Source: Paenibacillus pasadenensis DSM 19293 (GTDB lineage Bacteria > Bacillota > Bacilli > Paenibacillales > Paenibacillaceae). From it: a DNA stretch of 64,000 nt. Position 1 is the first letter of the stretch. Each line of letters opens with the position of its first letter. The translations under genes and the position numbers were made by a program. Positions 1-64,000 of this stretch are shown piece after piece. Below the pieces are notes generated by a model. That model saw nothing but the letters and a program-made list of their open reading frames with translations, ran no database searches and had not been told where the DNA came from. The DNA lies in assembly GCF_000422485.1 (NCBI RefSeq), contig NZ_AULW01000030.1, positions 62,001-126,000 on the forward strand. Direction: 5' to 3'.

Positions 1-633
1 GAGGAGCTTCCCTATCTGGTCGTGGGCCATCTGAGCGCGATCCAGAACCGGCTGGCCGTCGAGCCGTACGAGGTGTGGCTCAAGCTGGCCGACGGAGCGG
101 CCAGCCAGGACATCTACGACGAGCTTGCCGCGCAGAAGCTGAGCATCTCCGGACTGATCGACGCGAACCGGCAGCTGGCCGTCTCGAACAACGATCCGTT
201 CCGGCTCGCGATCAACGGCGTCATGACGCTCGGCTTCGTCATCTCGATGCTGATCTGCTTCTTCGGCTTCCTCCTGTTCTGGCTGCTCACGCTGTCGGGC
301 CGCACGCTCCAGTACGGCGTGCTCGGGGCGATGGGCATCCCGTTCCGGCAGATCATCCTCATGCTCGTCAGCGAGCAGCTGCTCACCTCGGGGGCGGCGG
401 CGGTGATCGGAGTGCTCATCGGAGGCTGGTCCAGCGAGCTGTTCGTCCCGATGTTCGAGATGTCGTTCGCGACGACGGCGCAGGTGCCTCCGTTCACGGT
501 CGTCTACCGGCTCGCCGATTACTTGCAGCTGTACAGCCTCGTCGGCATCACGCTGGCCGTCGGCCTGCTCGTGCTGGGCTGGCGTCTGTCGCGGATCCGG
601 ATCGCGCAGGCGCTCAAGCTGGGAGAGGAGTAA
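1..633 (+). CDS. ABC exporter permease, FtsX/MacB type (3' part only)
   Basis: Only the C-terminal 210 codons are here; the reading frame is open from base 1, so the gene starts upstream. Three hydrophobic segments are visible (about codons 66-98, 115-140 and 172-195), with a short extracytoplasmic loop before the last one. This is the FtsX-domain layout of MacB/LolE-type permeases, which work mechanically on lipopeptides, antibiotics or envelope proteins rather than forming a classic import channel. The stop is three bases before the ATG of the ATPase gene, so the two form a translationally coupled pair. The substrate cannot be told from this fragment. Confidence 0.85.
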   Translation, partial: EELPYLVVGHLSAIQNRLAVEPYEVWLKLADGAASQDIYDELAAQKLSISGLIDANRQLAVSNNDPFRLAINGVMTLGFVISMLICFFGFLLFWLLTLSGRTLQYGVLGAMGIPFRQIILMLVSEQLLTSGAAAVIGVLIGGWSSELFVPMFEMSFATTAQVPPFTVVYRLADYLQLYSLVGITLAVGLLVLGWRLSRIRIAQALKLGEE

Positions 634-636
634 GCG

Positions 637-1518
637 ATGATCCATTGCGAAGGACTGGTCAAGATCTTCAAGACCGCCGACCTCGAGGTCGTGGCGCTGC
701 AAGGCCTCGACCTGATCGTCGAGCAAGGGGAGCTGATGGCGATCATCGGCAACTCGGGAAGCGGCAAATCGACGCTGCTCAACATGCTGGGAGGGCTCGA
801 CAAGCCGTCCGCCGGCAAGCTGCTCGTCGCCGGCCGGCCGCTGCTGTCCTGCGGCGAGAAGGAGCTGGTGAAGTACAAGCGGGAGACGGTCGGATTCGTC
901 TGGCAGAACAATGCCCGCAATCTCATTCCTTATTTGACGACGCTGGAAAATGTCGAGCTGCCGATCCTGCTTCGCGGCAAGCGGCGGCGCGAGCGCGCGC
1001 TCGGGCTGCTGGAGGCGGTCGGCCTCGGCCATCGGGTGAAAAACCGGCTCAGCGAGCTGTCCGGAGGAGAGCAGCAGCGCGTCGCGATCGCGATCGCGCT
1101 GGCTAACGAGCCGAAGCTGCTGCTCGCCGACGAGCCGACGGGCTCGCTCGACAGCAGGACGTCCGAGCAGGTGCTCGACTTGTTCCGCTCGCTCAACCGC
1201 TCGCTCGGCATCACGATCGTCATCGTCACCCATGACCCGGCGCTTGCCCGCAAGGTAGACCGGGTCGTGCAGATCCGGGACGGCAAGACGTCGGCGGAGA
1301 TGATCCGGAAGGCATCCTATGCCGAGGAGCCGGCGCTGCTGAGCGCGGGCGGGGCGGAGGAGGACAGCCATACGGAGTATGCCGTGCTCGACAAGGCCGG
1401 CCGCCTGCAGATACCGACAGGCTTGCTGGAGGCGGACGGCTTCAAGGACTGCGGCAAGGTGCGCGTCGAGCTGGAAGAGGGACGGATCGTGCTTTACCCG
1501 CCGGATGAGGCGGAATGA
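637..1518 (+). CDS. ABC exporter ATPase (MacB/LolD type) with AbrB-like C-terminal tail
   Basis: This 293-residue protein has a Walker A at about residues 38-46 (GNSGSGKST), a Q-loop (VWQNN), the signature LSGGEQQRVAIA, Walker B LLLADEPTGSLD and a switch His in VTHD. It is the energising subunit for the FtsX-type permease just upstream. After the normal ATPase end there is a linker and then a tail of about 45 residues (VLDKAGRLQIPTGLLEADGF, ending in RIVLYPP). That tail follows the pattern of the AbrB/SpoVT swapped-hairpin domain (V-D-x-x-G-R-x-x-I-P near the start, a beta strand at the end). In AbrB proteins this domain dimerises and binds DNA. Here a dimerisation or regulatory role is inferred, not shown. 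Confidence 0.92.
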   Translation: MIHCEGLVKIFKTADLEVVALQGLDLIVEQGELMAIIGNSGSGKSTLLNMLGGLDKPSAGKLLVAGRPLLSCGEKELVKYKRETVGFVWQNNARNLIPYLTTLENVELPILLRGKRRRERALGLLEAVGLGHRVKNRLSELSGGEQQRVAIAIALANEPKLLLADEPTGSLDSRTSEQVLDLFRSLNRSLGITIVIVTHDPALARKVDRVVQIRDGKTSAEMIRKASYAEEPALLSAGGAEEDSHTEYAVLDKAGRLQIPTGLLEADGFKDCGKVRVELEEGRIVLYPPDEAE

Positions 1519-1570
1519 CGGATGGCGCCTGAAACCGGCGCGCCCAATCGAAGAAAGGTGGAATCCAGCC

Positions 1571-2590
1571 ATGGCCGGCACGGAGAGGAACATCGCGGAG
1601 GGCTCGCTCGCCCGCGCGTTCGAAAAGGACTTTTATATCGGCGCGGCCGTCAGCTCGCGCACGATCGTCAGCCAGAAGGAGCTGCTGATCGGGCAGTACA
1701 ACAGCTTGACGGCTGAAAATGAAATGAAGTTCGCAAGCGTGCACCCGCAGGAGCGGACGTACACGTTCGAGGAGGCCGACCGGATCGCGGACTTCGCCCG
1801 CGAGCATGGAATGAAGCTGCGCGGACATACGCTCGTCTGGCACAACCAGACGCCGGACTGGGTGTTCGAGGACGGGCAGGGCGGCGAGGCCGGACGGGAG
1901 CTGCTGCTGGAGCGCATGCAAGCCCATATCGAGAAGGTCGTGGGCCGCTATTCGGCAACGGTCTATGGCTGGGATGTCGTCAATGAAGCGGTGACGGACG
2001 AAGGCGAGGCGCTGCTGCGCCCGTCGCGCTGGCTGAAGGGCATCGGAGAGGACTACATCGCGCAGGCGTTCCGCTTCGCGCATGCGGCGGACCCGAACGC
2101 GCTGCTGTTCTACAACGACTACAACGAATGCAATCCGGGCAAGCGCGACAAGATCTGCCGGCTCGTCCGCAGCCTGCTGGACGAGGGGGCGCCGATCCAC
2201 GGCATCGGCCTGCAGGCGCACTGGAATGTGCAGGATCCGCCGCTCGACGACATTCGGGCCGCGATCGAAGCCTATGCCGCGCTCGGCCTGCAGCTGCAGA
2301 TTACGGAGATGGACGTATCGGTATTTGCGTTCCAGGACCGGCGCGCGGATCTCGCGGAGCCGACCGCGGAAATGCTGCGGCTGCAGGAGCAGCGGTACCG
2401 CCAGTTTTTCGACCTGTTCCGCGAGTACAGCGGCACGATCACCGGCGTCACGTTCTGGGGGGCGGCCGACGACTATACGTGGCTGGACGATTTTCCGGTA
2501 CGGGGGCGCAAAAACTGGCCGCTGCTGTTCGACGAGCGGCAGCGGCCGAAGGCGGCGCTGCGCGCCGTGCTCGGCACGGATCGGACTTGA
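1571..2590 (+). CDS. endo-1,4-beta-xylanase, GH10, intracellular
   Basis: The 339-residue protein is a single GH10 catalytic barrel. Visible hallmarks are NSLTAENEMKF, the RGHTLVWHNQTPDW strand, the acid/base Glu139 in WDVVNEA, and the nucleophile Glu246 in QLQITEMDVSV. A conserved Trp-rich end (GVTFWGAADDYTWL) is also present. There is no signal peptide, so the enzyme should cut imported xylo-oligosaccharides or aldouronates in the cytoplasm. The ATG at 1571 is preceded by AAGAAAGGTGG; the frame is open further upstream but only through the AbrB tail of the previous gene. The gene leads the large xylan locus and ends in a long terminator hairpin. Confidence 0.93.
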   Translation: MAGTERNIAEGSLARAFEKDFYIGAAVSSRTIVSQKELLIGQYNSLTAENEMKFASVHPQERTYTFEEADRIADFAREHGMKLRGHTLVWHNQTPDWVFEDGQGGEAGRELLLERMQAHIEKVVGRYSATVYGWDVVNEAVTDEGEALLRPSRWLKGIGEDYIAQAFRFAHAADPNALLFYNDYNECNPGKRDKICRLVRSLLDEGAPIHGIGLQAHWNVQDPPLDDIRAAIEAYAALGLQLQITEMDVSVFAFQDRRADLAEPTAEMLRLQEQRYRQFFDLFREYSGTITGVTFWGAADDYTWLDDFPVRGRKNWPLLFDERQRPKAALRAVLGTDRT

Positions 2591-2604
2591 GGGTTCAGGA
2601 GGCG

Positions 2605-2653
2605 AAGGGGGCAGCGCGGCCAGGTCGATCGGACCTGGCCGCGCTGCCCCCTT
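2605..2653. terminator. bidirectional terminator between the GH10 gene and the AraC-type regulator
   Basis: A perfect 22-bp inverted repeat (2605-2626 and 2632-2653) with a 5-base loop lies between the convergent ends of the xylanase gene and the regulator gene. Both arms carry A/T at their outer ends, but the U-tracts are short. Confidence 0.75.
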
Positions 2654-2716
2654 GCTCGTTCTTCCGCGTTCCGGCGCTGCGCGCGGCGGCCTGCTCCGGG
2701 CGATTTCGCAGCGCTG

Positions 2717-3472
2717 TCAGGCCGAATCGATCAGCTGCTTGCGGTATTCGTTGGCGCTCGCGCCGGTATACGCCTTGAATTTCTTGTAGAACCAGTCGAT
2801 CTCGGTGTAGCCGACCCGCTTGGCGATTTCATAGATGCGCATGTCGGTCTTCTCCAGCAGCGCCTTGGCCTTTTCCATCCGCTGCTGCAGCAGATATTCG
2901 TTGAAGGACATGTGGACATGGCATTTGAACTTCTGGCCGAGATAGGCGCAGTTGAAATGCAGCAGGGCGGAGATTTTCTTGAGGGTGATGTTGTGATGCA
3001 GCTCCTGCTCCACATACTGCTTCACCGTCTCGATGATCGGCTCTGCGGACGACACGCCATGCTCGCCGCTCGCGCCGTCAGCGGCGGCTGGGCCGGCCGT
3101 GAGGCCGAGCCGCTTTGTCAGCGCTTTCAAACTGTCGTGCAGGTCGCGGGCCTGCACGGGATGCAGGATGCAGTCGCTCACCTGCAGCGCCAGCGCGCGG
3201 CGCATGAGCGGAAAATCGCCTCTTCCGCCGAGCAGGATGATCGGGACGCGGCTGATGCGGCGGATCCGCTCGCACAGCTCCATCCCGAAATCGGGGTTGC
3301 CCATGCCGATCAGGATCAGCGAGCAGGACAGCGGATCGACGGCGTCCATCATCGCTTCGACCGTCGGCAGCTGAAGCGCTTTCAATTCAAGGCCGTACTG
3401 ACTCCAGTCCAGCAGGCTGCTGCAGGCCTGGCTCGAGCGGGCATTGGAATCCAAAAGCAGTACCTGAACCAC
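2717..3472 (-). CDS. AraC-type response regulator with degenerate receiver domain
   Basis: The 251-residue protein has an N-terminal CheY-like fold (residues 1-115) and a C-terminal AraC double helix-turn-helix (about 155-251, with SFNEYLLQQRMEKAKALL and GYTEIDWFYKKFKAYTG). The receiver lacks its key residues. The phospho-acceptor Asp position is Gly56 (LILIGMGNP in place of LxLxDxxxP), the conserved Lys is His104 (CILHPV) and the Ser/Thr position is Gly. It therefore cannot be phosphorylated in the usual way, and no histidine kinase is adjacent. The start is GTG at 3472. Position beside the xylanase and divergent from the solute-binding gene suggests that it controls the locus, perhaps by a ligand or protein partner. 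Confidence 0.88.
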   Translation of the reverse strand: MVQVLLLDSNARSSQACSSLLDWSQYGLELKALQLPTVEAMMDAVDPLSCSLILIGMGNPDFGMELCERIRRISRVPIILLGGRGDFPLMRRALALQVSDCILHPVQARDLHDSLKALTKRLGLTAGPAAADGASGEHGVSSAEPIIETVKQYVEQELHHNITLKKISALLHFNCAYLGQKFKCHVHMSFNEYLLQQRMEKAKALLEKTDMRIYEIAKRVGYTEIDWFYKKFKAYTGASANEYRKQLIDSA

Positions 3473-3689
3473 GATAAGAACCTCGCTTTCTGGCGATATT
3501 CTTCAAGCGTCCATGAAGGATGGTTCTATTATGGCCGCGATCCGCGAACGCAGACAACGTGCATTTCTTTGGACGCTCACCAATCCTTTACTTTTTTCCC
3601 GAGGCGGATTCCGAGCGGCCGCGCGGGGACGGGAAACCTATAGTTCGGCAGGTGACGGGCCTGCAGGGAGGCAGGTTGATGGCTCCAAA

Positions 3690-3703
3690 TGTAAGCGCTA
3701 CAC
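3690..3703 (+). promoter_or_regulatory. candidate catabolite-response element (cre) before the first solute-binding gene
   Basis: TGTAAGCGCTACAC matches the CcpA consensus TGWAARCGYTWNCW at 12 of 14 positions and sits 35 bases before the start of the solute-binding lipoprotein gene. A small stem (TACAC/GTGTA, 3699-3714) overlaps its 3' side. Carbon-catabolite repression is expected for this locus, but the site is predicted only from sequence. Confidence 0.5.
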
Positions 3704-3738
3704 TTTGCTGTGTAATCCTAAATCCGAGGGGGATGGAC

Positions 3739-5127
3739 ATGAAAGCAAGCAAGTGGACGCCGCTGCTTCTCAGCCTCATCATCGCAGGATCCATGACCGC
3801 CTGCAGCTCGAGCCCGAACGGAGGCGCGGCGAATTCGGCCTCCGAAAGCGCGAATGCAGGCGTCAACGAGGCCGGCGCCAACTCGCCGGCGGCAAACGAA
3901 GGCGCAGCCGAGGCGGAGGAGCTTGCGACGCCGGAGATGGACTTCGACATGGGCGGCCGCACGATCAAGATTGTCTCCTGGTGGGACATGACGATTCCGG
4001 AAGACAATCCGGACAACATCCAGAAAAAGAAAAATCTCGACGAGCTGATGAAGAAGCATAACTTCAAGGTCGAATACGTCGCGATCGACTACGGAGAGTA
4101 CCAGCAGAAGGTCGTCGCCTCGCTGCTGGCCGGCGAGCCGATCGGCGATATCGTCCGGCTCGGCAAGACGTATACGATCCCGACGCTGGTCAAGCAGGAT
4201 CTGCTCTGGCCGGTCGACGAGTACACGAAAAACTCCCGGGCGTTCAATCAAAAGGTGACGGACGAGTACATGCAGTACGAGGGCAGAGGGTACGGCTTCA
4301 CGGACAATCAGGCGAATCTCGTGCAGGGCGTCTTTTACAACAAGACGTTGATGAACCAGCTCGGCCTGAAGCCTCTCCAGGACTATGTGAACGAGGACGC
4401 GTGGAACTGGGATGCGTTCATCCAGGTGATCAAGGACTCCAACAAGGATACGAACAACGACGGCAAGCTCGATACATGGGGGCTCGCCAACTCGAACCTG
4501 ATGGACCACGCGCTGTATTCGAACGAAGCGGCGCTCACGCTGGGCGAGAAGCAGAACCTCGACGATCCGAAGACGCTGGAGTCGCTGAACTTCATCTCCC
4601 GGCTCGCCACCGAAAAGCTGGCCCGCCCGACGGAAGGCGGCGACTGGACGGAGCCGGGGCAGTTTTTCCGCCAGGGCAACACGCTGATGTACGCAGGCGC
4701 GCTCTGGGAATTCGGCGGCTTCAAGACCGACATGGCCGATTACGAGCTGGGCTACGTGCCGTTCCCGAAAGGCCCGAGCGCGACGAGCTACCACTCGGCC
4801 GAGGCGCTGTTCCAGTCGCTGACGATTCCGAAGGCGGTCGAGCATCCGGAGCAGCTGCTGTACATCTGGGAAAAGATCCACGACATCGAGTCCGTCTACG
4901 ACTATCCCGACCAGGGCTCGTATGAGACGAACTTCACGACCGAGGAAGACATCGAGAACGCCAAGATGGTCGCCCCGAACATGATCGTGCTCGATCACAA
5001 CACGTTCCCGAACCTCAAGTATTACGATTTCGTCGGCGAGCTGAACGCCGGCACGTCGGTCTCGACCGTCGTCGAGAAGTACAAGGCGGCTTTCCAGGCC
5101 GCGATCGACGAAGTGTACCAAAACTGA
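3739..5127 (+). CDS. extracellular sugar-binding lipoprotein (ABC importer), paralogue 1
   Basis: The 462-residue protein has a lipoprotein signal with the lipobox Cys at residue 22 (AGSMTAC), then a Ser/Asn/Ala-rich linker and a family-1 solute-binding fold. Features include LAGEPIGDIVRL, an EF-like DTNNDGKLDTWGL loop and the hydrophobic ligand-pocket segment PTEGGDWTEPGQFFRQGNT. The ATG at 3739 is chosen over 3733 because GAGGGGG lies directly against 3733 and at good distance from 3739. A clear paralogue of exactly the same length lies at 18412-19800. Together with the permeases downstream it should deliver plant-derived oligosaccharides. The exact ligand is unknown. Confidence 0.92.
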   Translation: MKASKWTPLLLSLIIAGSMTACSSSPNGGAANSASESANAGVNEAGANSPAANEGAAEAEELATPEMDFDMGGRTIKIVSWWDMTIPEDNPDNIQKKKNLDELMKKHNFKVEYVAIDYGEYQQKVVASLLAGEPIGDIVRLGKTYTIPTLVKQDLLWPVDEYTKNSRAFNQKVTDEYMQYEGRGYGFTDNQANLVQGVFYNKTLMNQLGLKPLQDYVNEDAWNWDAFIQVIKDSNKDTNNDGKLDTWGLANSNLMDHALYSNEAALTLGEKQNLDDPKTLESLNFISRLATEKLARPTEGGDWTEPGQFFRQGNTLMYAGALWEFGGFKTDMADYELGYVPFPKGPSATSYHSAEALFQSLTIPKAVEHPEQLLYIWEKIHDIESVYDYPDQGSYETNFTTEEDIENAKMVAPNMIVLDHNTFPNLKYYDFVGELNAGTSVSTVVEKYKAAFQAAIDEVYQN

Positions 5128-5143
5128 TCGAGCCGCCCGATCG

Positions 5144-5182
5144 CGGGCCGTCTCCTTTCCAAGCGGAGGGGACGGTCCGCGC
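5144..5182 (+). terminator. intercistronic hairpin after the first solute-binding gene
   Basis: An imperfect inverted repeat (GGCCGTCTCCT pairing with AGGGGACGGTCC) without a U-tract lies between the solute-binding gene and the next gene. Such hairpins commonly protect or attenuate transcripts so that the binding protein is made in excess; that role is inferred. Confidence 0.45.
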
Positions 5183-5213
5183 TTCGGCTGATGCCGCAAC
5201 AGGAGGAGAGATC

Positions 5214-8111
5214 ATGTCCCGGAAACGAAAGAGATACGGAATCGCCGTGCTGGCGCTGATCGTCGCGGCCGTCTCGATCGGGCTGCTCGCCCCGTCGGAC
5301 CGCAGCGGCCTGGCGAGCGTGAAGGCGATGAGCGACTTCGAGGCGATCGTCGGCAAGCAGGATGAGGCGAGCTACGGCCGCTATCTGGAGCGCCACGCCT
5401 CGGACGAGAGGCCGGACGCGACGATCCGGATCGAAGGCGAGAGCTTCTCGCATGCCGCGGGCGGCAGGTTTACGGTCGAGCAAGGATATGAAGGCTTGGA
5501 CGGGACGGCGGTCGTCACGCCCGAGACGGGTTCGATCAGCTGGAATGTGAACGTGAACAAAGCGGGCCTTTACCAGATTCGGATCCATTATTTCCCGGTC
5601 GAGGGCAAAAGCTCGGCGATCGAGCGGCAGCTGACGCTAGGCGGCGAGCTGCCGTTCCGCGGCGCGGAGAAGCTGTCGCTGTACCGGATCTGGGGCAATC
5701 GCGAGGAAGCGGTCCGCCGGGACGACCGGGGCAACGACCTGAGGCCGCGCCAGGTCGAGAAGGCCGCCTGGCAGCTCGAGCCGCTCCAGGACGGCGAGGG
5801 CTATGAGGATGAGCCGTACCGGTTCTATTTCAAGCAAGGAGAGCAGACGCTCACGCTGACCGCCGCGCGCGAGCCGATGGCCATCGACTATATCGAGCTC
5901 TCTCAGGAGCAGCCGCTCAAAACCTATGCGGAGCTCAAGCAGGAGTACGCCGAGAAAGGGCTGGCCGAAGCGAAGGATCGGCAGCTGAAGATCCAGGCCG
6001 AGCATGCCGTGCTCAAGTCGTCGCCGACGCTGTATCCGCTGTCCGACCGCTCGAGCCCTTCGGTCGAGCCGTACGATGTGTCCAAGATCCGCGTCAATGC
6101 GATCGGCGGCCTGAACTGGAAGCTGCCGGGACAATGGATCGAGTGGGAGGTCGACGTGCCGGCGGAAGGGTTGTACCAGATCGCCCTCAAGCGCAAGCAG
6201 GACCAGCTGCGCGGCGTCTACAGCACGCGCAGCCTGACGATCGACGGCGAGGTTCCATTCAAGGAAATGAAGGAGATCGCGTTTCCCTTCGACATGGACT
6301 GGCGCATGCAGGTGCTTGGCGCCGAGGAGCCGTACCTGTTCCATCTGACGGCAGGCAAGCACCGCATCCGCCTGACCGTATCGCTCGGACAGATGGCGCC
6401 GCTGCTCGAGACGATCGAGTCGAGCGTGCTGCAGCTGAACGAGATCTATCGCAAGATTCTCGTCATCACCTCCAATACGCCCGACCCGTACCGGGACTAT
6501 CAGCTCGAGAAGCGCATTCCGGAAATGACGGAGGTGTTCCGCAAGCAGGCGGACACGATCGAGAGCGTCGCCGACTACCTCGAGGAGATGACCGGCGAGG
6601 TCAGCGACAAGGTCGCGGTGCTCCATACGATGGTGCGCCAGCTTCGCGAGATGGAGAGCGAGCCGGAGACGGTCGCGCGCAGGCTGAGCTCCTACAAGAT
6701 CAATGTCGGCGGCCTCGGCACCTGGATCCTCACCGTGCGAGAGCAGCCGCTGTCGCTCGACTATCTCGTCGTCAGCTCGCCTGACCGCAAGCTGCCGGAT
6801 GCGGCGGCGACCTTGCTGGACAAGGCGAGGCATGAGCTGGGCGGATTCGTCGCCTCGTACACCGAGGATTACGACAGCATCGGCAATACGGGCGACTCCG
6901 GCCGGTCGATCACGGTATGGATCACGACCGGACGCGACCAGGCGCAAGTGCTGAAAAGCCTGATCGACGACAGCTTCACGCCCGACACGGGCATCTCGGT
7001 CAAGCTGCGGCTCGTGCCGCCGAACATCCTGCTGCCGGCCACGCTGGCCGATGAAGGGCCGGATGTCGCGATGCAGATCGGAGAGGACCTGCCAGTCAAC
7101 TATGCGATGCGCGCGGCAGCGGCCGATCTGACGCAGTTCGCCGACTTCGAGCAGGTCGCCTCCCGCTTTCGGGACAGTGCTCTGACCCCATATGCGTTCC
7201 AGGACGGCTTCTACGCGCTGCCGGAGCAGCAGACGTTCCCGATGCTGTTCTACCGCAAGGACATCCTCGGCAGCCTCGGGCTGGAGCCGCCCAAAACCTG
7301 GCAGGACGTGTACAACCTGATCTCGGTGCTGCAGAAGAGCAACATGGAGTTCTGGCTGCCGATCGACTCGGTGAACAACAACTCGACGCTCGTCCCGAAC
7401 GCGACGTTCTCGATGATGCTGTTCCAGCATGGCGGCGAGTTTTACCGCGACGACGACAAGCGGAGCGGGCTCGACTCCGACATCTCGATGGACGCGTTCA
7501 AGACGTGGACGAAGTTTTATACGAACTACAAGTTCCCGCTGCTCGCGGACTTCCCGAACCGGTTCCGCACGGGCGAGATGCCGATCGGCATCGCCGACTA
7601 CACGACCTACAACTCGCTGACGGTCATGGCGCCGGAGATCAAGGGGCTGTGGGACTTCACGATGGTGCCGGGCTCGGTGCAAGAGGACGGCAGCGTCAGC
7701 CATGAGGTCGCGAGCCATACGACCGGCGTCATGATGCTGCAGAACGCCAAGGACAAGGACGCCTCCTGGTCGTTCATGAAATGGTGGACCGGCAAGGAGA
7801 CGCAGGTCGCCTACGGCCGCGAGATGGAAGGGCTGATGGGCGAGGCCGCCCGTTATCCGACCGCGAACATCGCTGCTCTCGAGGAGCTTCCGTGGCCGGT
7901 CAAGGACTACCGCAACCTGGAAAGCCAGTGGGAGTGGGTGCGCGGCATCCCGCAGGTGCCCGGCGGCTACTTCACGGGCCGCCATCTGGACAACGCCTTC
8001 CGCAAAGTCGTGAACCAGGCGGAAAACCCGCGCGAGGCGCTGTCGGACTACCTGCTCTACATCAACGATGAAATCGAGATCAAGCGGAAGGAATTCAACC
8101 TTCCGTATTAG
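5214..8111 (+). CDS. 965-residue carbohydrate-binding and solute-binding fusion protein
   Basis: The N terminus has basic residues and one hydrophobic segment (about 9-26) without a lipobox Cys, so the protein is either membrane-anchored or secreted. Two beta-rich lobes follow (about 60-225 and 260-400), each starting with an IRIEGE- or IQAEHA-like strand and ending in a YIEL or QLNE strand, in the style of CBM6/CBM35-like modules. After a charged helical region (about 410-480), a family-1 solute-binding domain fills about 563-965 (ITVWITTGRDQ, FYRKDILGSLGLEPPKTW). The gene is directly upstream of a permease pair. It probably concentrates glycans at the importer. The fusion is far longer than an ordinary binding protein. 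Confidence 0.85.
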   Translation: MSRKRKRYGIAVLALIVAAVSIGLLAPSDRSGLASVKAMSDFEAIVGKQDEASYGRYLERHASDERPDATIRIEGESFSHAAGGRFTVEQGYEGLDGTAVVTPETGSISWNVNVNKAGLYQIRIHYFPVEGKSSAIERQLTLGGELPFRGAEKLSLYRIWGNREEAVRRDDRGNDLRPRQVEKAAWQLEPLQDGEGYEDEPYRFYFKQGEQTLTLTAAREPMAIDYIELSQEQPLKTYAELKQEYAEKGLAEAKDRQLKIQAEHAVLKSSPTLYPLSDRSSPSVEPYDVSKIRVNAIGGLNWKLPGQWIEWEVDVPAEGLYQIALKRKQDQLRGVYSTRSLTIDGEVPFKEMKEIAFPFDMDWRMQVLGAEEPYLFHLTAGKHRIRLTVSLGQMAPLLETIESSVLQLNEIYRKILVITSNTPDPYRDYQLEKRIPEMTEVFRKQADTIESVADYLEEMTGEVSDKVAVLHTMVRQLREMESEPETVARRLSSYKINVGGLGTWILTVREQPLSLDYLVVSSPDRKLPDAAATLLDKARHELGGFVASYTEDYDSIGNTGDSGRSITVWITTGRDQAQVLKSLIDDSFTPDTGISVKLRLVPPNILLPATLADEGPDVAMQIGEDLPVNYAMRAAAADLTQFADFEQVASRFRDSALTPYAFQDGFYALPEQQTFPMLFYRKDILGSLGLEPPKTWQDVYNLISVLQKSNMEFWLPIDSVNNNSTLVPNATFSMMLFQHGGEFYRDDDKRSGLDSDISMDAFKTWTKFYTNYKFPLLADFPNRFRTGEMPIGIADYTTYNSLTVMAPEIKGLWDFTMVPGSVQEDGSVSHEVASHTTGVMMLQNAKDKDASWSFMKWWTGKETQVAYGREMEGLMGEAARYPTANIAALEELPWPVKDYRNLESQWEWVRGIPQVPGGYFTGRHLDNAFRKVVNQAENPREALSDYLLYINDEIEIKRKEFNLPY

Positions 8112-8128
8112 TCAGGAGGCGACGTCCG

Positions 8129-9091
8129 ATGCAAGCCGAGACTACACCGAGCGGGGCCGTGCCTGGCCTGGCCCGGAAGGCGGAGAAGAAGTCCAGGCTC
8201 GGCCCCGCGCTCAAGGAAATAGGCAAGCACAAGCATGCCTACATCCTCATGGGTCCGTACATGATCCTTTTTTTCCTCTTCACCGTCATTCCCGTCGTCT
8301 TCTCGCTGCTCCTCAGCTTCTTCTACTTCAACATGCTGGAGTTTCCGCGGTTCGTCGGCTGGCAGAACTACTCGCGCCTGCTGCTGAACGACGACGTCTT
8401 CATGATCGCGCTCAAGAACACCTTCCTGTTCGCCGTCATCACCGGGCCGGTCAGCTATGTCGCCTGCTTCCTGTTCGCCTGGATCATCAACGAGCTGTCG
8501 CCGAAGGTGCGGGCGGTCATGACGCTCGTCTTCTACGCGCCGTCGATCTCGGGCAACGTGTTCTTCATCTGGCTGATCGTGTTCTCGGGCGACAGCTACG
8601 GCTATCTGAACGGCTTCCTCATCAAATACGGCTTCATCCTGGAGCCGATCCAGTGGCTGACCAACGAGAACTACATCCTGCCGATCGTCATCCTCGTGCA
8701 GCTGTGGCTGAGCCTCGGCACGAGCTTCCTCGCCTTCATCGCCGGCCTGCAGACGATCGACAAGTCGCTGATCGAGGCGGGGGCGGTCGACGGCATCCGC
8801 AACCGCTGGCAGGAGCTGTGGTTCATCACGCTGCCGTCGATGCGGCCGCAGCTGCTGTTCGGGGCGGTGCTGCAGATCACGTCCTCGTTCGCGGTCGCCG
8901 ACATCTCGATCGCGCTGGCCGGCTTCCCAAGCGTCAACTACGCGGCGCATACCGTCGTGACGCATCTGATGGACTACGGCACGATCCGCTTCGAGATGGG
9001 CTACGCGTCCGCGATCGCGACCGTGCTGTTCGGGATCATGATCGGCACGAACATGCTGACGCAAAAACTGCTGCGCAAGGTAGGGGAGTGA
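8129..9091 (+). CDS. sugar ABC importer permease, MalF/LplB type
   Basis: A 320-residue polytopic protein with about six membrane helices. It has the cytoplasmic EAA loop (IEAGAVDGIRNRWQELWFIT, then LPSMRP) that docks the ATPase. It starts at ATG 8129 after GGAGGCG and is followed after one base by the MalG-type partner. It belongs to the carbohydrate uptake-1 family, which works with a shared MsmX-type ATPase; no ATPase gene lies in this locus. The adjacent binding proteins suggest xylo-oligosaccharides as cargo. Confidence 0.92.
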   Translation: MQAETTPSGAVPGLARKAEKKSRLGPALKEIGKHKHAYILMGPYMILFFLFTVIPVVFSLLLSFFYFNMLEFPRFVGWQNYSRLLLNDDVFMIALKNTFLFAVITGPVSYVACFLFAWIINELSPKVRAVMTLVFYAPSISGNVFFIWLIVFSGDSYGYLNGFLIKYGFILEPIQWLTNENYILPIVILVQLWLSLGTSFLAFIAGLQTIDKSLIEAGAVDGIRNRWQELWFITLPSMRPQLLFGAVLQITSSFAVADISIALAGFPSVNYAAHTVVTHLMDYGTIRFEMGYASAIATVLFGIMIGTNMLTQKLLRKVGE

Positions 9092-9092
9092 G

Positions 9093-9968
9093 ATGAGCAT
9101 GAAAATGATCCCGGCGCTGCGGGCGCCGAAAAGGCTGAACCGCTCCTTGACGGTCAGCTTCCTTCTGTTCGCGCTGCTGGCCGTGTTCGGCGCCTTCATG
9201 GCGCTGCCGCTCGTCTACGCGATCAACAACGCCTTCAAGCCGCTCGACGAGCTGTTCATCTTCCCGCCGCGTGTCCTCGTCAGCAATCCGACCTTCGACA
9301 ATTTCTACGATCTGGTCGCCCTGATGGGCAGCTCGTGGGTGCCGTTGTCCCGCTATATCGGCAATACGCTGCTCATCACGCTTGTCGGCACGGCCGGACA
9401 TATCCTGCTCGCGTCCGCCGCCGCCTATCCGCTCGCCAAGTACAAGATGCCCGGCGGCAAGACGCTGTTCTCCATCGTCGTCCTGTCGCTGATGTTCTCG
9501 GGCCACGTCACGGCGATTCCGAACTACATGGTCATGTCGTGGCTCGGCTGGATCAACACGCATGCGTCGATCATCGTGCCGGCGCTCGCCTTTCCGCTCG
9601 GATTGTTCCTGATGAAGCAGTTCATGGAGCAGATTCCCGACGCGCTCATCGAGGCGGCCAAGATCGACGGAGCGAACGAGTACCGGATCTACTGGACGAT
9701 CGTCATGCCGAACGTCAAGCCGGCCTGGCTGACGCTCATGATCCTGCAGTTCCCGATGCTGTGGGGCACCGACGGCGGCAGCTTCATTTACAGCGAAAAC
9801 TTGAAGACGCTTCACTACGCGCTCGGCCAAATCACGCAGGGCGGGATCGCGCGGGCGGGCGTCGGAGCGGCGGTCGCCTTGATCCTCATGATCGTGCCGA
9901 TCACGCTGTTCATCCTCTCCCAGAGCAGCGTCATCCAGACGATGGCGACCTCCGGGATGAAAGAATAG
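9093..9968 (+). CDS. sugar ABC importer permease, MalG/YtcP type
   Basis: A 291-residue partner permease with six hydrophobic segments and the EAA loop IEAAKIDGANEYRIYWTIVM. The start at 9093 has GGGGAG five bases upstream and follows the previous stop after one base, so translation is probably coupled. The C-terminal Pro- and Met-rich helix (LILMIVPITLFILSQ) is typical of the second permease of this family. It forms the first of two permease pairs in the locus. Confidence 0.92.
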   Translation: MSMKMIPALRAPKRLNRSLTVSFLLFALLAVFGAFMALPLVYAINNAFKPLDELFIFPPRVLVSNPTFDNFYDLVALMGSSWVPLSRYIGNTLLITLVGTAGHILLASAAAYPLAKYKMPGGKTLFSIVVLSLMFSGHVTAIPNYMVMSWLGWINTHASIIVPALAFPLGLFLMKQFMEQIPDALIEAAKIDGANEYRIYWTIVMPNVKPAWLTLMILQFPMLWGTDGGSFIYSENLKTLHYALGQITQGGIARAGVGAAVALILMIVPITLFILSQSSVIQTMATSGMKE

Positions 9969-9985
9969 AAAGGAGCCGTTGCGCG

Positions 9986-11449
9986 ATGCTGGCATTGCTA
10001 CGAAGGACCAAGAGCCATCTTCTGATCGCCGCGGCCTGCCTGCTGGGGACCAGCCTCGGCGGCGGGATCGCAGGAGCGGAAGATACGGCGGGCTCCTACA
10101 ATTATTCCTTCTGGGGAGACACGGTGTCGGCGCCGGCCGCCTATCAGGCGACGGAGCTGCTCGGCGGAGACGATCTCGGCGCCGGTGCTCTGAAGGAGCC
10201 GAGCGATTTGCATGTGACCGATGACGGAGAGATCTACCTGCTGGACTCCGGCAACAACCGGGTGCTCGTGCTCGGTCCCGGCTTCAAGCTCGACCGGGTG
10301 ATCGACTCGTTCGAGCGGGACGGTAAGCGCGAGACGTTCTCGAATCCGCAGGGGCTGTTCGTCACGGACGACAAGGAGCTTGTCGTCGCCGATACGGGCC
10401 ACAAGCGGGTCGTTCGGCTCGACCGCGAGGGCGGGCTGCGGCAGGTCGTCGAAAATCCGACCTCCGAGTTTCTCGCCGAAGGGTTCTCCTTCTCCCCGGT
10501 GCGTGTCGTCGTCGACAAGGCGCAGCGGATGTACGTGATGGCGGCCGGCGTGTTCGACGGCTTCATGGAATTCAGCTCGAGCGGAGACTTCACGTCGTTC
10601 ATCGGCGCCAACCGCGTTTATTTCAACCCGATGGACCATCTCTGGAAAATGCTGTCCACCAAGGCGCAGCGCAGCCAGATGGTCATGTTCACGCCGACCG
10701 AATATACGAACCTCGACATCGACGAGGAAGGCTTCCTGTACGCGACGAACGGCCAGGTGACCGACAGCGTGCGCAAGCTGAACGCGCAAGGGACGGACAT
10801 CCTGCGCCGGGAGGGCTACTTCGCCCCGGAGGGCGACATCTACTACACGATCGAGGACGGGCCGGCCCGTCTCGTCGACATCGACGTCGGCGACAGCGAG
10901 ATGTACTCCATCCTCGATGCGAGCCGCGGACGGATCTTCACCTACAACGGCGACGGCCATTTCATGTATGTGTTCGGCGGGATCGGCAACCAGCTCGGGG
11001 AGTTCAAAAACCCGACCGCCGTCGATCGGCTCGGCGAGGACTTTCTCGTACTCGACAAAGCGCTCGGCGAGCTGACCGTATTCCGCACGACGGAATACGG
11101 GCGCACGCTGAACGAGGCGGTGCGCAGCTATTATCGCGGCGACGAGGAGCAGGCGTACGAGAAGTACCGCCAGACGATCCAGATGAACGCCAATCTCGAG
11201 TTCGCCTACTCCGGCATCGGCAAGGCGCTGCTGCGGCAAGGGGATTACCGGGAGTCGATGGCCTACTTCAAGCAGAGCATGGACCAGGAGGGCTACTCCA
11301 AAAGCTTCCTGCTGTACCGCAAGCAGGTGCTGCGCAGCCACTTCGCGACGATCATGAGCGTCGTGCTCGCGCTGGCGGCCGGGTATGCCATATTCCGCAA
11401 ATACCGCAAGGCGAAAGGAGGGGGAAAGGTTGCGGCAATGGAATCGTGA
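9986..11449 (+). CDS. NHL-repeat protein with TPR and C-terminal membrane helix
   Basis: The 487-residue protein has an N-terminal signal or anchor sequence (about 8-28). NHL-like beta-propeller repeats follow (EPSDLHVTDDGEIYLLDSGN, NPQGLFVTDDKELVVADTGH, NLDIDEEGFLYATNG, KNPTAVDRLGEDFLVLD). Two tetratricopeptide-like units come next (AYEKYRQTIQMNANLEFAYS, then YRESMAYFKQSM), and a C-terminal transmembrane helix ends in a basic tail. The propeller should lie outside the cell. Its place between two importer permease pairs points to a scaffold or sensor linked to transport; no enzymatic residues were recognised. The ATG at 9986 has AAAGGAG ten bases upstream. Confidence 0.85.
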   Translation: MLALLRRTKSHLLIAAACLLGTSLGGGIAGAEDTAGSYNYSFWGDTVSAPAAYQATELLGGDDLGAGALKEPSDLHVTDDGEIYLLDSGNNRVLVLGPGFKLDRVIDSFERDGKRETFSNPQGLFVTDDKELVVADTGHKRVVRLDREGGLRQVVENPTSEFLAEGFSFSPVRVVVDKAQRMYVMAAGVFDGFMEFSSSGDFTSFIGANRVYFNPMDHLWKMLSTKAQRSQMVMFTPTEYTNLDIDEEGFLYATNGQVTDSVRKLNAQGTDILRREGYFAPEGDIYYTIEDGPARLVDIDVGDSEMYSILDASRGRIFTYNGDGHFMYVFGGIGNQLGEFKNPTAVDRLGEDFLVLDKALGELTVFRTTEYGRTLNEAVRSYYRGDEEQAYEKYRQTIQMNANLEFAYSGIGKALLRQGDYRESMAYFKQSMDQEGYSKSFLLYRKQVLRSHFATIMSVVLALAAGYAIFRKYRKAKGGGKVAAMES

Positions 11450-12065
11450 AGCGCTGCGCTATCCGTTTTATGTCATCCTGCATCCGTTCAACGGCTACTG
11501 GGACCTCAAGTACGAGCGAAGCCGGAGGCTGAACCTGATCCTGTCGCTCGCCATCCTGTGCCTGCTGGCGCTCACGAACATCCTGCAGACGCAGTACAGC
11601 GGCTTTGTCGTGAACCTCGTCTATCCGGACAGCATCAACAGCCTGATGGAGATCGTCTACGTCTTTGTCCCCGTGCTGTTCTGGTGCGTCGCCAACTGGT
11701 CGCTGACGACCCTCATGGACGGCGAAGGAAAATTCCGCGACATCTTCGCCTCGACCTGCTTCGCGCTGGCGCCGCTCGTCGTCATTCATTTCCCGTGGAT
11801 CTGGCTGAGCAACGTCATCTCCTTGCAGGAGGTCCCGTTCTATCGGTTCTCCACGAGCGTGGCGCTGCTCTGGTCGGCGTTCCTGCTGTTCGTCGGAAAT
11901 ATGACCGTGCATCAATATTCGCCGATGAAAACGATCGGCATGATCATCCTGACGCTCGTCGCGATGGGCTTCATGGCGTTCCTCTGTCTGCTGTTCTTCA
12001 GCCTGATCCAGCAGATCGTGTCGTTCGTCAGCATCATCTATCAAGAGATCGCGCTTCGCGGCTGA
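11430..12065 (+). CDS. YIP1-family membrane protein
   Basis: The TTG at 11430 is chosen because AGGAGGGGG ends five bases before it; the nearest in-frame ATG further upstream lies inside the NHL gene and has no ribosome site. The gene overlaps the previous one by 20 bases. The 211-residue product begins with a short amphipathic stretch (REALRYPFYVILHPFNGYWD) and has five hydrophobic helices, as in YIP1 integral membrane proteins. The function of bacterial YIP1 proteins is unknown. In this locus it is locked into the operon with the NHL protein and the DUF5696 lipoprotein. Confidence 0.85.
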   Translation: MRQWNREALRYPFYVILHPFNGYWDLKYERSRRLNLILSLAILCLLALTNILQTQYSGFVVNLVYPDSINSLMEIVYVFVPVLFWCVANWSLTTLMDGEGKFRDIFASTCFALAPLVVIHFPWIWLSNVISLQEVPFYRFSTSVALLWSAFLLFVGNMTVHQYSPMKTIGMIILTLVAMGFMAFLCLLFFSLIQQIVSFVSIIYQEIALRG

Positions 12066-12083
12066 GAGAGAGGAGGGGTGGAC

Positions 12084-14633
12084 ATGAGCAAGATCCAAAA
12101 AGCGCTGCTTGCCGGCGCGATCGCGGCCGCCCTGCTGGCGGCAGGCTGCTCCGGCGAAGGCGCGGATGCCGGAGCGGGGCAGGAAGCGCCGGCTGTGGAG
12201 GCGTTCGCGAAGGGCAAGCCGCTGCAGGCGTCCTTCGCCGACAGCCGGCTGAGCGGGATGAAGGGCGTCGCCGAGAACGGCAGGCTGCGCCTGCTGGCGA
12301 ACGACGAGACGGGCGAGATCGCCGTCCTCGATCAGGCGTCGGGAGAGATCTGGCGCAGCAATCCGGCCGAGGCGGACGCCGATCCGCTCGCCTCCGGCAT
12401 CAACAAGGAGCTGCTGTCTTCGCAGCTGCAGCTTGATTTCTACAACAGCTTCGGCCAGATCAGCTCGATCAACTCGTTCACGGACAGCGTCAAGCACAAG
12501 CAGCTCCGGATGGAGAAGATCGACGGCGGCGTCAGCGTCACCTACCAGTTCGGCACCGCTCAGAAAACAGCGGAGGACGTGCCGCTGCGGCTGAGCGCCA
12601 AGCGGATGGAGGAGCTGAGCGCCAAGCTGGACAATACCGGCAAGCGCGCCCTGAAGATCGCCTATACGGAAAACAAGGAGACGGCGGTGTTCGAACGGAA
12701 CGACGACGCCTTGAACGGCCTGCAGCTCACGCGCGCGCTGCAGGCGCTGGAGACGGCCGGCTATACGCCGGAGCTGCTCGAGCAGGACATGGCCGAGCTG
12801 GGCTTCACGCAGGAGAAGGCCGCGCCGCGCGTCTTCCAGGCGACGGTGAACTATACGCTGGAGGAGGGCTCGCTGCTCGTGCATGTGCCGGTCGGCGAGA
12901 TCCAGTTTCCGGCGGCCTATCCGGTGAATACGATTTCCGTGCTGAGCTTTTTCGGAGCGGGGAGCGCCCGGGAGCAGGGCTCGATCTTCGTGCCGGACGG
13001 CTCCGGCTCGCTGATCCATTTCAACAACGGAAAGGCCAAATACCCGGCATACCAGCAGATGGTGTACGGCTCGGATCAGACGATGGACCGGATCGAGGAC
13101 GACGCCCGCGAGCAGCCGGTCCGCCTGCCGGTATTCGGCCTGATCAAGGAGAAAGGGGCGTTCCTCGGCATCATCGAGGAAGGCGCTGCGGCCGCGGCCG
13201 TCAAGGCGGACGTAAGCGGACGGCTGAACAGCTACAACAACGTCTATCCGAGCTTCTATGTGATCAACAAGGGAGAAGTGACGCTCGACGCGAACGGACA
13301 GCAGCGCTCGCTGCCGAAATTCCAGGAAGCGCCGATGAAAAGCGACTTCAAGGTGCGGTACGTCTTTTTGAGCGGCGAGGACGCCTCCTATGAAGGCATG
13401 GCGCGGTATTACCGCAGCTATCTGCTGGACGGCGGCGCGCTGGCGAAGCCGGCCGAAGCGAAGGCCGAGGACATGCCGTTCTACCTGCAGCTGGTCGGCA
13501 GCATCTCCAAGAAGAAGCATCTCCTCGGCATTCCTTATGAGGCGCAGGTGCCGCTGACGACGTTCAAGCAGGCGGAGGACATCGTGGAGCGGCTGCAGGA
13601 GCGCCGCATCAGCTCGATCAGGCTGAAGTACGACGGCTGGTTCAACGGCGGTCTCGACCATAAGGTGCCGTCGAGCGTTTCGGTCGACCGGGCCGTCGGC
13701 GGAGCCAAGGGACTGGAGAGCTTCGCGGCCTTCGCCAAGGCCAAGGGGATCGAGCTGTATCCGGCCGCCGCGCTGCTTGTCGCCCGCACGACCAAAGGCT
13801 TCGACGAGTCGGATGACGCCGCCCGGACGCTGCGCGCGGTGCCGGCCCGCGTCTATCCGCTCGACCTCGCGCTGAATCGGCGCGACCGCACTCAGGAGCC
13901 GTCCTACGTCGTCTCGCCTCGGTTCGCGCCGAGCTATGCGGGCACGCTTGCCGACAGCCTGAAGGACAGCGGAGCCGGAGGCGTCGCGCTGACCGATCTG
14001 GCCAGCCAGCTGAACAGCGATTACCGCAAGCGGGATCAGATCGACCGCACCGAGTCGGAGCACTATTCGCTGGATGCGCTGCAGCAATTCCGGGAGCGCG
14101 GACTGAGCATGATGGGCGAGGGAGGCAACGTTTACGCGCTGCCGTATTTGACCGACGTGACGCATGCGCCGATGGGCAACAGCAGCTTCAAGCTGGAGGA
14201 CGAGGAGATTCCGTTCTACCAGATGGTCGTGCGCGGCTCGGTCCGCTACGCCGGCCGGCCGTTCAACCTGTCCTCGTACACGGATGACCGCCTGTATGTG
14301 CTGCGCTGCATCGAGTACGGCGCGGGCGTATCGTTCGAGTGGATCTATGCGCCGAACAGCAGCGTCAAGGACAGTGACTATCACCGGCTGTACGCGGTCA
14401 ACTACGGCATGTGGCTCGACAAGGCCGCCGCGATGTACAAGGAAGTGAACGAGGCGCTCGGGCCGGCCGGCCAAAGCCCGATCGTCGGCCATGAAAAGCT
14501 GGCGGACGGCGTATATCGGACGGAGTACGGCAGCGGCCTGGCCGTCATCGTGAACTACAACGCGCATCCGGTGCAGGCCGAAGGCAGGACGATCGAGGCG
14601 CGAAGCTATGCGACAGGGGGCGGACAGGCATGA
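12084..14633 (+). CDS. DUF5696-type lipoprotein
   Basis: The 849-residue protein begins with a lipoprotein signal (LLAAGC, Cys at about residue 23). The ATG at 12084 lies five bases after AGGAGGGG; the GTG two codons earlier overlaps that site. The body contains GSGSLIHFNNGKAKYP and SIRLKYDGWFNGGLDH, and a late half with alternating strands and helices (LYPAAALLVA, GGVALTDLAS, GEGGNVYALPYLTD) that reads like a TIM-barrel of glycosidase type. I assign it to the DUF5696 family known beside sugar transporters of Paenibacillaceae. Glycosidase activity is a guess from fold appearance. Its stop overlaps the next permease start. Confidence 0.8.
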   Translation: MSKIQKALLAGAIAAALLAAGCSGEGADAGAGQEAPAVEAFAKGKPLQASFADSRLSGMKGVAENGRLRLLANDETGEIAVLDQASGEIWRSNPAEADADPLASGINKELLSSQLQLDFYNSFGQISSINSFTDSVKHKQLRMEKIDGGVSVTYQFGTAQKTAEDVPLRLSAKRMEELSAKLDNTGKRALKIAYTENKETAVFERNDDALNGLQLTRALQALETAGYTPELLEQDMAELGFTQEKAAPRVFQATVNYTLEEGSLLVHVPVGEIQFPAAYPVNTISVLSFFGAGSAREQGSIFVPDGSGSLIHFNNGKAKYPAYQQMVYGSDQTMDRIEDDAREQPVRLPVFGLIKEKGAFLGIIEEGAAAAAVKADVSGRLNSYNNVYPSFYVINKGEVTLDANGQQRSLPKFQEAPMKSDFKVRYVFLSGEDASYEGMARYYRSYLLDGGALAKPAEAKAEDMPFYLQLVGSISKKKHLLGIPYEAQVPLTTFKQAEDIVERLQERRISSIRLKYDGWFNGGLDHKVPSSVSVDRAVGGAKGLESFAAFAKAKGIELYPAAALLVARTTKGFDESDDAARTLRAVPARVYPLDLALNRRDRTQEPSYVVSPRFAPSYAGTLADSLKDSGAGGVALTDLASQLNSDYRKRDQIDRTESEHYSLDALQQFRERGLSMMGEGGNVYALPYLTDVTHAPMGNSSFKLEDEEIPFYQMVVRGSVRYAGRPFNLSSYTDDRLYVLRCIEYGAGVSFEWIYAPNSSVKDSDYHRLYAVNYGMWLDKAAAMYKEVNEALGPAGQSPIVGHEKLADGVYRTEYGSGLAVIVNYNAHPVQAEGRTIEARSYATGGGQA

Positions 14634-15532
14634 GGATCGGATGGAGGACGCGTTCCTATGCGCAGCAAAAGGCGATGTGGGGGTTTCTGTTCGTGCTTCC
14701 CTGGCTGCTCGGATTCATCTTTTTCTTCCTGCTGCCGTTCCTGACGTCGTTCCGCTACAGCCTCAGCACGATCGAGGCCAACTCCAAGGGCATCATCGTC
14801 ACCTATGCCGGCTTCGCCAACTATGTCAACGCGCTGACCGTCCATACGAGCTTCAACCGCATCCTGACGGAGTCGATCGTGAACATGGTCGTCAACGTGC
14901 CGCTCATCATCATCTTCAGCCTGTTCCTGGCCGTCCTGCTGAACCAGAAGTTCCTCGGCCGGTCGATCGCGCGCTCGATCTTCTTCCTGCCGGTCATCCT
15001 GTCGTCCGGCGTCATCATGACGCTGGAGTCGAGCAGCCTCGTGCAGGCGGTCAACGATCAGGCGGCCGGGTCCGGAGGACTGATGAACTCGTTCGGAGCC
15101 TACGAGCTCGCGCGGCTGATGATGCGCTCGGGCGTCAACGAGACGATCGTCCTTTATTTGACGGAAGCGGTCGGGCGCATCTATGAGATCGTCAGCCAGT
15201 CGGGCGTGCAGATCCTGATCTTTCTCGCCGGCATCCAGTCGATCTCGCCGCAGCTGTACGAGGCGTCCAAGATGGAGGGCGCGACGGGCTACGAAGCGTT
15301 CTGGAAGATTACGTTTCCGATGGTCAGCCCGCTCATCCTGGTGAACCTGGTCTATACGATCATCGACTCCTTCGCCAGGAACAATATGACCGACCTGATC
15401 CGCGAGACCGGCTTCACGACCTTCAACTTCGGCCTGAGCTCGGCGATGGCATGGATCTACTTCGCCTCGATCCTGCTCATTCTGCTGCTCAGCGTCTACA
15501 TCGTCTCCAAGCGGGTCTTCTATCAAGAGTAG
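14630..15532 (+). CDS. second sugar ABC permease, MalF/LplB type
   Basis: This 300-residue permease has about six membrane helices and the EAA-type loop ASKMEGATGYEAFWKITFPM. It starts with an ATGA overlap on the DUF5696 gene, which implies translational coupling. It is not closely similar to the first MalF-type permease by eye, so the second pair is not a recent duplicate. A periplasmic-side insertion (about residues 143-185, containing GSGGLMNSFGAYEL) is longer than usual. Confidence 0.9.
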   Translation: MRIGWRTRSYAQQKAMWGFLFVLPWLLGFIFFFLLPFLTSFRYSLSTIEANSKGIIVTYAGFANYVNALTVHTSFNRILTESIVNMVVNVPLIIIFSLFLAVLLNQKFLGRSIARSIFFLPVILSSGVIMTLESSSLVQAVNDQAAGSGGLMNSFGAYELARLMMRSGVNETIVLYLTEAVGRIYEIVSQSGVQILIFLAGIQSISPQLYEASKMEGATGYEAFWKITFPMVSPLILVNLVYTIIDSFARNNMTDLIRETGFTTFNFGLSSAMAWIYFASILLILLLSVYIVSKRVFYQE

Positions 15533-15547
15533 GGGAGTGAGAGCCAA

Positions 15548-16495
15548 GTGACAACCGCCCGCTTGTTTTCGCTGGAAAGCTGGAAGCGCTGGTCATGGTC
15601 CATCGTCCGGCTGACGCTCATCGTCGGCCTGTCGTTCGTCATCCTGTATCCGATCCTTCAAAAGATCTCGACCGCGATCAAGGACAAAAAAGACTTGTAT
15701 TCGCCGATCGTCGTGTGGATACCCGAAACCTATTCCTGGAACAACTTCAAGCAGGCCATCTCGATCATGGATTACTGGCATACGCTGCTCAACACCTTCT
15801 CGCTGTCGCTGCTGACGACGGTGCTGACCGCAGCCTCGTGCGCGCTGGCCGGCTACGGCTTCGCCCGGCTCAAGTTCAAGGGCAGCGGCCTGCTGTTCGC
15901 CGGCGTCATCCTGACGATCATGGTGCCGCCAACGACGATCCTGATTCCGATCTACCTCAATCTGAAGGACTTCACGCTGATGGGCATCATCCCGCTGCTG
16001 ACCGGGAAGTCGGTCAATCTGCTCAACACGTATTGGCCGTTCATCCTGACGAGCATCACGGCGAATTCGTTGAAGGCCGGCCTGTACATCTTCATTTTCC
16101 GGCAATTTTTCCGAGGCGTGCCCAAGGAGGTCGAGGAAGCGGCCTACATCGACGGCGCGGGCGTCGTGCAGACGTTCCTGCGCATCATGCTGCCGAACGC
16201 CGTCCCGTCCATCGTCACCGTCACGCTGTTCTCGTTCGTCTGGCAGTGGAACGACAGCTTCTTCACGACGACCTACCTGACCTCGAGCAAGGTCTTGTCG
16301 ACGCAGCTCTCGTCGCTGCCCTACAACCTGGCCATCTTCCTGCAGGACGGGGATGCTTCGCAGGCGGATCCGTTCTATCTGAGCATGGTCCAGGATACGG
16401 GCATCCTGCTGGCGATCCTGCCGCTCATCGTCCTTTATCTGTTCGTGCAGCGCTACTTCGTCGAGAGCATCGAGCGGACCGGCATCGTCGGCTAG
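15548..16495 (+). CDS. second sugar ABC permease, MalG/YtcP type
   Basis: A 315-residue permease with a GTG start at 15548, preceded by AGGGGAGTGAG. It has six hydrophobic helices and the loop EEAAYIDGAGVVQTFLRIML that contacts the ATPase. It pairs with the gene 15 bases upstream to make the second importer channel of the locus. The C-terminal segment FVQRYFVESIERTGIVG is the usual family ending. Confidence 0.92.
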   Translation: MTTARLFSLESWKRWSWSIVRLTLIVGLSFVILYPILQKISTAIKDKKDLYSPIVVWIPETYSWNNFKQAISIMDYWHTLLNTFSLSLLTTVLTAASCALAGYGFARLKFKGSGLLFAGVILTIMVPPTTILIPIYLNLKDFTLMGIIPLLTGKSVNLLNTYWPFILTSITANSLKAGLYIFIFRQFFRGVPKEVEEAAYIDGAGVVQTFLRIMLPNAVPSIVTVTLFSFVWQWNDSFFTTTYLTSSKVLSTQLSSLPYNLAIFLQDGDASQADPFYLSMVQDTGILLAILPLIVLYLFVQRYFVESIERTGIVG

Positions 16496-16544
16496 CGCGG
16501 CGCATCGACGGCTTGTTGAATTCGATTTTCGTGGAGGCATCCTT

Positions 16545-18074
16545 ATGAGCGCAGTCATCTCGAATCCGATTGTGTGGGCCGATGTGCCGGATCCGTGCGT
16601 CATCCGCGTCGGCTCCGCCTTTTACATGGTCAGCACGAGCATGCACTCGATGCCCGGCTGTCCGATCCTGAAGTCCGTCAACCTGCGGGACTGGGAGCTG
16701 ATCGGCTACGTCTACGATACGCTTGAGGACAACGAGGCCCATCGCCTGCAGGACGGCCGGGGCATCTACGGAAAAGGCTCCTGGGCGGCTTGCCTCAGGC
16801 AGCATGGCGGCTGGTTCCATGTCTGCTTTTCCAGCAACGACATGGACCGCTTCTACATGTACCGGACGCGCGACATCGAGCGCGGTCCGTGGGAGCGCCA
16901 TGTCATGCCCGGCCTGCTGCATGATCCGAGCCTGCTGTTCGACGACGGGCGCGTCTATGTCATCCACGGCAACGGCGACATCCGCATCACGGAGCTGACG
17001 GCCGATGCGACGGCGCGGCTGCCGGGAGGCGTCGACCGGCTGCTGCTCGCGACGGAGACCGAGGGCATCGGGCTGTGCTGCGAGGGCTGCCATGCTTTCC
17101 AGAGGAACGGCTTCTATTACCTGTTCTTCATCGAATGGCCGCGCACGGGAAATCGCCGGCGCCGCCAGCTCGTCTACCGCTCGCAGCGGCTGCTCGGACC
17201 GTACGAGCGGCGCGAGCTGCTGGACGACGATCTCGGCTATCGCAACAACGGCGTCGCCCAAGGCGGCATCGTGGACGACGGCCTTGGCGGCTGGCATGCC
17301 GTGCTGTTCCAGGATCATGGCGCGGTCGGCCGCGTTCCGTGCGTCGTGCCGGTGACCTGGGAGGACGACTGGCCGGTCTTCGGCGTCGATGCCAAGGCGC
17401 CGCTGTCCTATGCGACGGGGCTGCCCGCATCGGCGCCGCAGCCGCTTGCCGCAAGCGACGAGTTCGACTACGGCTCGGACCGGCTCGGACTTTTCTGGCA
17501 ATGGAACCATAATCCCGATCCGCGGCTCTGGTCGGTGACCGAGCGGCCGGGCTATTTGCGGCTGCGGACCGGCATGCTCGCCAGCAGCGTCGAATACGCC
17601 CGCAATACGCTGACGCAGCGGACCGAAGGACCGGCCTGCAGCGCGAGCGTGCTGCTCGACGCCGCCGGCCTGCTGCCCGGCGATCGGGCGGGACTGGCCG
17701 CACTGTCGTCGCAGTTCGGCCTGATCGGCCTGCGGGCGGAGGCGGACGGGAAACGAAGCGTCGTCATGGCAGTGAAGGGCGAGGACGGAGGGGAGCTTGT
17801 GCGGGAGAGCCGTCCTTACGCCAAGGACTGCATCTTCCTGCGGCTTGACTGCCGCTTCGAGGAGGGAGAGGATATCGCGGAATTTTTCTATTCGGAGGAT
17901 GGAGCGGCATGGGAGCGGCTTGGCCCGCCGCTGGAGATGGCGTATACGCTCCATCATTTCATGGGCTACCGCTTCGGGCTGTTCTGCTATGCGACCGAGC
18001 ATGCGGGAGGCTTCGCCGACCTGGATTATTTCCGCTATCGCAAGGTCAGCGGGCGGACGGCGGCTGATGGCTGA
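16545..18074 (+). CDS. GH43-family glycosidase (beta-xylosidase/arabinofuranosidase type)
   Basis: The 509-residue protein has no signal peptide. The five-bladed propeller carries the three family acids: Asp16 as likely base (DVPDPCVIRVG), Asp127 (LLHDPSLLFDDG) and the general acid Glu180 (CCEGCHAF). A C-terminal beta-sandwich (about 305-500) of the kind fused to many GH43 xylosidases follows. It should remove xylose or arabinose from short oligomers after import. It follows the second permease pair after 49 bases and has GTGGAGG before its ATG. Substrate choice between xylose and arabinose is not decidable here. Confidence 0.9.
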   Translation: MSAVISNPIVWADVPDPCVIRVGSAFYMVSTSMHSMPGCPILKSVNLRDWELIGYVYDTLEDNEAHRLQDGRGIYGKGSWAACLRQHGGWFHVCFSSNDMDRFYMYRTRDIERGPWERHVMPGLLHDPSLLFDDGRVYVIHGNGDIRITELTADATARLPGGVDRLLLATETEGIGLCCEGCHAFQRNGFYYLFFIEWPRTGNRRRRQLVYRSQRLLGPYERRELLDDDLGYRNNGVAQGGIVDDGLGGWHAVLFQDHGAVGRVPCVVPVTWEDDWPVFGVDAKAPLSYATGLPASAPQPLAASDEFDYGSDRLGLFWQWNHNPDPRLWSVTERPGYLRLRTGMLASSVEYARNTLTQRTEGPACSASVLLDAAGLLPGDRAGLAALSSQFGLIGLRAEADGKRSVVMAVKGEDGGELVRESRPYAKDCIFLRLDCRFEEGEDIAEFFYSEDGAAWERLGPPLEMAYTLHHFMGYRFGLFCYATEHAGGFADLDYFRYRKVSGRTAADG

Positions 18075-18292
18075 TGCCGGCGCCAGGCCGTTCCTGGTTG
18101 AAGTCGCGGACGTAGCCGAGAATTTCCGGCGTGACGGCATTGCGGGTCACCGGCTTGAAGGGGAGGTGAATGGCATGATGCGGCGCGGCCCAAAAAAGTG
18201 TAACGGATAGGCATGCATCGGCGTTACCTTGAACGTGCAGGCTTCCCGGACGCTGCCTTCCGGAACATAGACGGCGCCCCAAGGCTTGAATA
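18061..18292 (-). pseudogene. possible frameshifted coding remnant of unknown family
   Basis: Read on the minus strand, 18292 to about 18197 encodes a stretch including KPWGAVYVPEGSVREACTF, and 18195 to 18076 encodes one including FKPVTRNAVTPEILGYVRDF. Both use the G/C-ending codons typical of the real genes nearby. The two pieces are in different frames, and the switch falls at a run of six T (18192-18197, minus strand); one more T would join them. No start codon or ribosome site is evident. It could be a relic of a longer gene or chance. I do not recognise the family. Confidence 0.35.
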
Positions 18293-18411
18293 GGCTGGAA
18301 GCCAACCTAAAAGAATGAAATCTGACCCGAAAAATGAAGAAAAGCTGTCTTCGCAAGGGGTATTGAAAGCGCTGCATCGGAGATGCAGCCGATTCAAAAG
18401 GGGGATTGTTC
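18075..18411. other. 337-base gap: antisense coding remnant, cre-like site and leader
   Basis: The first two thirds read like decayed coding DNA on the minus strand (listed separately). The last third is AT-richer and carries the cre-like site, a stem-loop and the ribosome site AAAAGGGGGA of the next gene. No tRNA or recognised riboswitch was seen. Confidence 0.6.
18364..18389 (+). promoter_or_regulatory. cre-like site with overlapping stem-loop before the second solute-binding gene
   Basis: TGAAAGCGCTGCAT (18364-18377) matches the CcpA consensus at 12 of 14 positions. A perfect 8-bp stem (GCTGCATC/GATGCAGC, loop GGA, 18371-18389) overlaps it, just before the ribosome site. The arrangement resembles that of the paralogous gene at 3739. 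Confidence 0.45.
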
Positions 18412-19800
18412 ATGGTCAACAATTACAATCGCAAGATGATGCTGTCTGCGAGCTGCCTGCTGCTCGCGCTCATGTCCGCCTGCAGCAGCGGCTCGGGCAA
18501 TGGAAACGGCGGCCAGGCAGGCGGAGCCACGAATGCGCCGGCTGCGAGTCCGGCGCCAAGCGGGCCGGCGGAAAATGCCGCGGCCGAGGAGCCGTCCGGC
18601 ACGGCCGAGATGGACTTCGACATGGGCGGCCGCACGATCAAGTGGGCGTCGTGGTACGACGAGTCGATCAAGGAAGACAATCCGGACAATATCGAGCGCA
18701 AGAAGAAGCTCGACGAGCTGATGGCCAAGCACAATTTCAAGATCGAATATGTGACGGTCGATTACGGCGAATATTCGAATAAAGTGACGGCGTCGCTGCT
18801 CGCCGGCGAGCCGATCGGCGACATCGTCCGCGTGGCCAGGCCATGGATGATTCCGACGCTGGTGCAGCAGGAGCTGTTCACGCCGGTCGACGAGTACACG
18901 AAAAATGAAAGCGTGTTCCTCCCGCAATACACGAATGTGTATTCGAGCTTCGAGGGCAGAGGCTACGGCTTCCGGGCGGGAGGCGCGGGCGCCGCCGGAG
19001 GCATTTTCTACAACCGCACGCTCATGAACAAGCTCGGCCTCAAGCCGCTGCAAGAATACGTTGACGAGGACAACTGGAACTGGGACACGTTCATCGACGT
19101 CGCCAAGCAAGGCAACAAGGACACGAACAATGACGGAAAGCTGGATACATGGGGGCTGGCCAGCGCCTCGATGGTCATTCAGGCGCTGGCGGCGAACGAG
19201 GCGAACCTGGTCATCGACGACAAGCAGAACCTCGAGGATCCGAAATCGAAGGAAACCTTCGACTTCATCTCGAAGCTTGTGACGGAGAAGGTCCCGCGTC
19301 CGACCGAGGGCGGGGACTGGACCGAGCCGGGTCAGTTTTTCCGCCAGGGCAATACGCTGATGGTCGCCGGCGCCGACTATGAGATGGACGGCTTCAAGAA
19401 GGACATGACGGACGACATCGGCTTCCTGCCGTTCCCGAAAGGGCCGAGCGCGACCGCGTACCATTCGCATCTGACGATTCCGAACTACTTGACGATCCCG
19501 AGCGGAGTCGAGCATCCCGAGCAGCTGGTCTACCTCTATGAAAAGATGAACGACATCGACTCCGTCTACGACTATCCGAAGCAATCCTCGCTCGAAACCT
19601 GGTTCAGCAGCGAGGACGACATCAACAACGCGAAGATCGCCGGCGAAAGCATCAATGTCGTCGACGGCAAGGACGGTTATCCGAGCATGCCGTACTATGA
19701 GTTCGTCGACGAGCTGATGCAGGGCGTATCCGTATCGACGGCGATCGAGAAGTACAAGGAGCCGTTCCAGGCCGCCATCAACGAGGTTTGGAAAAAGTAG
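18412..19800 (+). CDS. extracellular sugar-binding lipoprotein (ABC importer), paralogue 2
   Basis: This 462-residue lipoprotein has its lipobox Cys at residue 24 (ALMSAC) and ATG 18412 seven bases after AAAAGGGGGA. It matches the protein at 3739-5127 along the whole mature part: both share EMDFDMGGRTIK, KEDNPDNI/PEDNPDNI, LLAGEPIGDIVR, DTNNDGKLDTWGL and PTEGGDWTEPGQFFRQGNT. The two are equal in length. Differences cluster in the region after RPWMIPTLV (RAGGAGAAGG here against TDNQANLVQG), which may alter ligand choice. It probably serves the second permease pair. Confidence 0.92.
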   Translation: MVNNYNRKMMLSASCLLLALMSACSSGSGNGNGGQAGGATNAPAASPAPSGPAENAAAEEPSGTAEMDFDMGGRTIKWASWYDESIKEDNPDNIERKKKLDELMAKHNFKIEYVTVDYGEYSNKVTASLLAGEPIGDIVRVARPWMIPTLVQQELFTPVDEYTKNESVFLPQYTNVYSSFEGRGYGFRAGGAGAAGGIFYNRTLMNKLGLKPLQEYVDEDNWNWDTFIDVAKQGNKDTNNDGKLDTWGLASASMVIQALAANEANLVIDDKQNLEDPKSKETFDFISKLVTEKVPRPTEGGDWTEPGQFFRQGNTLMVAGADYEMDGFKKDMTDDIGFLPFPKGPSATAYHSHLTIPNYLTIPSGVEHPEQLVYLYEKMNDIDSVYDYPKQSSLETWFSSEDDINNAKIAGESINVVDGKDGYPSMPYYEFVDELMQGVSVSTAIEKYKEPFQAAINEVWKK

Positions 19801-19810
19801 ACTGGGGGCG

Positions 19811-20647
19811 ATGAACATCGCAAGGATGACGTTGACCGGATTCGCCGATGAGATCTCATCGGATTTGGAGGAGCAGCTGGACGTGCTGGAGTCGGAATCG
19901 ATCCGCTATCTCGAGCTGCGCGGGGTTCTGGGCAAAAACGTGCTGGATCTGACGGACGAGGAAGCGGAGCGAGTGAAGAAGCGGCTGCAGCAGCGACGGT
20001 TCGGCGTGTCCTCGATCGGCTCCCCGCTCGGCAAGATCGGCATCGGGGAGGCGTTCGAGCCGCATGTTCAGCGGGCTCGGCGCGCGGTCGAGCTGGCGCG
20101 GTTTTTCGAGGCTCCGTTTGTCCGCATCTTTTCCTTCTATATTCCGAAGGGAGAGCATGAGCAGCATCGCGAGGAGGCGCTGCGCCGGATGAAGCGGCTG
20201 GCCGAGCTGGCCGAGTCGGCCGGCGTCGTGATGGTGCATGAAAATGAAAGCCATATTTACGGCGACACCGCGGAGCGCTGCCTCGAGCTGCTGGAGAGCG
20301 CCGCTTCGGACCGCCTGCGGGCCGCGTTCGATCCGGCGAACTTCGTGCAATGCGGCGTCAGGCCGATGGACGACGCCTACCCGCTGCTGAGCGGCTATAT
20401 CGCTTATGTGCATGTCAAAGACGCCGTGATGGGCAGCGGGCAGGTGACGCCTGTCGGCGAAGGCGACGGCCAGTGGAGCGAGCTGCTCGCCCGGCTGTGC
20501 GGGCAAGGCTATGCCGGCTTCCTGTCGCTCGAGCCTCATCTGCCGGCCCGTGGAGAGTGGGAAGGAAAGAGCGGAGCGGAGCGGTTCGTCATCGCCAGCC
20601 GCGCGCTCAAAAAGGAGCTGGAGGCCCATGGAATCGACTGGTCGTAG
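19811..20647 (+). CDS. sugar phosphate isomerase/epimerase-like TIM barrel
   Basis: A 278-residue protein of the AP-endonuclease-2/xylose-isomerase-like superfamily. Typical elements are GFADEISSDLEEQLDVL, the metal-ligand segments MVHENESHIYGDT and AAFDPANFVQCG, YVHVKDAV and the late FLSLEPHL. These provide Glu, Asp, His and Glu for a divalent metal. It follows the solute-binding gene by ten bases and precedes the esterase. It probably acts on a monosaccharide or keto-sugar released in the pathway, but members of this family vary widely in substrate. Confidence 0.85.
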   Translation: MNIARMTLTGFADEISSDLEEQLDVLESESIRYLELRGVLGKNVLDLTDEEAERVKKRLQQRRFGVSSIGSPLGKIGIGEAFEPHVQRARRAVELARFFEAPFVRIFSFYIPKGEHEQHREEALRRMKRLAELAESAGVVMVHENESHIYGDTAERCLELLESAASDRLRAAFDPANFVQCGVRPMDDAYPLLSGYIAYVHVKDAVMGSGQVTPVGEGDGQWSELLARLCGQGYAGFLSLEPHLPARGEWEGKSGAERFVIASRALKKELEAHGIDWS

Positions 20648-21722
20648 GCGGATGGAAGCGAGCGGCCGGGAGCGGCCGGACGGGCAGCGGCCGGGTGTGC
20701 CGGACGGGCTGACGCAGCCGCTGCCGGCGGATCGGCAGGGCTCGATCCAGGAGATCGATTATGATGCGCACCATTACATTAATGCGGACCGCCAGCTCGT
20801 CTCCTCCAGCCTCGTCGATCCGGCGGAAGCCGGCAGGGAGGTCGTGCGCGGAAAGCCGATCCGCAAGCGCTGCAGCCTCTATTTGCCCGCGGGTTATGAA
20901 GCAGCGCCTGCGGACGCCCGCTGCGACGTCCTCTATTTGCTGCATGGCGTAGGCGGCGACCATCGCGAGTGGCTGGACGGCAGCGGCCAAACAGGCGGGC
21001 GTCCGCTGCTCGCCGCGATTCTCGACCGTCTGATCGCGGCAGGAGATATCCCGCCGACGATCGTCGTCTTTCCCAACGGACGCAGCGCGGTCGATTGGAC
21101 AGACCGCTCCTTCAACACGGAGGGGACCAACATGCTCGGCTTTTATTATTTCGACTATGAGCTTCGGCATGACCTGATCCCCTTCATCGACGCCCGCTAC
21201 CGGACCAAAGCCGCGGCGGCAAGCGGCGTGCCGGGCGGTGACGGGCAGGGCGGACGGAGCCATCGCGCGCTGGCCGGCCTGTCCATGGGCGGGATGCAGG
21301 CGCTCAATCTCGGGCTCGGCGGCTTCCGCCACGATTCGGCCGTATTCGCAGGCGGCGCGAGCCGCTACGGCAACGGACTCGTGCCGACCGTGCCGGCTCC
21401 GGGCATGACCGACCTGTTCTCGGCTGTCGGCGCTTTTTCCAATGCGCCTACGTCAAGCGGCGGGCAGAGGCTCGGGGCGAGCATCCGCGCCGCAGGGTTC
21501 GCGGTCCGCCAGCTTATGCTCGTATGCGGCGACGAGGACCTGCTCGTCCAGTCGAGCTTCGAGGAGGCGCTCGACGGGCTGGAGGAAGCGGCGGGCGAGC
21601 GGCTAGGCTCGCTGCTGCGCGAGATCGTGCCGGGCGGCAAGCATGACTTCGGCGTTTGGACGTACGCGGCGTACCGGTTTCTGCTCGCCGCTTTTGGAAC
21701 ATCCGGCTCGACCGGAGCTTGA
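20628..21722 (+). CDS. CE1-type esterase (acetyl-xylan/feruloyl esterase-like)
   Basis: A 364-residue alpha/beta hydrolase of the esterase-D/CE1 type. The nucleophile is Ser219 in GLSMGG, the catalytic His is His339 in GGKHDFGVW, and CDVLYLLHGVGGDHREW forms the oxyanion strand. There is no signal peptide, so it should deacylate imported oligosaccharides. ATG 20628 overlaps the previous gene by 20 bases and has AAGGAG upstream; ATG 20652 is a possible alternative. The N-terminal 40 residues are Arg- and Gly-rich and probably disordered. It ends the locus before a strong terminator. Confidence 0.88.
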   Translation: MESTGRRRMEASGRERPDGQRPGVPDGLTQPLPADRQGSIQEIDYDAHHYINADRQLVSSSLVDPAEAGREVVRGKPIRKRCSLYLPAGYEAAPADARCDVLYLLHGVGGDHREWLDGSGQTGGRPLLAAILDRLIAAGDIPPTIVVFPNGRSAVDWTDRSFNTEGTNMLGFYYFDYELRHDLIPFIDARYRTKAAAASGVPGGDGQGGRSHRALAGLSMGGMQALNLGLGGFRHDSAVFAGGASRYGNGLVPTVPAPGMTDLFSAVGAFSNAPTSSGGQRLGASIRAAGFAVRQLMLVCGDEDLLVQSSFEEALDGLEEAAGERLGSLLREIVPGGKHDFGVWTYAAYRFLLAAFGTSGSTGA

Positions 21723-21730
21723 AGCTTCCG

Positions 21731-21770
21731 AGCAGCGTCGCTTTCTACGGAGAGCGACGCTGCTTTTTTT
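21731..21770 (+). terminator. rho-independent terminator ending the xylan locus
   Basis: A perfect 12-bp stem (AGCAGCGTCGCT/AGCGACGCTGCT) with a 10-base loop is followed by seven T residues, nine bases after the esterase stop. Confidence 0.9.
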
Positions 21771-21957
21771 GCCGTCCGCTCGCGTACGCAGCGGCGATCC
21801 GGTGTCGCGGCATATCCGAACGGTCGGTGGAGAATGCTGGGCATGCAGGAGAGAAGCGGCGATATGTCCAAAACCTTTTTCGGCTCTCTTTCTATGAATT
21901 ATGGTACAATCGGCCTATTGTCTTTTGAACCTCATTCATATTAAGGAGAGATGTCAC

Positions 21958-23121
21958 GTGAACATGCCAGAAGGCGCCGCGATTGTTACTCCTTCGGATA
22001 TCCGCCATATCAGAACCTTTATCGACGATAAATATCCGGGGAAGCCCCAGAACGAAAAAAGCGAGCTGGTCGCGGAAGCGATCCGCCGCGTCATCTTCCA
22101 TCAGCTGCCCGACTTCGCAGAGGGCATCAAAAAAGAGCTGGCTTCTCGGCTCGTGCGCCGCAAGCTCGTCCAGAAAGGCTTCGTCCGCCGCGACGATGTC
22201 GTCGAAGCCTGTCTGGAGCTCGACATCCGCGACCAGCGGATCGTCCGGCCGCTGCGCGAATGGATCGAGCGCAAGCTGGACGTCACGGTCGAGGACCGGG
22301 AGCTGCAGCGCGTGCTGCGTCTGGTCAAGCCTGTGCGCTCGGAGCGCGAAAGCGAGGCGCTGCTGGGCCGCATCGCCAAGGAGCTGGACGCCTCCTCGCC
22401 GGGTGCGTCCGAACCGATGGAGGAGCAGCGGGCCGGGTCGTCCTGGCTCGCCGGAATGCCGAGCATGCGCATCTTGACGGCTGCCATTGGATGCGTCATG
22501 ATCATGGGAGGCATGCTCGTGTACGTCGTGTCGCTGCTCCATGACCGTTCCGAAACGGCGGGCATGGCGGTCGTGTCGGCGGCTGCGCTGGAGCAGCCGG
22601 AGGCGGCCTCCCAGGCGGCGCAGCCGAAGCATGCGGCGGCCGAGCCCGCCGCGGCCCCGGCAGCCGAGCCAAGCCCGAGGATGGACAACGATCTTCCGCA
22701 ATCGCTGCAATATGCCGATATCGACGAGGCCGCGCTGCAGCGCTTTTTGGAGAGCCGCTCCTCGATGCTGGCCGGATCGCGCTACATGGACGCGATTCTC
22801 GACGCGGCGCGCCATTACAATATTCATCCCTTGCTGCTGTTCGCCATAACGGGACAGGAACAGAGCTTCGTGCCCGACGACCATAAGCGGGCCAAGCAGA
22901 TGGCCAACAATCCGTTCAATGTGCATTACAGCTGGCAGAACTTCAATACGACGATCGAGGAATCGTCCATGATCGCAGCCAAAACGGTCGTCAACCTCAG
23001 CAAAAACCGTCCCGAGGACCGCGACGCGATCGTCTGGATCAACCGCAAGTATGCGGAGGACAAAAACTGGTCCAAGGGCGTCCAGAGCATCCTGGACATG
23101 CTGGAGGAGATCGCGGCCTGA
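21958..23121 (+). CDS. membrane-anchored glucosaminidase-domain protein
   Basis: The 387-residue protein starts at GTG 21958, eight bases after AAGGAGAG; a -10-like TACAAT lies at 21905-21910. The N-terminal 150 residues are soluble, charged and helical. One membrane helix follows (about 175-197, ILTAAIGCVMIMGGMLVYVV), then an Ala/Pro/Glu linker and a C-terminal domain (about 260-387). That domain reads ILDAARHYNIHPLLLFAITG and has a Glu in QEQSF placed like the catalytic acid of glucosaminidase/lysozyme folds. The topology puts a peptidoglycan hydrolase domain outside and an unknown domain inside. Confidence 0.75.
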   Translation: MNMPEGAAIVTPSDIRHIRTFIDDKYPGKPQNEKSELVAEAIRRVIFHQLPDFAEGIKKELASRLVRRKLVQKGFVRRDDVVEACLELDIRDQRIVRPLREWIERKLDVTVEDRELQRVLRLVKPVRSERESEALLGRIAKELDASSPGASEPMEEQRAGSSWLAGMPSMRILTAAIGCVMIMGGMLVYVVSLLHDRSETAGMAVVSAAALEQPEAASQAAQPKHAAAEPAAAPAAEPSPRMDNDLPQSLQYADIDEAALQRFLESRSSMLAGSRYMDAILDAARHYNIHPLLLFAITGQEQSFVPDDHKRAKQMANNPFNVHYSWQNFNTTIEESSMIAAKTVVNLSKNRPEDRDAIVWINRKYAEDKNWSKGVQSILDMLEEIAA

Positions 23122-23179
23122 CGGATGGCCCGCGGCCGGGCTGGCGTATGGAGCCTCTTTCGCCGACGGAGAGGAGCCG

Positions 23180-25624
23180 GTGCAGCTGAAGACGCTGATC
23201 ATCGCCGAAAAACCCGATATGGGCCGCAACATCGCGGCCGTCATGGAGCCCAAGGCGCAAAACCGCCGCACTCATCTCGAGGGCGAGCGGTTCGTCGTCA
23301 CTTGGGCTATCGGTCATCTCGTCGGTCTCGCCGAGCCCGACGACTACGACCCGCGCTACAAAAAATGGAAGGACAGCGACCTGCCGATCATTCCGGACGT
23401 GTTCAAGCTGTCCCCGAACCCGCGGACGAAGGACCAGCTCAAGGTGATCGGCGAGCTCGCGCGCAAATGCGGCCGGATCGTCAATGCTTGCGATGCCGGG
23501 CGGGAAGGCCAGCTGATCTTCCATTTCATCCGCCGCCATCTCAAGCTGACGCAGCCGGTCGACCGGCTCTGGATCTCCGATCTGACGCCGGAGACGATCC
23601 GCCGCGGCTTCGAGCAGCTCGCGAGCGACGACAAATATGCGCCGCTGACGCGGGCCGCCCAGGCGCGCAGCGAGGCGGACTGGCTGATCGGGATGAACGC
23701 CTCGCGCGCGTTCACGATCCGCCATCGCGCGCTGCTGACCGTAGGCCGGGTGCAGACGCCCGTGCTCGCGCTGCTGTATGACCGCCACCGGGAGATCGAG
23801 GCGTTCCGTCCGGAGACGTACTACCGGATCGAGGCGTCGTTCGAGCAGCCGGGGGCCAAGTACAAAGGAATCTGGCAGGGGGATCGCCTGACGGACGGAG
23901 CCAAGGCCGCCGCGATCGCGGACAAGGTCAAGGGCAAGACCGGAACGATCGCCAGCTACGAGAAGGCGGAGTCCAAGGAGTATCCGTTCCGCCTGCATGA
24001 CCTGACGCTGCTGCAGCGAGAGGCGAACGGCCGCTACGGCTTCCCCGCCAAAAAGACGCTCGACGTGGCGCAGGCGCTGTACGAGAAGCATAAAGTCATC
24101 ACCTATCCGCGGACGAGCTCCAACTATGTCACGGAAGAGACGATCCCCGTCATGGCCAAGGCGCTCGACATGCTGCGAGGAACCGAATACGGCGAGCTTG
24201 CCGCCGGAGCGGACCGCGGGAAGGTACATAAAGGGAACAAGGCCGTCTGCAACCCGGCCAAGGTCGAGGATCATCATGCCATCCTGCCGACGCCCAAGCG
24301 TCCCGGCTCGCTGAGCGCGGACGAGAAGAAGATTTACGATCTTATCGTGCGCCGGTTCTTGTCCCATTATTACGGACCTGCCGTCTACCGCAACCATACG
24401 GTCATGACCGTCGTGGAGGAGGAGACGTTCCGGACGCGGGTCAAGCAGCTGCTCGACCCGGGCTGGAAGGTGACCCAAGCCGAGGCGGAGCCGGGCGACA
24501 AGAAAAAAAGCCGCTCCAAAGGAGCGGCCGAGGACGAAGCGGACGAGGAGACGCTCACGGACGGCGAGTTCGCCGTCGATCCCGAGGCGCCGTCGCGCTG
24601 CAAGTCCGCCAAGGCGGAGGAGAAGGCGACGCAGCCGCCCAAGCCCTACACGGAGGGCACGCTGCTCAAGGCGATGGAGAGCGCCGGCAAGGCGATGGAG
24701 GACGAGGAGCTGCGGGAGACGATGAAGGACAGCGGCCTCGGCACGCCGGCGACGCGCGCCGCTACGATCGAGCGGCTCAAGCAGGTCGGCTACATCCGGA
24801 CGGCAGGCAAGAAGCTGGAGATCGAGCCGAAGGGCGCCTCCGCGATCGAGCTCATCCGCGGAGCGGGAGTCGAGCTGCTCGCCTCGCCGGTCATGACCGG
24901 ACAGTGGGAGCGGAGGCTCGTGCAGATCGCGCGCGGAGAAGCCTCGGACGAGGCGTTCATGGACAAAGTCAAGCTGTTCGCCCGCTCCATCGTCGACAAG
25001 GTGCGGCAGCAGCCGCCCGCCCCGGCGGGCACCTTCCAAGAGCCCGAGCGCAAAGGCGGACGCAAAGGCGCTGCCCGAGCGGCCGGCGGCCGCTCGCAGC
25101 CGGCTTCGGCGGCGGCAGGTCCGTCCGGCCGCAGGTCCGGAGCCGGCTCAAGCTCGCCGGCCGCCCCAGCCAAGCGGGAGGGGACGAGAGCCGGCGCCGC
25201 TCCGGCCAAGCGATCGGGGGCGAGCGCCGGCGCCGGTCCCGCTGCCGCAGCGGCGGGCAAGCAGCGGCCGGGGACGAGCGCCCTGCGCGCCTCGGCGGCG
25301 AGCTCCGGACAGCCTTCCGCCTCCGATGTCTTGTCGGGCGTGCGGGAGCGACAGGCGCTTGGCGCCTGCCCTCTTTGCGGCGGAGCCGTCATCGAAGGCA
25401 GCCGCGGCTACGGCTGCTCGCGCTTCCGGGAAGGCTGCCGCTTCGTCGTCTGGAAGGAGCAGCACGGCAAGAAGCTGAGCGTGACGATGCTCGGCGCGCT
25501 GCTCGCCAAAGGCAAAACGGGCGTGCTGGCGTTCAAGGGCGAGGACGGACAAAGCCGCAAGGGCCGTCTCGAGCTGGCGCCTCCCTACACCGGAGAGACG
25601 AGGCTTTCCCTGGAGCGCTCCTGA
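23180..25624 (+). CDS. topB: DNA topoisomerase III
   Basis: The 814-residue protein starts at GTG 23180, just after GAGAGGAGC. The TOPRIM domain begins at TLIIAEKPDMGRNIA and includes DAGREGQL. The active-site Tyr309 lies in KVITYPRTSSNYV. A charged insertion (about residues 430-475, with KKKSRSKGAAEDEADEE) interrupts the core. After about residue 610 comes a 110-residue linker of Ala, Gly, Ser, Pro and Arg, and then a C-terminal zinc-ribbon-like repeat (ACPLCGG, YGCSRFREGC, FVVWKE). It relaxes negative supercoils and resolves recombination intermediates. Its end overlaps the convergent gene by 40 bases. Confidence 0.95.
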   Translation: MQLKTLIIAEKPDMGRNIAAVMEPKAQNRRTHLEGERFVVTWAIGHLVGLAEPDDYDPRYKKWKDSDLPIIPDVFKLSPNPRTKDQLKVIGELARKCGRIVNACDAGREGQLIFHFIRRHLKLTQPVDRLWISDLTPETIRRGFEQLASDDKYAPLTRAAQARSEADWLIGMNASRAFTIRHRALLTVGRVQTPVLALLYDRHREIEAFRPETYYRIEASFEQPGAKYKGIWQGDRLTDGAKAAAIADKVKGKTGTIASYEKAESKEYPFRLHDLTLLQREANGRYGFPAKKTLDVAQALYEKHKVITYPRTSSNYVTEETIPVMAKALDMLRGTEYGELAAGADRGKVHKGNKAVCNPAKVEDHHAILPTPKRPGSLSADEKKIYDLIVRRFLSHYYGPAVYRNHTVMTVVEEETFRTRVKQLLDPGWKVTQAEAEPGDKKKSRSKGAAEDEADEETLTDGEFAVDPEAPSRCKSAKAEEKATQPPKPYTEGTLLKAMESAGKAMEDEELRETMKDSGLGTPATRAATIERLKQVGYIRTAGKKLEIEPKGASAIELIRGAGVELLASPVMTGQWERRLVQIARGEASDEAFMDKVKLFARSIVDKVRQQPPAPAGTFQEPERKGGRKGAARAAGGRSQPASAAAGPSGRRSGAGSSSPAAPAKREGTRAGAAPAKRSGASAGAGPAAAAAGKQRPGTSALRASAASSGQPSASDVLSGVRERQALGACPLCGGAVIEGSRGYGCSRFREGCRFVVWKEQHGKKLSVTMLGALLAKGKTGVLAFKGEDGQSRKGRLELAPPYTGETRLSLERS

Positions 25625-27411
25625 GCTTCCGACACGAGCCACACATCCTTGAAATCCATCCATCCAAGCTTGTTGATGTCGATGCCGCGGACGGAAGGAT
25701 GCACGTACGTGTTCATCGCCCGGTGGATGAGGGGCAGGATCTGATGCTCGTTCAGCAAGCGCTGCTCGATTTGCCGAAGCAGCGCTTTTCGCTGTTCCGG
25801 CAGCTCGGCGGAGAACAGATGATCGAGGTTGCGCCTGACCCAGTGCAGCAGCGATTCATCCATATGCTGGCGCATGTAGCTGGAGTCCTGCAGGTAGTTT
25901 TCCAGCTCGCACACCTCGTCCTCGGCGATGACGAGATTTTGCAGGATGCAATCGGCCTCCATGACGAGCTCGGGAGGGTAGATCGACGAATGGGACTCGA
26001 AGCGCAGCTCGAGCGGAATGCCGATTTCGGCCAGGCGCTCCTGCAGCCAGTACGCTTCGCTCCGGTAGGCGGGGCTGGTGAGCAGGACGATCGGGCTCCC
26101 GTCGTAGCCATGCTCCTCCAGGAGGCGTCTCGCCGTCTCCGGCTCGTACCGTTCCAGGATCGGAAAATCGGGCATCGCCGGCATGTAGCTGTGGGCTGGC
26201 CGGCAGGCGTCCCCGACCGCGCGGCTGAGTCCCCAGCGGTCGACGGCCAGCTCGACCGCCTGCCGGAAGACGACGGAGCGCTGCGGACCGGACTTCCTCC
26301 GGTTCCACGAGATCAGGCTGCACCCTTTGTTGAGCGTGCGGATCTGGCCCCATTTCTGCTCGGGCCGGACGGTCAGGCGGCTGTCGCTCGCCATGATCTG
26401 GCCCCATTTTTGCCGCGTCTCGGTCGGGATGTCCTCCGGCATGACGGCGATCTGCACTTCGTCGAGATAAGCGCGTCCTTGGAAATAATGCTCATGCACC
26501 GACAGGTCGATCCGCTCCGGCGTCCAGCGGGCAAGCCGGAACGGCCCGGTGCCGGAAGGCAGCTGCCAGAAGCGCTCCGGATCCTCCCGCACGAGATCGG
26601 CCGGCAGGATGGAGGCGACCGCGGAGCAGAGCAGCCGCGGCAGCAGCCGGTTCGGCTGGCGCAGCGACAGCCGGACCGTCCGGTTGTCGAGCGGCACGGC
26701 GGCGATCATCGTCTCCAGCAGGAACCGGTTCGGCTGGCCGTCCGCCAGCCGGTTGAGCGTGAAGCATACATCCTCGGAGGTCATCTCCGTGCCGTGGTGG
26801 AAACGGATCCCTTTGCGCAGATGGAACACCCAGACGCGCGCATCGTCGCTGCATTCCCAGTGATGGGCGAGGGAGGGGAGCAGCTTGCCCTCGCGCGCGT
26901 CGAAGTTGAGCAGGCGGTCGAAAATCTGATGGATCAGATGGGAGTCGAACGAAAAGAACATCCGGGCGGGATCGAGCGACACGGGGGGCCGATAGACCGG
27001 CAGCCGGAAGATGTCCCGCTGGTCCAAGAGGCCCTCGGCGATCCGGTCGGAGCCGAAGTGGCCGTTCAGGAAGTCGACGAAGCGGTCTCGGGCCGCGGTC
27101 CGGTCGCCATGATGCTTCATCAGTCTGAACGCCTTCTGATAATCGCCGTTGCCGGCCATCTGCTTGGCCGTATCGAGCAGGAACTGCTCGCGGCTCATGA
27201 GGAACTCGATGCGCGAGCGGACGCCGCGGCCGCGGCCGGCATGCCAGCGCAGCCAGTTCTCCTCCTCCAGCTTGCGGATGATCAGCTTGACGTTGCGCTC
27301 GGTGCAGTGGAACAGCTCGGCCAGCTCCTCGAGCGACACCTCGACGATCGTATCGGGGTCCATGACGCGGTAATGGTCGAGCAGCAGCAAATACCTCTCG
27401 GCGCTAAGCAT
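25585..27411 (-). CDS. SgrR-like regulator: HTH plus peptide-type solute-binding domain
   Basis: The 608-residue protein starts at ATG 27411, with AAAGGA six bases upstream. Residues 1-115 form a winged helix (VSLEELAELFHCTERNVKLI, then RKLEEENWLRWHAGRGRG). The rest is a cytoplasmic SBP_bac_5-type domain (LLPSLAHHWECSDDARVWVF, GIRFHHGTEMTSEDV, GTGPFRLARW). This is the architecture of SgrR, which senses a small ligand with its binding-protein domain. A repeated WGQIM/WGQIR segment lies in the middle. No SgrS-like RNA or transporter is adjacent, so the target is unknown. Its 3' end overlaps topB. Confidence 0.88.
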   Translation of the reverse strand: MLSAERYLLLLDHYRVMDPDTIVEVSLEELAELFHCTERNVKLIIRKLEEENWLRWHAGRGRGVRSRIEFLMSREQFLLDTAKQMAGNGDYQKAFRLMKHHGDRTAARDRFVDFLNGHFGSDRIAEGLLDQRDIFRLPVYRPPVSLDPARMFFSFDSHLIHQIFDRLLNFDAREGKLLPSLAHHWECSDDARVWVFHLRKGIRFHHGTEMTSEDVCFTLNRLADGQPNRFLLETMIAAVPLDNRTVRLSLRQPNRLLPRLLCSAVASILPADLVREDPERFWQLPSGTGPFRLARWTPERIDLSVHEHYFQGRAYLDEVQIAVMPEDIPTETRQKWGQIMASDSRLTVRPEQKWGQIRTLNKGCSLISWNRRKSGPQRSVVFRQAVELAVDRWGLSRAVGDACRPAHSYMPAMPDFPILERYEPETARRLLEEHGYDGSPIVLLTSPAYRSEAYWLQERLAEIGIPLELRFESHSSIYPPELVMEADCILQNLVIAEDEVCELENYLQDSSYMRQHMDESLLHWVRRNLDHLFSAELPEQRKALLRQIEQRLLNEHQILPLIHRAMNTYVHPSVRGIDINKLGWMDFKDVWLVSEAQERSRESLVSPV

Positions 27412-27615
27412 GACAGTTCCTTTCTCCTTTTTTTGGCTCATCGCATCCGGGACAAGCGATGCGGGCCAAGGGCAGCGTTTTCTTTCCTGAAAAAGAGGAA
27501 GCATTCGGATTTAATTGTACACTTTTTGTTCCTGTTATGTCATGAGATACTTGGTTCAGGGCAAAAAGAAGAACAAAGAACGAATCCAATCCAGCCCGCG
27601 AGGAGATATGAACCG

Positions 27616-27810
27616 ATGTACGAAACGATTTATCGACATGAGATGGAGATCCAGCGCCATCATCGAAGCTCCGCCACCCACAGAAGGCTGTTTAACGCCG
27701 TGAACGAGCTGACGCCGAAAGCGAACAATTCCGATTATAGAGGCCGTATGAGCCGTCAGATCTGGAAGCCGCTGCACGCGATGATCGTCTTCACGGGCTT
27801 GCGCAAATGA
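27616..27810 (+). CDS. small basic protein of unknown function
   Basis: A 64-residue open frame starts at ATG 27616, after AGGAG at 27600-27604, and encodes a His- and Arg-rich protein (MYETIYRHEMEIQRHHRSSA at the N terminus, FTGLRK at the end). A competing start at 27608 in another frame, nearer the same ribosome site, would give a 32-residue peptide. The downstream hairpin at 27838 suggests a transcript ends here. No family is recognised. Confidence 0.45.
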   Translation: MYETIYRHEMEIQRHHRSSATHRRLFNAVNELTPKANNSDYRGRMSRQIWKPLHAMIVFTGLRK

Positions 27811-27837
27811 GCCGCGGCGCCGCAGTCAAAAAAGGAC

Positions 27838-27895
27838 AAAAGCGAAGGGCATGAGAAGGACCGGAAATCCGGAACCTCTCATGCCCTTCGCTTTT
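27838..27895. terminator. bidirectional terminator
   Basis: A long stem (19 bp, AAAAGCGAAGGGCATGAGA and its complement) with an inner CCGG/CCGG stem has T runs on both strands. It lies between the small plus-strand gene and the convergent HAD hydrolase. Confidence 0.85.
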
Positions 27896-27907
27896 TGGTT
27901 CAGGCTG

Positions 27908-28660
27908 TTAGGAAATTCGGCCGCGGTACGAGGCGATGCCCTGCGGAACATCCCGCAGATGCTTCAGCTGCAGGAACGCCCCTTGGGGCTCGACATCGAT
28001 CGTCACGATATTGTACTCCCACTCGGTGAACGGCTCCACGTGGATCGCATGGATGCCGGTCGAAAGCGCCGGCACGACGTCGGTGCGGATGGAATTGCCG
28101 ACCATCCACGTCTGGGAGCGGTCGAATCCGCCCGAGCGGAGGATGTCCTCCAGCGCGGCGGTATTTTTGTGCTGGCGGATATAGATCCGGTCTCCGAAAT
28201 ACCGCTGCAGGCCGAGCCGATCGACCTTGCGCTGCTGGATCAGCGGCTCGCCGCCCGTATACAGATGCAGCCGATGGCCGGCCTCGGCCAGCTCCTCGAG
28301 CGTGCTCTCCATATCGGGGTAGGGCTCCGCCTCTTGCTCGTAGACGCTCTGTCCCATGCTCCACAGCAGGTCGATCTCATCGGAGCCTTCCTCGCGTCCG
28401 GTAAGTCGGGACAAGTCGATGTAGGTGTCCAGGAAGGATTGCGGGAAATGGTCGCTCTTGAAGCCGATCGCATGGACGCCGGCGATGTCGATCTCCTGCT
28501 GCTTGCGGCGGATGACAGCCTCCGTCAGCTCGGGATAGGCGTGAAACCAGGTCAGCATGGCGTCGACGAACTGGTCGATGACCAGATTGAAATATTTGTT
28601 GCAGTGGATGAGCGTGTCATCCAGATCGAACAGGATGGTCTGCGGCGTAGGCTTGGCCAT
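27908..28660 (-). CDS. HAD-family hydrolase (phosphatase-like)
   Basis: The 250-residue protein has motif I FDLDDT (Asp12 nucleophile, Asp14), motif II HLYTGG, a conserved Lys before RLGLQRYF and motif IV NSIRTDVVPA. A helical cap (about 20-105) sits between motifs I and II, giving the C1-cap type of small-molecule phosphatases. The motif IV core is N-S-x-x-x-D rather than G-D-x-x-x-D, which is tolerated in the family. The substrate is unknown. It is a stand-alone minus-strand gene. Confidence 0.88.
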   Translation of the reverse strand: MAKPTPQTILFDLDDTLIHCNKYFNLVIDQFVDAMLTWFHAYPELTEAVIRRKQQEIDIAGVHAIGFKSDHFPQSFLDTYIDLSRLTGREEGSDEIDLLWSMGQSVYEQEAEPYPDMESTLEELAEAGHRLHLYTGGEPLIQQRKVDRLGLQRYFGDRIYIRQHKNTAALEDILRSGGFDRSQTWMVGNSIRTDVVPALSTGIHAIHVEPFTEWEYNIVTIDVEPQGAFLQLKHLRDVPQGIASYRGRIS

Positions 28661-28767
28661 AAGCGGTCGTTGTCCCTTCTGGTCTGACTGGAGCAGTCAA
28701 GCTTTTGACTCCAATCTACTGCACCGGGGAACATCCGTCAAACGGTCGCGTCGGCGCCGCAGCCGAT

Positions 28768-28986
28768 CTATGCGTATCGCTGCGTCTTGGCGGCGAGATT
28801 CTTCTTGATGAAGGCGATGCGCTGCCGGACATAGAAATCGCGGCTCTCGCCCTTGAGCTCCGAAGGAGTCACGGAGGAACGGGAGCCGTTGTCGATAATC
28901 GTCAGCCGGCCGTCATCGTAGAATTTGAAGGTCAGATCGCGGAAGGGGCGGTGGCGTTCGACAAATCGAAGGTGGTTGCAATTCAT
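28768..28986 (-). CDS. small protein of unknown function behind a LexA-type promoter
   Basis: A 72-residue protein (MNCNHLRFVERHRPFRDLTF at the start; FYVRQRIAFIKKNL near the end). ATG 28986 is preferred because GGAG lies about ten bases upstream; a TTG at 29007 without a ribosome site is the alternative. It is soluble, basic and without Cys pairs or membrane helices. The segment TIIDNGSRSSVTPSELK loosely recalls the end of DUF896/YnzC proteins, but this is weak. The promoter has two LexA-type boxes, so induction by DNA damage is expected. The function is unknown. Confidence 0.7.
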   Translation of the reverse strand: MNCNHLRFVERHRPFRDLTFKFYDDGRLTIIDNGSRSSVTPSELKGESRDFYVRQRIAFIKKNLAAKTQRYA

Positions 28987-29015
28987 CTCGATCACGCTCC
29001 AGATCAAGGAATGGA

Positions 29016-29065
29016 GGAACGTTTGTTCCTGTTTTGATTATAGCAAACATTTGTTCGCGTGGAAA
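29016..29065 (-). promoter_or_regulatory. LexA-controlled promoter with two SOS boxes
   Basis: On the minus strand a -35 TTTCCA (29060-29065) and a -10 TATAAT (29037-29042) are 17 bases apart. Box 1 (29044-29057, CGAACAAATGTTTG) lies wholly in the spacer and fits the Bacillus consensus CGAACRNRYGTTYG. Box 2 (29016-29029, GGAACGTTTGTTCC) has the intact core GAAC-N4-GTTC and lies at the expected transcription start. This is the classic layout of a DinR/LexA-repressed promoter. The divergent ABC ATPase gene could share the control. Confidence 0.8.
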
Positions 29066-29164
29066 GTGTTTTTTCAATCCCGTACACTGGTGGAATAAGG
29101 ATGACAACGATTGCAGGCCGGCAGCGAATTCATGCCGGACCGCCAGAAGGAGTGCAGCAGCGCC

Positions 29165-29887
29165 ATGATCCATATCGCCCATCTCAAGAAACAGTTGCCC
29201 GCCGGCCCGACCGTGCTCGACGACATCAGCTTCCGGGCGGACGACGGGGAATTCATCGCCATCAAGGGAGCGAGCGGCAGCGGGAAGTCGATGCTGCTCA
29301 AATGCCTCGCGCTTCACGAAAGCTGGACCTCCGGAACGTACAAGCTGGACGGCAAGGAAGTGCCGACGACCTGGTCGGGCCGCTATCGGATCCGCCGCCA
29401 GGTCGCGCTGATCGAGGAGAAGCCGTCGCTTCATCCCGGCCGCACCGCGCTCAAGAACGTGCTCGTCGGCTCGGCGGCGCAGGCATCCGTCTTCCGGCGG
29501 CTGACCGGCATGGTCCGCAGCGACGACTACATGGGCGCGATGGACACGATCGAGAAGCTCGGCCTGCTCGACAAAGCCCACAGCAAGGCGGACAAGCTGA
29601 GCGGCGGCGAGCGGCAGCGCGTCGCCATCGCCCGAGCGCTCGTCCACGGCGCCAAGGTGCTGCTCGCGGACGAGCCGGTGTCCGGACTCGACCCTCACGC
29701 GGCGGAGAAGGTGCTCGGCGATCTCAAGCGGCTGTGCAAGGAGCAGGGGCTGATCGTGATCGCCGTGCTCCATCAGGGCGACTGGGCCGAGCGCTACGCC
29801 GACCGCATCATCGGGCTGAACAGCGGCAAAGTCGCGCTGCAGGTGAACGGCCGCAGGCTGACCGAGCGCGAAAAGAACTTGCTTTGA
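29165..29887 (+). CDS. orphan ABC ATPase, PhnC-like
   Basis: A 240-residue ATPase with Walker A GASGSGKSM, signature LSGGERQRVAIARAL, Walker B VLLADEPVSGLD and switch His (VLHQGD). The length and motifs recall phosphonate/amino-acid importer ATPases. The Thr of the usual GKST is replaced (GKSM), which is unusual. The start at ATG 29165 fits the domain start; ATG 29132 would add 11 residues. AAGGAG lies 12 bases before 29165. There is no permease or binding protein beside it, so its partner is unknown. It is divergent from the LexA-controlled small gene. Confidence 0.8.
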   Translation: MIHIAHLKKQLPAGPTVLDDISFRADDGEFIAIKGASGSGKSMLLKCLALHESWTSGTYKLDGKEVPTTWSGRYRIRRQVALIEEKPSLHPGRTALKNVLVGSAAQASVFRRLTGMVRSDDYMGAMDTIEKLGLLDKAHSKADKLSGGERQRVAIARALVHGAKVLLADEPVSGLDPHAAEKVLGDLKRLCKEQGLIVIAVLHQGDWAERYADRIIGLNSGKVALQVNGRRLTEREKNLL

Positions 29888-29963
29888 CCAAGCGGCATGA
29901 TTTTCCGCCCTCCCTTCATACAATCGGAATGATCGATTCTATGGATATGGCAGGTGGAGAATC

Positions 29964-30575
29964 ATGCCGTTCGTGCAACCGGCTTCCGTACACACGAGCC
30001 GCGTCGTCAGGCCCAAGACCGAGCTGCTGCTGCCGGTCGTCTCGATCGCAGGCGAGGAGGAGGCGACAGCCGCGATCAACGGCTCGATCCGCTCGGCGGC
30101 GCGGATGCTGATGGAGGAGCAGGGCTCGCTGGACGATCCCCGCTCCGAGATGCTCGGCTTTTACGAGCTCAAGAACAACCAGAAGGGCGTGCTCAGCCTC
30201 TCGCTCTTCAACTACGCCTATACCGGCGGAGCGCACGGCCTGACGCTGCAGCGCTCGCTCACCTTCCTGAACGACGAAGGCAAGCCGATTCCGCTGTCCG
30301 GGCTGTTCAAGCCGGGCTCCGACTACCGCAAGCGGCTGTCGGAGCTGGTGGCGCGCCAGATCAAGCAGCGGGACATCCAGACGCTGCAGCCGTTCGAGGG
30401 CATCCGGCCCGACCAGGATTACTACATCGCCGACCGCGCGCTCGTCATCTGGTTCAGCGTGTACGAGATCACCCCTTACGTGTTCGGTTTTCCTTATTTT
30501 CCGATTTCCGTCTACGACCTGACCGACCTGATCCGCGAGGACGGTCCGCTCGGCGTCATGGACGTCAACGATTAA
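29964..30575 (+). CDS. DUF3298/DUF4163-type protein (RsiV-like fold)
   Basis: The 203-residue protein has the pattern of the DUF4163-DUF3298 pair: VSIAGEEEATAAINGSI, SLFNYAYTGGAHGLT and a C-terminal FWFSVYEI-like strand (LVIWFSVYEITPYVFG). These domains occur in the lysozyme-binding anti-sigma factor RsiV and in the deacetylase PdaC. There is no signal peptide or membrane helix, so unlike RsiV it appears cytoplasmic or leaderless. GGTGGAG precedes the ATG. The next gene follows after 22 bases. Confidence 0.75.
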   Translation: MPFVQPASVHTSRVVRPKTELLLPVVSIAGEEEATAAINGSIRSAARMLMEEQGSLDDPRSEMLGFYELKNNQKGVLSLSLFNYAYTGGAHGLTLQRSLTFLNDEGKPIPLSGLFKPGSDYRKRLSELVARQIKQRDIQTLQPFEGIRPDQDYYIADRALVIWFSVYEITPYVFGFPYFPISVYDLTDLIREDGPLGVMDVND

Positions 30576-30597
30576 GGGAGCGAAGGGGGACGAGGGC

Positions 30598-32217
30598 ATG
30601 TGGATCTGGATCGGATTCGGCATGTACGGAGCGGCGGCGCTGGCATGGCTTGCCGTGTTCGCGGCGGCGGAGCGGCGGCGCCAGCTCGGCGGATACCAGT
30701 CGCTGACGAAGTACGCGGCCTACATCCAGTTCATGCAGGACAAGAGCGAGCTGAACCGATACGGATATGCGCAGCGGCTGAAAAGGGCGTTCGGGCCGTT
30801 CGCCGCGTTCGCGCTGCCGTTCAACGCGATGGCGCTGCTCGGCGGCGGAGCGCTGTTCCTGCATGTCGCCGGACCGGGGGCGGCCGGCGGGCTTATCCTG
30901 TGGGCCTGGCCGCTGCTCGGCCTGGGTGCGCTGGCCGTGCATGCGGTGTCGGCGGAGCTGATGTCCGCCGTGCCGACGGCCAAAGGAACGTCCCACGCGG
31001 CCGAATGGCTGGCCGGGAAGGCGGCCGGCAGAGCGAGCGGCTTGCTGCGGCTCGGCGGCCAGTGGGCGCTCGCGGCCTGGATGAGCCTGGAGGCGGCCCG
31101 CTGGCTCGGCCAGTCCTGGCAGGGCTGGCTCGGCGGATCAGCCGCCGCGGTCGCGGCAGTCGCGCTGGCGTTCGCGCTGGCGCTGCAAGGACTCGTTTGC
31201 CTGGCCGGCAACGGCTGCTTCGGCTTCGTGCAGCGGGCGGTCGCCGCCGTCCAGATCGGCTGCTGCCTGCTGCTGCTGGCGCTGCTCGCCGGGGCGCTGT
31301 GGCCGAACTACTCGCTGCCGTCGATCTTGCCGCCGCTCGGTCAAGGCGCGGGGACGGGCGCCGTTCCGCTGAACGCCGACTGGGCGCTCGGCGCGCTGCT
31401 GCTGTGGAGGCTGTTCCTGTCCGGCGGAGCGGCGGAAGCCGCGGCCGAGGAGACGGTGGAGCCGCGGATGCGCCTGCCCTGGGGACAGTTCCAGTCGGCG
31501 GCTTATCTATACACGGGCGGCTACGTGCTGCTGGCGCTGGCCGCCATGTACGCCGCGTCCCGGCCGCTCGGCGGCGCAGCCGGCGCGTGGCTCCACCCCG
31601 TCAGCTCGGCCATTGCGAGCTCGCCGGGCGCGGTGCTGGCGCTTGACGCGCTGGTCGCGGTCAGCCTGCTGGGCGGCTCGCTCTCGCTGCTGTTCGCCTC
31701 GACGAGGCTTGCCGGCGCGCTCGCCCGCGACAGCAGCCATCCCGCCCTGGCCCGGCTCGCGCGGGTTGCCGTCAAGCGGCGCACCTACGACGGAGCCGCC
31801 ATGCTGGCCGTCCTGGCGGCAGCGGCGCTTGCCGCAGGCTCGGCGCTGCTGCCGGCTTCCGGCGGCGCGCAGACGGCCTTCCTGCTCGCGCTCGGCGTCA
31901 TGCTGCATCATGGAGCGCTGCTGCTTCCGCTCTCCGGCCTGCTGCGGCTGCGTCGGGGGCAGGAGCATCCGGCGCTGGCTCCGCTCTGGTCGCCCGGGCC
32001 CGCGCGCGGGCTGCTGCGCTGGACAGCGGCCGCCGTCCTGGCCGTTGTCGCGGCGGCCGCGGCCGCCATCAGCCCGGCCGCCCTGGCCGCGGCGCTGGTC
32101 TGGCTCGCGGCGGCGCTGCTCGCTTCACGGCCGCTTGCCGCCGCAGGAGCGGCGGACAGCCGCAGCCTGCCGAGCCGCCAGGAGCTGCTGCAGCTGGAGC
32201 GCTCCCATCCCCAATAG
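30598..32217 (+). CDS. polytopic membrane protein, possibly APC-type permease
   Basis: A 539-residue protein with about twelve hydrophobic helices and very high Ala, Leu and Gly content. A cytoplasmic loop after the first helix contains YQSLTKYAAYIQFMQDKSEL. Spacing of helices and an EETVEPRMRLPWG loop mid-protein recall amino-acid/polyamine permeases, but no diagnostic motif was seen, so transport is an inference. GAAGGGGGACGAGGG precedes the ATG. It probably forms a transcript with the DUF3298-type gene. Confidence 0.65.
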   Translation: MWIWIGFGMYGAAALAWLAVFAAAERRRQLGGYQSLTKYAAYIQFMQDKSELNRYGYAQRLKRAFGPFAAFALPFNAMALLGGGALFLHVAGPGAAGGLILWAWPLLGLGALAVHAVSAELMSAVPTAKGTSHAAEWLAGKAAGRASGLLRLGGQWALAAWMSLEAARWLGQSWQGWLGGSAAAVAAVALAFALALQGLVCLAGNGCFGFVQRAVAAVQIGCCLLLLALLAGALWPNYSLPSILPPLGQGAGTGAVPLNADWALGALLLWRLFLSGGAAEAAAEETVEPRMRLPWGQFQSAAYLYTGGYVLLALAAMYAASRPLGGAAGAWLHPVSSAIASSPGAVLALDALVAVSLLGGSLSLLFASTRLAGALARDSSHPALARLARVAVKRRTYDGAAMLAVLAAAALAAGSALLPASGGAQTAFLLALGVMLHHGALLLPLSGLLRLRRGQEHPALAPLWSPGPARGLLRWTAAAVLAVVAAAAAAISPAALAAALVWLAAALLASRPLAAAGAADSRSLPSRQELLQLERSHPQ

Positions 32218-32335
32218 GCTCGGGAAATGTTGGGCCTGACTATTTCCCGGGGAAGCGCAGAATGCAACACGATTAAAAAAGTTTCGACACGCCCTGTCGC
32301 AAAGACGGCTTTCGGTGTCGAGAAGAGGGGGCGGG

Positions 32336-32365
32336 TTGCCGGAGGGCGCCCGCTTCTTTTATAAT
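32336..32365 (+). promoter_or_regulatory. promoter of the MOSC gene
   Basis: A -35 TTGCCG (32336-32341) and a consensus -10 TATAAT (32360-32365) are 18 bases apart. The promoter overlaps an in-frame ATG at 32364, which rules that codon out as the start of the MOSC protein. Confidence 0.65.
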
Positions 32366-32390
32366 GGGCCGGAAAGGGAGGCGGAAGCAG

Positions 32391-33044
32391 GTGGAGCATA
32401 AGGAGCGCAAGATCGTTTCGGTCAATGTCGGCTTGCCGGCGGCTGTCCGCCACGGCAGCCAGACGGTCATGACCGGCATCTTCAAATATCCGAGCGAAGG
32501 CGCGGTGCGGCTCGGAAGGACCGGGCCGGATGGGGACGGACAAGCCGACCTCAAGCATCACGGCGGGCCGGACAAGGCAGTCTGCGCCTATTCCGGACAT
32601 CATTACCCGGAGTGGGAGCAGCGGCTGGAGCGGCAGCTCGGCTGGGGAGCTTTCGGCGAGAACCTGACGCTGAGCGGGATGGATGAGGAAGCGGTCGTCA
32701 TCGGCGACCGCTATCGCTGCGGACAGGCGCTGCTGGAGGTCAGCCAGCCTCGTCAGCCTTGCTTCAAGCTCGGGCTGAGGCATGAGGAGCCGCAGCTGAC
32801 GCTATGGGTCCAGCAGAGCGGGCGGACCGGCTATTATTTCCGCGTCGTCGAAGAAGGAGAGGCCGCAGCCGGCATGGAGCTGTCGCTGGAGCATCGCCCC
32901 GCGCACGGCATGACCGTCGCCGAGGCGAACCGCATCTACTACACGGCCAAGAAGGACGCGCAGGCGATCCGCGAGCTGCTGGTCGTGCCGGAGCTGGCCG
33001 ACAGCTGGCGGACGGTCTTGTCCTCCCGGCTCGAATCGCTTTGA
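32391..33044 (+). CDS. MOSC-domain protein, YiiM type
   Basis: The 217-residue protein starts at GTG 32391, eight bases after GGGAGG and downstream of a good promoter. The MOSC fold is shown by VSVNVGLP, KHHGGPDKAVCAYSGHHYP, GAFGENLTL, RYRCGQALLEVSQPRQPCFK and a late C-terminal helix. The Cys in SQPRQPCFK is the likely molybdenum-cofactor ligand. YiiM-like proteins reduce N-hydroxylated compounds such as hydroxylaminopurine. The substrate here is inferred from family. Confidence 0.9.
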   Translation: MEHKERKIVSVNVGLPAAVRHGSQTVMTGIFKYPSEGAVRLGRTGPDGDGQADLKHHGGPDKAVCAYSGHHYPEWEQRLERQLGWGAFGENLTLSGMDEEAVVIGDRYRCGQALLEVSQPRQPCFKLGLRHEEPQLTLWVQQSGRTGYYFRVVEEGEAAAGMELSLEHRPAHGMTVAEANRIYYTAKKDAQAIRELLVVPELADSWRTVLSSRLESL

Positions 33045-33094
33045 CGAAGCCGGGTTCAGAGGGCCCTTTTGGATAAGGGCCATTTTACGGAGGC

Positions 33095-33129
33095 GTTACC
33101 TTTGTAAGTCGAATTATGTAAACCATTAA
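33095..33129 (+). repeat. dif-like direct repeat, copy A
   Basis: CTTTGTAA, six bases, then TTATGTAAACC, followed by ATTAA. The right arm differs from the Bacillus subtilis dif right arm (TTATGTAAACT) at one position. The same element occurs in the same orientation at 36139-36173, on the other side of ypdA, the hypothetical gene and xerS. Confidence 0.55.
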
Positions 33130-33158
33130 TCCTCTTAACTAAAAGACGGCCGAAACCG

Positions 33159-33188
33159 AAAAAGACCGGCCGCGAGCGCGGACCGGTC
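33159..33188 (-). terminator. terminator of ypdA
   Basis: On the minus strand GACCGG and CCGGTC arms, with an inner GC-rich stem, are followed by TTTTT, 16 bases beyond the ypdA stop. Confidence 0.7.
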
Positions 33189-33203
33189 CAGAATTGGCTT
33201 CGA

Positions 33204-34181
33204 TCATGCTCTTGCGAGCAGATGATCGGCGATCTTGACGCCGTGGAAGCGTCCCGTCTCGATGAAGATCTCGTTCGCTTCATGCCGAGAGGCGACGACG
33301 CCGGCGAGGTAGACGCCCGGCACGTTCGTCTGCATCGTGTCGGAGTCGAAGTATGGATAGCCCTCCGGCTCGATTGCCACGCCGATGGAGCGGAGGAAGT
33401 CGCGATCCGGATGGAAGCCGGTCAGCGCGAGCACGAAATCGTTCGGCAGCTTGGCCTGCTCGCCGTCCTCGCTCTGCACGACGATGCTCGCGGGCGCGAT
33501 CTCGACGACGCGGGAGTGGAACAGCATGCGGATTCGCTCTTTGCGGACGAGGCTCTCGAACACGGGCAGCACCCACGGCTTGATCGATGGGGAATAAGCC
33601 GGCTTGCGGTAGACGACCGTCACCTTGGCCCCGGCCCGCTCAAGCTCCAGCGCGGCGTCGATGGCCGAGTTGCTGCCGCCGATGATCGCGACGTCCATGC
33701 CGGTATACGGATGGGCTTCGCGGAAAAAGTGGCTGACCTTGGGCAAGTCCTCGCCGGGAATGCCGATCCGGTTCGGATGATCGAAGTAGCCGGTGGCGAC
33801 GACGACCGCCGCGCAGCGGTAGGCCCGCTCCTCGCCATGCCTCGTCCGCGTGCTCAGCGCGAAGCCGTCCGGCTGCGGCACGACGGACTCGACCTTCTCG
33901 TAGGCGTGGACGCGGACGCCGCCGCGCAGCGCGACGGTGCGGTAGTAGTTGAGCGCCTCCAGCCGCGTCGGCTTCTCCTGCGCGGTCGTGAACGGCACGC
34001 CGCCGATCTCCAGCAGCTCCGGGGAGCTGAAGAAGCTCAGGTAGGTCGGGTACTGGGAAATGGAGTGGACGAGATTCTCTTTTTCGATGATGAGCGCGTC
34101 GATGCCGCGGGCTCGCAGCTCGAGAGCCGCGGCCAGGCCGCATGGTCCGGCGCCGATGATGATGACTTGTTCCTGCTGCAA
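33204..34181 (-). CDS. ypdA: YpdA-family bacillithiol disulfide reductase
   Basis: The 325-residue flavoprotein begins with the FAD motif GAGPCG, whose Cys14 is the conserved residue of YpdA/Bdr enzymes. An NADPH motif GGSNSAIDAALEL lies mid-protein, and a second FAD contact (TNVPGVYLAGVVA) near the end. YpdA reduces oxidised bacillithiol (BSSB) with NADPH and keeps the thiol pool reduced. There is no second Cys motif of the thioredoxin-reductase type. A minus-strand promoter with a 17-base spacer lies at 34233-34261. Confidence 0.93.
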   Translation of the reverse strand: MQQEQVIIIGAGPCGLAAALELRARGIDALIIEKENLVHSISQYPTYLSFFSSPELLEIGGVPFTTAQEKPTRLEALNYYRTVALRGGVRVHAYEKVESVVPQPDGFALSTRTRHGEERAYRCAAVVVATGYFDHPNRIGIPGEDLPKVSHFFREAHPYTGMDVAIIGGSNSAIDAALELERAGAKVTVVYRKPAYSPSIKPWVLPVFESLVRKERIRMLFHSRVVEIAPASIVVQSEDGEQAKLPNDFVLALTGFHPDRDFLRSIGVAIEPEGYPYFDSDTMQTNVPGVYLAGVVASRHEANEIFIETGRFHGVKIADHLLARA

Positions 34182-34232
34182 CGTACCTTCAACCTCCGTT
34201 CGGACGCCTTGCCGGCGCCTGCTGTACTAGCT

Positions 34233-34261
34233 ATTGTACCTTCGCCTGATTTTGGAGGCAA
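34233..34261 (-). promoter_or_regulatory. promoter of ypdA
   Basis: On the minus strand a -35 TTGCCT (34256-34261) and a -10 TACAAT (34233-34238) are separated by exactly 17 bases, upstream of ypdA. Confidence 0.65.
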
Positions 34262-34348
34262 CCGCAGGCTTTCTCTATGGCGCAGAGGGGATTTCATGTA
34301 TAATGGATTCACTAACACGGTTATGTGGCTTATAGAGGGGGATCTGGA

Positions 34349-34870
34349 ATGCAGCGGAGATTTGTGATTGAAGCGGTCATGGTGGCGACTTATGGACAGC
34401 TGCTCGTTCCGAGCCTGCCGGTTGACTTCGTGCTGCCTTACTCCACGGTTCTGGAGCTATACGAGATGAAGGACAGCCCGGAGCCCGTCATGGACGATCC
34501 GACCGAGGACGCTTTCGTGCGGGGCAAGATCGGCGAGCTGATCCTATTTTTCGAGGATTCGCTCAACCGCAAGAAGATCGAGCGCGCTTTGACGGTGCCG
34601 TGGAGGGAGAGCTCTCCGCTCATCCTGAACGACCGCATCCAGTTTACGGTCGTGAACGCGGTGGACAATGCGCATTATGGAGAATATTTCGATCCGGTGG
34701 AGACAGAGCTGCTGCTGACGGCCTCCAAGTTCGATATTCCGATCCTGTCGGATCAATACGAGTTCCAGGATCGGCTGATCGAGGCGGAGGTGCCGGTGCA
34801 GGTATTCGACATCGAGGACTTCGACTACGCGGTCGAAGAAGGCGCGCAGCCTCAGCTGTTCGACCACTAG
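34349..34870 (+). CDS. conserved-looking hypothetical protein, acidic
   Basis: A 173-residue protein starting at ATG 34349, seven bases after AGAGGGGGAT; a -10 TATAAT lies at 34299-34304. It is acidic, without signal, membrane helices or Cys motifs. It begins MQRRFVIEAVMVATYGQLLV and ends DYAVEEGAQPQLFDH. The alternation of strands and helices suggests a compact alpha/beta fold. I do not recognise a function. Its last codons run into a 35-base tandem repeat. Confidence 0.8.
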   Translation: MQRRFVIEAVMVATYGQLLVPSLPVDFVLPYSTVLELYEMKDSPEPVMDDPTEDAFVRGKIGELILFFEDSLNRKKIERALTVPWRESSPLILNDRIQFTVVNAVDNAHYGEYFDPVETELLLTASKFDIPILSDQYEFQDRLIEAEVPVQVFDIEDFDYAVEEGAQPQLFDH

Positions 34871-34960
34871 GAACTGCGGCTTCAGCGCAGCTGCTAGACC
34901 GCTAGGAACTGCGGCTTTGGCGCAGCTGTTCGACCGCCAGGCTGCGGCTTCGCCGCGAAT
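34856..34960. repeat. 35-base tandem repeat, about three copies
   Basis: Units at 34856-34890 and 34891-34925 are nearly identical (CTGTTCGACC, then TAGGAACTGCGGCTT and GCGCAG). A third, shortened unit starts at 34926. The first unit covers the last codons of the hypothetical gene, so the array may have grown from its 3' end. No gene lies in the array. Confidence 0.75.
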
Positions 34961-34977
34961 CCGGCGGGACCGGGAGG

Positions 34978-36066
34978 CTAGCCTTCCCGGTTCCGTTCGC
35001 GGTCGATCGCTTCCTGCATCGTCTTGTCCGTCAGATGGGCATAGATCTGGGTCGTGTCCGGCGAAGCGTGACCGAGCTGCTCCTGCGTCTTGTACAGGTC
35101 GTTGCGCAAATAATAATCCGTCGCGAACGAATGCCGCAGCTTGTGCACGGACAGATACGGCTTGCCGAACCGCTTGGCGTACTTGAGGACCATCTCCTGG
35201 ATGGCCCTTTTTGTCATGCGCGAGCCTTCCGTCTTGCCGTTGGCGACGGCGAGGAACAGCGCCTTCTCCTTGCGGGGAGCGGCGTAGCGGCTGTCCCGCA
35301 GCTGCAGGTAGGCCTGCAGGTCCTCCACCGCCTGCTGGCGGAAATAGACCGGCGTCTTGAACGTATCGTCGTTGCTGCCCTTGCGGTACGCATAGACGAG
35401 CTTTTTTTTGAGATCAAGATCGTCGACGTTCAGGTTGACGACCTCGGAGACGCGCAGGCCGGAGTGGAGGATGAGGCTGACGATGCAGCAGTCGCGCGTC
35501 GAATTTTTCTCGAAGGCGTGCAGCGCCTGCTTGCTGAGCGCGGGATCCTGGCCGTACTCGGACTTGACGAAGCGGAGGAATTCGTCGAGCTCCTCCTCCT
35601 GCAGCAGCTTGCCCTCGAGCTTGGCGGCCGTATCCTTGGGCTTATGCGTGCGCTTGATCGCGACCTTGGCCATCACGTTGCGCTTGAGCAGCGGATAGAA
35701 GTCCTCGTCCTCGGCGATCTGGCTCAAATAATGAAAGAGCGAGCGGAGGGAGCTGAGCTTGCGCGAGACGGTCGTGCGGCTGTTGGCGTGCAGCGGCTTG
35801 GACGCCAGGAACATGCGGTAGCCGTCGATGCTGTCCATGCGCAGCTTCTCGAGCTCCTCGAGCTTTACATCGGACAGGGCGGGGCCTTCCGCCAAGCCTT
35901 CGGCGATCAGCCAGCCGAGGAAGGCCTCATAGTCCCGCACGTATTCGAGCAGCGAGGAGGGGGAGAGGTCGGGCAGCTTGTAGTTGATGAATTTCTCGAT
36001 ATACCACGGCATGGAGGGAACGCGCCGATCCAGCTCCATGCGGTCCTTCACCTTCAAGATGTTCAT
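34978..36066 (-). CDS. xerS: tyrosine recombinase, XerS type
   Basis: The 362-residue protein starts at ATG 36066 after GGAGGA. A SAM-like N-terminal core-binding domain (about 25-135) precedes the catalytic domain. Catalytic residues are the first Arg in LILHSGLRVSEV, the HxxR box SVHKLRHSFA, the His in LGHASPDTTQ and the Tyr in IYAHL. N-terminal MNILKVKDRM and overall length match XerS, the single recombinase that resolves chromosome dimers in streptococci; Paenibacillaceae often have it besides XerC/XerD. A dif-like element lies 73 bases upstream. Confidence 0.88.
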   Translation of the reverse strand: MNILKVKDRMELDRRVPSMPWYIEKFINYKLPDLSPSSLLEYVRDYEAFLGWLIAEGLAEGPALSDVKLEELEKLRMDSIDGYRMFLASKPLHANSRTTVSRKLSSLRSLFHYLSQIAEDEDFYPLLKRNVMAKVAIKRTHKPKDTAAKLEGKLLQEEELDEFLRFVKSEYGQDPALSKQALHAFEKNSTRDCCIVSLILHSGLRVSEVVNLNVDDLDLKKKLVYAYRKGSNDDTFKTPVYFRQQAVEDLQAYLQLRDSRYAAPRKEKALFLAVANGKTEGSRMTKRAIQEMVLKYAKRFGKPYLSVHKLRHSFATDYYLRNDLYKTQEQLGHASPDTTQIYAHLTDKTMQEAIDRERNREG

Positions 36067-36138
36067 GAGCGGCTCCTCCAATCTTTTCCTCCGTATTGTA
36101 GCAACTGCCGTTTCCCCCGACAAGCTTCCGTGCGGCAT

Positions 36139-36173
36139 GCTTACTTTCTAAGGATAGTTATGTAAACCTTTAA
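36139..36173 (+). repeat. dif-like direct repeat, copy B
   Basis: CTTTCTAA, six bases, then TTATGTAAACC, followed by TTTAA. It matches copy A (33095-33129) at the inner left arm, the whole right arm and four of five bases after it, and it lies just upstream of xerS. Confidence 0.55.
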
Positions 36174-36181
36174 CGGCATTT

Positions 36182-36209
36182 AAAAAACCGCTCGGTAAAA
36201 CCGGGCGGT
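36182..36209 (-). terminator. terminator of the metallophosphoesterase gene
   Basis: On the minus strand ACCGCCCGGT and ACCGAGCGGT arms form a stem with a 3-base loop, followed by six T, about 20 bases beyond the stop. Confidence 0.8.
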
Positions 36210-36231
36210 CAGACCAAACCAAGATGATCGA

Positions 36232-37371
36232 TCAGGATGAACGGAACGTCAACGTAATGAGCAGCGCCTCGCTGCGGCTGAACAGCCGGACCGGCGGTCC
36301 CCAGCTGCCGAAGCCGGAGGAGACGAACACATGCGTGAGCGACTTGCGCATGTAGCCCCAATCGAGCTCGAACAGGCGGCGCGTGACGAGATGGTTGGGG
36401 GCGAACTGGCCGCGATGCGTATGGCCGCACAGCAGGACGTCCGCGCCGGCCGCGGCCGCTTCGGCGAAGCCGTACGGCTGATGGTCCAGCAGCACGATCG
36501 GCGCCGAGGAGTCGATATCGCGCAGCAGCTCGGCTGTCGGCAGCCGGCCTGCGCCGGGCAGCGACTCGGCGGTGCGGTCCTTGCGGCCGGCGATGACGAT
36601 GCCTCCCGCATCGATCCATTCGTCCTGCAGCACCGGAATGCCCGCCTGCTTCATCGCCCCGACGTAGGCGGGGATGTCTCCGCCATAATATTCGTGGTTG
36701 CCGAGCACCGCGTACGTGCCGAGCGGCGCCTTCAGCTGCGAGATGACCTCCGCCATGCGCAGATGGAGGAAAGGCTTGACGCTGTCGTCGAGCACGTCGC
36801 CCGGCAGCAGGATCAAGTCCGGCCGCAGCTCCTGGCTGATGCGGACAAGCTTTCTCAGATGGCGCTTGCCGACGATGTCGCCGAGATGGATGTCGGACGC
36901 GACGAGCAGCGTCACGCTGTCCCGATCCGCCATCGGCTTGTCCACCTGCACGCTGTGGCGCCGCACGATCGGGCTGAACGCGTTGCGCGTGCCCCAGGCG
37001 AGCAGGACGAGCAGGAGCAGCAGCACGGTCCAGCCGGCGGCGCCGGCATAAGCGTCGAACGAGACGCCTGCAGCGCGGGCGGCGAGCCAGCCGAGATCGG
37101 CGAGCGGCAGCAGCAGGATGAGGTATTCCAGCGCGGCGATGGAGTAGGAGGCGGCGGCTTTGAACAAGCGCGCCGGCAGCGCTCCCCAGAAGCGGACGAG
37201 CGCCATCGCGAGGAAGTACGAGACGGACGCGAGCACGACGGCCGTCCACATGCCGATTCCCGGCGACAAGCCTTGGCTGGCGAGGAATAGCGAGAGATTC
37301 CACCCGATATAATAGATCAGGGCGGCGTAGATCACGATGACGGATACGAGGGCAAGCCATCTGCGGCTCAT
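36232..37371 (-). CDS. membrane-bound metallophosphoesterase
   Basis: A 379-residue protein with four N-terminal membrane helices (about 5-140) and a calcineurin-like phosphoesterase domain behind them. Metal-binding motifs are DIHLG, GDVLDD, GNHEYYGG, LLDHQP and CGHTHRGQ. ATG 37371 has AAGGAG upstream (TTG 37398 is unlikely). The layout resembles the YkuE/YaeI group, whose members act on lipid or envelope phosphoesters. The face of the membrane on which the domain lies is not certain. Confidence 0.9.
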   Translation of the reverse strand: MSRRWLALVSVIVIYAALIYYIGWNLSLFLASQGLSPGIGMWTAVVLASVSYFLAMALVRFWGALPARLFKAAASYSIAALEYLILLLPLADLGWLAARAAGVSFDAYAGAAGWTVLLLLLVLLAWGTRNAFSPIVRRHSVQVDKPMADRDSVTLLVASDIHLGDIVGKRHLRKLVRISQELRPDLILLPGDVLDDSVKPFLHLRMAEVISQLKAPLGTYAVLGNHEYYGGDIPAYVGAMKQAGIPVLQDEWIDAGGIVIAGRKDRTAESLPGAGRLPTAELLRDIDSSAPIVLLDHQPYGFAEAAAAGADVLLCGHTHRGQFAPNHLVTRRLFELDWGYMRKSLTHVFVSSGFGSWGPPVRLFSRSEALLITLTFRSS

Positions 37372-37565
37372 GCGGGCATTCTCCTTTTTGGCTGTCAATC
37401 GGGCTTCGTAGACTAGCGTAACTGGTTTTGTAACTTTGTTGCAACTTATCTCGCAGCCGGCCCGTTTATAATGGTACCAACAGCTGATTCACCCCTTGCG
37501 AGCAAGGGTAATGAACGTCAAGCTCTTGTCACAAGTCCTAGCTTTGCGAAAGGGAGACGAGCCAC

Positions 37566-38078
37566 ATGAAAAAAAGTCTCATCAGCATTCTCGCCACCGC
37601 CTCGATCCTGTTCTATTTCATCTCCACGGCCAATGCCGTAGGCGGAGACTATCAGCCGGTGCAAAAGACGGCCGACACCCAAACCGACTATATCGAATCC
37701 ATCACCCATAAAGAAGGCAAATGGTACATAACGGTCGATCCGATCGAATGGTACGAAGGCAAGGAAGCCGACGAGCAGTTCCTGAAGCATGAGCCGGACA
37801 GCGGCCTGGACGGCGCTCCGGACGGCTATTATATCGTCAATGACGATACGACGGCGACTACGTACGAGATCTCGCCGGATGCAGCCGTGCTCATGCAGCT
37901 GTATGACCGCACGGGAGACCCGGCCGAGCTGGAGACGCAGTGGAACGAGCCGGTCGCTCTCGACGAGTTCGCCAAGCTGTATGCCAAGAACGACGTGCTC
38001 GACCTCGCCGACTTCCCGTATCATCTGACGGTCAAGGACGGCGTCGTGACGAAGATCGTGCAGCAGTTCATTCCTTGA
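37566..38078 (+). CDS. secreted protein of unknown function
   Basis: A 170-residue protein with a clear Sec signal peptide (MKKSLISILATASILFYFIS, cleavage near TANA-VGG). The mature part is acidic, without Cys, and contains KWYITVDPIEWYEGKEADEQ and a strand-rich end (YHLTVKDGVVTKIVQQFIP). GAAAGGGAGACGAG precedes the ATG and a TATAAT lies at 37467-37472. The DPIEWYEG segment occurs in small secreted Bacillota proteins of unknown role. It ends in a strong terminator. Confidence 0.8.
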   Translation: MKKSLISILATASILFYFISTANAVGGDYQPVQKTADTQTDYIESITHKEGKWYITVDPIEWYEGKEADEQFLKHEPDSGLDGAPDGYYIVNDDTTATTYEISPDAAVLMQLYDRTGDPAELETQWNEPVALDEFAKLYAKNDVLDLADFPYHLTVKDGVVTKIVQQFIP

Positions 38079-38127
38079 TGCACCCCATGGAGCATCGGCT
38101 GATGCATCGCTCGACCAGTTTAATCAA

Positions 38128-38164
38128 AAAATCCTTCGGCCCTCAAGCGGCCGAAGGATTTTTA
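38128..38164. terminator. bidirectional terminator
   Basis: A perfect 15-bp stem (AAAAATCCTTCGGCC and complement) with a 7-base loop has T runs on both sides, between the secreted-protein gene and the convergent P-type ATPase gene. Confidence 0.9.
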
Positions 38165-38185
38165 TTTTCTGCGCTCATTCCATCC

Positions 38186-40570
38186 TCATTCCGCGACGGC
38201 TGGTGCAGACGCCGGCTCTTCCGCCGAGCGGCGGGAAGGGACGAGCAGCAGCAGGCTGACGAGCGAGACGAAGATCGTCGCGCCCATATCCGACAGGATG
38301 GCGATCCAGAGCGTGAGCCAGCCCGGGATCGTCAGCAGCAGAGCGACGAGCTTGAGGCCGAGCGCGACCGCAAGATTGAAGCGGATGATCCGGTTCGTGC
38401 GCTTGGCGGTGCGGATCGCCTCGGGCAGCTTGCCGAGATGATCCTGCATGAGCACGAGATCGGCCGTCTCGATCGCGCTGTCCGTGCCTTTGCCCATGGC
38501 GATGCCGAGATCGGAGGCGGCGAGCGCCGGCGCGTCGTTGATGCCGTCGCCGATCATCGCGACCTTGCCTGCGGCTTTGAGCCGGTTGACGCGCTCGACC
38601 TTGTCCGCGGGCAGCAGTCCGGCTGCCGTCTCGTCGACGCCGGCTGCCGCGGCCATGCGGCGGGCGGCGGCTTCATGGTCGCCGGTCAGCATGACGGTGC
38701 GGGCGATGCCGGCGCGGCGCAGCTCGCGGACGACGCCGGGCGTCTCCGGCCGCAGCTCGTCGGAGATGCCGAACAGGCCGAGCAGCCGGCTCTCGTCCGC
38801 CAGCGCGACGAGCGTCAAGCCCTGCTCGCGGTACGCTCGGAGCGCCTCGGCCGCCTCCGCATGCGGGAGGATGCCGAGCTCCTCCAGCGCAGCGGGGCTG
38901 CCGAGCGAGTACTTCGTGCCGCCGAGCGCGGCAGCGAGCCCTTTGCCGGGTACGGCCGTCGTTTCCGCCGTCTCGTAGGCGATGCCGCGCTCCTCGATGT
39001 AGGCGAGCACCGCCTTGGCGAGCGGATGGGCGGAGCCGCTTTCCATCGCGGCCGCGACCGGGAGGAAGCGGTCGTCCCAGCTCGCCGCCTCGGCCACATG
39101 CGGATGCCCCTTCGTCAGCGTGCCGGTCTTGTCAAAGGCGATGATGCGGATGCGGCCGAGCTGCTCGAGATGGGCGCCGCCTTTGACCAGGATGCCTTCC
39201 CGCGCGAGGCGCGTAATGCCGGCGAGGATCGCGACCGGCGAGGAGAGGATGAGCGCACACGGGCAGCCGACGATGAGCACGGCGAGTCCTTCGTACAGCC
39301 AGTGGCGCCACTCGCCGCCGAGCAGCAGCGGCGGGACGAGCATGACCAGCACGGCGATGATCATGATCGCCGGCGTATAGTAGCGGGAAAAGCGGTTGAT
39401 GAACAGCTCGGTCGGCGTCTTGGACTCCTGCGCCTCCTGGACGAGCTGGAGAATTTTCGCCAGGGAGGACTCCGAGTACGATTTTTCGATCCGGACCGTC
39501 AGGCTGCCCTCCTGGTTGAGGCTGCCGCCGAATACGGCGTCGCCGGGCTTCTTGTCGACCGGGATCGGCTCGCCGGTGATGGCGGCTTCGTTGACGGAGC
39601 TGCTGCCGGTGACGATGACGCCGTCGGAAGGGATTTGCGAGCCTGCGGCGACCAGCACCGTCTGGCCGGCGGACAGGCGGGACACGGGAATACGCCGCGT
39701 CGCGCCGTCCTCCAGCAGCATCGCTTCCTTCGGCGCCGCTTCGAGCAGGCGGTCCATCGACTCGCGGGCGCGGTTCATGCCGAGCCCTTCGAGCAGCTCG
39801 TTGACGCCGAACAGGATCGCGACGAGCGCTGCTTCCTTCCACTCCTCGATGGCGACGGCGCCGATGAGCGCGACGGTCATGAGCGTGTCGATCGTGAAGC
39901 GGAGGCTCGCCAGATTGCGCAGCCCTTTCCAGAACGTCCGCCAGCCGCTGAGCGCGATCGCGCCGAGATAGAGCGGGATGGAGACGGCGGACGGCACGCG
40001 GTCGCCGAGCAGGACGGCGGCCAGCAGCAGCGCGAGGCTGATGCCGAGCTGCGCGTAGATGCCGCGACCGGAGGCATGGTCGTGATCGTGGTCATGATCA
40101 TGACCGTGCGCGTGTCCAGGAGCGCTTGCCTGGTCTTGCTCCTGCGCTTGGGCGACATGCTTGCGAAGGTCCGCTTGGCCGTGGCTATGTTCGTGCCTGC
40201 TGTCAACATCATGATGGACTCCAGCGTGACCGTGCCCGTGAGCGTGGCCATGTGCATCATTGCTGTCATCATCATGGACCCCATCGTGGGCATCTGCATC
40301 GTGGCCATGCTCATGAGAGTGTCCCGCCCCGCAGCAGGAGGCGGGGGCTTCTTCTGGAACGGCCGAAGCCGATCGTTCCGCGAGGATCGAAGCGCCGTCG
40401 GTCTTCAGTATTTTGCGCACCTTGTCCATAGGCACGCGTTCATCCATGACGAGGCGCGCGGATGAAAAATGAAGCGCGGCCGTATCGCCATGAGGAAGCT
40501 TGCGGATCTGCCGCTCCAGATCGGCGGCGCAGTTGCCGCAGCTGAGTCCTTTTACCCGATATTCCAGCAA
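38186..40570 (-). CDS. heavy-metal P1B-type ATPase with His-rich linker (Zn/Cd/Pb type)
   Basis: The 794-residue pump has an N-terminal metal-binding domain (GLSCGNCA, Cys11 and Cys14), then a linker of about 90 residues packed with His, Asp and Gly. Next come the actuator TGEP, transmembrane CPC (VGCPCALI), phosphorylation site DKTGT, HP motif GSAHPLA and hinge GDGINDAPAL. The final helices with NLAVALGLK and SDMG are those of the Zn/Cd/Pb-exporting P1B-2 group. The TTG start at 40570 is preferred (AAGGAAGGA nine bases upstream); ATG 40600 is the alternative. It is divergent from an ArsR-type sensor. Confidence 0.93.
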   Translation of the reverse strand: MLEYRVKGLSCGNCAADLERQIRKLPHGDTAALHFSSARLVMDERVPMDKVRKILKTDGASILAERSASAVPEEAPASCCGAGHSHEHGHDADAHDGVHDDDSNDAHGHAHGHGHAGVHHDVDSRHEHSHGQADLRKHVAQAQEQDQASAPGHAHGHDHDHDHDHASGRGIYAQLGISLALLLAAVLLGDRVPSAVSIPLYLGAIALSGWRTFWKGLRNLASLRFTIDTLMTVALIGAVAIEEWKEAALVAILFGVNELLEGLGMNRARESMDRLLEAAPKEAMLLEDGATRRIPVSRLSAGQTVLVAAGSQIPSDGVIVTGSSSVNEAAITGEPIPVDKKPGDAVFGGSLNQEGSLTVRIEKSYSESSLAKILQLVQEAQESKTPTELFINRFSRYYTPAIMIIAVLVMLVPPLLLGGEWRHWLYEGLAVLIVGCPCALILSSPVAILAGITRLAREGILVKGGAHLEQLGRIRIIAFDKTGTLTKGHPHVAEAASWDDRFLPVAAAMESGSAHPLAKAVLAYIEERGIAYETAETTAVPGKGLAAALGGTKYSLGSPAALEELGILPHAEAAEALRAYREQGLTLVALADESRLLGLFGISDELRPETPGVVRELRRAGIARTVMLTGDHEAAARRMAAAAGVDETAAGLLPADKVERVNRLKAAGKVAMIGDGINDAPALAASDLGIAMGKGTDSAIETADLVLMQDHLGKLPEAIRTAKRTNRIIRFNLAVALGLKLVALLLTIPGWLTLWIAILSDMGATIFVSLVSLLLLVPSRRSAEEPASAPAVAE

Positions 40571-40711
40571 GGGGCATCTTCCTTCCTTGACCATACGCAT
40601 GAATACTTGCTCATATGATATGATTGTTTGCTGGAATGGTCAACCGATTGGGACAATTATCCCTAAAAATTAATGATGTCCGTAAAACTTCCGTTTAATG
40701 CCGGCGATTGG

Positions 40712-40717
40712 TATAAT
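40712..40717 (+). promoter_or_regulatory. -10 element of the ArsR-type regulator
   Basis: TATAAT at 40712-40717 lies in the region between the divergent pump and sensor genes. It places the transcription start near 40724 and makes ATG 40753 a better start than ATG 40726. Confidence 0.55.
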
Positions 40718-40752
40718 GAAGGTCAATGGATACGGATCGGAGGCAGAGGCGG

Positions 40753-41175
40753 ATGAATACGGATGCGAAAAGCCAGGCAGGGGCCGAGGTGGAGGAGGCC
40801 GCTTGGCGCGAGGACGAGCCGTCCGAGCTGGAGGGCGAGCACGCGGCGCCCGAGCAGCCCCGCGATCTAAGCGCGGTCAAGGCGGCGATGCTCGACGACC
40901 GCTCCGCGCTGCAGCTGGCCGACTGGCTCAAGGCGCTGAGCGATCCGACAAGGGTCAAGCTCGTCGACGCGCTCATGCACAGCGAGCTGTGCGTGCATGA
41001 TCTGACCGTGCTGCTCGGAATGAACCAATCCGCCGTCTCCCATCAGCTGCGCTATTTGCGCAACATGCGGATCGTGAAGCGCCGCAAGGAAGGCAAGACG
41101 GTGTACTATTCGCTCGACGACGATCACGTCGAACAAGTGTTCCGACAGACGCTCGAGCATGTCCGGCATTCCTGA
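40753..41175 (+). CDS. ArsR/SmtB-family metal sensor (CzrA-like)
   Basis: The 140-residue repressor has a winged helix (LSDPTRVKLVDALM, MNQSAVSHQLRYLRNMRIVK, GKTVYYSL). The C-terminal helix carries D-x-H, ten residues, H-x-x-H (DDHVEQVFRQTLEHVRH), which is the alpha-5 zinc site of SmtB and CzrA. An ELCVHDL alpha-3 motif with a single Cys is also present. ATG 40753 is nine bases after GGAGG. Zinc or cobalt should release it from DNA and induce the divergent pump. The first 45 residues are acidic and probably disordered. Confidence 0.9.
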   Translation: MNTDAKSQAGAEVEEAAWREDEPSELEGEHAAPEQPRDLSAVKAAMLDDRSALQLADWLKALSDPTRVKLVDALMHSELCVHDLTVLLGMNQSAVSHQLRYLRNMRIVKRRKEGKTVYYSLDDDHVEQVFRQTLEHVRHS

Positions 41176-41194
41176 GCTCAGGAATGCCGTTTTT
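41165..41194 (+). terminator. terminator after the ArsR-type gene
   Basis: A perfect 11-bp stem (GGCATTCCTGA/TCAGGAATGCC) is followed by G and five T. It starts inside the last codons of the sensor gene. Confidence 0.9.
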
Positions 41195-41204
41195 CCCGGC
41201 TCAA

Positions 41205-41236
41205 AAGTTGCGTGAAATACATATTTTACGCAACTT
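41205..41236. other. 32-base near-perfect palindrome with 11-6-11 Xer-site geometry
   Basis: GTTGCGTGAAA, TACATA, TTTTACGCAAC: two 11-base arms matching at 10 positions around a 6-base centre, extended by AA/TT outside. It begins 77 bases before a tyrosine recombinase gene and after a separate terminator, so termination is not its obvious role. Recombination site or autoregulatory operator are both possible. Confidence 0.5.
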
Positions 41237-41281
41237 CGATTTTAAGAGACTTTTAGCAGGAACGAGAAGGAGTGGGGAAGG

Positions 41282-42226
41282 TTGTCCGTGACGGTGCATG
41301 AGCTGCAAGAGGCCTATGGCGAGGAGCTGGAGCTGTTCCGCATCTGGATGAAGAACCAGGGCATGACGCTGTCGACGGAACGGGCGTATGTCGCCGACGT
41401 GCGTCTCTATCTCGCGTCCTTGTATCCCGAAGCGCTCGAGCGCAGCGGCAAGCTGGACATCATGCGCTATCTGTCCGCGAGCCGCGAGCGGGGAGCGGGA
41501 GACGAGGCGCGCAACCGCAAGCTGAGCTCCCTGCGGGCGTTCTATCGGGCGCTCAACGAGATGGACCGGCTGCAGGCCAATCCGGCCGCGCTCACGCCCA
41601 AGTCGCGCCAGCAGAAAAACCGCATGCCGGTCTATTTGGACGAGGAGCAGCTGCAGGAGCTGTTCGGGCATGTCGGAGGCAAGCACCAGGAACGGAATCT
41701 GTCGATCCTGCTGCTCATGGCGTACGCCGGACTGCGGGTCGGGGAGATCCATCGGCTCAACTCGTTCGATCTCAAGCCGGACGGGACGCTGTCGGTGCTC
41801 GGCAAAGGACGGAAATGGCGCTATCTGCCGCTGCCGGACAGTCTCGCCCGGCTGCTGCGGCGCCTGGAGGACGACAGCCGCGGCCGGATGCGGCAAGGCA
41901 AGGAGCAGCCGATGTTCGTCAGCCAGCTCGGACGCCGCCTGTCGGTCCGCATGATCCAGACGATCGCGGACCGCACGCTGGAGCGGCTGCAGGGCGAGCG
42001 GCCGGAGCTGGCGATGAAGAAGCTGTCGAGCCACAAGCTGCGCCACAGCTTCGCGACGATGCAGATCCGCAGCGGCACGGACATCCGCACGCTGCAGGAG
42101 CTGCTCGGCCATGCGAGCATCGAGACGACGCAGATCTACACGCATATCGACAACGCGCAGATGAAGACGGCGATGGAGCGCATGTCCGCCAAGCTGCCGG
42201 AGCTGCGGGAGGGCCGTCCTCGCTGA
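41282..42226 (+). CDS. tyrosine recombinase, XerC/XerD-like
   Basis: A 314-residue recombinase with TTG start at 41282, nine bases after AAGGAG. The N-terminal SAM-like domain (about 8-95) is followed by the catalytic core: Arg in YAGLRVGEIHRL, HxxR box SSHKLRHSFATMQI, His in LGHASIETT and Tyr in QIYTHI. It is shorter than XerS (34978-36066) and not closely similar to it. No phage or integron genes are nearby. It may be a stand-alone XerC/D homologue acting on the palindrome just upstream. Confidence 0.88.
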   Translation: MSVTVHELQEAYGEELELFRIWMKNQGMTLSTERAYVADVRLYLASLYPEALERSGKLDIMRYLSASRERGAGDEARNRKLSSLRAFYRALNEMDRLQANPAALTPKSRQQKNRMPVYLDEEQLQELFGHVGGKHQERNLSILLLMAYAGLRVGEIHRLNSFDLKPDGTLSVLGKGRKWRYLPLPDSLARLLRRLEDDSRGRMRQGKEQPMFVSQLGRRLSVRMIQTIADRTLERLQGERPELAMKKLSSHKLRHSFATMQIRSGTDIRTLQELLGHASIETTQIYTHIDNAQMKTAMERMSAKLPELREGRPR

Positions 42227-42256
42227 GCGGGCCAAGGCTTGCCGGATGGACGGGGC

Positions 42257-42403
42257 ATGACAGCGAAAAACCGGAAAGGCGTAATGGGCGTGCCGGGGGG
42301 AGACTTCGGTTATAGCGGTTTCCGCTCTGTCGAGGAGGACGTTTTCGTGTTCAAAGGAAGAGTGCGAAGAGACAGGAACGGGAAAGTAGATGAGGCGAAT
42401 TAA
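42257..42403 (+). CDS. possible 48-residue small protein
   Basis: An open frame begins at ATG 42257 (weak site ACGGGG) and encodes a basic peptide (MTAKNRKGVMGVPGGDFGYS, ending GKVDEAN). An internal GTG preceded by GAGGAGG could start an 18-residue version. It lies just after the recombinase gene, and its stop overlaps the terminator of the convergent oxidoreductase gene. No family is recognised and it may be chance. Confidence 0.3.
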   Translation: MTAKNRKGVMGVPGGDFGYSGFRSVEEDVFVFKGRVRRDRNGKVDEAN

Positions 42404-42434
42404 AAAGACAGGTTCGGCTGAGGCCGGACCTGTC
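42402..42434 (-). terminator. terminator of the Gfo/Idh/MocA gene
   Basis: On the minus strand GACAGGTCCGGC and GCCGAACCTGTC arms are followed by TTTTT, 18 bases beyond the stop codon. Confidence 0.8.
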
Positions 42435-42451
42435 TGTCGTTGAAGCGCTTG

Positions 42452-43519
42452 TCAACCGAGCGATCCGCTCGGCAGCAGCTCGGAGATGGCCACCTTGCGG
42501 CCTTCGGCGGAGCTGCGGATCGCGCCGAACACCATCGCCATGCTGAGCAGGTTGTCGCGGCAGTCCGTCTCCGAGGGACGGCCGCCATGCAGCGCGTCGA
42601 ACATCTCGGCGATGCAGCGGTGATGCCACGGCTCGCCCGCCTCGTCAGGAGACGTGTCGATGCGCTGCGAGCTGCGGATGAACGCCTGCTCCTGGCCGGC
42701 GGGATCGACGACTTCCGCGTAAGGCGAGCCTTCGCCGTCCCAGAGCGCCGTTCCGGTCGAGCCGATGACGCGCCACTGGGCTTCCCAGGAGGTCGGAGCT
42801 CCTTCCGAGCACCAGGAGCCCCGGTAGCTGAATACGCTGCCGTCCGACATCTCGAAGATGCACAGCGCCGAAGCCGCGCCCTTGTACCAGGAGCCGGGCG
42901 GGTTGAACTCCTGGCAGTAGACGGACACGGGATCGGCGCCGAGCAGCAGCCGCGCCTGGTCGAACGTATGGATCGCCATGTCGAGGATGAGCGGGCTGTC
43001 CATCAGGTCGCGGAAGCCGCCGAAGTGGGCGCCGATGAAAAAGTCCGCTCCGGCGAAGCCCGGCGTGCCGATCGCGCCGCCGGCGATCAGCTTGCGGAAG
43101 GCGCGGATGCGCGGGTCGAAGCGCCGGTTCTGCATGACGGCATGCATGCGGCCCGTCTCGGAGGCGGTCCGGACGACGTCGAGGCAGGCTTCCCAGCTTT
43201 CGGCCAGCGGCTTTTCGGTGAAGACGTCGCAGCCGAGCCGCATCGCCGTCTGGCTGATGACATGATGGCTCGCCGGAATGGTCACGTCGAAGACGAGATC
43301 GGCGCCGCTTTCCGCAATCGCCTGCTCCAGGTCCGTGTAGACGCCGCAGCTCAGGCCGTGCTTGTCCCGCATGCCCTCTGCCGCCTCGAGGCGGACGTCG
43401 ACAAGGCCGACGATGTCGGCGTCGTCGCGGGTCAAAGCATACTCGACCCAGGTATGGGCCATGCCGCCGCAGCCGGCGACGACGATCCGGCGGCGCGGGG
43501 AAGATAAGGTTCGGTTCAT
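42452..43519 (-). CDS. Gfo/Idh/MocA-family sugar oxidoreductase
   Basis: The 355-residue protein has a Rossmann start (RRIVVAGCGGMAHTWVEYAL) and the diagnostic EKP motif (VFTEKPLAESWEA) of the family. A C-terminal alpha/beta substrate domain includes DMAIHTFDQARLLLG, whose His is the likely catalytic residue. It should oxidise or epimerise a sugar or inositol with NAD(P). ATG 43519 follows GAGGAGG. It is divergent from an AraC-type regulator, which probably controls it. The substrate is unknown. Confidence 0.9.
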   Translation of the reverse strand: MNRTLSSPRRRIVVAGCGGMAHTWVEYALTRDDADIVGLVDVRLEAAEGMRDKHGLSCGVYTDLEQAIAESGADLVFDVTIPASHHVISQTAMRLGCDVFTEKPLAESWEACLDVVRTASETGRMHAVMQNRRFDPRIRAFRKLIAGGAIGTPGFAGADFFIGAHFGGFRDLMDSPLILDMAIHTFDQARLLLGADPVSVYCQEFNPPGSWYKGAASALCIFEMSDGSVFSYRGSWCSEGAPTSWEAQWRVIGSTGTALWDGEGSPYAEVVDPAGQEQAFIRSSQRIDTSPDEAGEPWHHRCIAEMFDALHGGRPSETDCRDNLLSMAMVFGAIRSSAEGRKVAISELLPSGSLG

Positions 43520-43636
43520 GGGGATGAGAGCCTCCTCTAGGGAATCCGGTTGTCGGCCAGGGCAGCAGCGGACCGAGAACGATCTGCCTTGCTGACCGTG
43601 CCGATGTTGGTTTATGATGAACTCAATCAGGCTTAG

Positions 43637-43650
43637 TATAAGCGCTGTCA
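43637..43650 (+). promoter_or_regulatory. cre-like site between the oxidoreductase and AraC regulator
   Basis: TATAAGCGCTGTCA matches the CcpA consensus at 12 of 14 positions and lies in the divergent promoter region, so either gene could be under catabolite control. Confidence 0.4.
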
Positions 43651-43708
43651 ATCGGCGCGGCTCTAGCCGATCTTGGGGAATACCACTCTTATCTTGGCGG
43701 TGCATCGC

Positions 43709-44590
43709 ATGAAGGATGGAATCCGGCTGCGGGAGCGCAATCCGCTCGATCCGCTGTTTCCGGCCAAGGTCTACGTCAACCGTGCCGAGGATACGGCTCC
43801 GGGACAGAATATTTTGTTCCTGCATTGGCATGAGCATTTCGAGCTGATCGCCATGCGGCGGGGCAAGGCGGTCTTCCATCTGAACAGCGAGCCGTTCGAG
43901 GCGGAGCCGGGAACCGTGCTGCTCGTGCAGGCGGGCGACCTGCATGCCGGCTACAGCCGCTTCGGCGGAGCGGCCGAATACGTATCGGTCGTGTTCAGCG
44001 GCGCGCTGCTGCGCGACTGGAGCGGCGATCCCGGCTATGCGGAGCTGCTCCAGCCTTATCTGGACGGCCAAGGGCGGCTTCACCCGCTCGGCGCGAGCGG
44101 GGAGACGGAGCTCGCGGAGCGCGTCATCGCCGACATCGCCGCCGGCACGGCGGGCGGGCGGCTGCTAGCGCGGACCGGCCTGCTGCTGCTGCTGGCGCGC
44201 GCGGCGGCCGCGCAGCCCGCTCCCGCGCCGGCGAGGCCGCGAGAGGCGCAGCTGCGGCAGGAGCGCTTCAAGCAGCTGCTCCGCCATGTGGAGGCGAGCT
44301 GCGCGGACAAGCATACGATCGAGGACGCGGCGGCGCGCGTGCGGATGGATCCGTTCCATTTTTGCAAAGTGTTCAAGAAGCTGACGGGCAGCACGTACAT
44401 CGACTATGTGAACCAGGTGCGCATGCAGGAGGCGATGCGGCTGCTTCGCCAGGAGGACTGCAGCGTCGCCGAGGCGGCGGAGCGCGTCGGCTGCGGCAAC
44501 GCGAACTATTTCACCAAGCTGTTCAAGCGGTACAACGGCATGACGCCGTCGGAAGCGAAAAAGCTCGGACCCGGCGGCGGGCAGCCGTGA
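43709..44590 (+). CDS. AraC-family regulator with cupin sensor domain
   Basis: A 293-residue regulator with an N-terminal cupin (LHWHEHFELIAMRRGKAVFH, then VLLVQAGDLHAGY) and two C-terminal helix-turn-helix motifs (IEDAAARVRMDPFHFCKVFK; VAEAAERVGCGNANYFTKLF). This layout senses sugars or related metabolites. ATG 43709 is the best start by domain boundary though its ribosome site is weak; TTG 43673 is possible. It is divergent from the oxidoreductase gene, its likely target. Confidence 0.88.
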   Translation: MKDGIRLRERNPLDPLFPAKVYVNRAEDTAPGQNILFLHWHEHFELIAMRRGKAVFHLNSEPFEAEPGTVLLVQAGDLHAGYSRFGGAAEYVSVVFSGALLRDWSGDPGYAELLQPYLDGQGRLHPLGASGETELAERVIADIAAGTAGGRLLARTGLLLLLARAAAAQPAPAPARPREAQLRQERFKQLLRHVEASCADKHTIEDAAARVRMDPFHFCKVFKKLTGSTYIDYVNQVRMQEAMRLLRQEDCSVAEAAERVGCGNANYFTKLFKRYNGMTPSEAKKLGPGGGQP

Positions 44591-44620
44591 GCAGCACCAA
44601 CGATGCGGAGGGAAGCGGGC

Positions 44621-45949
44621 ATGGCAGAAGCGGATTTTTCCACCAAGCATGAGCAGCTGATCGCCTATATGGAAAAGCTGGAGGTCGGCGCGCGCGTCTC
44701 GGTGCGGAAGATCGCCCAGGCGATGGACGTCAGCGAGGGCACCGCCTATCGGGCGATCAAGGACGCCGAGGCGCGCGGCATCGTCAGCACGAAGCTGCGG
44801 ACCGGCACGGTGCGCGTCGACAGCAGCAAGCGCGAGAAGATCGACCGGCTGACGTTCGGAGAGATCGTCGCGATCGTCGACGGCCAGGTGCTCGGCGGCG
44901 AGGCGGGCCTCGGCAAGCCGCTCAGCAAGTTCGTCATCGGCGCGATGCAGCTCGAGGCGATGATGGGCTATATCGAGCCGGACAACCTGCTCATCGTCGG
45001 CAATCGCGAAAAGGCGCATTTGAGCGCACTCTCGCTCGGAGCCGGGGTGCTCGTGACGGGCGGCTTCGGCGCGACGCCGGAAGCCGTCGCGCTCGCCGAC
45101 CGGCTGGAGCTGCCGATCCTGAGCAGCGCGTACGATACGTTCACGGTCGCCGCGCTCATCAACCGCGCGATCTACGACCGGCTGATCAAAAAGCAGATCG
45201 TGCTCGTCGCGGACATCATGAATGCGGACGAGCCCGTCGCGTCGCTGCCGGAAGAAGCGACCGTCGCCGACGCGATGGCCGTCATCGAGCAGACGAACCA
45301 CAACCGCTTCCCGGTCGTCGACCGCGAGCGGCGCCCGGTTGGCATGGTGACGACGAAGGATCTCATCGGCGCTTCGCCCGCCGAGCCGATCGCCGAGCGG
45401 ATGACGCCTCAGCCGAAGACATGCACGCCGCAGACGTCGGTCGCGACGGCGGGGCACCGCATGGTCGCAGAGTCGATCGAGCTGCTGCCGGTCGTCGATG
45501 CGGAAGGGAGGCTGAGCGGCGTCATCAGCCGCAAGGACGTGCTGCAGGCGATGCAGCAGATCCAGCATCAGCCGCAGAACGGCGAGACGCTGGAGGACCA
45601 GATCCGCCGCCGCTTCGTCTCCGGGCAGGAAGCGGACGGACGCCTTTATTACGAAGGGCCGGCCGAAGCGCTGTTCAGCAGCCCGATGGGGCACTTGTCG
45701 GAAGGCGTGCTCGCCGGGCTCGTCCATCATGCCGCGGCGCGGGCGCTGCGCGATCATCGGCGCGGCAACCTGATCGCCGACAGCCAGTCGGTCTACTACC
45801 TCGCGCCGGTGGAGATCGACCAGACGCTCCGCCTGTACCCGGAGCTGATCGAGCTGAGCCGCAAGTTCTGCAAGATCGAGATCCAGGTATATGCCGACGG
45901 GCGCAAGGTCGCCCAGTCGATGCTGACGGCGAGGCTGATGGAGCCGTGA
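44621..45949 (+). CDS. ytoI: YtoI-type protein: HTH, DRTGG, two CBS and hotdog domains
   Basis: A 442-residue protein with four parts: a winged helix (about 5-65, VRKIAQAMDVSEGTAYRAIK), a DRTGG-type domain (about 75-190, GAGVLVTGGFGATPEAV), a CBS pair (about 195-310, FPVVDRERRPVGMVTTKDLI and LLPVVDAEGRLSGVISRKDV) and a hotdog/thioesterase-like end (about 330-435). CBS pairs usually bind adenine nucleotides. This is the architecture of Bacillus YtoI, whose role is unclear. ATG 44621 follows GGAGGG by seven bases and lies 30 bases after the AraC gene. Confidence 0.9.
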   Translation: MAEADFSTKHEQLIAYMEKLEVGARVSVRKIAQAMDVSEGTAYRAIKDAEARGIVSTKLRTGTVRVDSSKREKIDRLTFGEIVAIVDGQVLGGEAGLGKPLSKFVIGAMQLEAMMGYIEPDNLLIVGNREKAHLSALSLGAGVLVTGGFGATPEAVALADRLELPILSSAYDTFTVAALINRAIYDRLIKKQIVLVADIMNADEPVASLPEEATVADAMAVIEQTNHNRFPVVDRERRPVGMVTTKDLIGASPAEPIAERMTPQPKTCTPQTSVATAGHRMVAESIELLPVVDAEGRLSGVISRKDVLQAMQQIQHQPQNGETLEDQIRRRFVSGQEADGRLYYEGPAEALFSSPMGHLSEGVLAGLVHHAAARALRDHRRGNLIADSQSVYYLAPVEIDQTLRLYPELIELSRKFCKIEIQVYADGRKVAQSMLTARLMEP

Positions 45950-46057
45950 GGCGGCTTGACGCGGCAGAGGCATGGCAGCATCCCGTCATGCCGTCAGAGA
46001 GCCGCGCCGCTGCGGACCATAGCTTGTACGATTCCAACTTGAATCGCCAATTAAGAG

Positions 46058-46105
46058 AACGAGACGAAGCTGCGATGCAGCGGCTTCGTCTCGTTTTTTC
46101 TTTTT
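46058..46105 (+). terminator. terminator downstream of ytoI
   Basis: A perfect 13-bp stem (AACGAGACGAAGC and complement) with a 12-base loop is followed by a T-rich tract (TTTTTTCTTTTT). It lies about 110 bases after the ytoI stop. Confidence 0.85.
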
Positions 46106-46293
46106 AAACGTCCCTGCGGCAGCTGGCGTCCTCCCCTTCCATGAGCCTCAGACGGCCCTATTCAACGAGCAGGGGCGTTTCGCAGCGACCCTCTCTCGTG
46201 CCGCGCAGAGGCTAAGTCTGGGCAGCAAGAACAGTCGCGAAGACGCATTCTCCAAACTGTACTATAACAACATAAAAATAGTCTAAAACAGTA

Positions 46294-46323
46294 TTGAACA
46301 TTTCTTGATTGCTGTTATATAAT
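46294..46323 (+). promoter_or_regulatory. promoter of the glyoxylate-shunt operon
   Basis: A -35 TTGAAC (46294-46299) and a consensus -10 TATAAT (46318-46323) are 18 bases apart in an AT-rich stretch, 48 bases before the first gene of the operon. The 46106-46293 stretch upstream holds no recognised gene. Confidence 0.75.
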
Positions 46324-46370
46324 AGCCACAAGAACATGAAACAAACTCATACAGATTGGAGATGGCTCGG

Positions 46371-46607
46371 ATGGATTGTCCGCATTGCGAAGGTCATGGA
46401 GAGCTGGAATTCCAGCTGCTCGAAGGAGGCTGGGACGCCTCAGGGGCGCGAGGTCCTCGGCTGCGAGGTCCTGAGGCGCAGGAATCTGAGGCGCGAGGAT
46501 CTGCGTGGCGACGCCCGGAGGAGGCAGCCGAAGGCGCGTACGAGCGCTGCCCGCGCTGCGAGGGCTCCGGCGTGCTGGAGCTGGAGGAAGGAGGCGCGTG
46601 GACATGA
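46371..46607 (+). CDS. small CxxCxGxG zinc-finger protein leading the aceA-aceB operon
   Basis: A 78-residue protein starting at ATG 46371, nine bases after GGAG. It has two DnaJ-type half motifs, [11 protein letters not shown] at the N terminus and [11 protein letters not shown] near the C terminus, which together can bind one zinc. They are separated by a low-complexity Gly/Arg/Ala/Glu stretch built from short repeated DNA (GCGAGGTCCT-like units). Its stop overlaps the aceA start (ATGA), so the two are translationally coupled. A chaperone or redox role for isocitrate lyase, which has a reactive Cys, is only a guess. Confidence 0.7.
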
Positions 46608-47920
46608 GCGGACCGAGCCGAACGATCGAGCAGGAGAGGGAGCGGCTGCTGGAGCGCTGGAGCTCGCCCCGCTATCGGGGAGTGCAACGGCCATACGGCC
46701 CCGACGACGTGCTGAAGCTGCGCGGCTCCGTGCTCGTCGAGCATACGCTGGCCGCGCGCGGCGCCGCCCGGCTGTGGGAGCTGCTGCAGAGCGAGCCGTA
46801 TGTGCCGGCGCTCGGCGCCTTGACCGGCAACCAGGCGGTGCAGCAGGCGAAGGCGGGGCTCAAGGCGATCTACCTGAGCGGCTGGCAGGTCGCCGCCGAC
46901 GCCAATCTGTCCGGACAGATGTACCCCGATCAGAGCCTGTACCCGTCCAACAGCGTGCCGAGCGTCGTGAAGCGGATCAATCAAGCGCTGCAGCGGGCGG
47001 ATCAGATCCAGCATGCCGAAGGCCGCGACGACATCGACTTCCTGCTGCCGATCGTCGCCGACGCCGAGGCCGGCTTCGGCGGCGCGCTGAACGTGTTCGA
47101 GCTGATGAAGGCGATGATCGAGGCCGGCGCGTCGGGCGTGCATCTGGAGGATCAGCTCTCCTCGGAAAAGAAATGCGGCCATCTCGGCGGCAAGGTGCTG
47201 CTGCCGACGCAGCAGGCGGTGCGCCATCTCGTCTCCGCCCGGCTGGCGGCCGACGTGCTCGGCGTCGACACGGTGCTGATCGCCCGCACCGACGCCCACG
47301 CCGCCCGGCTCTTGACGAGCGACGCGGATCCGGCCGACGATCCGTTCCGCACCGGCGTCCGCACGCCGGAAGGATTCCATGAAGTGCGGCCGGGCATCGA
47401 GCAGGCGATCGCGCGCGGCCTCGCCTACGCGCCGTATGCCGACCTCGTCTGGTGCGAGACGTCGGAGCCGGATCTGGAGGAGGCGCGCCGCTTTGCGGAA
47501 GCGATCCACGAGATGCATCCCGGCAAGCCGCTCGCCTACAACTGCTCGCCGTCCTTCAACTGGAAGAAGAAGCTGAGCGACGAGGAAATCGCGCGCTTCC
47601 AGCAGGAGCTCGGACGGCTCGGCTACAAGTTCCAGTTCGTCACGCTCGCGGGCTTCCATGCGCTCAATTACAGCATGTTCACGCTGGCGAGAGACTACCG
47701 GGAGCGCGGCATGGCCGCCTACTCCGAGCTGCAGCAGGCCGAATTCGCCGCCGAGCCGGCGGGCTACGAGGCGACGCGCCATCAGCGGGAGGTCGGCACC
47801 GGCTATTTCGACGAGGTGATGGGCGTCGTGAGCGGCGGGACGGCGAGCACCGCCGCCCTCGCCGGATCGACCGAGGCGGCGCAGTTCGCGGCGGCAGCCA
47901 GCGAGGAGGCGGGAGCATGA
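46604..47920 (+). CDS. aceA: isocitrate lyase
   Basis: A 438-residue enzyme that splits isocitrate into glyoxylate and succinate in the cytoplasm. The catalytic loop is KKCGHLGGK with Cys191. Other family blocks are [23 protein letters not shown] with metal ligands, [25 protein letters not shown] and the C-terminal mobile segment. It overlaps the small zinc-finger gene upstream and aceB downstream by four bases each. This pair allows growth on acetate or fatty acids. Confidence 0.97.
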
Positions 47921-49524
47921 GGGAGATCGACAACCGGCTGCAGCTGGCCGCCCCGCCGCTGAAGCCGGAGCTGCAGGCGATGCTGACGGCCGAAGCGCTT
48001 GCTTTTGTCGGCGAGCTGGAGCAGCGGTTCGGAGACCGGCGCCGCGCGCTGCTCGAGGAGCGGGCGCGCAAGCAGGAGGCGTTCGACCGCGGGGCGAAGC
48101 CGGATTTTCGCGCCGATACGGCGCCGATCCGCTCCGGCTCGTGGAGGATCTCTCCGCCGCCTCCGGCGCTGCAGGACCGGCGCGTAGAGATCGCCGGCCC
48201 GGCGGGCGACCGCAAGATGGTCCTGTATGCGCTCAACTCCGGCGCCAGCGTATTCATGTGCGACCTGGAGGACGCGAACGCCCCGACCTGGCGCAACGTC
48301 GTCGGCGGCCAGCGCAACATCCGGGACGCGCTGGCGCGCACGCTGTGCCACGAGACGCCGGACGGCAGGCGGCTGGAGCTGGCGGAGCGTCCGGCCGTGC
48401 TGAAAATGCGGCCGCGCGGCTGGCATATGGAGGAGAAGCATGCGCGGCTCGGCAGCCGGCCGATCTCGGCGAGCCTGTTCGACTTCGGCCTGTTCGCCTG
48501 GCATAACGCGCCTGCGCTGCGGCAGAGAGGAGAAGGCGCCTACCTGTACCTGCCCAAGCTGGAGAGCATGGAGGAAGCGGCGCTTTGGGCGCATGCCTTC
48601 GTCCATGCGGAGGAGCGGCTCGGCCTGCCGCGCGGCTTCTTCCGGGCGACGGTGCTGATCGAGACGCTGCCGGCGGCGTTCGAGATGGAGGAGATCCTGC
48701 ATGCGCTGAGAGAGCATGTCGACGGCCTCAACTGCGGCCGCTGGGACTATATCTTCTCGTATATCAAAAAGCTGCGCCGCCACCCGGACGCGATCCTGCC
48801 GGACCGCAGCCTGGTGACGATGGAGTCGCCGTTCATGGACGCCTACGCGCGGCTGGCGATCCGCACCTGCCATAAGCGCGGCGCGCACTGCATCGGGGGG
48901 ATGTCGGCGTTCATCCCCGTCAAGCACGACGCAAAGGCCAACGAGCTGGCGCTGGAGCGGGTCCGCCGCGACAAGCAGCGCGAGGCGCGGCTCGGACACG
49001 ACGGCACCTGGGTGGCGCATCCGGCGCTCGTGACGGTGGCGCGGGACGTATTCGACGCGTTTATGCCGGGGCCGAACCAGCTCGGCGCGATGCCGGGTGG
49101 CGGCGACGTGACGGCGGCCGAGCTGCTGCAGGCTCCGGCAGGCCCGATCACGGAGGAGGGCGTGCGCGCCAACCTGTCGGTCGGCGTCCAGTATGTCGCC
49201 GCCTGGCTGGACGGGATCGGAGCCGTGCCGATCCGCGGCCTGATGGAGGATGCCGCGACGGCCGAGATTTCCCGCGCTCAGCTGTGGCAATGGCTTCATC
49301 TGCCGGAGGCGAAGCTGGCGGACGGCAGGCGGCTCGCCCCGGAGCTGCTGGAGCGGTGGCTGGCCGAGGAGCTGGAGCCGCTCGAGGCCGGGCTTGAGCC
49401 GCCGCGACGGCTCGAGTCGCTGCGGCTGGCGGCCGACCTGTTCCGCGAGATGACGCTGGAGCAGACGCTGCCTGAATTTTTGACGACGAGAGCCTACCCG
49501 CATCTGCAGGACCAATCCGACTGA
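47917..49524 (+). CDS. aceB: malate synthase A
   Basis: A 535-residue enzyme that condenses glyoxylate with acetyl-CoA to malate. Family blocks are [45 protein letters not shown] (catalytic Glu), [16 protein letters not shown] with Arg and Asp, the PFMDAY region, and [10 protein letters not shown]. The length is that of the A isoform. The ATGA overlap and a strong GAGGAGGCGGGAG site show coupling to aceA. Confidence 0.97.
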
Positions 49525-49542
49525 CAAAGGAGACGATCCACG

Positions 49543-49725
49543 ATGACGACCGACCCGATCCGCCAAGCCGACCCAGGCGCTTCCTCTGCGGAGGCGCCGG
49601 AGCTGTGCTTCTCCTGCGAGAGCAACGCTCCCGCCCGCGGCGAGCTCATCTGTCCCGACTGCCGCAAGCAGACGGGGCTGAGCGACTCCCACTATTACAT
49701 CAAGCAGTATTACTACAGCCGCTGA
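49543..49725 (+). CDS. small zinc-ribbon-like protein
   Basis: A 60-residue protein starting at ATG 49543, after AAAGGAGACG. It contains CFSCESNAPARGELICPDC, two CxxC knuckles suited to one zinc, and ends in a Tyr-rich tail (HYYIKQYYYSR). It follows aceB by 18 bases and ends in a terminator, so it belongs to the glyoxylate operon. It is the second small zinc protein of that operon; the role is unknown. Confidence 0.75.
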   Translation: MTTDPIRQADPGASSAEAPELCFSCESNAPARGELICPDCRKQTGLSDSHYYIKQYYYSR

Positions 49726-49732
49726 AGCCGCA

Positions 49733-49757
49733 GCCGCCCCTAAGGGCGGCTTTTTTT
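49733..49757 (+). terminator. terminator of the glyoxylate-shunt operon
   Basis: A 7-bp GC stem (GCCGCCC/GGGCGGC) with a 4-base loop is followed by seven T, just after the small zinc-ribbon gene. Confidence 0.9.
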
Positions 49758-49930
49758 CGGCTTGCGGCCGGGCTGGTCGCTCTGGCCAACCGCAAGCCGG
49801 TCTTGGCGGCCGCCCGCGCCGGCCTGAAGAAAACCGGCTTTTGCGGCCGGTCGAGCCGGCCAACCGAAGCCGGTTTTTGCAGCCGGTCGGACCGGCCTGC
49901 CGGCAAGCGGCTTTGTTCGCGAAGCCTTCA
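49758..49930. repeat. GC-rich imperfect repeats without a gene
   Basis: Two 30-base units (49832-49861 and 49868-49897) match at 25 positions and are built of CCGG and GGCCGGTC blocks. Looser relatives occur from 49759. The stretch can fold into several hairpins. No open frame here looks real. Confidence 0.6.
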
Positions 49931-50004
49931 CAGCCAGGGGGTCTTTCCGGCGTCTCGATCTGCTATACTGAGGGCATAGAAACGCTTCCACGAGGGGGAA
50001 TTCC

Positions 50005-50205
50005 ATGCTGCCTTACATTCTAGTCGCTCTGGTCATCCTGACCGCGATCGGCGCTACGCTTGCCGTCGGCTTCTCCCGCGAGAACCGGCAGGCCGATCCG
50101 GACTACGACCGCAAGCACGGCGGCCGCTGGGCGCGGCTCTCCTTGCTTTATATCGTCACTGCCGTCGCCAGCGTGGCCGCCCTGATCATCGTGATCGCCG
50201 ATTGA
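50005..50205 (+). CDS. small two-helix membrane protein
   Basis: A 66-residue protein with two hydrophobic helices (about 3-22 and 44-64) joined by a charged loop (RENRQADPDYDRKHGGRWAR). ACGAGGGGGAA precedes the ATG and a -10-like TATACT lies near 49972. A strong terminator follows, so it is a single-gene unit. Function unknown. Confidence 0.75.
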   Translation: MLPYILVALVILTAIGATLAVGFSRENRQADPDYDRKHGGRWARLSLLYIVTAVASVAALIIVIAD

Positions 50206-50215
50206 GCTCGTCCGC

Positions 50216-50248
50216 AAGTCCCGTCCGCCCTATGCGGACGGGACTTTT
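50216..50248 (+). terminator. terminator of the small membrane protein gene
   Basis: A perfect 13-bp stem (AAGTCCCGTCCGC and complement) with a 5-base loop is followed by TTTT. Confidence 0.9.
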
Positions 50249-50274
50249 CTGCATCCAGGCAGACGGAGCTATGG

Positions 50275-50430
50275 TATAATTTTCATGAATTGGCGCCAAG
50301 CATCCGTTTTGGGAGACGGAGCTTGTAAAGGAATTCGATTCCTTTGCAACCATTCTGCTGGATGCGCCGTAGGAAAAGAAACCTTATCGCTTAGTAGTAA
50401 ACGATCCTAATTCCTTGCAGGCAGGAGGTC
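50275..50430 (+). ncRNA. promoter and candidate structured leader RNA
   Basis: After a -10 TATAAT (50275-50280) the leader can fold into a closed junction. GGCG and CATCC (50292-50305) pair with GGATGCGCC (50360-50368). Inside lie a small CCGT/ACGG hairpin (50304-50319) and a 12-bp stem (50323-50334 with 50338-50349, loop TCG). About 55 bases then lead to the AGGAGG of the next gene. I cannot match it to a known riboswitch class, so this may be a new leader or a protein-binding site. Confidence 0.4.
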
Positions 50431-50436
50431 GAACCA

Positions 50437-51165
50437 TTGGCCGCAACCAAGCTCGCCCGGGCATTCGCCCTCACCCTCGGCGTGGCCGCCGCCAACGTCG
50501 CGGTCTTTTCTCCCGGCTTGATGAACGTCCGCTTCGGAGGCTCCGCCTTCTCCTCCGCCCTCGGAGCGGCCGTTCTGGCCGCCAGCGGACTCGCGCTTCT
50601 ATACGGCGCCTATGCCTTGCTTCAACGTCCGCCTGCGCCTGCCGCTCCCGCCAAGCTCGAGACGGTCGAGCATTACGCCGCCGCGCTTGGCGCGTTCCGC
50701 CGCGTCCGCACGGTCGCGGCCGAGCTGGAGCTGGCGCTGGAGCAGCTGGACCGGATGGAGAAGCGCAAGCAGTCGCTCCATCGGCTGCTCGCGCAGCGCT
50801 TCGAGCCCGAGGAGCTGAGCTACCGCAAGTTCAGCGGCGTCATCCTGGAAGTGGAGGAGCTGTTCCGCCGCAACCTGCGAGCGGTGCTCAGCCGGCTCGC
50901 CCTCTACGAGCAGACGGAGGCGGAGCTGAAGTCCGGCAGCCGCTCGCTCTCCCGCGACCTGCAGCAGCGCCGGCTCGAGCTGATCCGCGAGCAGCATGAG
51001 TTTCTGAAAGCGACGCTTGGCCACAACGAAGAAATTCTGCTCAAGCTGAACCAGCTGCTCCTCGAGCTGACCCGCCTCGACCAGCAGCACCCCGGCACGA
51101 TCGACGAGCTGCCGGGCATGCAGGAGCTGGACGCCTTGATCCGCTCGACCAAATACTACGCATAG
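50437..51165 (+). CDS. membrane-anchored coiled-coil protein
   Basis: A 242-residue protein starting at TTG 50437, eight bases after AGGAGG. Two hydrophobic helices lie at about 8-25 and 38-60, followed by a Pro/Ala hinge and a long, charged helical region with heptad-like Leu spacing (about 70-220, ELELALEQLDRMEKRKQSL; ILLKLNQLLLELTRLDQQ). It is the first gene of a unit with the VWA and TelA-family genes; spacing to the next is 12 bases. No family is recognised. Confidence 0.8.
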   Translation: MAATKLARAFALTLGVAAANVAVFSPGLMNVRFGGSAFSSALGAAVLAASGLALLYGAYALLQRPPAPAAPAKLETVEHYAAALGAFRRVRTVAAELELALEQLDRMEKRKQSLHRLLAQRFEPEELSYRKFSGVILEVEELFRRNLRAVLSRLALYEQTEAELKSGSRSLSRDLQQRRLELIREQHEFLKATLGHNEEILLKLNQLLLELTRLDQQHPGTIDELPGMQELDALIRSTKYYA

Positions 51166-51177
51166 GGGGCGTCCGCC

Positions 51178-52863
51178 ATGAGAAAAGGCCGTTTTGCATT
51201 CGTATCCATCGTCCTCATCCTCGCCGTCTTCGCGCTTGTCTACTATGGCATCCAGTTCACCTCCAATCTCGGCAAGACCGATCAGCAGGTGAGCGCCGAG
51301 GGCGCCGCCTCGAAGCTTGCCAAGCTGTACGGCAAGCTCGGCGTGACGACCGAGCCGCCGGTCAAAGGCCAGATCGATCTCGATCCGGTCGATGTCGCGG
51401 CCTCGCTGCCGGACATCTCGAAGTTCCCGATCGCCGTGGAGCCGACGACCGATACGTTCCTGGAGATCTTTTCCTCCACGGAGAAATCGGGCAGCGGCGT
51501 CGATGGCTGGCTGACGGAGGTCGGCGAGGCGTTCAACAAGGCCGGCATCCAGGCCGGCGGCAAGCCGGCGTCGGTGCAGATCCGCAACATCGCCTCCGGC
51601 ACGGCGGCCGACTATATCCGCAGCGGCAAGCATGTGCCGGACGCCTTCACGCCGTCCAACGAGCTGTGGGGCGAGATGGTCAAGGCCAGCGGCGTCAAGA
51701 CGGAGCTGGTCGCCAAGCGGCTGGCGGGCAACGTGCCCGGCATCGTCATGGCCAAGGCCAAGTACGACGAGATCGTCGGCGACTACGGCGCGGTCAACGT
51801 CAAGACCGTCACCGACGCGATCGCCGAGAACAAGCTGTCGATGGGCTATACCGATCCTTTCGCCAGCTCGACGGGCTTGAACTTCCTGCTGACCGCGCTC
51901 TATACGTTCGACAGCTCCGACCTGCTCAGCGAGACGGCCGTCCAAGGGTTCCAGAAGTTCCAGGCGAACGTGCCGTTCACTGCCTCGACGACGATCCAGA
52001 TGCGGGAGGCGGCCAAGTCGGGCCGGCTGGACGCGTTCGTGCTGGAATACCAGACGTTCGTCAATGCGGACGACTTCAAAAGCGGCTACGTGTTCACGCC
52101 GTTCGGCGTCCGCCACGACAGCCCGCTCTACGCGCTCGGCGACATCGGCCCGGAGAAGCTGGAGATCGCCCGCAAGTTCGCCGAGTTCGCCCTCGGCGCC
52201 CAGCAGCAGAAGGCGGCGTCCGACAAAGGCTTCAACGGGCTGGACAGCTACCAGCCGGAGCTGCCCGCCGTCGACGGTGCGCTGCTGGCCTCCGCGCAGA
52301 AGCTGTGGAAGGAGAAGAAGAACGAAGCGAAGCCGATCGCGGCCGTGTTCGTCACCGACGTCTCCGGCAGCATGGCGGGCGAGCCGCTCAACCGGCTGAA
52401 GGAGTCGCTTGTCAAAGGCCAGAAGTATCTCGGCAAGGACAACAGCATCGGGCTCGTCTCGTATTCCGACCGCGTCAGCATCCGGCTGCCGATCGCCAAG
52501 TACGATACGAACCAGCAGTCGATGTTCGTCGGCGCGGTCGACAGCCTGCAGGCGAGCGGCGGCACGGCGACGTTTGACGGCATCCTGGCGGCGATCAAGC
52601 TGCTGGAGGACTACAAGCAGACCGATCCGAACGCGCGGCCGCTCATCTTCGTGCTGAGCGACGGCGAGACGAACAAGGGCAGCTCGCTCAAGGACATCCG
52701 CGATCTGATCGAAGCGTATCAGATTCCGATCTATACGATCGGCTACAACGCCAACATCAAGGCGCTCGAGAGCATTTCCGGCATCAACGAGGCGGCGAGC
52801 ATCAACGCCGATACCGACGATGTCGTGTACAAGATCGGAAACCTGTTCAACGTGCAGATGTAA
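51178..52863 (+). CDS. membrane-anchored solute-binding-like plus VWA domain protein
   Basis: A 561-residue protein with one N-terminal membrane helix (about 7-27) and a periplasmic-binding-like region (about 70-370, PDAFTPSNELWGEMVKASGV, KLSMGYTDPFASSTGL). A von Willebrand A domain follows (about 383-555). The VWA has an intact MIDAS: DVSGSM, the Thr in GGTATFDG and LSDGETNKG. It sits between the coiled-coil protein and the TelA-family protein. The binding-like part may present a ligand to the metal-dependent VWA surface outside the cell. Confidence 0.88.
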   Translation: MRKGRFAFVSIVLILAVFALVYYGIQFTSNLGKTDQQVSAEGAASKLAKLYGKLGVTTEPPVKGQIDLDPVDVAASLPDISKFPIAVEPTTDTFLEIFSSTEKSGSGVDGWLTEVGEAFNKAGIQAGGKPASVQIRNIASGTAADYIRSGKHVPDAFTPSNELWGEMVKASGVKTELVAKRLAGNVPGIVMAKAKYDEIVGDYGAVNVKTVTDAIAENKLSMGYTDPFASSTGLNFLLTALYTFDSSDLLSETAVQGFQKFQANVPFTASTTIQMREAAKSGRLDAFVLEYQTFVNADDFKSGYVFTPFGVRHDSPLYALGDIGPEKLEIARKFAEFALGAQQQKAASDKGFNGLDSYQPELPAVDGALLASAQKLWKEKKNEAKPIAAVFVTDVSGSMAGEPLNRLKESLVKGQKYLGKDNSIGLVSYSDRVSIRLPIAKYDTNQQSMFVGAVDSLQASGGTATFDGILAAIKLLEDYKQTDPNARPLIFVLSDGETNKGSSLKDIRDLIEAYQIPIYTIGYNANIKALESISGINEAASINADTDDVVYKIGNLFNVQM

Positions 52864-52905
52864 TCGCGGCGCGCGGCGCCGATACCCCTGGAGGAGGATG
52901 AACGC

Positions 52906-54045
52906 ATGGCATTTTCCCTGGAAGTCCCGAGTCCCGAAGCGATCAAGACGGCCATCGAGCAGGAAGTGAAGCCGGTGCCGGAGGAAGTGAAGCAGCTGCA
53001 GGCGCAGGCCGAGTCGAACGTCTCGGCGATCATGGAGCTGGATCTGGACTCGTTCGAGAAGCGCAAGGAGATCCTGCAGACGATCGAGCAGTTCGGCATG
53101 GCGACGATGAAGACGTCGTCGGGCAAAAACGCTCTGCTGCAGGTGACGGTCGGCAGCCTCTCCAAAGCCGGCGACGAGGGCGGGCCGGTGGCGAAAGGGC
53201 TGGCGGAGCTGCATACGCAGCTCAAGGATCTCGATCCGAGCGCGGTCGACTTCGCCAAGACCGGCCTGCTCGGCAAGCTGTTCAATCCGCTGCGCGCGTA
53301 CTTCCTCCGCTTCGAGAAAGCCGATGCGGTCATCGCCGATATCGTGGAGTCGCTGAGCAAGGGCAAAACGACGCTCAAGAACGACAATACGACGCTCGAG
53401 ATCGAGCAGGCGGCGCTGCGCGACCTGACGAAGCGGCTGCAGAAGGAGATTCAGCTCGGCCTGCTCATGGACGAATCGATCGAGAAGCAGATCGAGGCGG
53501 CGAAAGCCCGCAACGAGGACCCGGACAAAATCCGCTTCATCTCGGAGGAGGTGCTCTTCCCGATGCGGCAGCGGGTGATGGACCTGCAGCAGATGCTCGT
53601 CGTCAACCAGCAGGGCATCATGGCGATCGAGGTCGTCCGGCGCAACAACAAGGAGCTGATGCGCGGCGTCGATCGGGCGCAGAACGTCACCGTCTCCGCG
53701 CTGAAGATCGCGGTCATGGTCGCCGGCGCGCTGTACCATCAGAAGATCGTGCTCAAAAAGATCGAGGTGCTCAACCAGACGACGAACAATCTGATCGCCG
53801 GCACGTCGCGCCTGCTGAACACGCAGGGAGCGGAGATCCATAAGCAGGCGCTGGAATCGAGCGTCTCGGTGGAGACGCTCAAGCAGGCGTTCGCGGACGT
53901 GCTGTCGGCGCTCGACTCCATCAGCGCCTACAAGCAGGACGCGCTGCCGAAGCTGCGCGGCACGATCGAGGAGTTCCGCGAGCTGGCCGATACGGGCGAG
54001 CAGCAGATCAGCCGCCTCGAGCGCGGCCATCAGCTGGGATTATAG
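52906..54045 (+). CDS. TelA/toxic-anion-resistance family protein
   Basis: A 379-residue, largely helical cytoplasmic protein with the TelA family pattern (LLGKLFNPLRAYFLRFEKAD, GLLMDESIEKQIEAAK, MDLQQMLVVNQQGIMAIEVV, then RRNNKELMRGV). Family members are linked to tellurite, bacteriocin and cell-envelope stress resistance; the mechanism is unknown. TGGAGGAGG precedes the ATG. With the two genes upstream it forms a three-gene unit closed by a terminator. Confidence 0.93.
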   Translation: MAFSLEVPSPEAIKTAIEQEVKPVPEEVKQLQAQAESNVSAIMELDLDSFEKRKEILQTIEQFGMATMKTSSGKNALLQVTVGSLSKAGDEGGPVAKGLAELHTQLKDLDPSAVDFAKTGLLGKLFNPLRAYFLRFEKADAVIADIVESLSKGKTTLKNDNTTLEIEQAALRDLTKRLQKEIQLGLLMDESIEKQIEAAKARNEDPDKIRFISEEVLFPMRQRVMDLQQMLVVNQQGIMAIEVVRRNNKELMRGVDRAQNVTVSALKIAVMVAGALYHQKIVLKKIEVLNQTTNNLIAGTSRLLNTQGAEIHKQALESSVSVETLKQAFADVLSALDSISAYKQDALPKLRGTIEEFRELADTGEQQISRLERGHQLGL

Positions 54046-54077
54046 AATCGCCTTAGGCTTGAATCGGCTTAAACGAC

Positions 54078-54115
54078 AAAAAGGAACCATGCCGCTGGCG
54101 GCGTGGTTCCTTTTT
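54078..54115. terminator. bidirectional terminator
   Basis: An 18-bp stem with one G-T pair and a 2-base loop has A5 and T5 flanks. It separates the telA-type gene and the convergent LysM gene. Confidence 0.9.
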
Positions 54116-54152
54116 GGGCTGCGGATGAGACGAGACGCTTCGTCAGGAGCGC

Positions 54153-54962
54153 CTAGTCGGCAGGCTTGGCCGGGACGACGATCGAGTCTCCCGCCTTCAG
54201 GCCGGCTTCGGCTTCCAGGCCATTTTTCTTGGCGATGAGCTCGGCATGCTTGCCGGTGCCGTAGAAGCGGACCGAGATGCGGTAGAACGTATCGCCGGGA
54301 AGGACGAGGTACGTCGCAGGGAGCTTGACCTTGGAGTAGTCGATCTCCTTCGTTCCGCTCGGCGCGGAGCCTTTCTTGCCGCCGGCAGCAGGCTTGGACG
54401 ACGCCGGAGGCAGCGTCAGCTTGTCCCCCGGCTTCATGTCGTTGACGAAGACGATCCCGTTCTTCTCCGCGATCAGCGAGACGTAGTCCTTGGAGCCGTA
54501 ATGCGCGACCGAGATCGACGTCAGCGTATCGCCTTCCTTGACGGTGTAGGTGCCGGAGGAGGAAGGCTTCGGCTTCGGCGACGGCTTCGCCGGAGCGGCA
54601 GACGCCTCGGGCTTGTCCGTCGGCTCCGCATCCGGCGCCGTGGAAGGAGACGGCTCGGACGGCCCGGCTGAAGCGCTGGGCTCCTCGCTTGGAGCAGGAG
54701 ACGGCAGCGGCGAAGCCGATGCTTCCGGCGAAGGCGAGGCCGGCTCTGCCGAGCTGGCCGGCGACGGCGACGGGGAGGCGGAGGGAACGCCCGAGGCGAG
54801 CTCCTTGTTGTCTTTGTCGAACGGATACATGACGAAAAAGAGGGCGGTCAGCACGATGGCTAGCCCGGCGGCCGCCAGCACGCCGTTGATGACGGTCGTG
54901 TTTTTCTTTTTTTTGCGCTCCGAGCGGGAGCGGAAGCCGGTTTCAGGCATGTCGGATGGCAT
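54153..54962 (-). CDS. membrane-anchored double-LysM protein
   Basis: A 269-residue protein with a basic N terminus (RSERKKKKNTT), one membrane helix (about 24-46) and a 90-residue Pro/Ser/Ala/Glu linker. Two LysM domains follow (YTVKEGDTLTSISVAHYGSK and YLVLPGDTFYRISVRFYGTG). LysM domains bind peptidoglycan or chitin oligomers, so the protein tethers the membrane to the wall. AAGGAGG lies five bases before ATG 54962. No catalytic domain is present. Confidence 0.9.
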   Translation of the reverse strand: MPSDMPETGFRSRSERKKKKNTTVINGVLAAAGLAIVLTALFFVMYPFDKDNKELASGVPSASPSPSPASSAEPASPSPEASASPLPSPAPSEEPSASAGPSEPSPSTAPDAEPTDKPEASAAPAKPSPKPKPSSSGTYTVKEGDTLTSISVAHYGSKDYVSLIAEKNGIVFVNDMKPGDKLTLPPASSKPAAGGKKGSAPSGTKEIDYSKVKLPATYLVLPGDTFYRISVRFYGTGKHAELIAKKNGLEAEAGLKAGDSIVVPAKPAD

Positions 54963-55181
54963 AGGGACCTCCTTGCAGGCGATTGCGATCAGATAGAACC
55001 AGTTTACCCCAGATTGGAAGCTTCGTAGAGAAGATTGGCGAAAATCAGGTCCTTCGGACTAGATCCGACAGATCGGCTGGAAGACGAAATCGGTCGATTG
55101 GCGGAGCTTCAAAGGCGGGTATGAAGAGATAGAGTTAGATCGAGGAAGAGAGGCGGCAAGACCGCGAAGGAGGAGCTGTTC

Positions 55182-55913
55182 ATGGGAGCATCGGAATTCG
55201 AGCAGGCGAGAGAGGCGGAGAAGGACTATCACGCGAAGCTCTATGAAGAGCAGGACATTTTGAAGCCGGGCAGCTGGATGGCCGAGCCGCTTCCGTTTGC
55301 GATGGAGCTGCTCGAGGAGCTGCTGGCCGACAATCCGAGCCCGGTCGTGCTCGATCTCGGCAGCGGGCCGGGCCGCAACGCCATCCCGATCGCCCGCAGG
55401 CTGCAGGAAGCGGGAGACGGCCGCATCGTCGGCACCGATCTGCTGGAGGCAGCCGTCGACAAGCTGCAGGAAAACGCCGCCAAGTTCGGCGTAGCGGATC
55501 AGGTGCGGGCGATCCGGGCCGATGTCGAGCAGGAGGCCTTCGAGGCAGAGGCGTATGACTATGTTCTCGCCTGCGGCTGCCTCGAGCATGTATCGTCCGA
55601 GGAGGCGCTGCTGCGCGTCATCCGCAAGCTTCAGGACGCGACCCGGCCGGGCGGCATCCACGGGCTGTCGATGAATACGAATCTGCGCGAGACGGCGCTG
55701 GAGACGGGAGAGGAGCTGCCGCCGCAGATCGAGCTCAGGCTGTCGGAGAACCGTGCCCGCTCCTTGCTGGAGCAAGCCTACGAGGGCTGGGACGTGCTGC
55801 TGCGCTCCGGGCATGACGTCAAGATCGAGGAGGACAAGTACGACGAGCCGACGGAGTTCAAGGCCCGCAATGTCGTTTTTGCCGCGCGGAAACGGGGAAT
55901 GCCGAGGCCGTGA
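55182..55913 (+). CDS. SAM-dependent methyltransferase
   Basis: A 243-residue class I methyltransferase. Motif I is VVLDLGSGPGRNAIPIA, the acidic end of strand 2 is GTDLLEAAV, motif II-like DVEQEAFEAEAYDYVLACGC and a Pro-Gly loop TRPGGI follow. The fold resembles TehB/UbiE-like enzymes with unknown small-molecule substrate. GAAGGAGGAG precedes the ATG. It stands alone. Confidence 0.9.
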   Translation: MGASEFEQAREAEKDYHAKLYEEQDILKPGSWMAEPLPFAMELLEELLADNPSPVVLDLGSGPGRNAIPIARRLQEAGDGRIVGTDLLEAAVDKLQENAAKFGVADQVRAIRADVEQEAFEAEAYDYVLACGCLEHVSSEEALLRVIRKLQDATRPGGIHGLSMNTNLRETALETGEELPPQIELRLSENRARSLLEQAYEGWDVLLRSGHDVKIEEDKYDEPTEFKARNVVFAARKRGMPRP

Positions 55914-55940
55914 CGAAGGAGGGCCGTCCATCCCTATCGC

Positions 55941-56009
55941 CTTGAAACTCCTGGCCCTGACACTCCTAGCCTTGAAACTCCTGAGCCGGTTCCAGCGAAC
56001 CGGCTTTTT
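55941..56009 (+). terminator. three 15-base repeats and a terminator
   Basis: Three 15-base units (55941-55985, each like CTTGAAACTCCTGGC) run directly into a terminator: AGCCGGTT, six bases, AACCGGCT and five T (55984-56009). Confidence 0.8.
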
Positions 56010-56098
56010 CCCATGCCGCCCGCAGCCTGCAACCCCTCTGCAACCTCGCTCAGGTTAACTGAAAGGAGCGGTTCATCGAGATTGAGGGGGAGAGAACG

Positions 56099-57745
56099 AT
56101 GATTTCAGAGGGATGGTTCGAGCGCAGATGCCGAATCTCGGCGGGAAGGATCGCCGTCATGGATGAAAGCGGAGGCTGCCGGTTGACGTACCGCGAGCTG
56201 GAAGCGAGGTCGAAGGCTGCGGCCGCGCTGCTCGTCCGGCTCGGCATCGCCAGCGGCGACCGGATCGCCGTCCTGTGCCCGAACGACGTCCGGATGCTGA
56301 TCCTGCTGTTCGCTTGCCGGCTGACGGGAGCGGTGCTCGTGCCGCTCAATCGGCGGCTGCATGAGCGGGAGCTGAGGCAGATCGTCGGCGACTGCGCGCC
56401 AAAGCTGATCTGGCATCAGGAGGGAGGAAGCGGCCCGTGGAGCGGCAGCGCTGGAAACGTCGGAAGCATCGGCAGCGCCGCAAGGGCCGACGGCTGCGAC
56501 GGCGCCGGTCCTTGCTGGCTGCCGCTGTCGAGGCTCGACGAGGCGGAGGAGGAGGCTGCAGCGGAGACATCGCCGCAATCATTCGGCTCGCCAGCCCCCT
56601 CTCCGGCGGCCGCTTCTCCTGCCGGCAGCGGCGACGATGCCGCCGAGGCGGCCGCCGCCGCGAGCCGGGGAGAGCGCCAGGACGACAGCGACCGTCCGTG
56701 GCTGATCATCTACACCGGAGGCACGACCGGCCAGCCGAAGGGCGTCGTGCTCACCGCCCGCTCCCTTTACTGGAACGCGCTCAATACGGTCGCCAGCTGG
56801 CAGCTGACCGAACGCGACATTACGCCGACGGTGCTGCCGATGTTCCATACGGGCGGCCTCAATGCGCTGACGCTGCCGGTGCTGATGGCCGGCGGCAAGG
56901 TCATCTGCGTCGAGGCGTTTCACCCGGAGCGCATGATCGACCTGCTGGAGCGGGAAGGCTGCACGATCGTGCTCATGGTGCCGACGATGTACCATCTGCT
57001 CGTCGAGTGTCCGCGATTCGCTTCGGCGGACTTCAGCCGCATGAGCGCCTTCCTGTCCGGCGGAGCGCCATGCCCGCTCCGCATCTACGAGGCGTTCGCC
57101 TCCAGAGGCTTGCCGTTCAAGGAGGGCTACGGCGCGACGGAGTCCGGACCCAACAATTTCTTCATCTCGGCAGCCGAAGCGAGGCGCAAGCCGGGCTCGG
57201 TCGGGCTGCCGATGCTGTTCACCGACATGCGCCTCGCCGCTGCGGACGGCCGTGACGCGGCTGCCGGCGAGGTCGGAGAGCTGCTGCTGCGGGGCCGGCA
57301 TCTTTTCCACTCCTATTGGGGCAACGAGAGCGCGACGGCGGAGGCGCTGCAGGACGGCTGGTTCCATACCGGCGATCTGGCAAGGGCCGACCGCGACGGC
57401 TATTGTTACATCGTCGGACGCAAAAGGGACATGATCATCACCGGCGGCGAGAACGTCTACCCGCTGGAGGTGGAGCAGCTGCTGGAGCGCCACCCCGAGG
57501 TCGGCTCCGCGGCCGTGGTCGGCATTCCCCATCCGAAATGGGGCGAGGCCGTGGCGGCGGCGGTCGTGCCGAAGCCGGGCTGCCGCCCGAGCGAGCGGAG
57601 CCTGCAGCTGTTCTGCGCCGATTCCATCGCCGGCTACAAGGTCCCGAAGCGGATCGTGCTGCTGGAGGAGCTGCCGAAGACGGCGGTCGGCAAGCTGGAC
57701 AAAAAGACGCTCGTCCCTCTGTTCGGGCCGCCTGAGGCGGGCTGA
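56099..57745 (+). CDS. AMP-forming acyl-CoA synthetase/ligase
   Basis: A 548-residue adenylating enzyme. Core motifs are the P-loop IIYTGGTTGQPKG, GYGATESGPN, FHTGDLARAD, the hinge GRKRDMIITGGENVYP and the catalytic Lys in PKTAVGKLDKK. An Ala/Ser/Gly/Glu-rich insertion (about residues 110-195) just before the P-loop is unusual for the family. Substrate is probably a carboxylic acid activated as CoA thioester. GAGGGGGAGAG precedes the ATG. It lies upstream of a large regulator and an amino-acid-type importer. Confidence 0.92.
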   Translation: MISEGWFERRCRISAGRIAVMDESGGCRLTYRELEARSKAAAALLVRLGIASGDRIAVLCPNDVRMLILLFACRLTGAVLVPLNRRLHERELRQIVGDCAPKLIWHQEGGSGPWSGSAGNVGSIGSAARADGCDGAGPCWLPLSRLDEAEEEAAAETSPQSFGSPAPSPAAASPAGSGDDAAEAAAAASRGERQDDSDRPWLIIYTGGTTGQPKGVVLTARSLYWNALNTVASWQLTERDITPTVLPMFHTGGLNALTLPVLMAGGKVICVEAFHPERMIDLLEREGCTIVLMVPTMYHLLVECPRFASADFSRMSAFLSGGAPCPLRIYEAFASRGLPFKEGYGATESGPNNFFISAAEARRKPGSVGLPMLFTDMRLAAADGRDAAAGEVGELLLRGRHLFHSYWGNESATAEALQDGWFHTGDLARADRDGYCYIVGRKRDMIITGGENVYPLEVEQLLERHPEVGSAAVVGIPHPKWGEAVAAAVVPKPGCRPSERSLQLFCADSIAGYKVPKRIVLLEELPKTAVGKLDKKTLVPLFGPPEAG

Positions 57746-57801
57746 CCGGCTCACGAGGGGCGACGTCGGAGCTGCCGTGGGGTGGCGGAGGCGCCGCTTT
57801 A

Positions 57802-57839
57802 TGTAAACGCTGTCAGGCGGTCGGGCGCTATGATACAAT
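57802..57839 (+). promoter_or_regulatory. promoter with overlapping cre-like site
   Basis: TGTAAACGCTGTCA (57802-57815) fits the CcpA consensus at 13 of 14 positions and covers the -35 CTGTCA (57810-57815). The -10 TACAAT (57834-57839) follows after 18 bases. Catabolite repression of the downstream regulator gene is expected. Confidence 0.6.
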
Positions 57840-57871
57840 GAGCTGGAAATCAAGGAAAAGAGAGGTTGCGC

Positions 57872-60800
57872 ATGAAAACGTTCCGCATCCTGAAAATGAA
57901 GCTCATGGCGCCTCCTGCCAAAAGCCACTGGCTGCAGCGCCCGAAGCTGATGAAGCGGCTCCGCTCCATTCCCCGCACTCCGCTCACGCTCCTCGCCTCC
58001 GGCCCCGGCTTCGGCAAGACGACCGCCCTCGCCGCCTATGTCCGGCAATGCGGCTGCCGCTATGCCTGGTACGGCATTTCCGCGCAGGATCATGACCTTC
58101 TTCCTTTTCTGCATCATATCATCGCCTCGATCCGCATGGCCGCGCCCGGCTTCGGCGAATCGCTGCTGGCGGAGCTGGAGCGGCTGCAGCCGGCTTCGCC
58201 GGACGACGTGCAGCTGCTGGCCGACCTTTTCCTGAACGAATGCCTGCTGCTGTCCGAGCCGCTGCTCCTCTGCCTGGACGACTACCAGTCCGTCGGGCAG
58301 AACGAGTGGATCGACGCATGGATGCAATATGTCGTCTCGTACCTGCCCGATTGTCCGAGCCTGCGCCTCGTCGTCTCTTCCCGCGTCAAGCCCGAGTGGG
58401 AAGGGCTCACGTCCATGAGGGTGCGCGGCGAAGTGCTCGAGCTGTCTCGGGACGACCTGGCCTTTTCGGCGGAGGACATCGAGGTGCTGTTCTCGGATTA
58501 TTACCGGCAGCCGCTTGGTCGCGAGCAGGCCGAGCGGCTGCTCGCCTTCACGGAGGGCTGGATCATCGCGATCCAGCTCGTCTGGCAGCGGCTTGCCGCT
58601 ACCGGCGAGTCGATGGAGAGCCTGCTGCTGCAGCCGCGCCAGTCGCTGGAGGAGCTTTTCGCCTTCCTGGCGGCGGAGCTGTTCGAGAAGCAGCCGCCGG
58701 CGATGCAGGCGTTCATGCTCGAGACGAGCCTGTTCGACGAGCTGACCGGCGAGTGGTGCGACGCCGTTTGCGGACGCGAGGGCTCGCGCGCGCAGCTCGC
58801 GGCGTTGTCGCAAAGCGGCTTCCTCACGCCGATCGACGAGCATCAGTTCCGCTATCATGCGCTGTTCCGCCAGTTCCTGCAGGAGCGGCTGCGGCTCCAG
58901 GGCGGACGCAGGGAGCTGCTGCTGCGACGGGCCGTGCAGGAGACGGCGGCCAAGGGGCGGATGGAGCTGGCGCTGCAGCATGCGTCGGAGCTGGACGATC
59001 CCGAGACGATGGCCGCGCTGCTCGCAGCAGGCGGAGCGCAGCTCGTCGCCGGCGGGCATCTGGAGGCCGTGCTGAGCTGCCTGCAGCCGCTGCCGGAGCT
59101 ATGGAAAGCTTCAACGCCTCATCTCTATGTGCTGCAGGGCGACGTCCTCCGCTACCGCTGCGCCTATGAGGAGGCGATGGCCAGCTACAGCCTGGCGGAG
59201 CGGCATGCGCGGGAGCGGGGCGATGCGCTCGTCCATAGCCTTGCGCTCGAAGGGCAGGCGATGTTCTATCTGGATACGATCCAGCCGGGACTCGCCGAGC
59301 CGCCGCTGCTGCGGGCGATCGCGCTTGCCGAGGCGGGATCGGCGTCCGCGGAGCCGGCCGCCTCAGCCGGCGAGGAGCCGGCAGGCGCCCGCGAGCCGGG
59401 CTTCGGCCGCAAGCATCTGGCCCGGCTGTACGGGCTCATGGCGGAGAACAAGCTCAACCGCGGCCACGGCAAGGAGGCGCGCGATTGGGCCGCGCGCTCG
59501 CTGCAGCTCGATCCCGAGCGGCGCGACCTGCTGCTGGAGGCGAGGCTGGCGCTGCGCACGGGCAGGCTCAAGGAGGCGGCGCTGCTGCTGGAAAGCGCGC
59601 AGCTCCAAGAATCCCAGACGGGCGCGCCGTACCGCGGCATGCGGCAGGTCGGCCGCACGCTGTCCCGCTCGCATCGGGAGATCGAGCTGCTCCAGTCGCT
59701 GATCCACAGCCTCTGCGGCGAAGCGGCGGCGGCCAAGTCGGCGGCGGAGTCCGGCATGATGCGCGGCATCCGGCTGAAGGCGCCTTTTGTCGAGGCATGC
59801 GGATGGATCCGCATGGGGCATGCGGCGCAGCTCTCCGGCGCATACGAGGCCAAGGTGCCGGCGGAATGCTACCATGCGGCGCTCGACATCATGACCCGCC
59901 TCGACATGCCGCGCGGGACGGCGGAGCCGAACATGGGCCTATGCCTGCTGCACGGCCGCGGCCGCGCCGTCGGCGCCGCCATGCGCTACGGAGAAGCCGC
60001 GCTGCAGGATACGGAGCGGGCCGACGACGGCTGGCTGGCCTCGCTCATCCGGCTCAGCATGGCGATCGTGCTCTATGAAAACGGCAGCTGGCCGGAAGCG
60101 GAGGAGCGGTTCGAGGAGGCGAAGGCTCGCTTCGAAGCCTGCGGGGACGAGTTCGGCCTCGCTCTCGGCGAGATGTGGCTCGCCTTTGCCGCCTATCGGC
60201 AGCAGCAGGACGGCCGCTTCGCCGCCGCGATGGAGCGCTTCCTGCACCGCGTCGCGCAAGGCGGCTACAGCTTCCTGTTCACCGCGCGCACGCTGCTCGG
60301 GCCGGCCGATCCGCAGCAGCTCGTGCCGCTGCTGCTTGAGGCGGAGCGGCTGGGCATCGGCGGCGCCCATGCGGCGGCGCTGCTGGCGGAGCTCGGCATG
60401 GACAAGCTGACCTATCACCCCGGCTACACGCTGCATATCGAGACGCTCGGCACGTTCAGGCTGCGGCTGGGCAGCACGTACTTGCAGGACAAGGACTGGC
60501 AGCGCGGCAAGGCCAAGGAGCTGTTCCAGCTGCTCGTGACGAAGCGCCGCTCGGCGACGAGCAAGGAGGAACTGCTGCTGCAGCTTTTTCCCCATGCGGA
60601 CGAAAAAGCGGCCAACCGCGACTTCAAGGTCGCGCTGAACGCCTTGCATGCGGCGCTGGAGCCGCAGCGCCGGCTGCGGGGCGAGCCGTATTTCGTCATT
60701 CGCGAAGGTCCGCTGTACCGGCTTCATCCCCAAGCGAGCTGGACGCTCGACGCGGCTCAATTCGAGGAGGGCGTGCGCAAAGGGCTCGAGGCGGAGCGCA

Positions 60801-61189
60801 GGGACGAGGCGGAGCGATGGCTGGAGCAGGCGCTTCAGCTGTACCAAGGCGATTATCTTCCCGAGCGGCGCTATGACGACTGGTGCATCGAGGAGCGCGA
60901 GCGGCTGCAGGTGCTCTTCCTGCGCGGCGCTCAGCGGCTCAGCCGAATCTGCGCGGCGCGCGGAGCCTACGACAAGTCGATCGGGTGGGCGGAGGCGATG
61001 CTGGCCAAGGACCGCTGCTGGGAAGAGGCCTATCGGATGCTGATGGAATGCCATCTGCTGCTCGGCAGCCGCCAGCAGGCGGCCAAATGGTACCGCCGCG
61101 CCGAGGAGGCGCTGGAGGAGGAGCTCGGCGTCGCGCCTACGGCCGCCCTGCGCGAGCTGATGGAGCGCTGCAGCGAAGAGAGCGCGTGA
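57872..61189 (+). CDS. large STAND ATPase/TPR/BTAD transcriptional regulator
   Basis: A 1105-residue MalT-like regulator. The P-loop GPGFGKTT is at about residues 44-51 and the Walker-B-like strand LLLCLDDYQSV follows. A long helical-repeat region occupies about 330-840. The C-terminal output is a winged helix (GTFRLRLGSTYLQDKDWQRG, KAKELFQLLVTKRR) plus a bacterial transcriptional activation domain (about 950-1100, LYQGDYLPERRYDDW), as in SARP regulators, rather than a LuxR helix-turn-helix. ATG 57872 follows AAAAGAGAGG. It probably senses a ligand and activates the adjacent importer or ligase genes. Confidence 0.9.
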   Translation: MKTFRILKMKLMAPPAKSHWLQRPKLMKRLRSIPRTPLTLLASGPGFGKTTALAAYVRQCGCRYAWYGISAQDHDLLPFLHHIIASIRMAAPGFGESLLAELERLQPASPDDVQLLADLFLNECLLLSEPLLLCLDDYQSVGQNEWIDAWMQYVVSYLPDCPSLRLVVSSRVKPEWEGLTSMRVRGEVLELSRDDLAFSAEDIEVLFSDYYRQPLGREQAERLLAFTEGWIIAIQLVWQRLAATGESMESLLLQPRQSLEELFAFLAAELFEKQPPAMQAFMLETSLFDELTGEWCDAVCGREGSRAQLAALSQSGFLTPIDEHQFRYHALFRQFLQERLRLQGGRRELLLRRAVQETAAKGRMELALQHASELDDPETMAALLAAGGAQLVAGGHLEAVLSCLQPLPELWKASTPHLYVLQGDVLRYRCAYEEAMASYSLAERHARERGDALVHSLALEGQAMFYLDTIQPGLAEPPLLRAIALAEAGSASAEPAASAGEEPAGAREPGFGRKHLARLYGLMAENKLNRGHGKEARDWAARSLQLDPERRDLLLEARLALRTGRLKEAALLLESAQLQESQTGAPYRGMRQVGRTLSRSHREIELLQSLIHSLCGEAAAAKSAAESGMMRGIRLKAPFVEACGWIRMGHAAQLSGAYEAKVPAECYHAALDIMTRLDMPRGTAEPNMGLCLLHGRGRAVGAAMRYGEAALQDTERADDGWLASLIRLSMAIVLYENGSWPEAEERFEEAKARFEACGDEFGLALGEMWLAFAAYRQQQDGRFAAAMERFLHRVAQGGYSFLFTARTLLGPADPQQLVPLLLEAERLGIGGAHAAALLAELGMDKLTYHPGYTLHIETLGTFRLRLGSTYLQDKDWQRGKAKELFQLLVTKRRSATSKEELLLQLFPHADEKAANRDFKVALNALHAALEPQRRLRGEPYFVIREGPLYRLHPQASWTLDAAQFEEGVRKGLEAERRDEAERWLEQALQLYQGDYLPERRYDDWCIEERERLQVLFLRGAQRLSRICAARGAYDKSIGWAEAMLAKDRCWEEAYRMLMECHLLLGSRQQAAKWYRRAEEALEEELGVAPTAALRELMERCSEESA

Positions 61190-61272
61190 GAGCGGCTCCA
61201 GCGCTGCAACCGGATTGCAACCCGTCGCCCGTATGCTGAACGGGAAGGAAGCCGTTCAAGGGGGAATTCACG

Positions 61273-62529
61273 ATGACGATGAGGAAGAAGAAAGGCTCGC
61301 GATTGGCCAGAATCAGCGGCGCGGCCGTCATGGCGGCCGTGCTGCTGCTGTCGGCGGCCTGCTCCGACGGCGGCTCGCAGGCCGAAGGAAAAGATGGAGC
61401 GGAAGGCGCTGCGGGCGGCGTCATCAAGATCGGCGTGCTGGCGTCGCTGACCGGCGCGCTGGAAAGCTACGGCAAGCAGACGACCCGTGGCTTCGAGCTC
61501 GGCATCGACTACGCGACGGACGGTACGAGGGAAGCGGGCGGCCGCAAGATCGAGTTCATTTTCGAGGATACGGAGACGAAGCCCGACGTGGCCGTAAAGA
61601 AGGCGACCAAGCTGCTGGAAACCGACAAGGTCGATTTCCTGGTCGGCTCCTCGAGCTCCGGCGACACGCTCGCCGTGCTGCCGCTCGTCGAGGAGGCCAA
61701 GAAGGTGATGGTCGTGGAACCGGCCGTCGCGGACAGCATCACCGGCGATCAGTGGAACAAATACGTGTTCCGCACGGCGCGCAGCTCCTCGCAGGACGCG
61801 ATCGCCGGGGCCGCCGCGATCGCGGGCAAGGGCGTCAAGATCGCTACGTTCGCTCCGGACAGCGCATTCGGCAGGGACGGCATCGCCGCGTTCAAGGAAG
61901 CGGCCGTGAAGCTGGGGTCCGAGATCGTCGAGGAGCAGTACGCGGATGCCGCGGCGACCGATTTTACCGCGAGCATCCAGAAGATCGTGCAGGCGAAGCC
62001 CGACTATCTGTTCATCGTCTGGGCCGGCGCCAACTCGCCGTGGAAGCAGCTGCAGGACATGAAGGTGCAGGACCAGGGCATCAAGATCTCGACCGGAGCG
62101 CCCGACATCGCCGCGCTCAAGACGATGAACGATCTCGTCGGCATGGAAGGCTTCTCGGTGTACTACCACACGCTGCCGGACAACGACGTCAACAAGTGGC
62201 TGGTCGACGAGCATAAGAAGCGGTTCGGCGGCGAGGTGCCGGATCTGTTCACGCCGGGCGGCATGTCGGCGGCCATCTCGATCGTCGAGGCGATCAAGAA
62301 GCTCGGCGGCGACGTCGGCGACGGCGACCAGGTGTCGGCCGCGATGGAGGGCATGTCCTTCGAGACGCCGAAGGGCAAGATGACGTTCCGCAAGGAAGAC
62401 CATCAGGCGCTTCAGACGCTCTACGCGATCAAGCTGGAGAAGCAGGACGGCGTCGATTATCCCGTGCCGGTCCTCATGCGCGAGCTGGCTCCGGACGAGA
62501 CGGCGCCGGCGATCCGCAACCAGCGGTAA
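61273..62529 (+). CDS. branched-chain amino acid/amide-type binding lipoprotein
   Basis: A 418-residue lipoprotein with lipobox LLLSAAC (Cys about 30) and a type-I periplasmic binding fold of the Leu/Ile/Val class: IKIGVLASLTGALESYGKQT, DFLVGSSSSGDTLAVLPLVE and KPDYLFIVWAGANSPWKQLQ. These proteins bind branched-chain amino acids, amides, urea or aromatic acids. AAGGGGGAATTC precedes the ATG. The acyl-CoA ligase near by hints at an organic acid ligand, but this is inference. Confidence 0.92.
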   Translation: MTMRKKKGSRLARISGAAVMAAVLLLSAACSDGGSQAEGKDGAEGAAGGVIKIGVLASLTGALESYGKQTTRGFELGIDYATDGTREAGGRKIEFIFEDTETKPDVAVKKATKLLETDKVDFLVGSSSSGDTLAVLPLVEEAKKVMVVEPAVADSITGDQWNKYVFRTARSSSQDAIAGAAAIAGKGVKIATFAPDSAFGRDGIAAFKEAAVKLGSEIVEEQYADAAATDFTASIQKIVQAKPDYLFIVWAGANSPWKQLQDMKVQDQGIKISTGAPDIAALKTMNDLVGMEGFSVYYHTLPDNDVNKWLVDEHKKRFGGEVPDLFTPGGMSAAISIVEAIKKLGGDVGDGDQVSAAMEGMSFETPKGKMTFRKEDHQALQTLYAIKLEKQDGVDYPVPVLMRELAPDETAPAIRNQR

Positions 62530-62613
62530 TGCTGCCATCGGCAGGGCGCCCCGGTGCCCTGCCGATTTCCATCCAGAGCAAGCTTCGCGAGAGATGAAAG
62601 GAGCTGAATCGCT

Positions 62614-63414
62614 ATGAATAGCGCCAAGGCGGCAAGATCCGCTGCGCCGCCGATCCTGGAAACCGACCGGCTGACGGTCGCGTTCGGAGGCCATGCGGCC
62701 GTCCGTGAGGTCAGCCTCGCCGTCACCGACCGTTCGTTCCTGTCCATCATCGGGCCGAACGGAGCCGGCAAGACGACGCTGTTCAACCTGCTGAGCGGCC
62801 AGCTGAAGCCGACATCGGGGCGGATTACCTACAAAGGCATGGACATCACCGGCCTGCCTTCCTATGAACGGACTCGACGGGGCATCGGCCGCTCCTTCCA
62901 GCTCACCCATGTCTTTCCGCGGCTGAGCGTGCTGGAAAATATCCGCCTCGCGGTCCAATCCCGCGCCGGCGTGCGCTACGACTTCTTCTCCTCCCTGCGT
63001 CGCCACCGCAAGTTCGAGGCCGAGGCGGAAAGCCTGCTGGAGCTCATGCGGCTCACCGGCAAGCGGAATTCCCCGGCGATCCAGCTCGCCCACGGCGAAA
63101 AGCGGAAGCTGGAGATCGCGATGCTGCTCGCGCTCGACTCTGACCTGCTGCTGCTGGACGAGCCGACCGCCGGGATTTCGCTGGAGGAGGTGCCGGCGAT
63201 TCTCGAGGTGATCCGCGACGTGAAGCGCCAGGGCAGCCGCACGATCGTGCTGATCGAGCACAAGATGGAGATGGTGCTCGACCTGTCCGACGAGATCGCC
63301 GTGCTGTACCAGGGCGAGCTGCTCGCTCACGGCACGCCGGCCGCGATCATGGGCAACGAGACGGTCCAATCCGCTTATTTGGGAGGATGGTACGATGACG
63401 CTGCTGAAGCTTGA
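62614..63414 (+). CDS. ABC importer ATPase, LivG type
   Basis: A 266-residue ATPase with Walker A GPNGAGKTT, the LivG-specific long insertion after the Q-loop (GIGRSFQLTHVFPRLSVLEN), signature LAHGEKRKLEIAMLL and Walker B LLLLDEPTAGIS. The ATPase signature is AHGEK instead of SGGEQ, a known LivG variant. GAAAGGAG precedes the ATG. It overlaps the LivF-type gene by 20 bases. Confidence 0.92.
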   Translation: MNSAKAARSAAPPILETDRLTVAFGGHAAVREVSLAVTDRSFLSIIGPNGAGKTTLFNLLSGQLKPTSGRITYKGMDITGLPSYERTRRGIGRSFQLTHVFPRLSVLENIRLAVQSRAGVRYDFFSSLRRHRKFEAEAESLLELMRLTGKRNSPAIQLAHGEKRKLEIAMLLALDSDLLLLDEPTAGISLEEVPAILEVIRDVKRQGSRTIVLIEHKMEMVLDLSDEIAVLYQGELLAHGTPAAIMGNETVQSAYLGGWYDDAAEA

Positions 63415-64000
63415 ATCCGTCGAGACCCACATCAGCCAATACCATATTCTCCAGGGCGTCACGATGGACATCCAGGCGGGGGAGGTGACGGTGCTGCTCG
63501 GGCGCAACGGCGCCGGCAAGACGACGACCCTGCGCACGATCATGGGGCTGAATGCCGCCAGCGGCGGACGGATTCTGTTCAAGGGCGAGCCGGTGGAGAA
63601 GCTGCCCGCCTATCAGATCGCGCGGCGCGGCATCGGCTACGTGCCGGAGGATCAAGGCATTTTTGCCGACCTGACCGTCGACGAGACGCTGCGCATCGCC
63701 ATGAAGCGCGGAGATCCCGCCGCCCGGGAGCGGCTTTCGTGGATGCTGGAGCTGTTCCCCGATCTCGCGGCGTTCCGGGAGCGCAAGAGCGGCCTGCTGA
63801 GCGGCGGCCAGAAGCAGATGCTCGCCATCGCCCGCGCCTATGTCGGCAACAGCGAGCTGCTGCTGATCGACGAGCCGAGCAAAGGACTCGCGCCGATCAT
63901 GGTCCGTAAGCTGGTCGAAGCGCTGCGCCTCATGCGCGAGCGCACGACGGTGCTGCTGGTCGAGCAGAACTTCATGATGGCGCAAGCGATCGGCGACGCC
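63395..64000 (+). CDS. ABC importer ATPase, LivF type (5' part only)
   Basis: The first 202 codons of a LivF-type ATPase; the frame is still open at the window end. Visible are Walker A GRNGAGKTTT, the Q-loop GIGYVPEDQGIFADLTV, signature LLSGGQKQMLAIARAY, Walker B LLLIDEPSKGLAP and the switch region VLLVEQNF. ATG 63395 follows GGGAGG inside the end of the LivG gene. The two permeases (LivH and LivM types) are missing here and should lie beyond 64000. Confidence 0.92.
   Translation, partial: MTLLKLESVETHISQYHILQGVTMDIQAGEVTVLLGRNGAGKTTTLRTIMGLNAASGGRILFKGEPVEKLPAYQIARRGIGYVPEDQGIFADLTVDETLRIAMKRGDPAARERLSWMLELFPDLAAFRERKSGLLSGGQKQMLAIARAYVGNSELLLIDEPSKGLAPIMVRKLVEALRLMRERTTVLLVEQNFMMAQAIGDA

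Follow-up and report, generated by a model that had tools for sequence, protein, structure and literature searches.

Eight genes of the window (the whole 64,000-nucleotide stretch of Paenibacillus pasadenensis DSM 19293 that was analysed) formed a cassette on the + strand, in the order fusSBP, permA, permB, NHL/TPR, YIP1, DUF5696, permC and permD (Table 1), and co-function of these genes was strongly supported. With a probability of about 0.55, the cassette constitutes a conserved module of Bacillota for capture and import of oligosaccharides at the cell surface, composed of two CUT1-type ABC importers, a scaffold of propeller and YIP1 protein, and a glycan receptor derived from a glycosidase.

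Each cassette junction, as read from the sequence, was an overlap or a gap of at most 18 nt. The NHL/TPR and YIP1 genes overlapped by 20 nt and DUF5696 and permC by 4 nt; the remaining gaps within positions 5214-14633 measured 1-18 nt. An earlier note on this DNA had described the tight packing of a fusion binding protein, permeases, NHL/TPR, YIP1 and DUF5696; coordinates, strand and junctions were confirmed, and the unit proved larger than noted. The second permease pair, to which it had coupled DUF5696, lay outside 5214-14633 yet was part of the unit. Its count of five odd proteins did not hold: besides permeases, this interval contained the fusion binding protein and three accessory proteins. 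Tight gene spacing, from which the note had deduced stoichiometric assembly, is by itself no proof of it.

Table 1. Features of the cassette and its surroundings in the window (positions are those of the window).
Feature	Description	Position	Strand	Basis or remark
GH10	xylanase frame, locus-specific	1379..2590	+	GH10 336.5 bits; probably begins near residue 65
SBP1	lipoprotein-type extracellular solute-binding protein	3733..5127	+	SBP_bac_1 75.3 bits; directly upstream of fusSBP
fusSBP	CBM35-like N-terminal domains and SBP_bac_1 domain	5214..8111	+	SBP_bac_1 68.3 bits
permA	ABC importer permease	8129..9091	+	BPD_transp_1
permB	ABC importer permease	9093..9968	+	BPD_transp_1
NHL/TPR	NHL beta-propeller, TPR-like stretch, one C-terminal transmembrane helix	9986..11449	+	NHL 43.0 bits
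YIP1	YIP1-domain membrane protein	11430(TTG)..12065	+	Yip1 52.8 bits
DUF5696	lipoprotein, predicted GH129-like fold	12078(GTG) or 12084(ATG)..14633	+	707.5 bits
permC	ABC importer permease	14630..15532	+	BPD_transp_1 27.7 bits, cut-off 26.4
permD	ABC importer permease	15548..16495	+	BPD_transp_1
GH43	GH43 with C2 domain, locus-specific enzyme	16545..18074	+	domain match and translation
SBP2	second lipoprotein-type solute-binding protein	18406..19800	+	SBP_bac_1 79.1 bits

Conservation across Bacillota

The exact cassette order was displayed by 67 of the 84 loci found through DUF5696, and by another 11 with NHL and YIP1 fused. All eight parts thus stood in order in 78 loci, the other six being truncated at contig ends or frameshifted, which strongly supported the transport association proposed earlier. 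L119 and L151 were one and the same contig stretch. In all of 27 further stretches across Bacillota, taken from 58 strong DUF5696 matches, NHL, YIP1, DUF5696, permC and permD were found together (L173 represents the window's own family and L156 its class). Accessory genes lying apart from transporters in most genomes, the outcome by which the earlier note would have been refuted, were not found.

Strong matches to DUF5696 and to YIP1 of the cassette type fell in the same 37 of 398 Bacillota genomes, and strong NHL matches were found in those 37 and in one chimeric-looking fragment. Strong meant more than 400 bits for DUF5696, E 1e-40 for YIP1 and E 1e-60 for NHL, limits set after a gap had been seen in the lists; per genome, the best three DUF5696, eight YIP1, four NHL and five fusSBP candidates were scored. 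All 84 of the strong YIP1 matches listed adjoined DUF5696 (57 by coordinates, 27 by looking), and after this group (E 1e-40 or better) the next Yip1 match in the 398 genomes was at E 6.5e-11. Five genomes of 2.2 to 3.0 Mb displayed at least eight cassette-type YIP1 matches each, and three divergent cassette copies were present in the window's own genome.

The chimeric-looking fragment, in G534, is an exception on paper: an N-terminal NHL piece on an 8.5 kb contig without YIP1, DUF5696 or permease. This contig is likely, if not provably, chimeric, because its NHL frame continues into what looks by eye like another gene. G397 and G446 carried fusSBP and a cut permA on contigs of only 3.8 and 4.3 kb, which makes them uninformative either way, and G396 was without a fusSBP match because its contig begins within that gene. 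Seven more genomes displayed weaker matches to the fusSBP N-terminus (best E 2e-41 to 1e-15) without DUF5696; these may be other CBM proteins. The block fusSBP-permA-permB was absent from eight of the 27 further stretches, of which some lay at a contig end, as well as from several further cassette loci, and the two importers may therefore act apart.

The weak DUF5696 matches L177-L181, two of which (G593, G616) were just over the Pfam cut-off, were not considered members, no cassette being found there. Labels such as permA to permD were assigned by best match to our own profiles, and a generic permease pair would also receive permA/permD labels, which is why the scores matter: 106-166 at L177-L181 against about 227-450 for whole cassette permeases.

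It is extremely improbable that the genes merely travel together in related genomes without common function. Paenibacillaceae did supply most of the 80 scan loci, but divergent paralogues, Butyrivibrio and the phylum at large displayed the same content, block order was permuted in L162, L166, L168 and L170, and NHL and YIP1 were repeatedly fused or split. Chance linkage was rejected on the conserved order (84 loci), the 27 of 27 stretches, the co-occurrence in 37 of 398 genomes and the 84 of 84 listed YIP1 matches. Viral origin was rejected after a scan of viral contigs, in which none of the 21 pattern matches was a relative; a defence system was likewise discarded, with no PADLOC match for four proteins at E 0.01.

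NHL/TPR, YIP1 and DUF5696 proteins

For the NHL/TPR protein, the NHL part of the architecture claimed in the earlier note stood (43.0 bits, cut-off 20), while the TPR models remained below cut-off. A structure predicted for relative L101 was a propeller (Z 28.6 to 6d69, 276 residues aligned). The YIP1 protein, whose TTG start is preceded by a Shine-Dalgarno-like stretch, exceeded the curated gathering score of family Yip1 (PF04893; cut-off 28.6), yet cassette members formed a clearly separate group; a Yip1 profile found no match in the PDB up to E 1.

Physical assembly is supported, at the level of sequence, for NHL-YIP1 only, through their natural fusion. One such fusion was modelled, without an error matrix for domain placement. 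The starred branches of the DUF5696 tree require at least six changes between the fused and the split state; this tree was built by a quick method and has several long branches. L093, whose relatives on the tree are all split, may owe its fusion to a frameshift, and L074 was entered as split though its contig begins within YIP1.

An outside propeller with a single membrane helix is the layout of sensors such as PknD, whose propeller (1rwl) was among the propeller matches. It is nonetheless unlikely that NHL/TPR-YIP1 and DUF5696 serve as a sensor or gate, relaying the presence of glycan outside the cell to permeases or neighbouring two-component regulators instead of being structural parts of import. 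AraC-type regulators, histidine kinases and Cache domains did lie near some cassettes, as a sensor would suggest, but such regulators were beside a minority of the scanned flanking ORFs, whereas permC and permD adjoined in all 27 further stretches. No signalling domain was detected by Pfam in NHL/TPR, YIP1 or DUF5696 at E 0.1, and the cassette NHL protein differs from PknD by its TPR-like stretch, its lack of a kinase and its fusion or coupling to YIP1.

The DUF5696 protein of the window scored far over its Pfam cut-off of 25.6 bits and displayed a LAAGC lipobox; a crude pattern applied to unrefined starts found a lipobox in 63 of 112 DUF5696 proteins. Its AF2 model (pLDDT 88.1, pTM 0.86) matched GH129-like enzymes with Z 31.5 and 30.6, the former for 5opq (rmsd 3.8, 584 residues aligned, 18 % identity), and because of this fold a plain binding protein was set aside. 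E681 aligned with the invariant GH129 Glu, and D640 was two columns off the invariant Asp. DUF5696 is thus predicted from the model to adopt a GH129-like glycosidase fold, with a catalytic pair apparently present in the window protein and eroded in many relatives. Compared with GH129 and GH129-like glycosidases (NagBb, 5wzn; ZgGH129/DagB, 5opq), which it resembles in predicted fold and apparently in its two acids, it is anchored beside importers and gave no match to Pfam GH129 (PF11308) at E 0.1.

These positions bear on the rather unlikely alternative that DUF5696 is an ordinary active GH129-like exo-glycosidase of the surface, trimming side groups before import, with NHL-YIP1 helping to fold or place it and no import supercomplex. 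The fold, the two acids of the window protein at or near the catalytic positions, and acidic residues at both positions in 50 of the 112 proteins agree with such an enzyme. However, position 681 was not acidic in 54 of the 112 and neither position was acidic in 12, yet the partners stayed constant; moreover, constancy of DUF5696 beside varied polysaccharide enzymes speaks against a single bond specificity. With both acids in 50 members and neither in 12, neither "enzyme" nor "receptor" fits all DUF5696 proteins.

Importer components and proposed coupling

The cassette resembles CUT1-type ABC sugar importers that share an MsmX/MsmK ATPase in its solute-binding protein and in having EAA loops in paired BPD_transp_1 permeases; it differs by two permease pairs, a fusSBP of ~970 aa bearing CBM35 and three constant accessory proteins. 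permA to permD and both binding proteins (SBP1, fusSBP) were all over their Pfam cut-offs. An EAA-like loop was found by pattern search in 100/102 copies of permA, 93/100 of permB, 87/110 of permC and 90/112 of permD. As in such importers, Pfam detected no ATPase in the scanned proteins of the window operon. A single stand-alone UgpC/MsmK-like ATPase, a candidate partner, was encoded elsewhere in the genome at C7:2273-3382 and was 58 % identical to the ATPase adjoining a related cassette.

In most of the loci listed, fusSBP was preceded by a lipoprotein-type SBP; in the window the open frame of this SBP begins at 3520, its likely start is at about 3733, and a lipobox was recognised by eye in its translation. 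The CBM_35 match of fusSBP (21.3 bits) was below the cut-off of 28. With fusSBP aligned through 99 sequences, the profile of its N-terminal half matched glucanotransferase 5x7g (E 2.7e-9) over one stretch and other chains weakly over another, and the matched regions of these structures we take to be CBM35.

In the favoured import module, fusSBP would serve permA/permB and the lipoprotein SBP permC/permD, a pairing that we infer, and both cores would share the ATPase encoded elsewhere. NHL/TPR and YIP1 would form one scaffold, with propeller and TPR stretch outside, the C-terminal helix spanning the membrane, and YIP1 within it beside the permeases. Surface-anchored, GH129-derived DUF5696 would hold glycan chains cut by secreted enzymes, perhaps trim them in some members, and pass them to the binding proteins. 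It may contact scaffold and permeases directly, as co-occurrence and gene overlap suggest.

A further, tentative proposal, with the odds somewhat against it, is a Gram-positive analogue of the Sus glycan-uptake complex, following its logic without homology. DUF5696 receptor and propeller/TPR-YIP1 scaffold would physically link both ABC importers in a single machine at the surface, importing long pieces of polysaccharide directly upon cleavage; this would be the missing coupling of hydrolysis and import, with glycan specificity depending on which enzymes and binding proteins are exchanged beside the unchanging core. The comparison with Sus-like uptake concerns logic only, neither a SusC TonB-dependent porin nor a SusD partner being found among ten window proteins scanned.

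Gram-positive polysaccharide utilization loci such as the JDR-2 xylan system resemble the cassette surroundings in their clustered glycan enzymes, importers and regulators (PMC4765114, consulted in part). The portions consulted refer to an unidentified mechanism by which hydrolysis at the surface is coupled with transport, and the transporters tabulated there are for the most part three-gene sets of SBP, permease and permease; NHL did not occur in a term search of the main text. No cassette description was recognised in parts of PMC5698469 and PMC8106489, and a term search of PMC8579813 was without match. In the open-access literature searched, no paper on DUF5696 was found and none was recognised as describing the cassette, which fits the earlier label "undescribed", although a description under other words could be missed. 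If the proposal is true, many plant-polymer-degrading Bacillota import oligosaccharides via a machine larger than the textbook three-part ABC importer; DUF5696, the cassette Yip1 group and the NHL/TPR anchors acquire a common, testable job; and the coupling of surface hydrolysis and uptake, which the JDR-2 paper, as far as consulted, describes as an open question, becomes directly testable.

Neighbouring enzymes

The enzymes adjoining the cassette differed by locus while the cassette itself was constant; GH43 of the window sits outside it. Beside the three copies of the window's genome, GH10/GH43, GH5-CBM46 and GH35 were found, and the window copy probably serves xylan-derived oligosaccharides. 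That the cassette exports or builds an envelope polymer instead of importing sugar is very unlikely: anchored proteins of large size and the combination of propeller and TPR, presumably known from polymer assembly systems, would suit this, but binding proteins and importer-type permeases with EAA loops would not, and the adjoining GH10 and GH43, in whose window translations no signal peptide was seen by eye, point to uptake.

Elsewhere, Pfam scans covered 73 of 217 unmatched downstream ORFs and 68 of 160 flanking ORFs, with 25 of 58 and 25 of 104 families listed, some unrelated to sugars. GH10 was found in 21 of the 73 ORFs of the first scan, and GH26, GH3, GH42, GH38, alpha-L-fucosidase and GH28 were among the matches of the second.

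Layout and surroundings of the cassette

The window displayed, on one strand, the genes for SBP1, the fusion solute-binding protein fusSBP, permA, permB, NHL/TPR, YIP1, DUF5696, permC, permD, GH43 and a second SBP, with a GH10 xylanase frame (no signal peptide visible) 5' of SBP1. The NHL/TPR protein ended in a C-terminal membrane helix and DUF5696 was a lipoprotein. Between fusSBP and permD, two junctions were overlaps (NHL/YIP1, 20 nt; DUF5696/permC, 4 nt) and the remaining ones gaps of at most 18 nt. The coordinates 5214-14633, assigned in the earlier note to a possible undescribed transport-associated envelope complex, were correct, and the unit extended further, to the end of permD at 16495.

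Locations of selected cassette, flanking and distant features
Feature	Location	Observation
YIP1	window 11442-12062	P15, G94, G96, P111, E130, H157, E202 and R206 invariant (alignment A6, 24 sequences); charged residues among them, though a membrane protein
Xylose-isomerase-like TIM barrel protein and putative esterase	window 19811-21722	after the second SBP
Topoisomerase-like gene (Topoisom_bac, Toprim)	window 23051-25624	3' of the sugar genes
ABC ATPase, 361-aa frame, 973-aa FtsX/MacB-like permease, second ABC ATPase	L039:5961-11515 (window up to 1515)	preceding the xylan genes; 361-aa frame without Pfam match
AraC-type response regulator, then GH43 with CBM6	L039:2597-5782	same contig, farther upstream
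UgpC/MsmK-like gene	C7:2273-3382	different contig of the own genome; 58% identity
NHL N-terminal fragment	L190:7685-8536 (genome G534)	continues into an unlike frame; either the contig is chimeric or the gene is broken
DUF5696 frame	L206:3-5720	open for ~1,900 codons, off the stretch end; may carry a large C-terminal addition

Conservation and core of the cassette

Two further copies with the same order were found in the own genome (5.7 Mb, 49 contigs), their DUF5696 proteins displaying 37% and 28% identity to that of the window. The order also recurred on a plasmid of Butyrivibrio fibrisolvens and on one of Paenibacillus cellulosilyticus; in the latter, NHL and YIP1 were fused and a gene for a UgpC-type ATPase adjoined. 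Within the window's taxonomic order, DUF5696 was matched in 191 of 296 sampled genomes (182 above the cut-off), and among GTDB species genomes its profile gave at least 562 relatives among at least 592 pattern matches. The best 80 of these relatives and four of the loci described above, picked by DUF5696 similarity and not by neighbours, made up 84 loci, mostly from Paenibacillaceae. The exact order fusSBP-permA-permB-NHL-YIP1-DUF5696-permC-permD was displayed by 67 of them and the same order with fused NHL-YIP1 by 11, while the remaining six (L067, L074, L080, L086, L106, L119) were contig-end or frameshifted.

Among 398 sampled Bacillota genomes, 37 displayed DUF5696 matches above 400 bits; in G593 and G616, matches were just above the Pfam cut-off and the cassette was absent. 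The cassette YIP1 profile matched 54 genomes at E 0.001, and its strong matches (E 1e-40 or better) were confined to the same 37, the next match being 6.5e-11. Identical sets of 37 have a chance of 5e-53 in a hypergeometric test that ignores kinship. Strong NHL matches occurred in these genomes and in G534, as a fragment on a chimeric-looking contig of 8.5 kb. The fusSBP N-terminal profile was found in 36 of the 37 (the gene of G396 was cut by the contig start), in G397 and G446 on tiny contigs, and more weakly in seven further genomes.

Neighbourhoods were read for 27 of the 58 strong DUF5696 matches listed. In all 27 stretches NHL, YIP1, permC and permD adjoined DUF5696, which bears out the association of accessory genes with transporters proposed earlier. 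FusSBP-permA-permB was also present in 19, four of which (L162, L166, L168, L170) displayed it after, not before, the other genes. Conversely, 57 of the 84 strong YIP1 matches listed lay within 3 kb of a listed strong DUF5696 match. The other 27 belonged to six genomes for which the best three DUF5696 matches per genome were listed; inspected one by one, all had DUF5696 directly downstream. The one strong DUF5696 match of the 58 that lacked a listed YIP1, G375:C81, has its start 478 bases from an end of its contig. Counts from both sides thus define NHL-YIP1, DUF5696, permC and permD as the stable core, and fusSBP-permA-permB as a second unit, usual but separable. Genomes G334, G356, G375, G427 and G457 (2.2-3.0 Mb) displayed at least eight cassette-type YIP1 matches each, a cassette expansion.

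Proposed scaffold and receptor proteins

NHL and YIP1 formed a single protein in 27 of the 110 labelled tree rows (112 in total). The fused or split state changed six times in a quick tree, all six changes being forced by starred branches; part of them may be losses, and the fusion of locus L093 may be a frameshift. Since the same two partners were fused repeatedly, there is good evidence that NHL and YIP1 function as one unit. The predicted structure of the natural fusion L101 (pLDDT 88.2, pTM 0.80) displayed a signal, a propeller, TPR-like helices, one long helix and the YIP1 helices, its propeller matching NHL structures with Z 28.6 over 276 residues.

The predicted structure of the window DUF5696 (pLDDT 88.1, pTM 0.86, 52 sequences) was closest to the glycosidase ZgGH129, or DagB (5opq; Z 31.5, 584 aligned residues, 18% identity), followed by NagBb (5wzr; Z 30.6), further entries reaching at most Z 21.3. 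The sequence profile also retrieved 5opq (E 3.1e-9). According to the literature on DagB, Asp202, Asp486, Glu517 and Glu531 are its candidate catalytic residues, and Asp435 alone of the NagBb pair, equivalent to DagB Asp486, is common to DagB (PMC5698469). In a profile alignment with four GH129 proteins from the window's taxonomic order, E681 of the window protein coincided with the invariant Glu of GH129, and D640 lay two columns away from the invariant Asp. Both positions were acidic in 50 of 112 DUF5696 sequences and neither in 12, while Y445, W521, R657, N730 and E746 were conserved in 111 or all 112. The family thus gives the impression of a glycosidase fold retained for a common role, the classical pair being dispensable in some members, and the simplest interpretation is that it holds glycans.

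Transport parts and proposed uptake

The importer parts are ordinary CUT1. An EAA-like loop was retained in most copies of all four permeases and so, judging from sequence, ATPase docking looks feasible for both permA/permB and permC/permD. The own genome displayed one clear UgpC/MsmK-like gene. The N-terminal half of fusSBP resembled domains of solved carbohydrate enzymes, which we take to be CBM35.

The whole probably works as follows. Secreted or surface enzymes would cut the polymer, whose chain ends would be retained at the membrane by DUF5696 together with the CBM35-like arms of fusSBP. Receptor, binding proteins and permeases would be kept together by the propeller-TPR-YIP1 scaffold. 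The two importers would differ in the class of fragments that they admit, and digestion would be completed inside the cell by enzymes that lack signal peptides. We infer contact of DUF5696 with the other parts, hand-over and the assignment to xylan. A paper on the JDR-2 xylan system describes coupling of surface hydrolysis and transport by an unidentified mechanism (PMC4765114). No paper recognisable as describing the cassette combination was found in the open-access library searched; a description, for instance in subscription papers, was possibly overlooked.

A constant cassette beside changing enzymes is the pattern that a general uptake machine would show. In the own genome, GH10 and GH43 adjoined the window copy, and GH5 with CBM46 and GH35 the two paralogues. 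Among 73 ORFs located downstream in the scan loci, 21 matched GH10, and 68 ORFs of other loci included GH26, GH3, GH42, GH38, alpha-L-fucosidase and GH28, along with unrelated genes.
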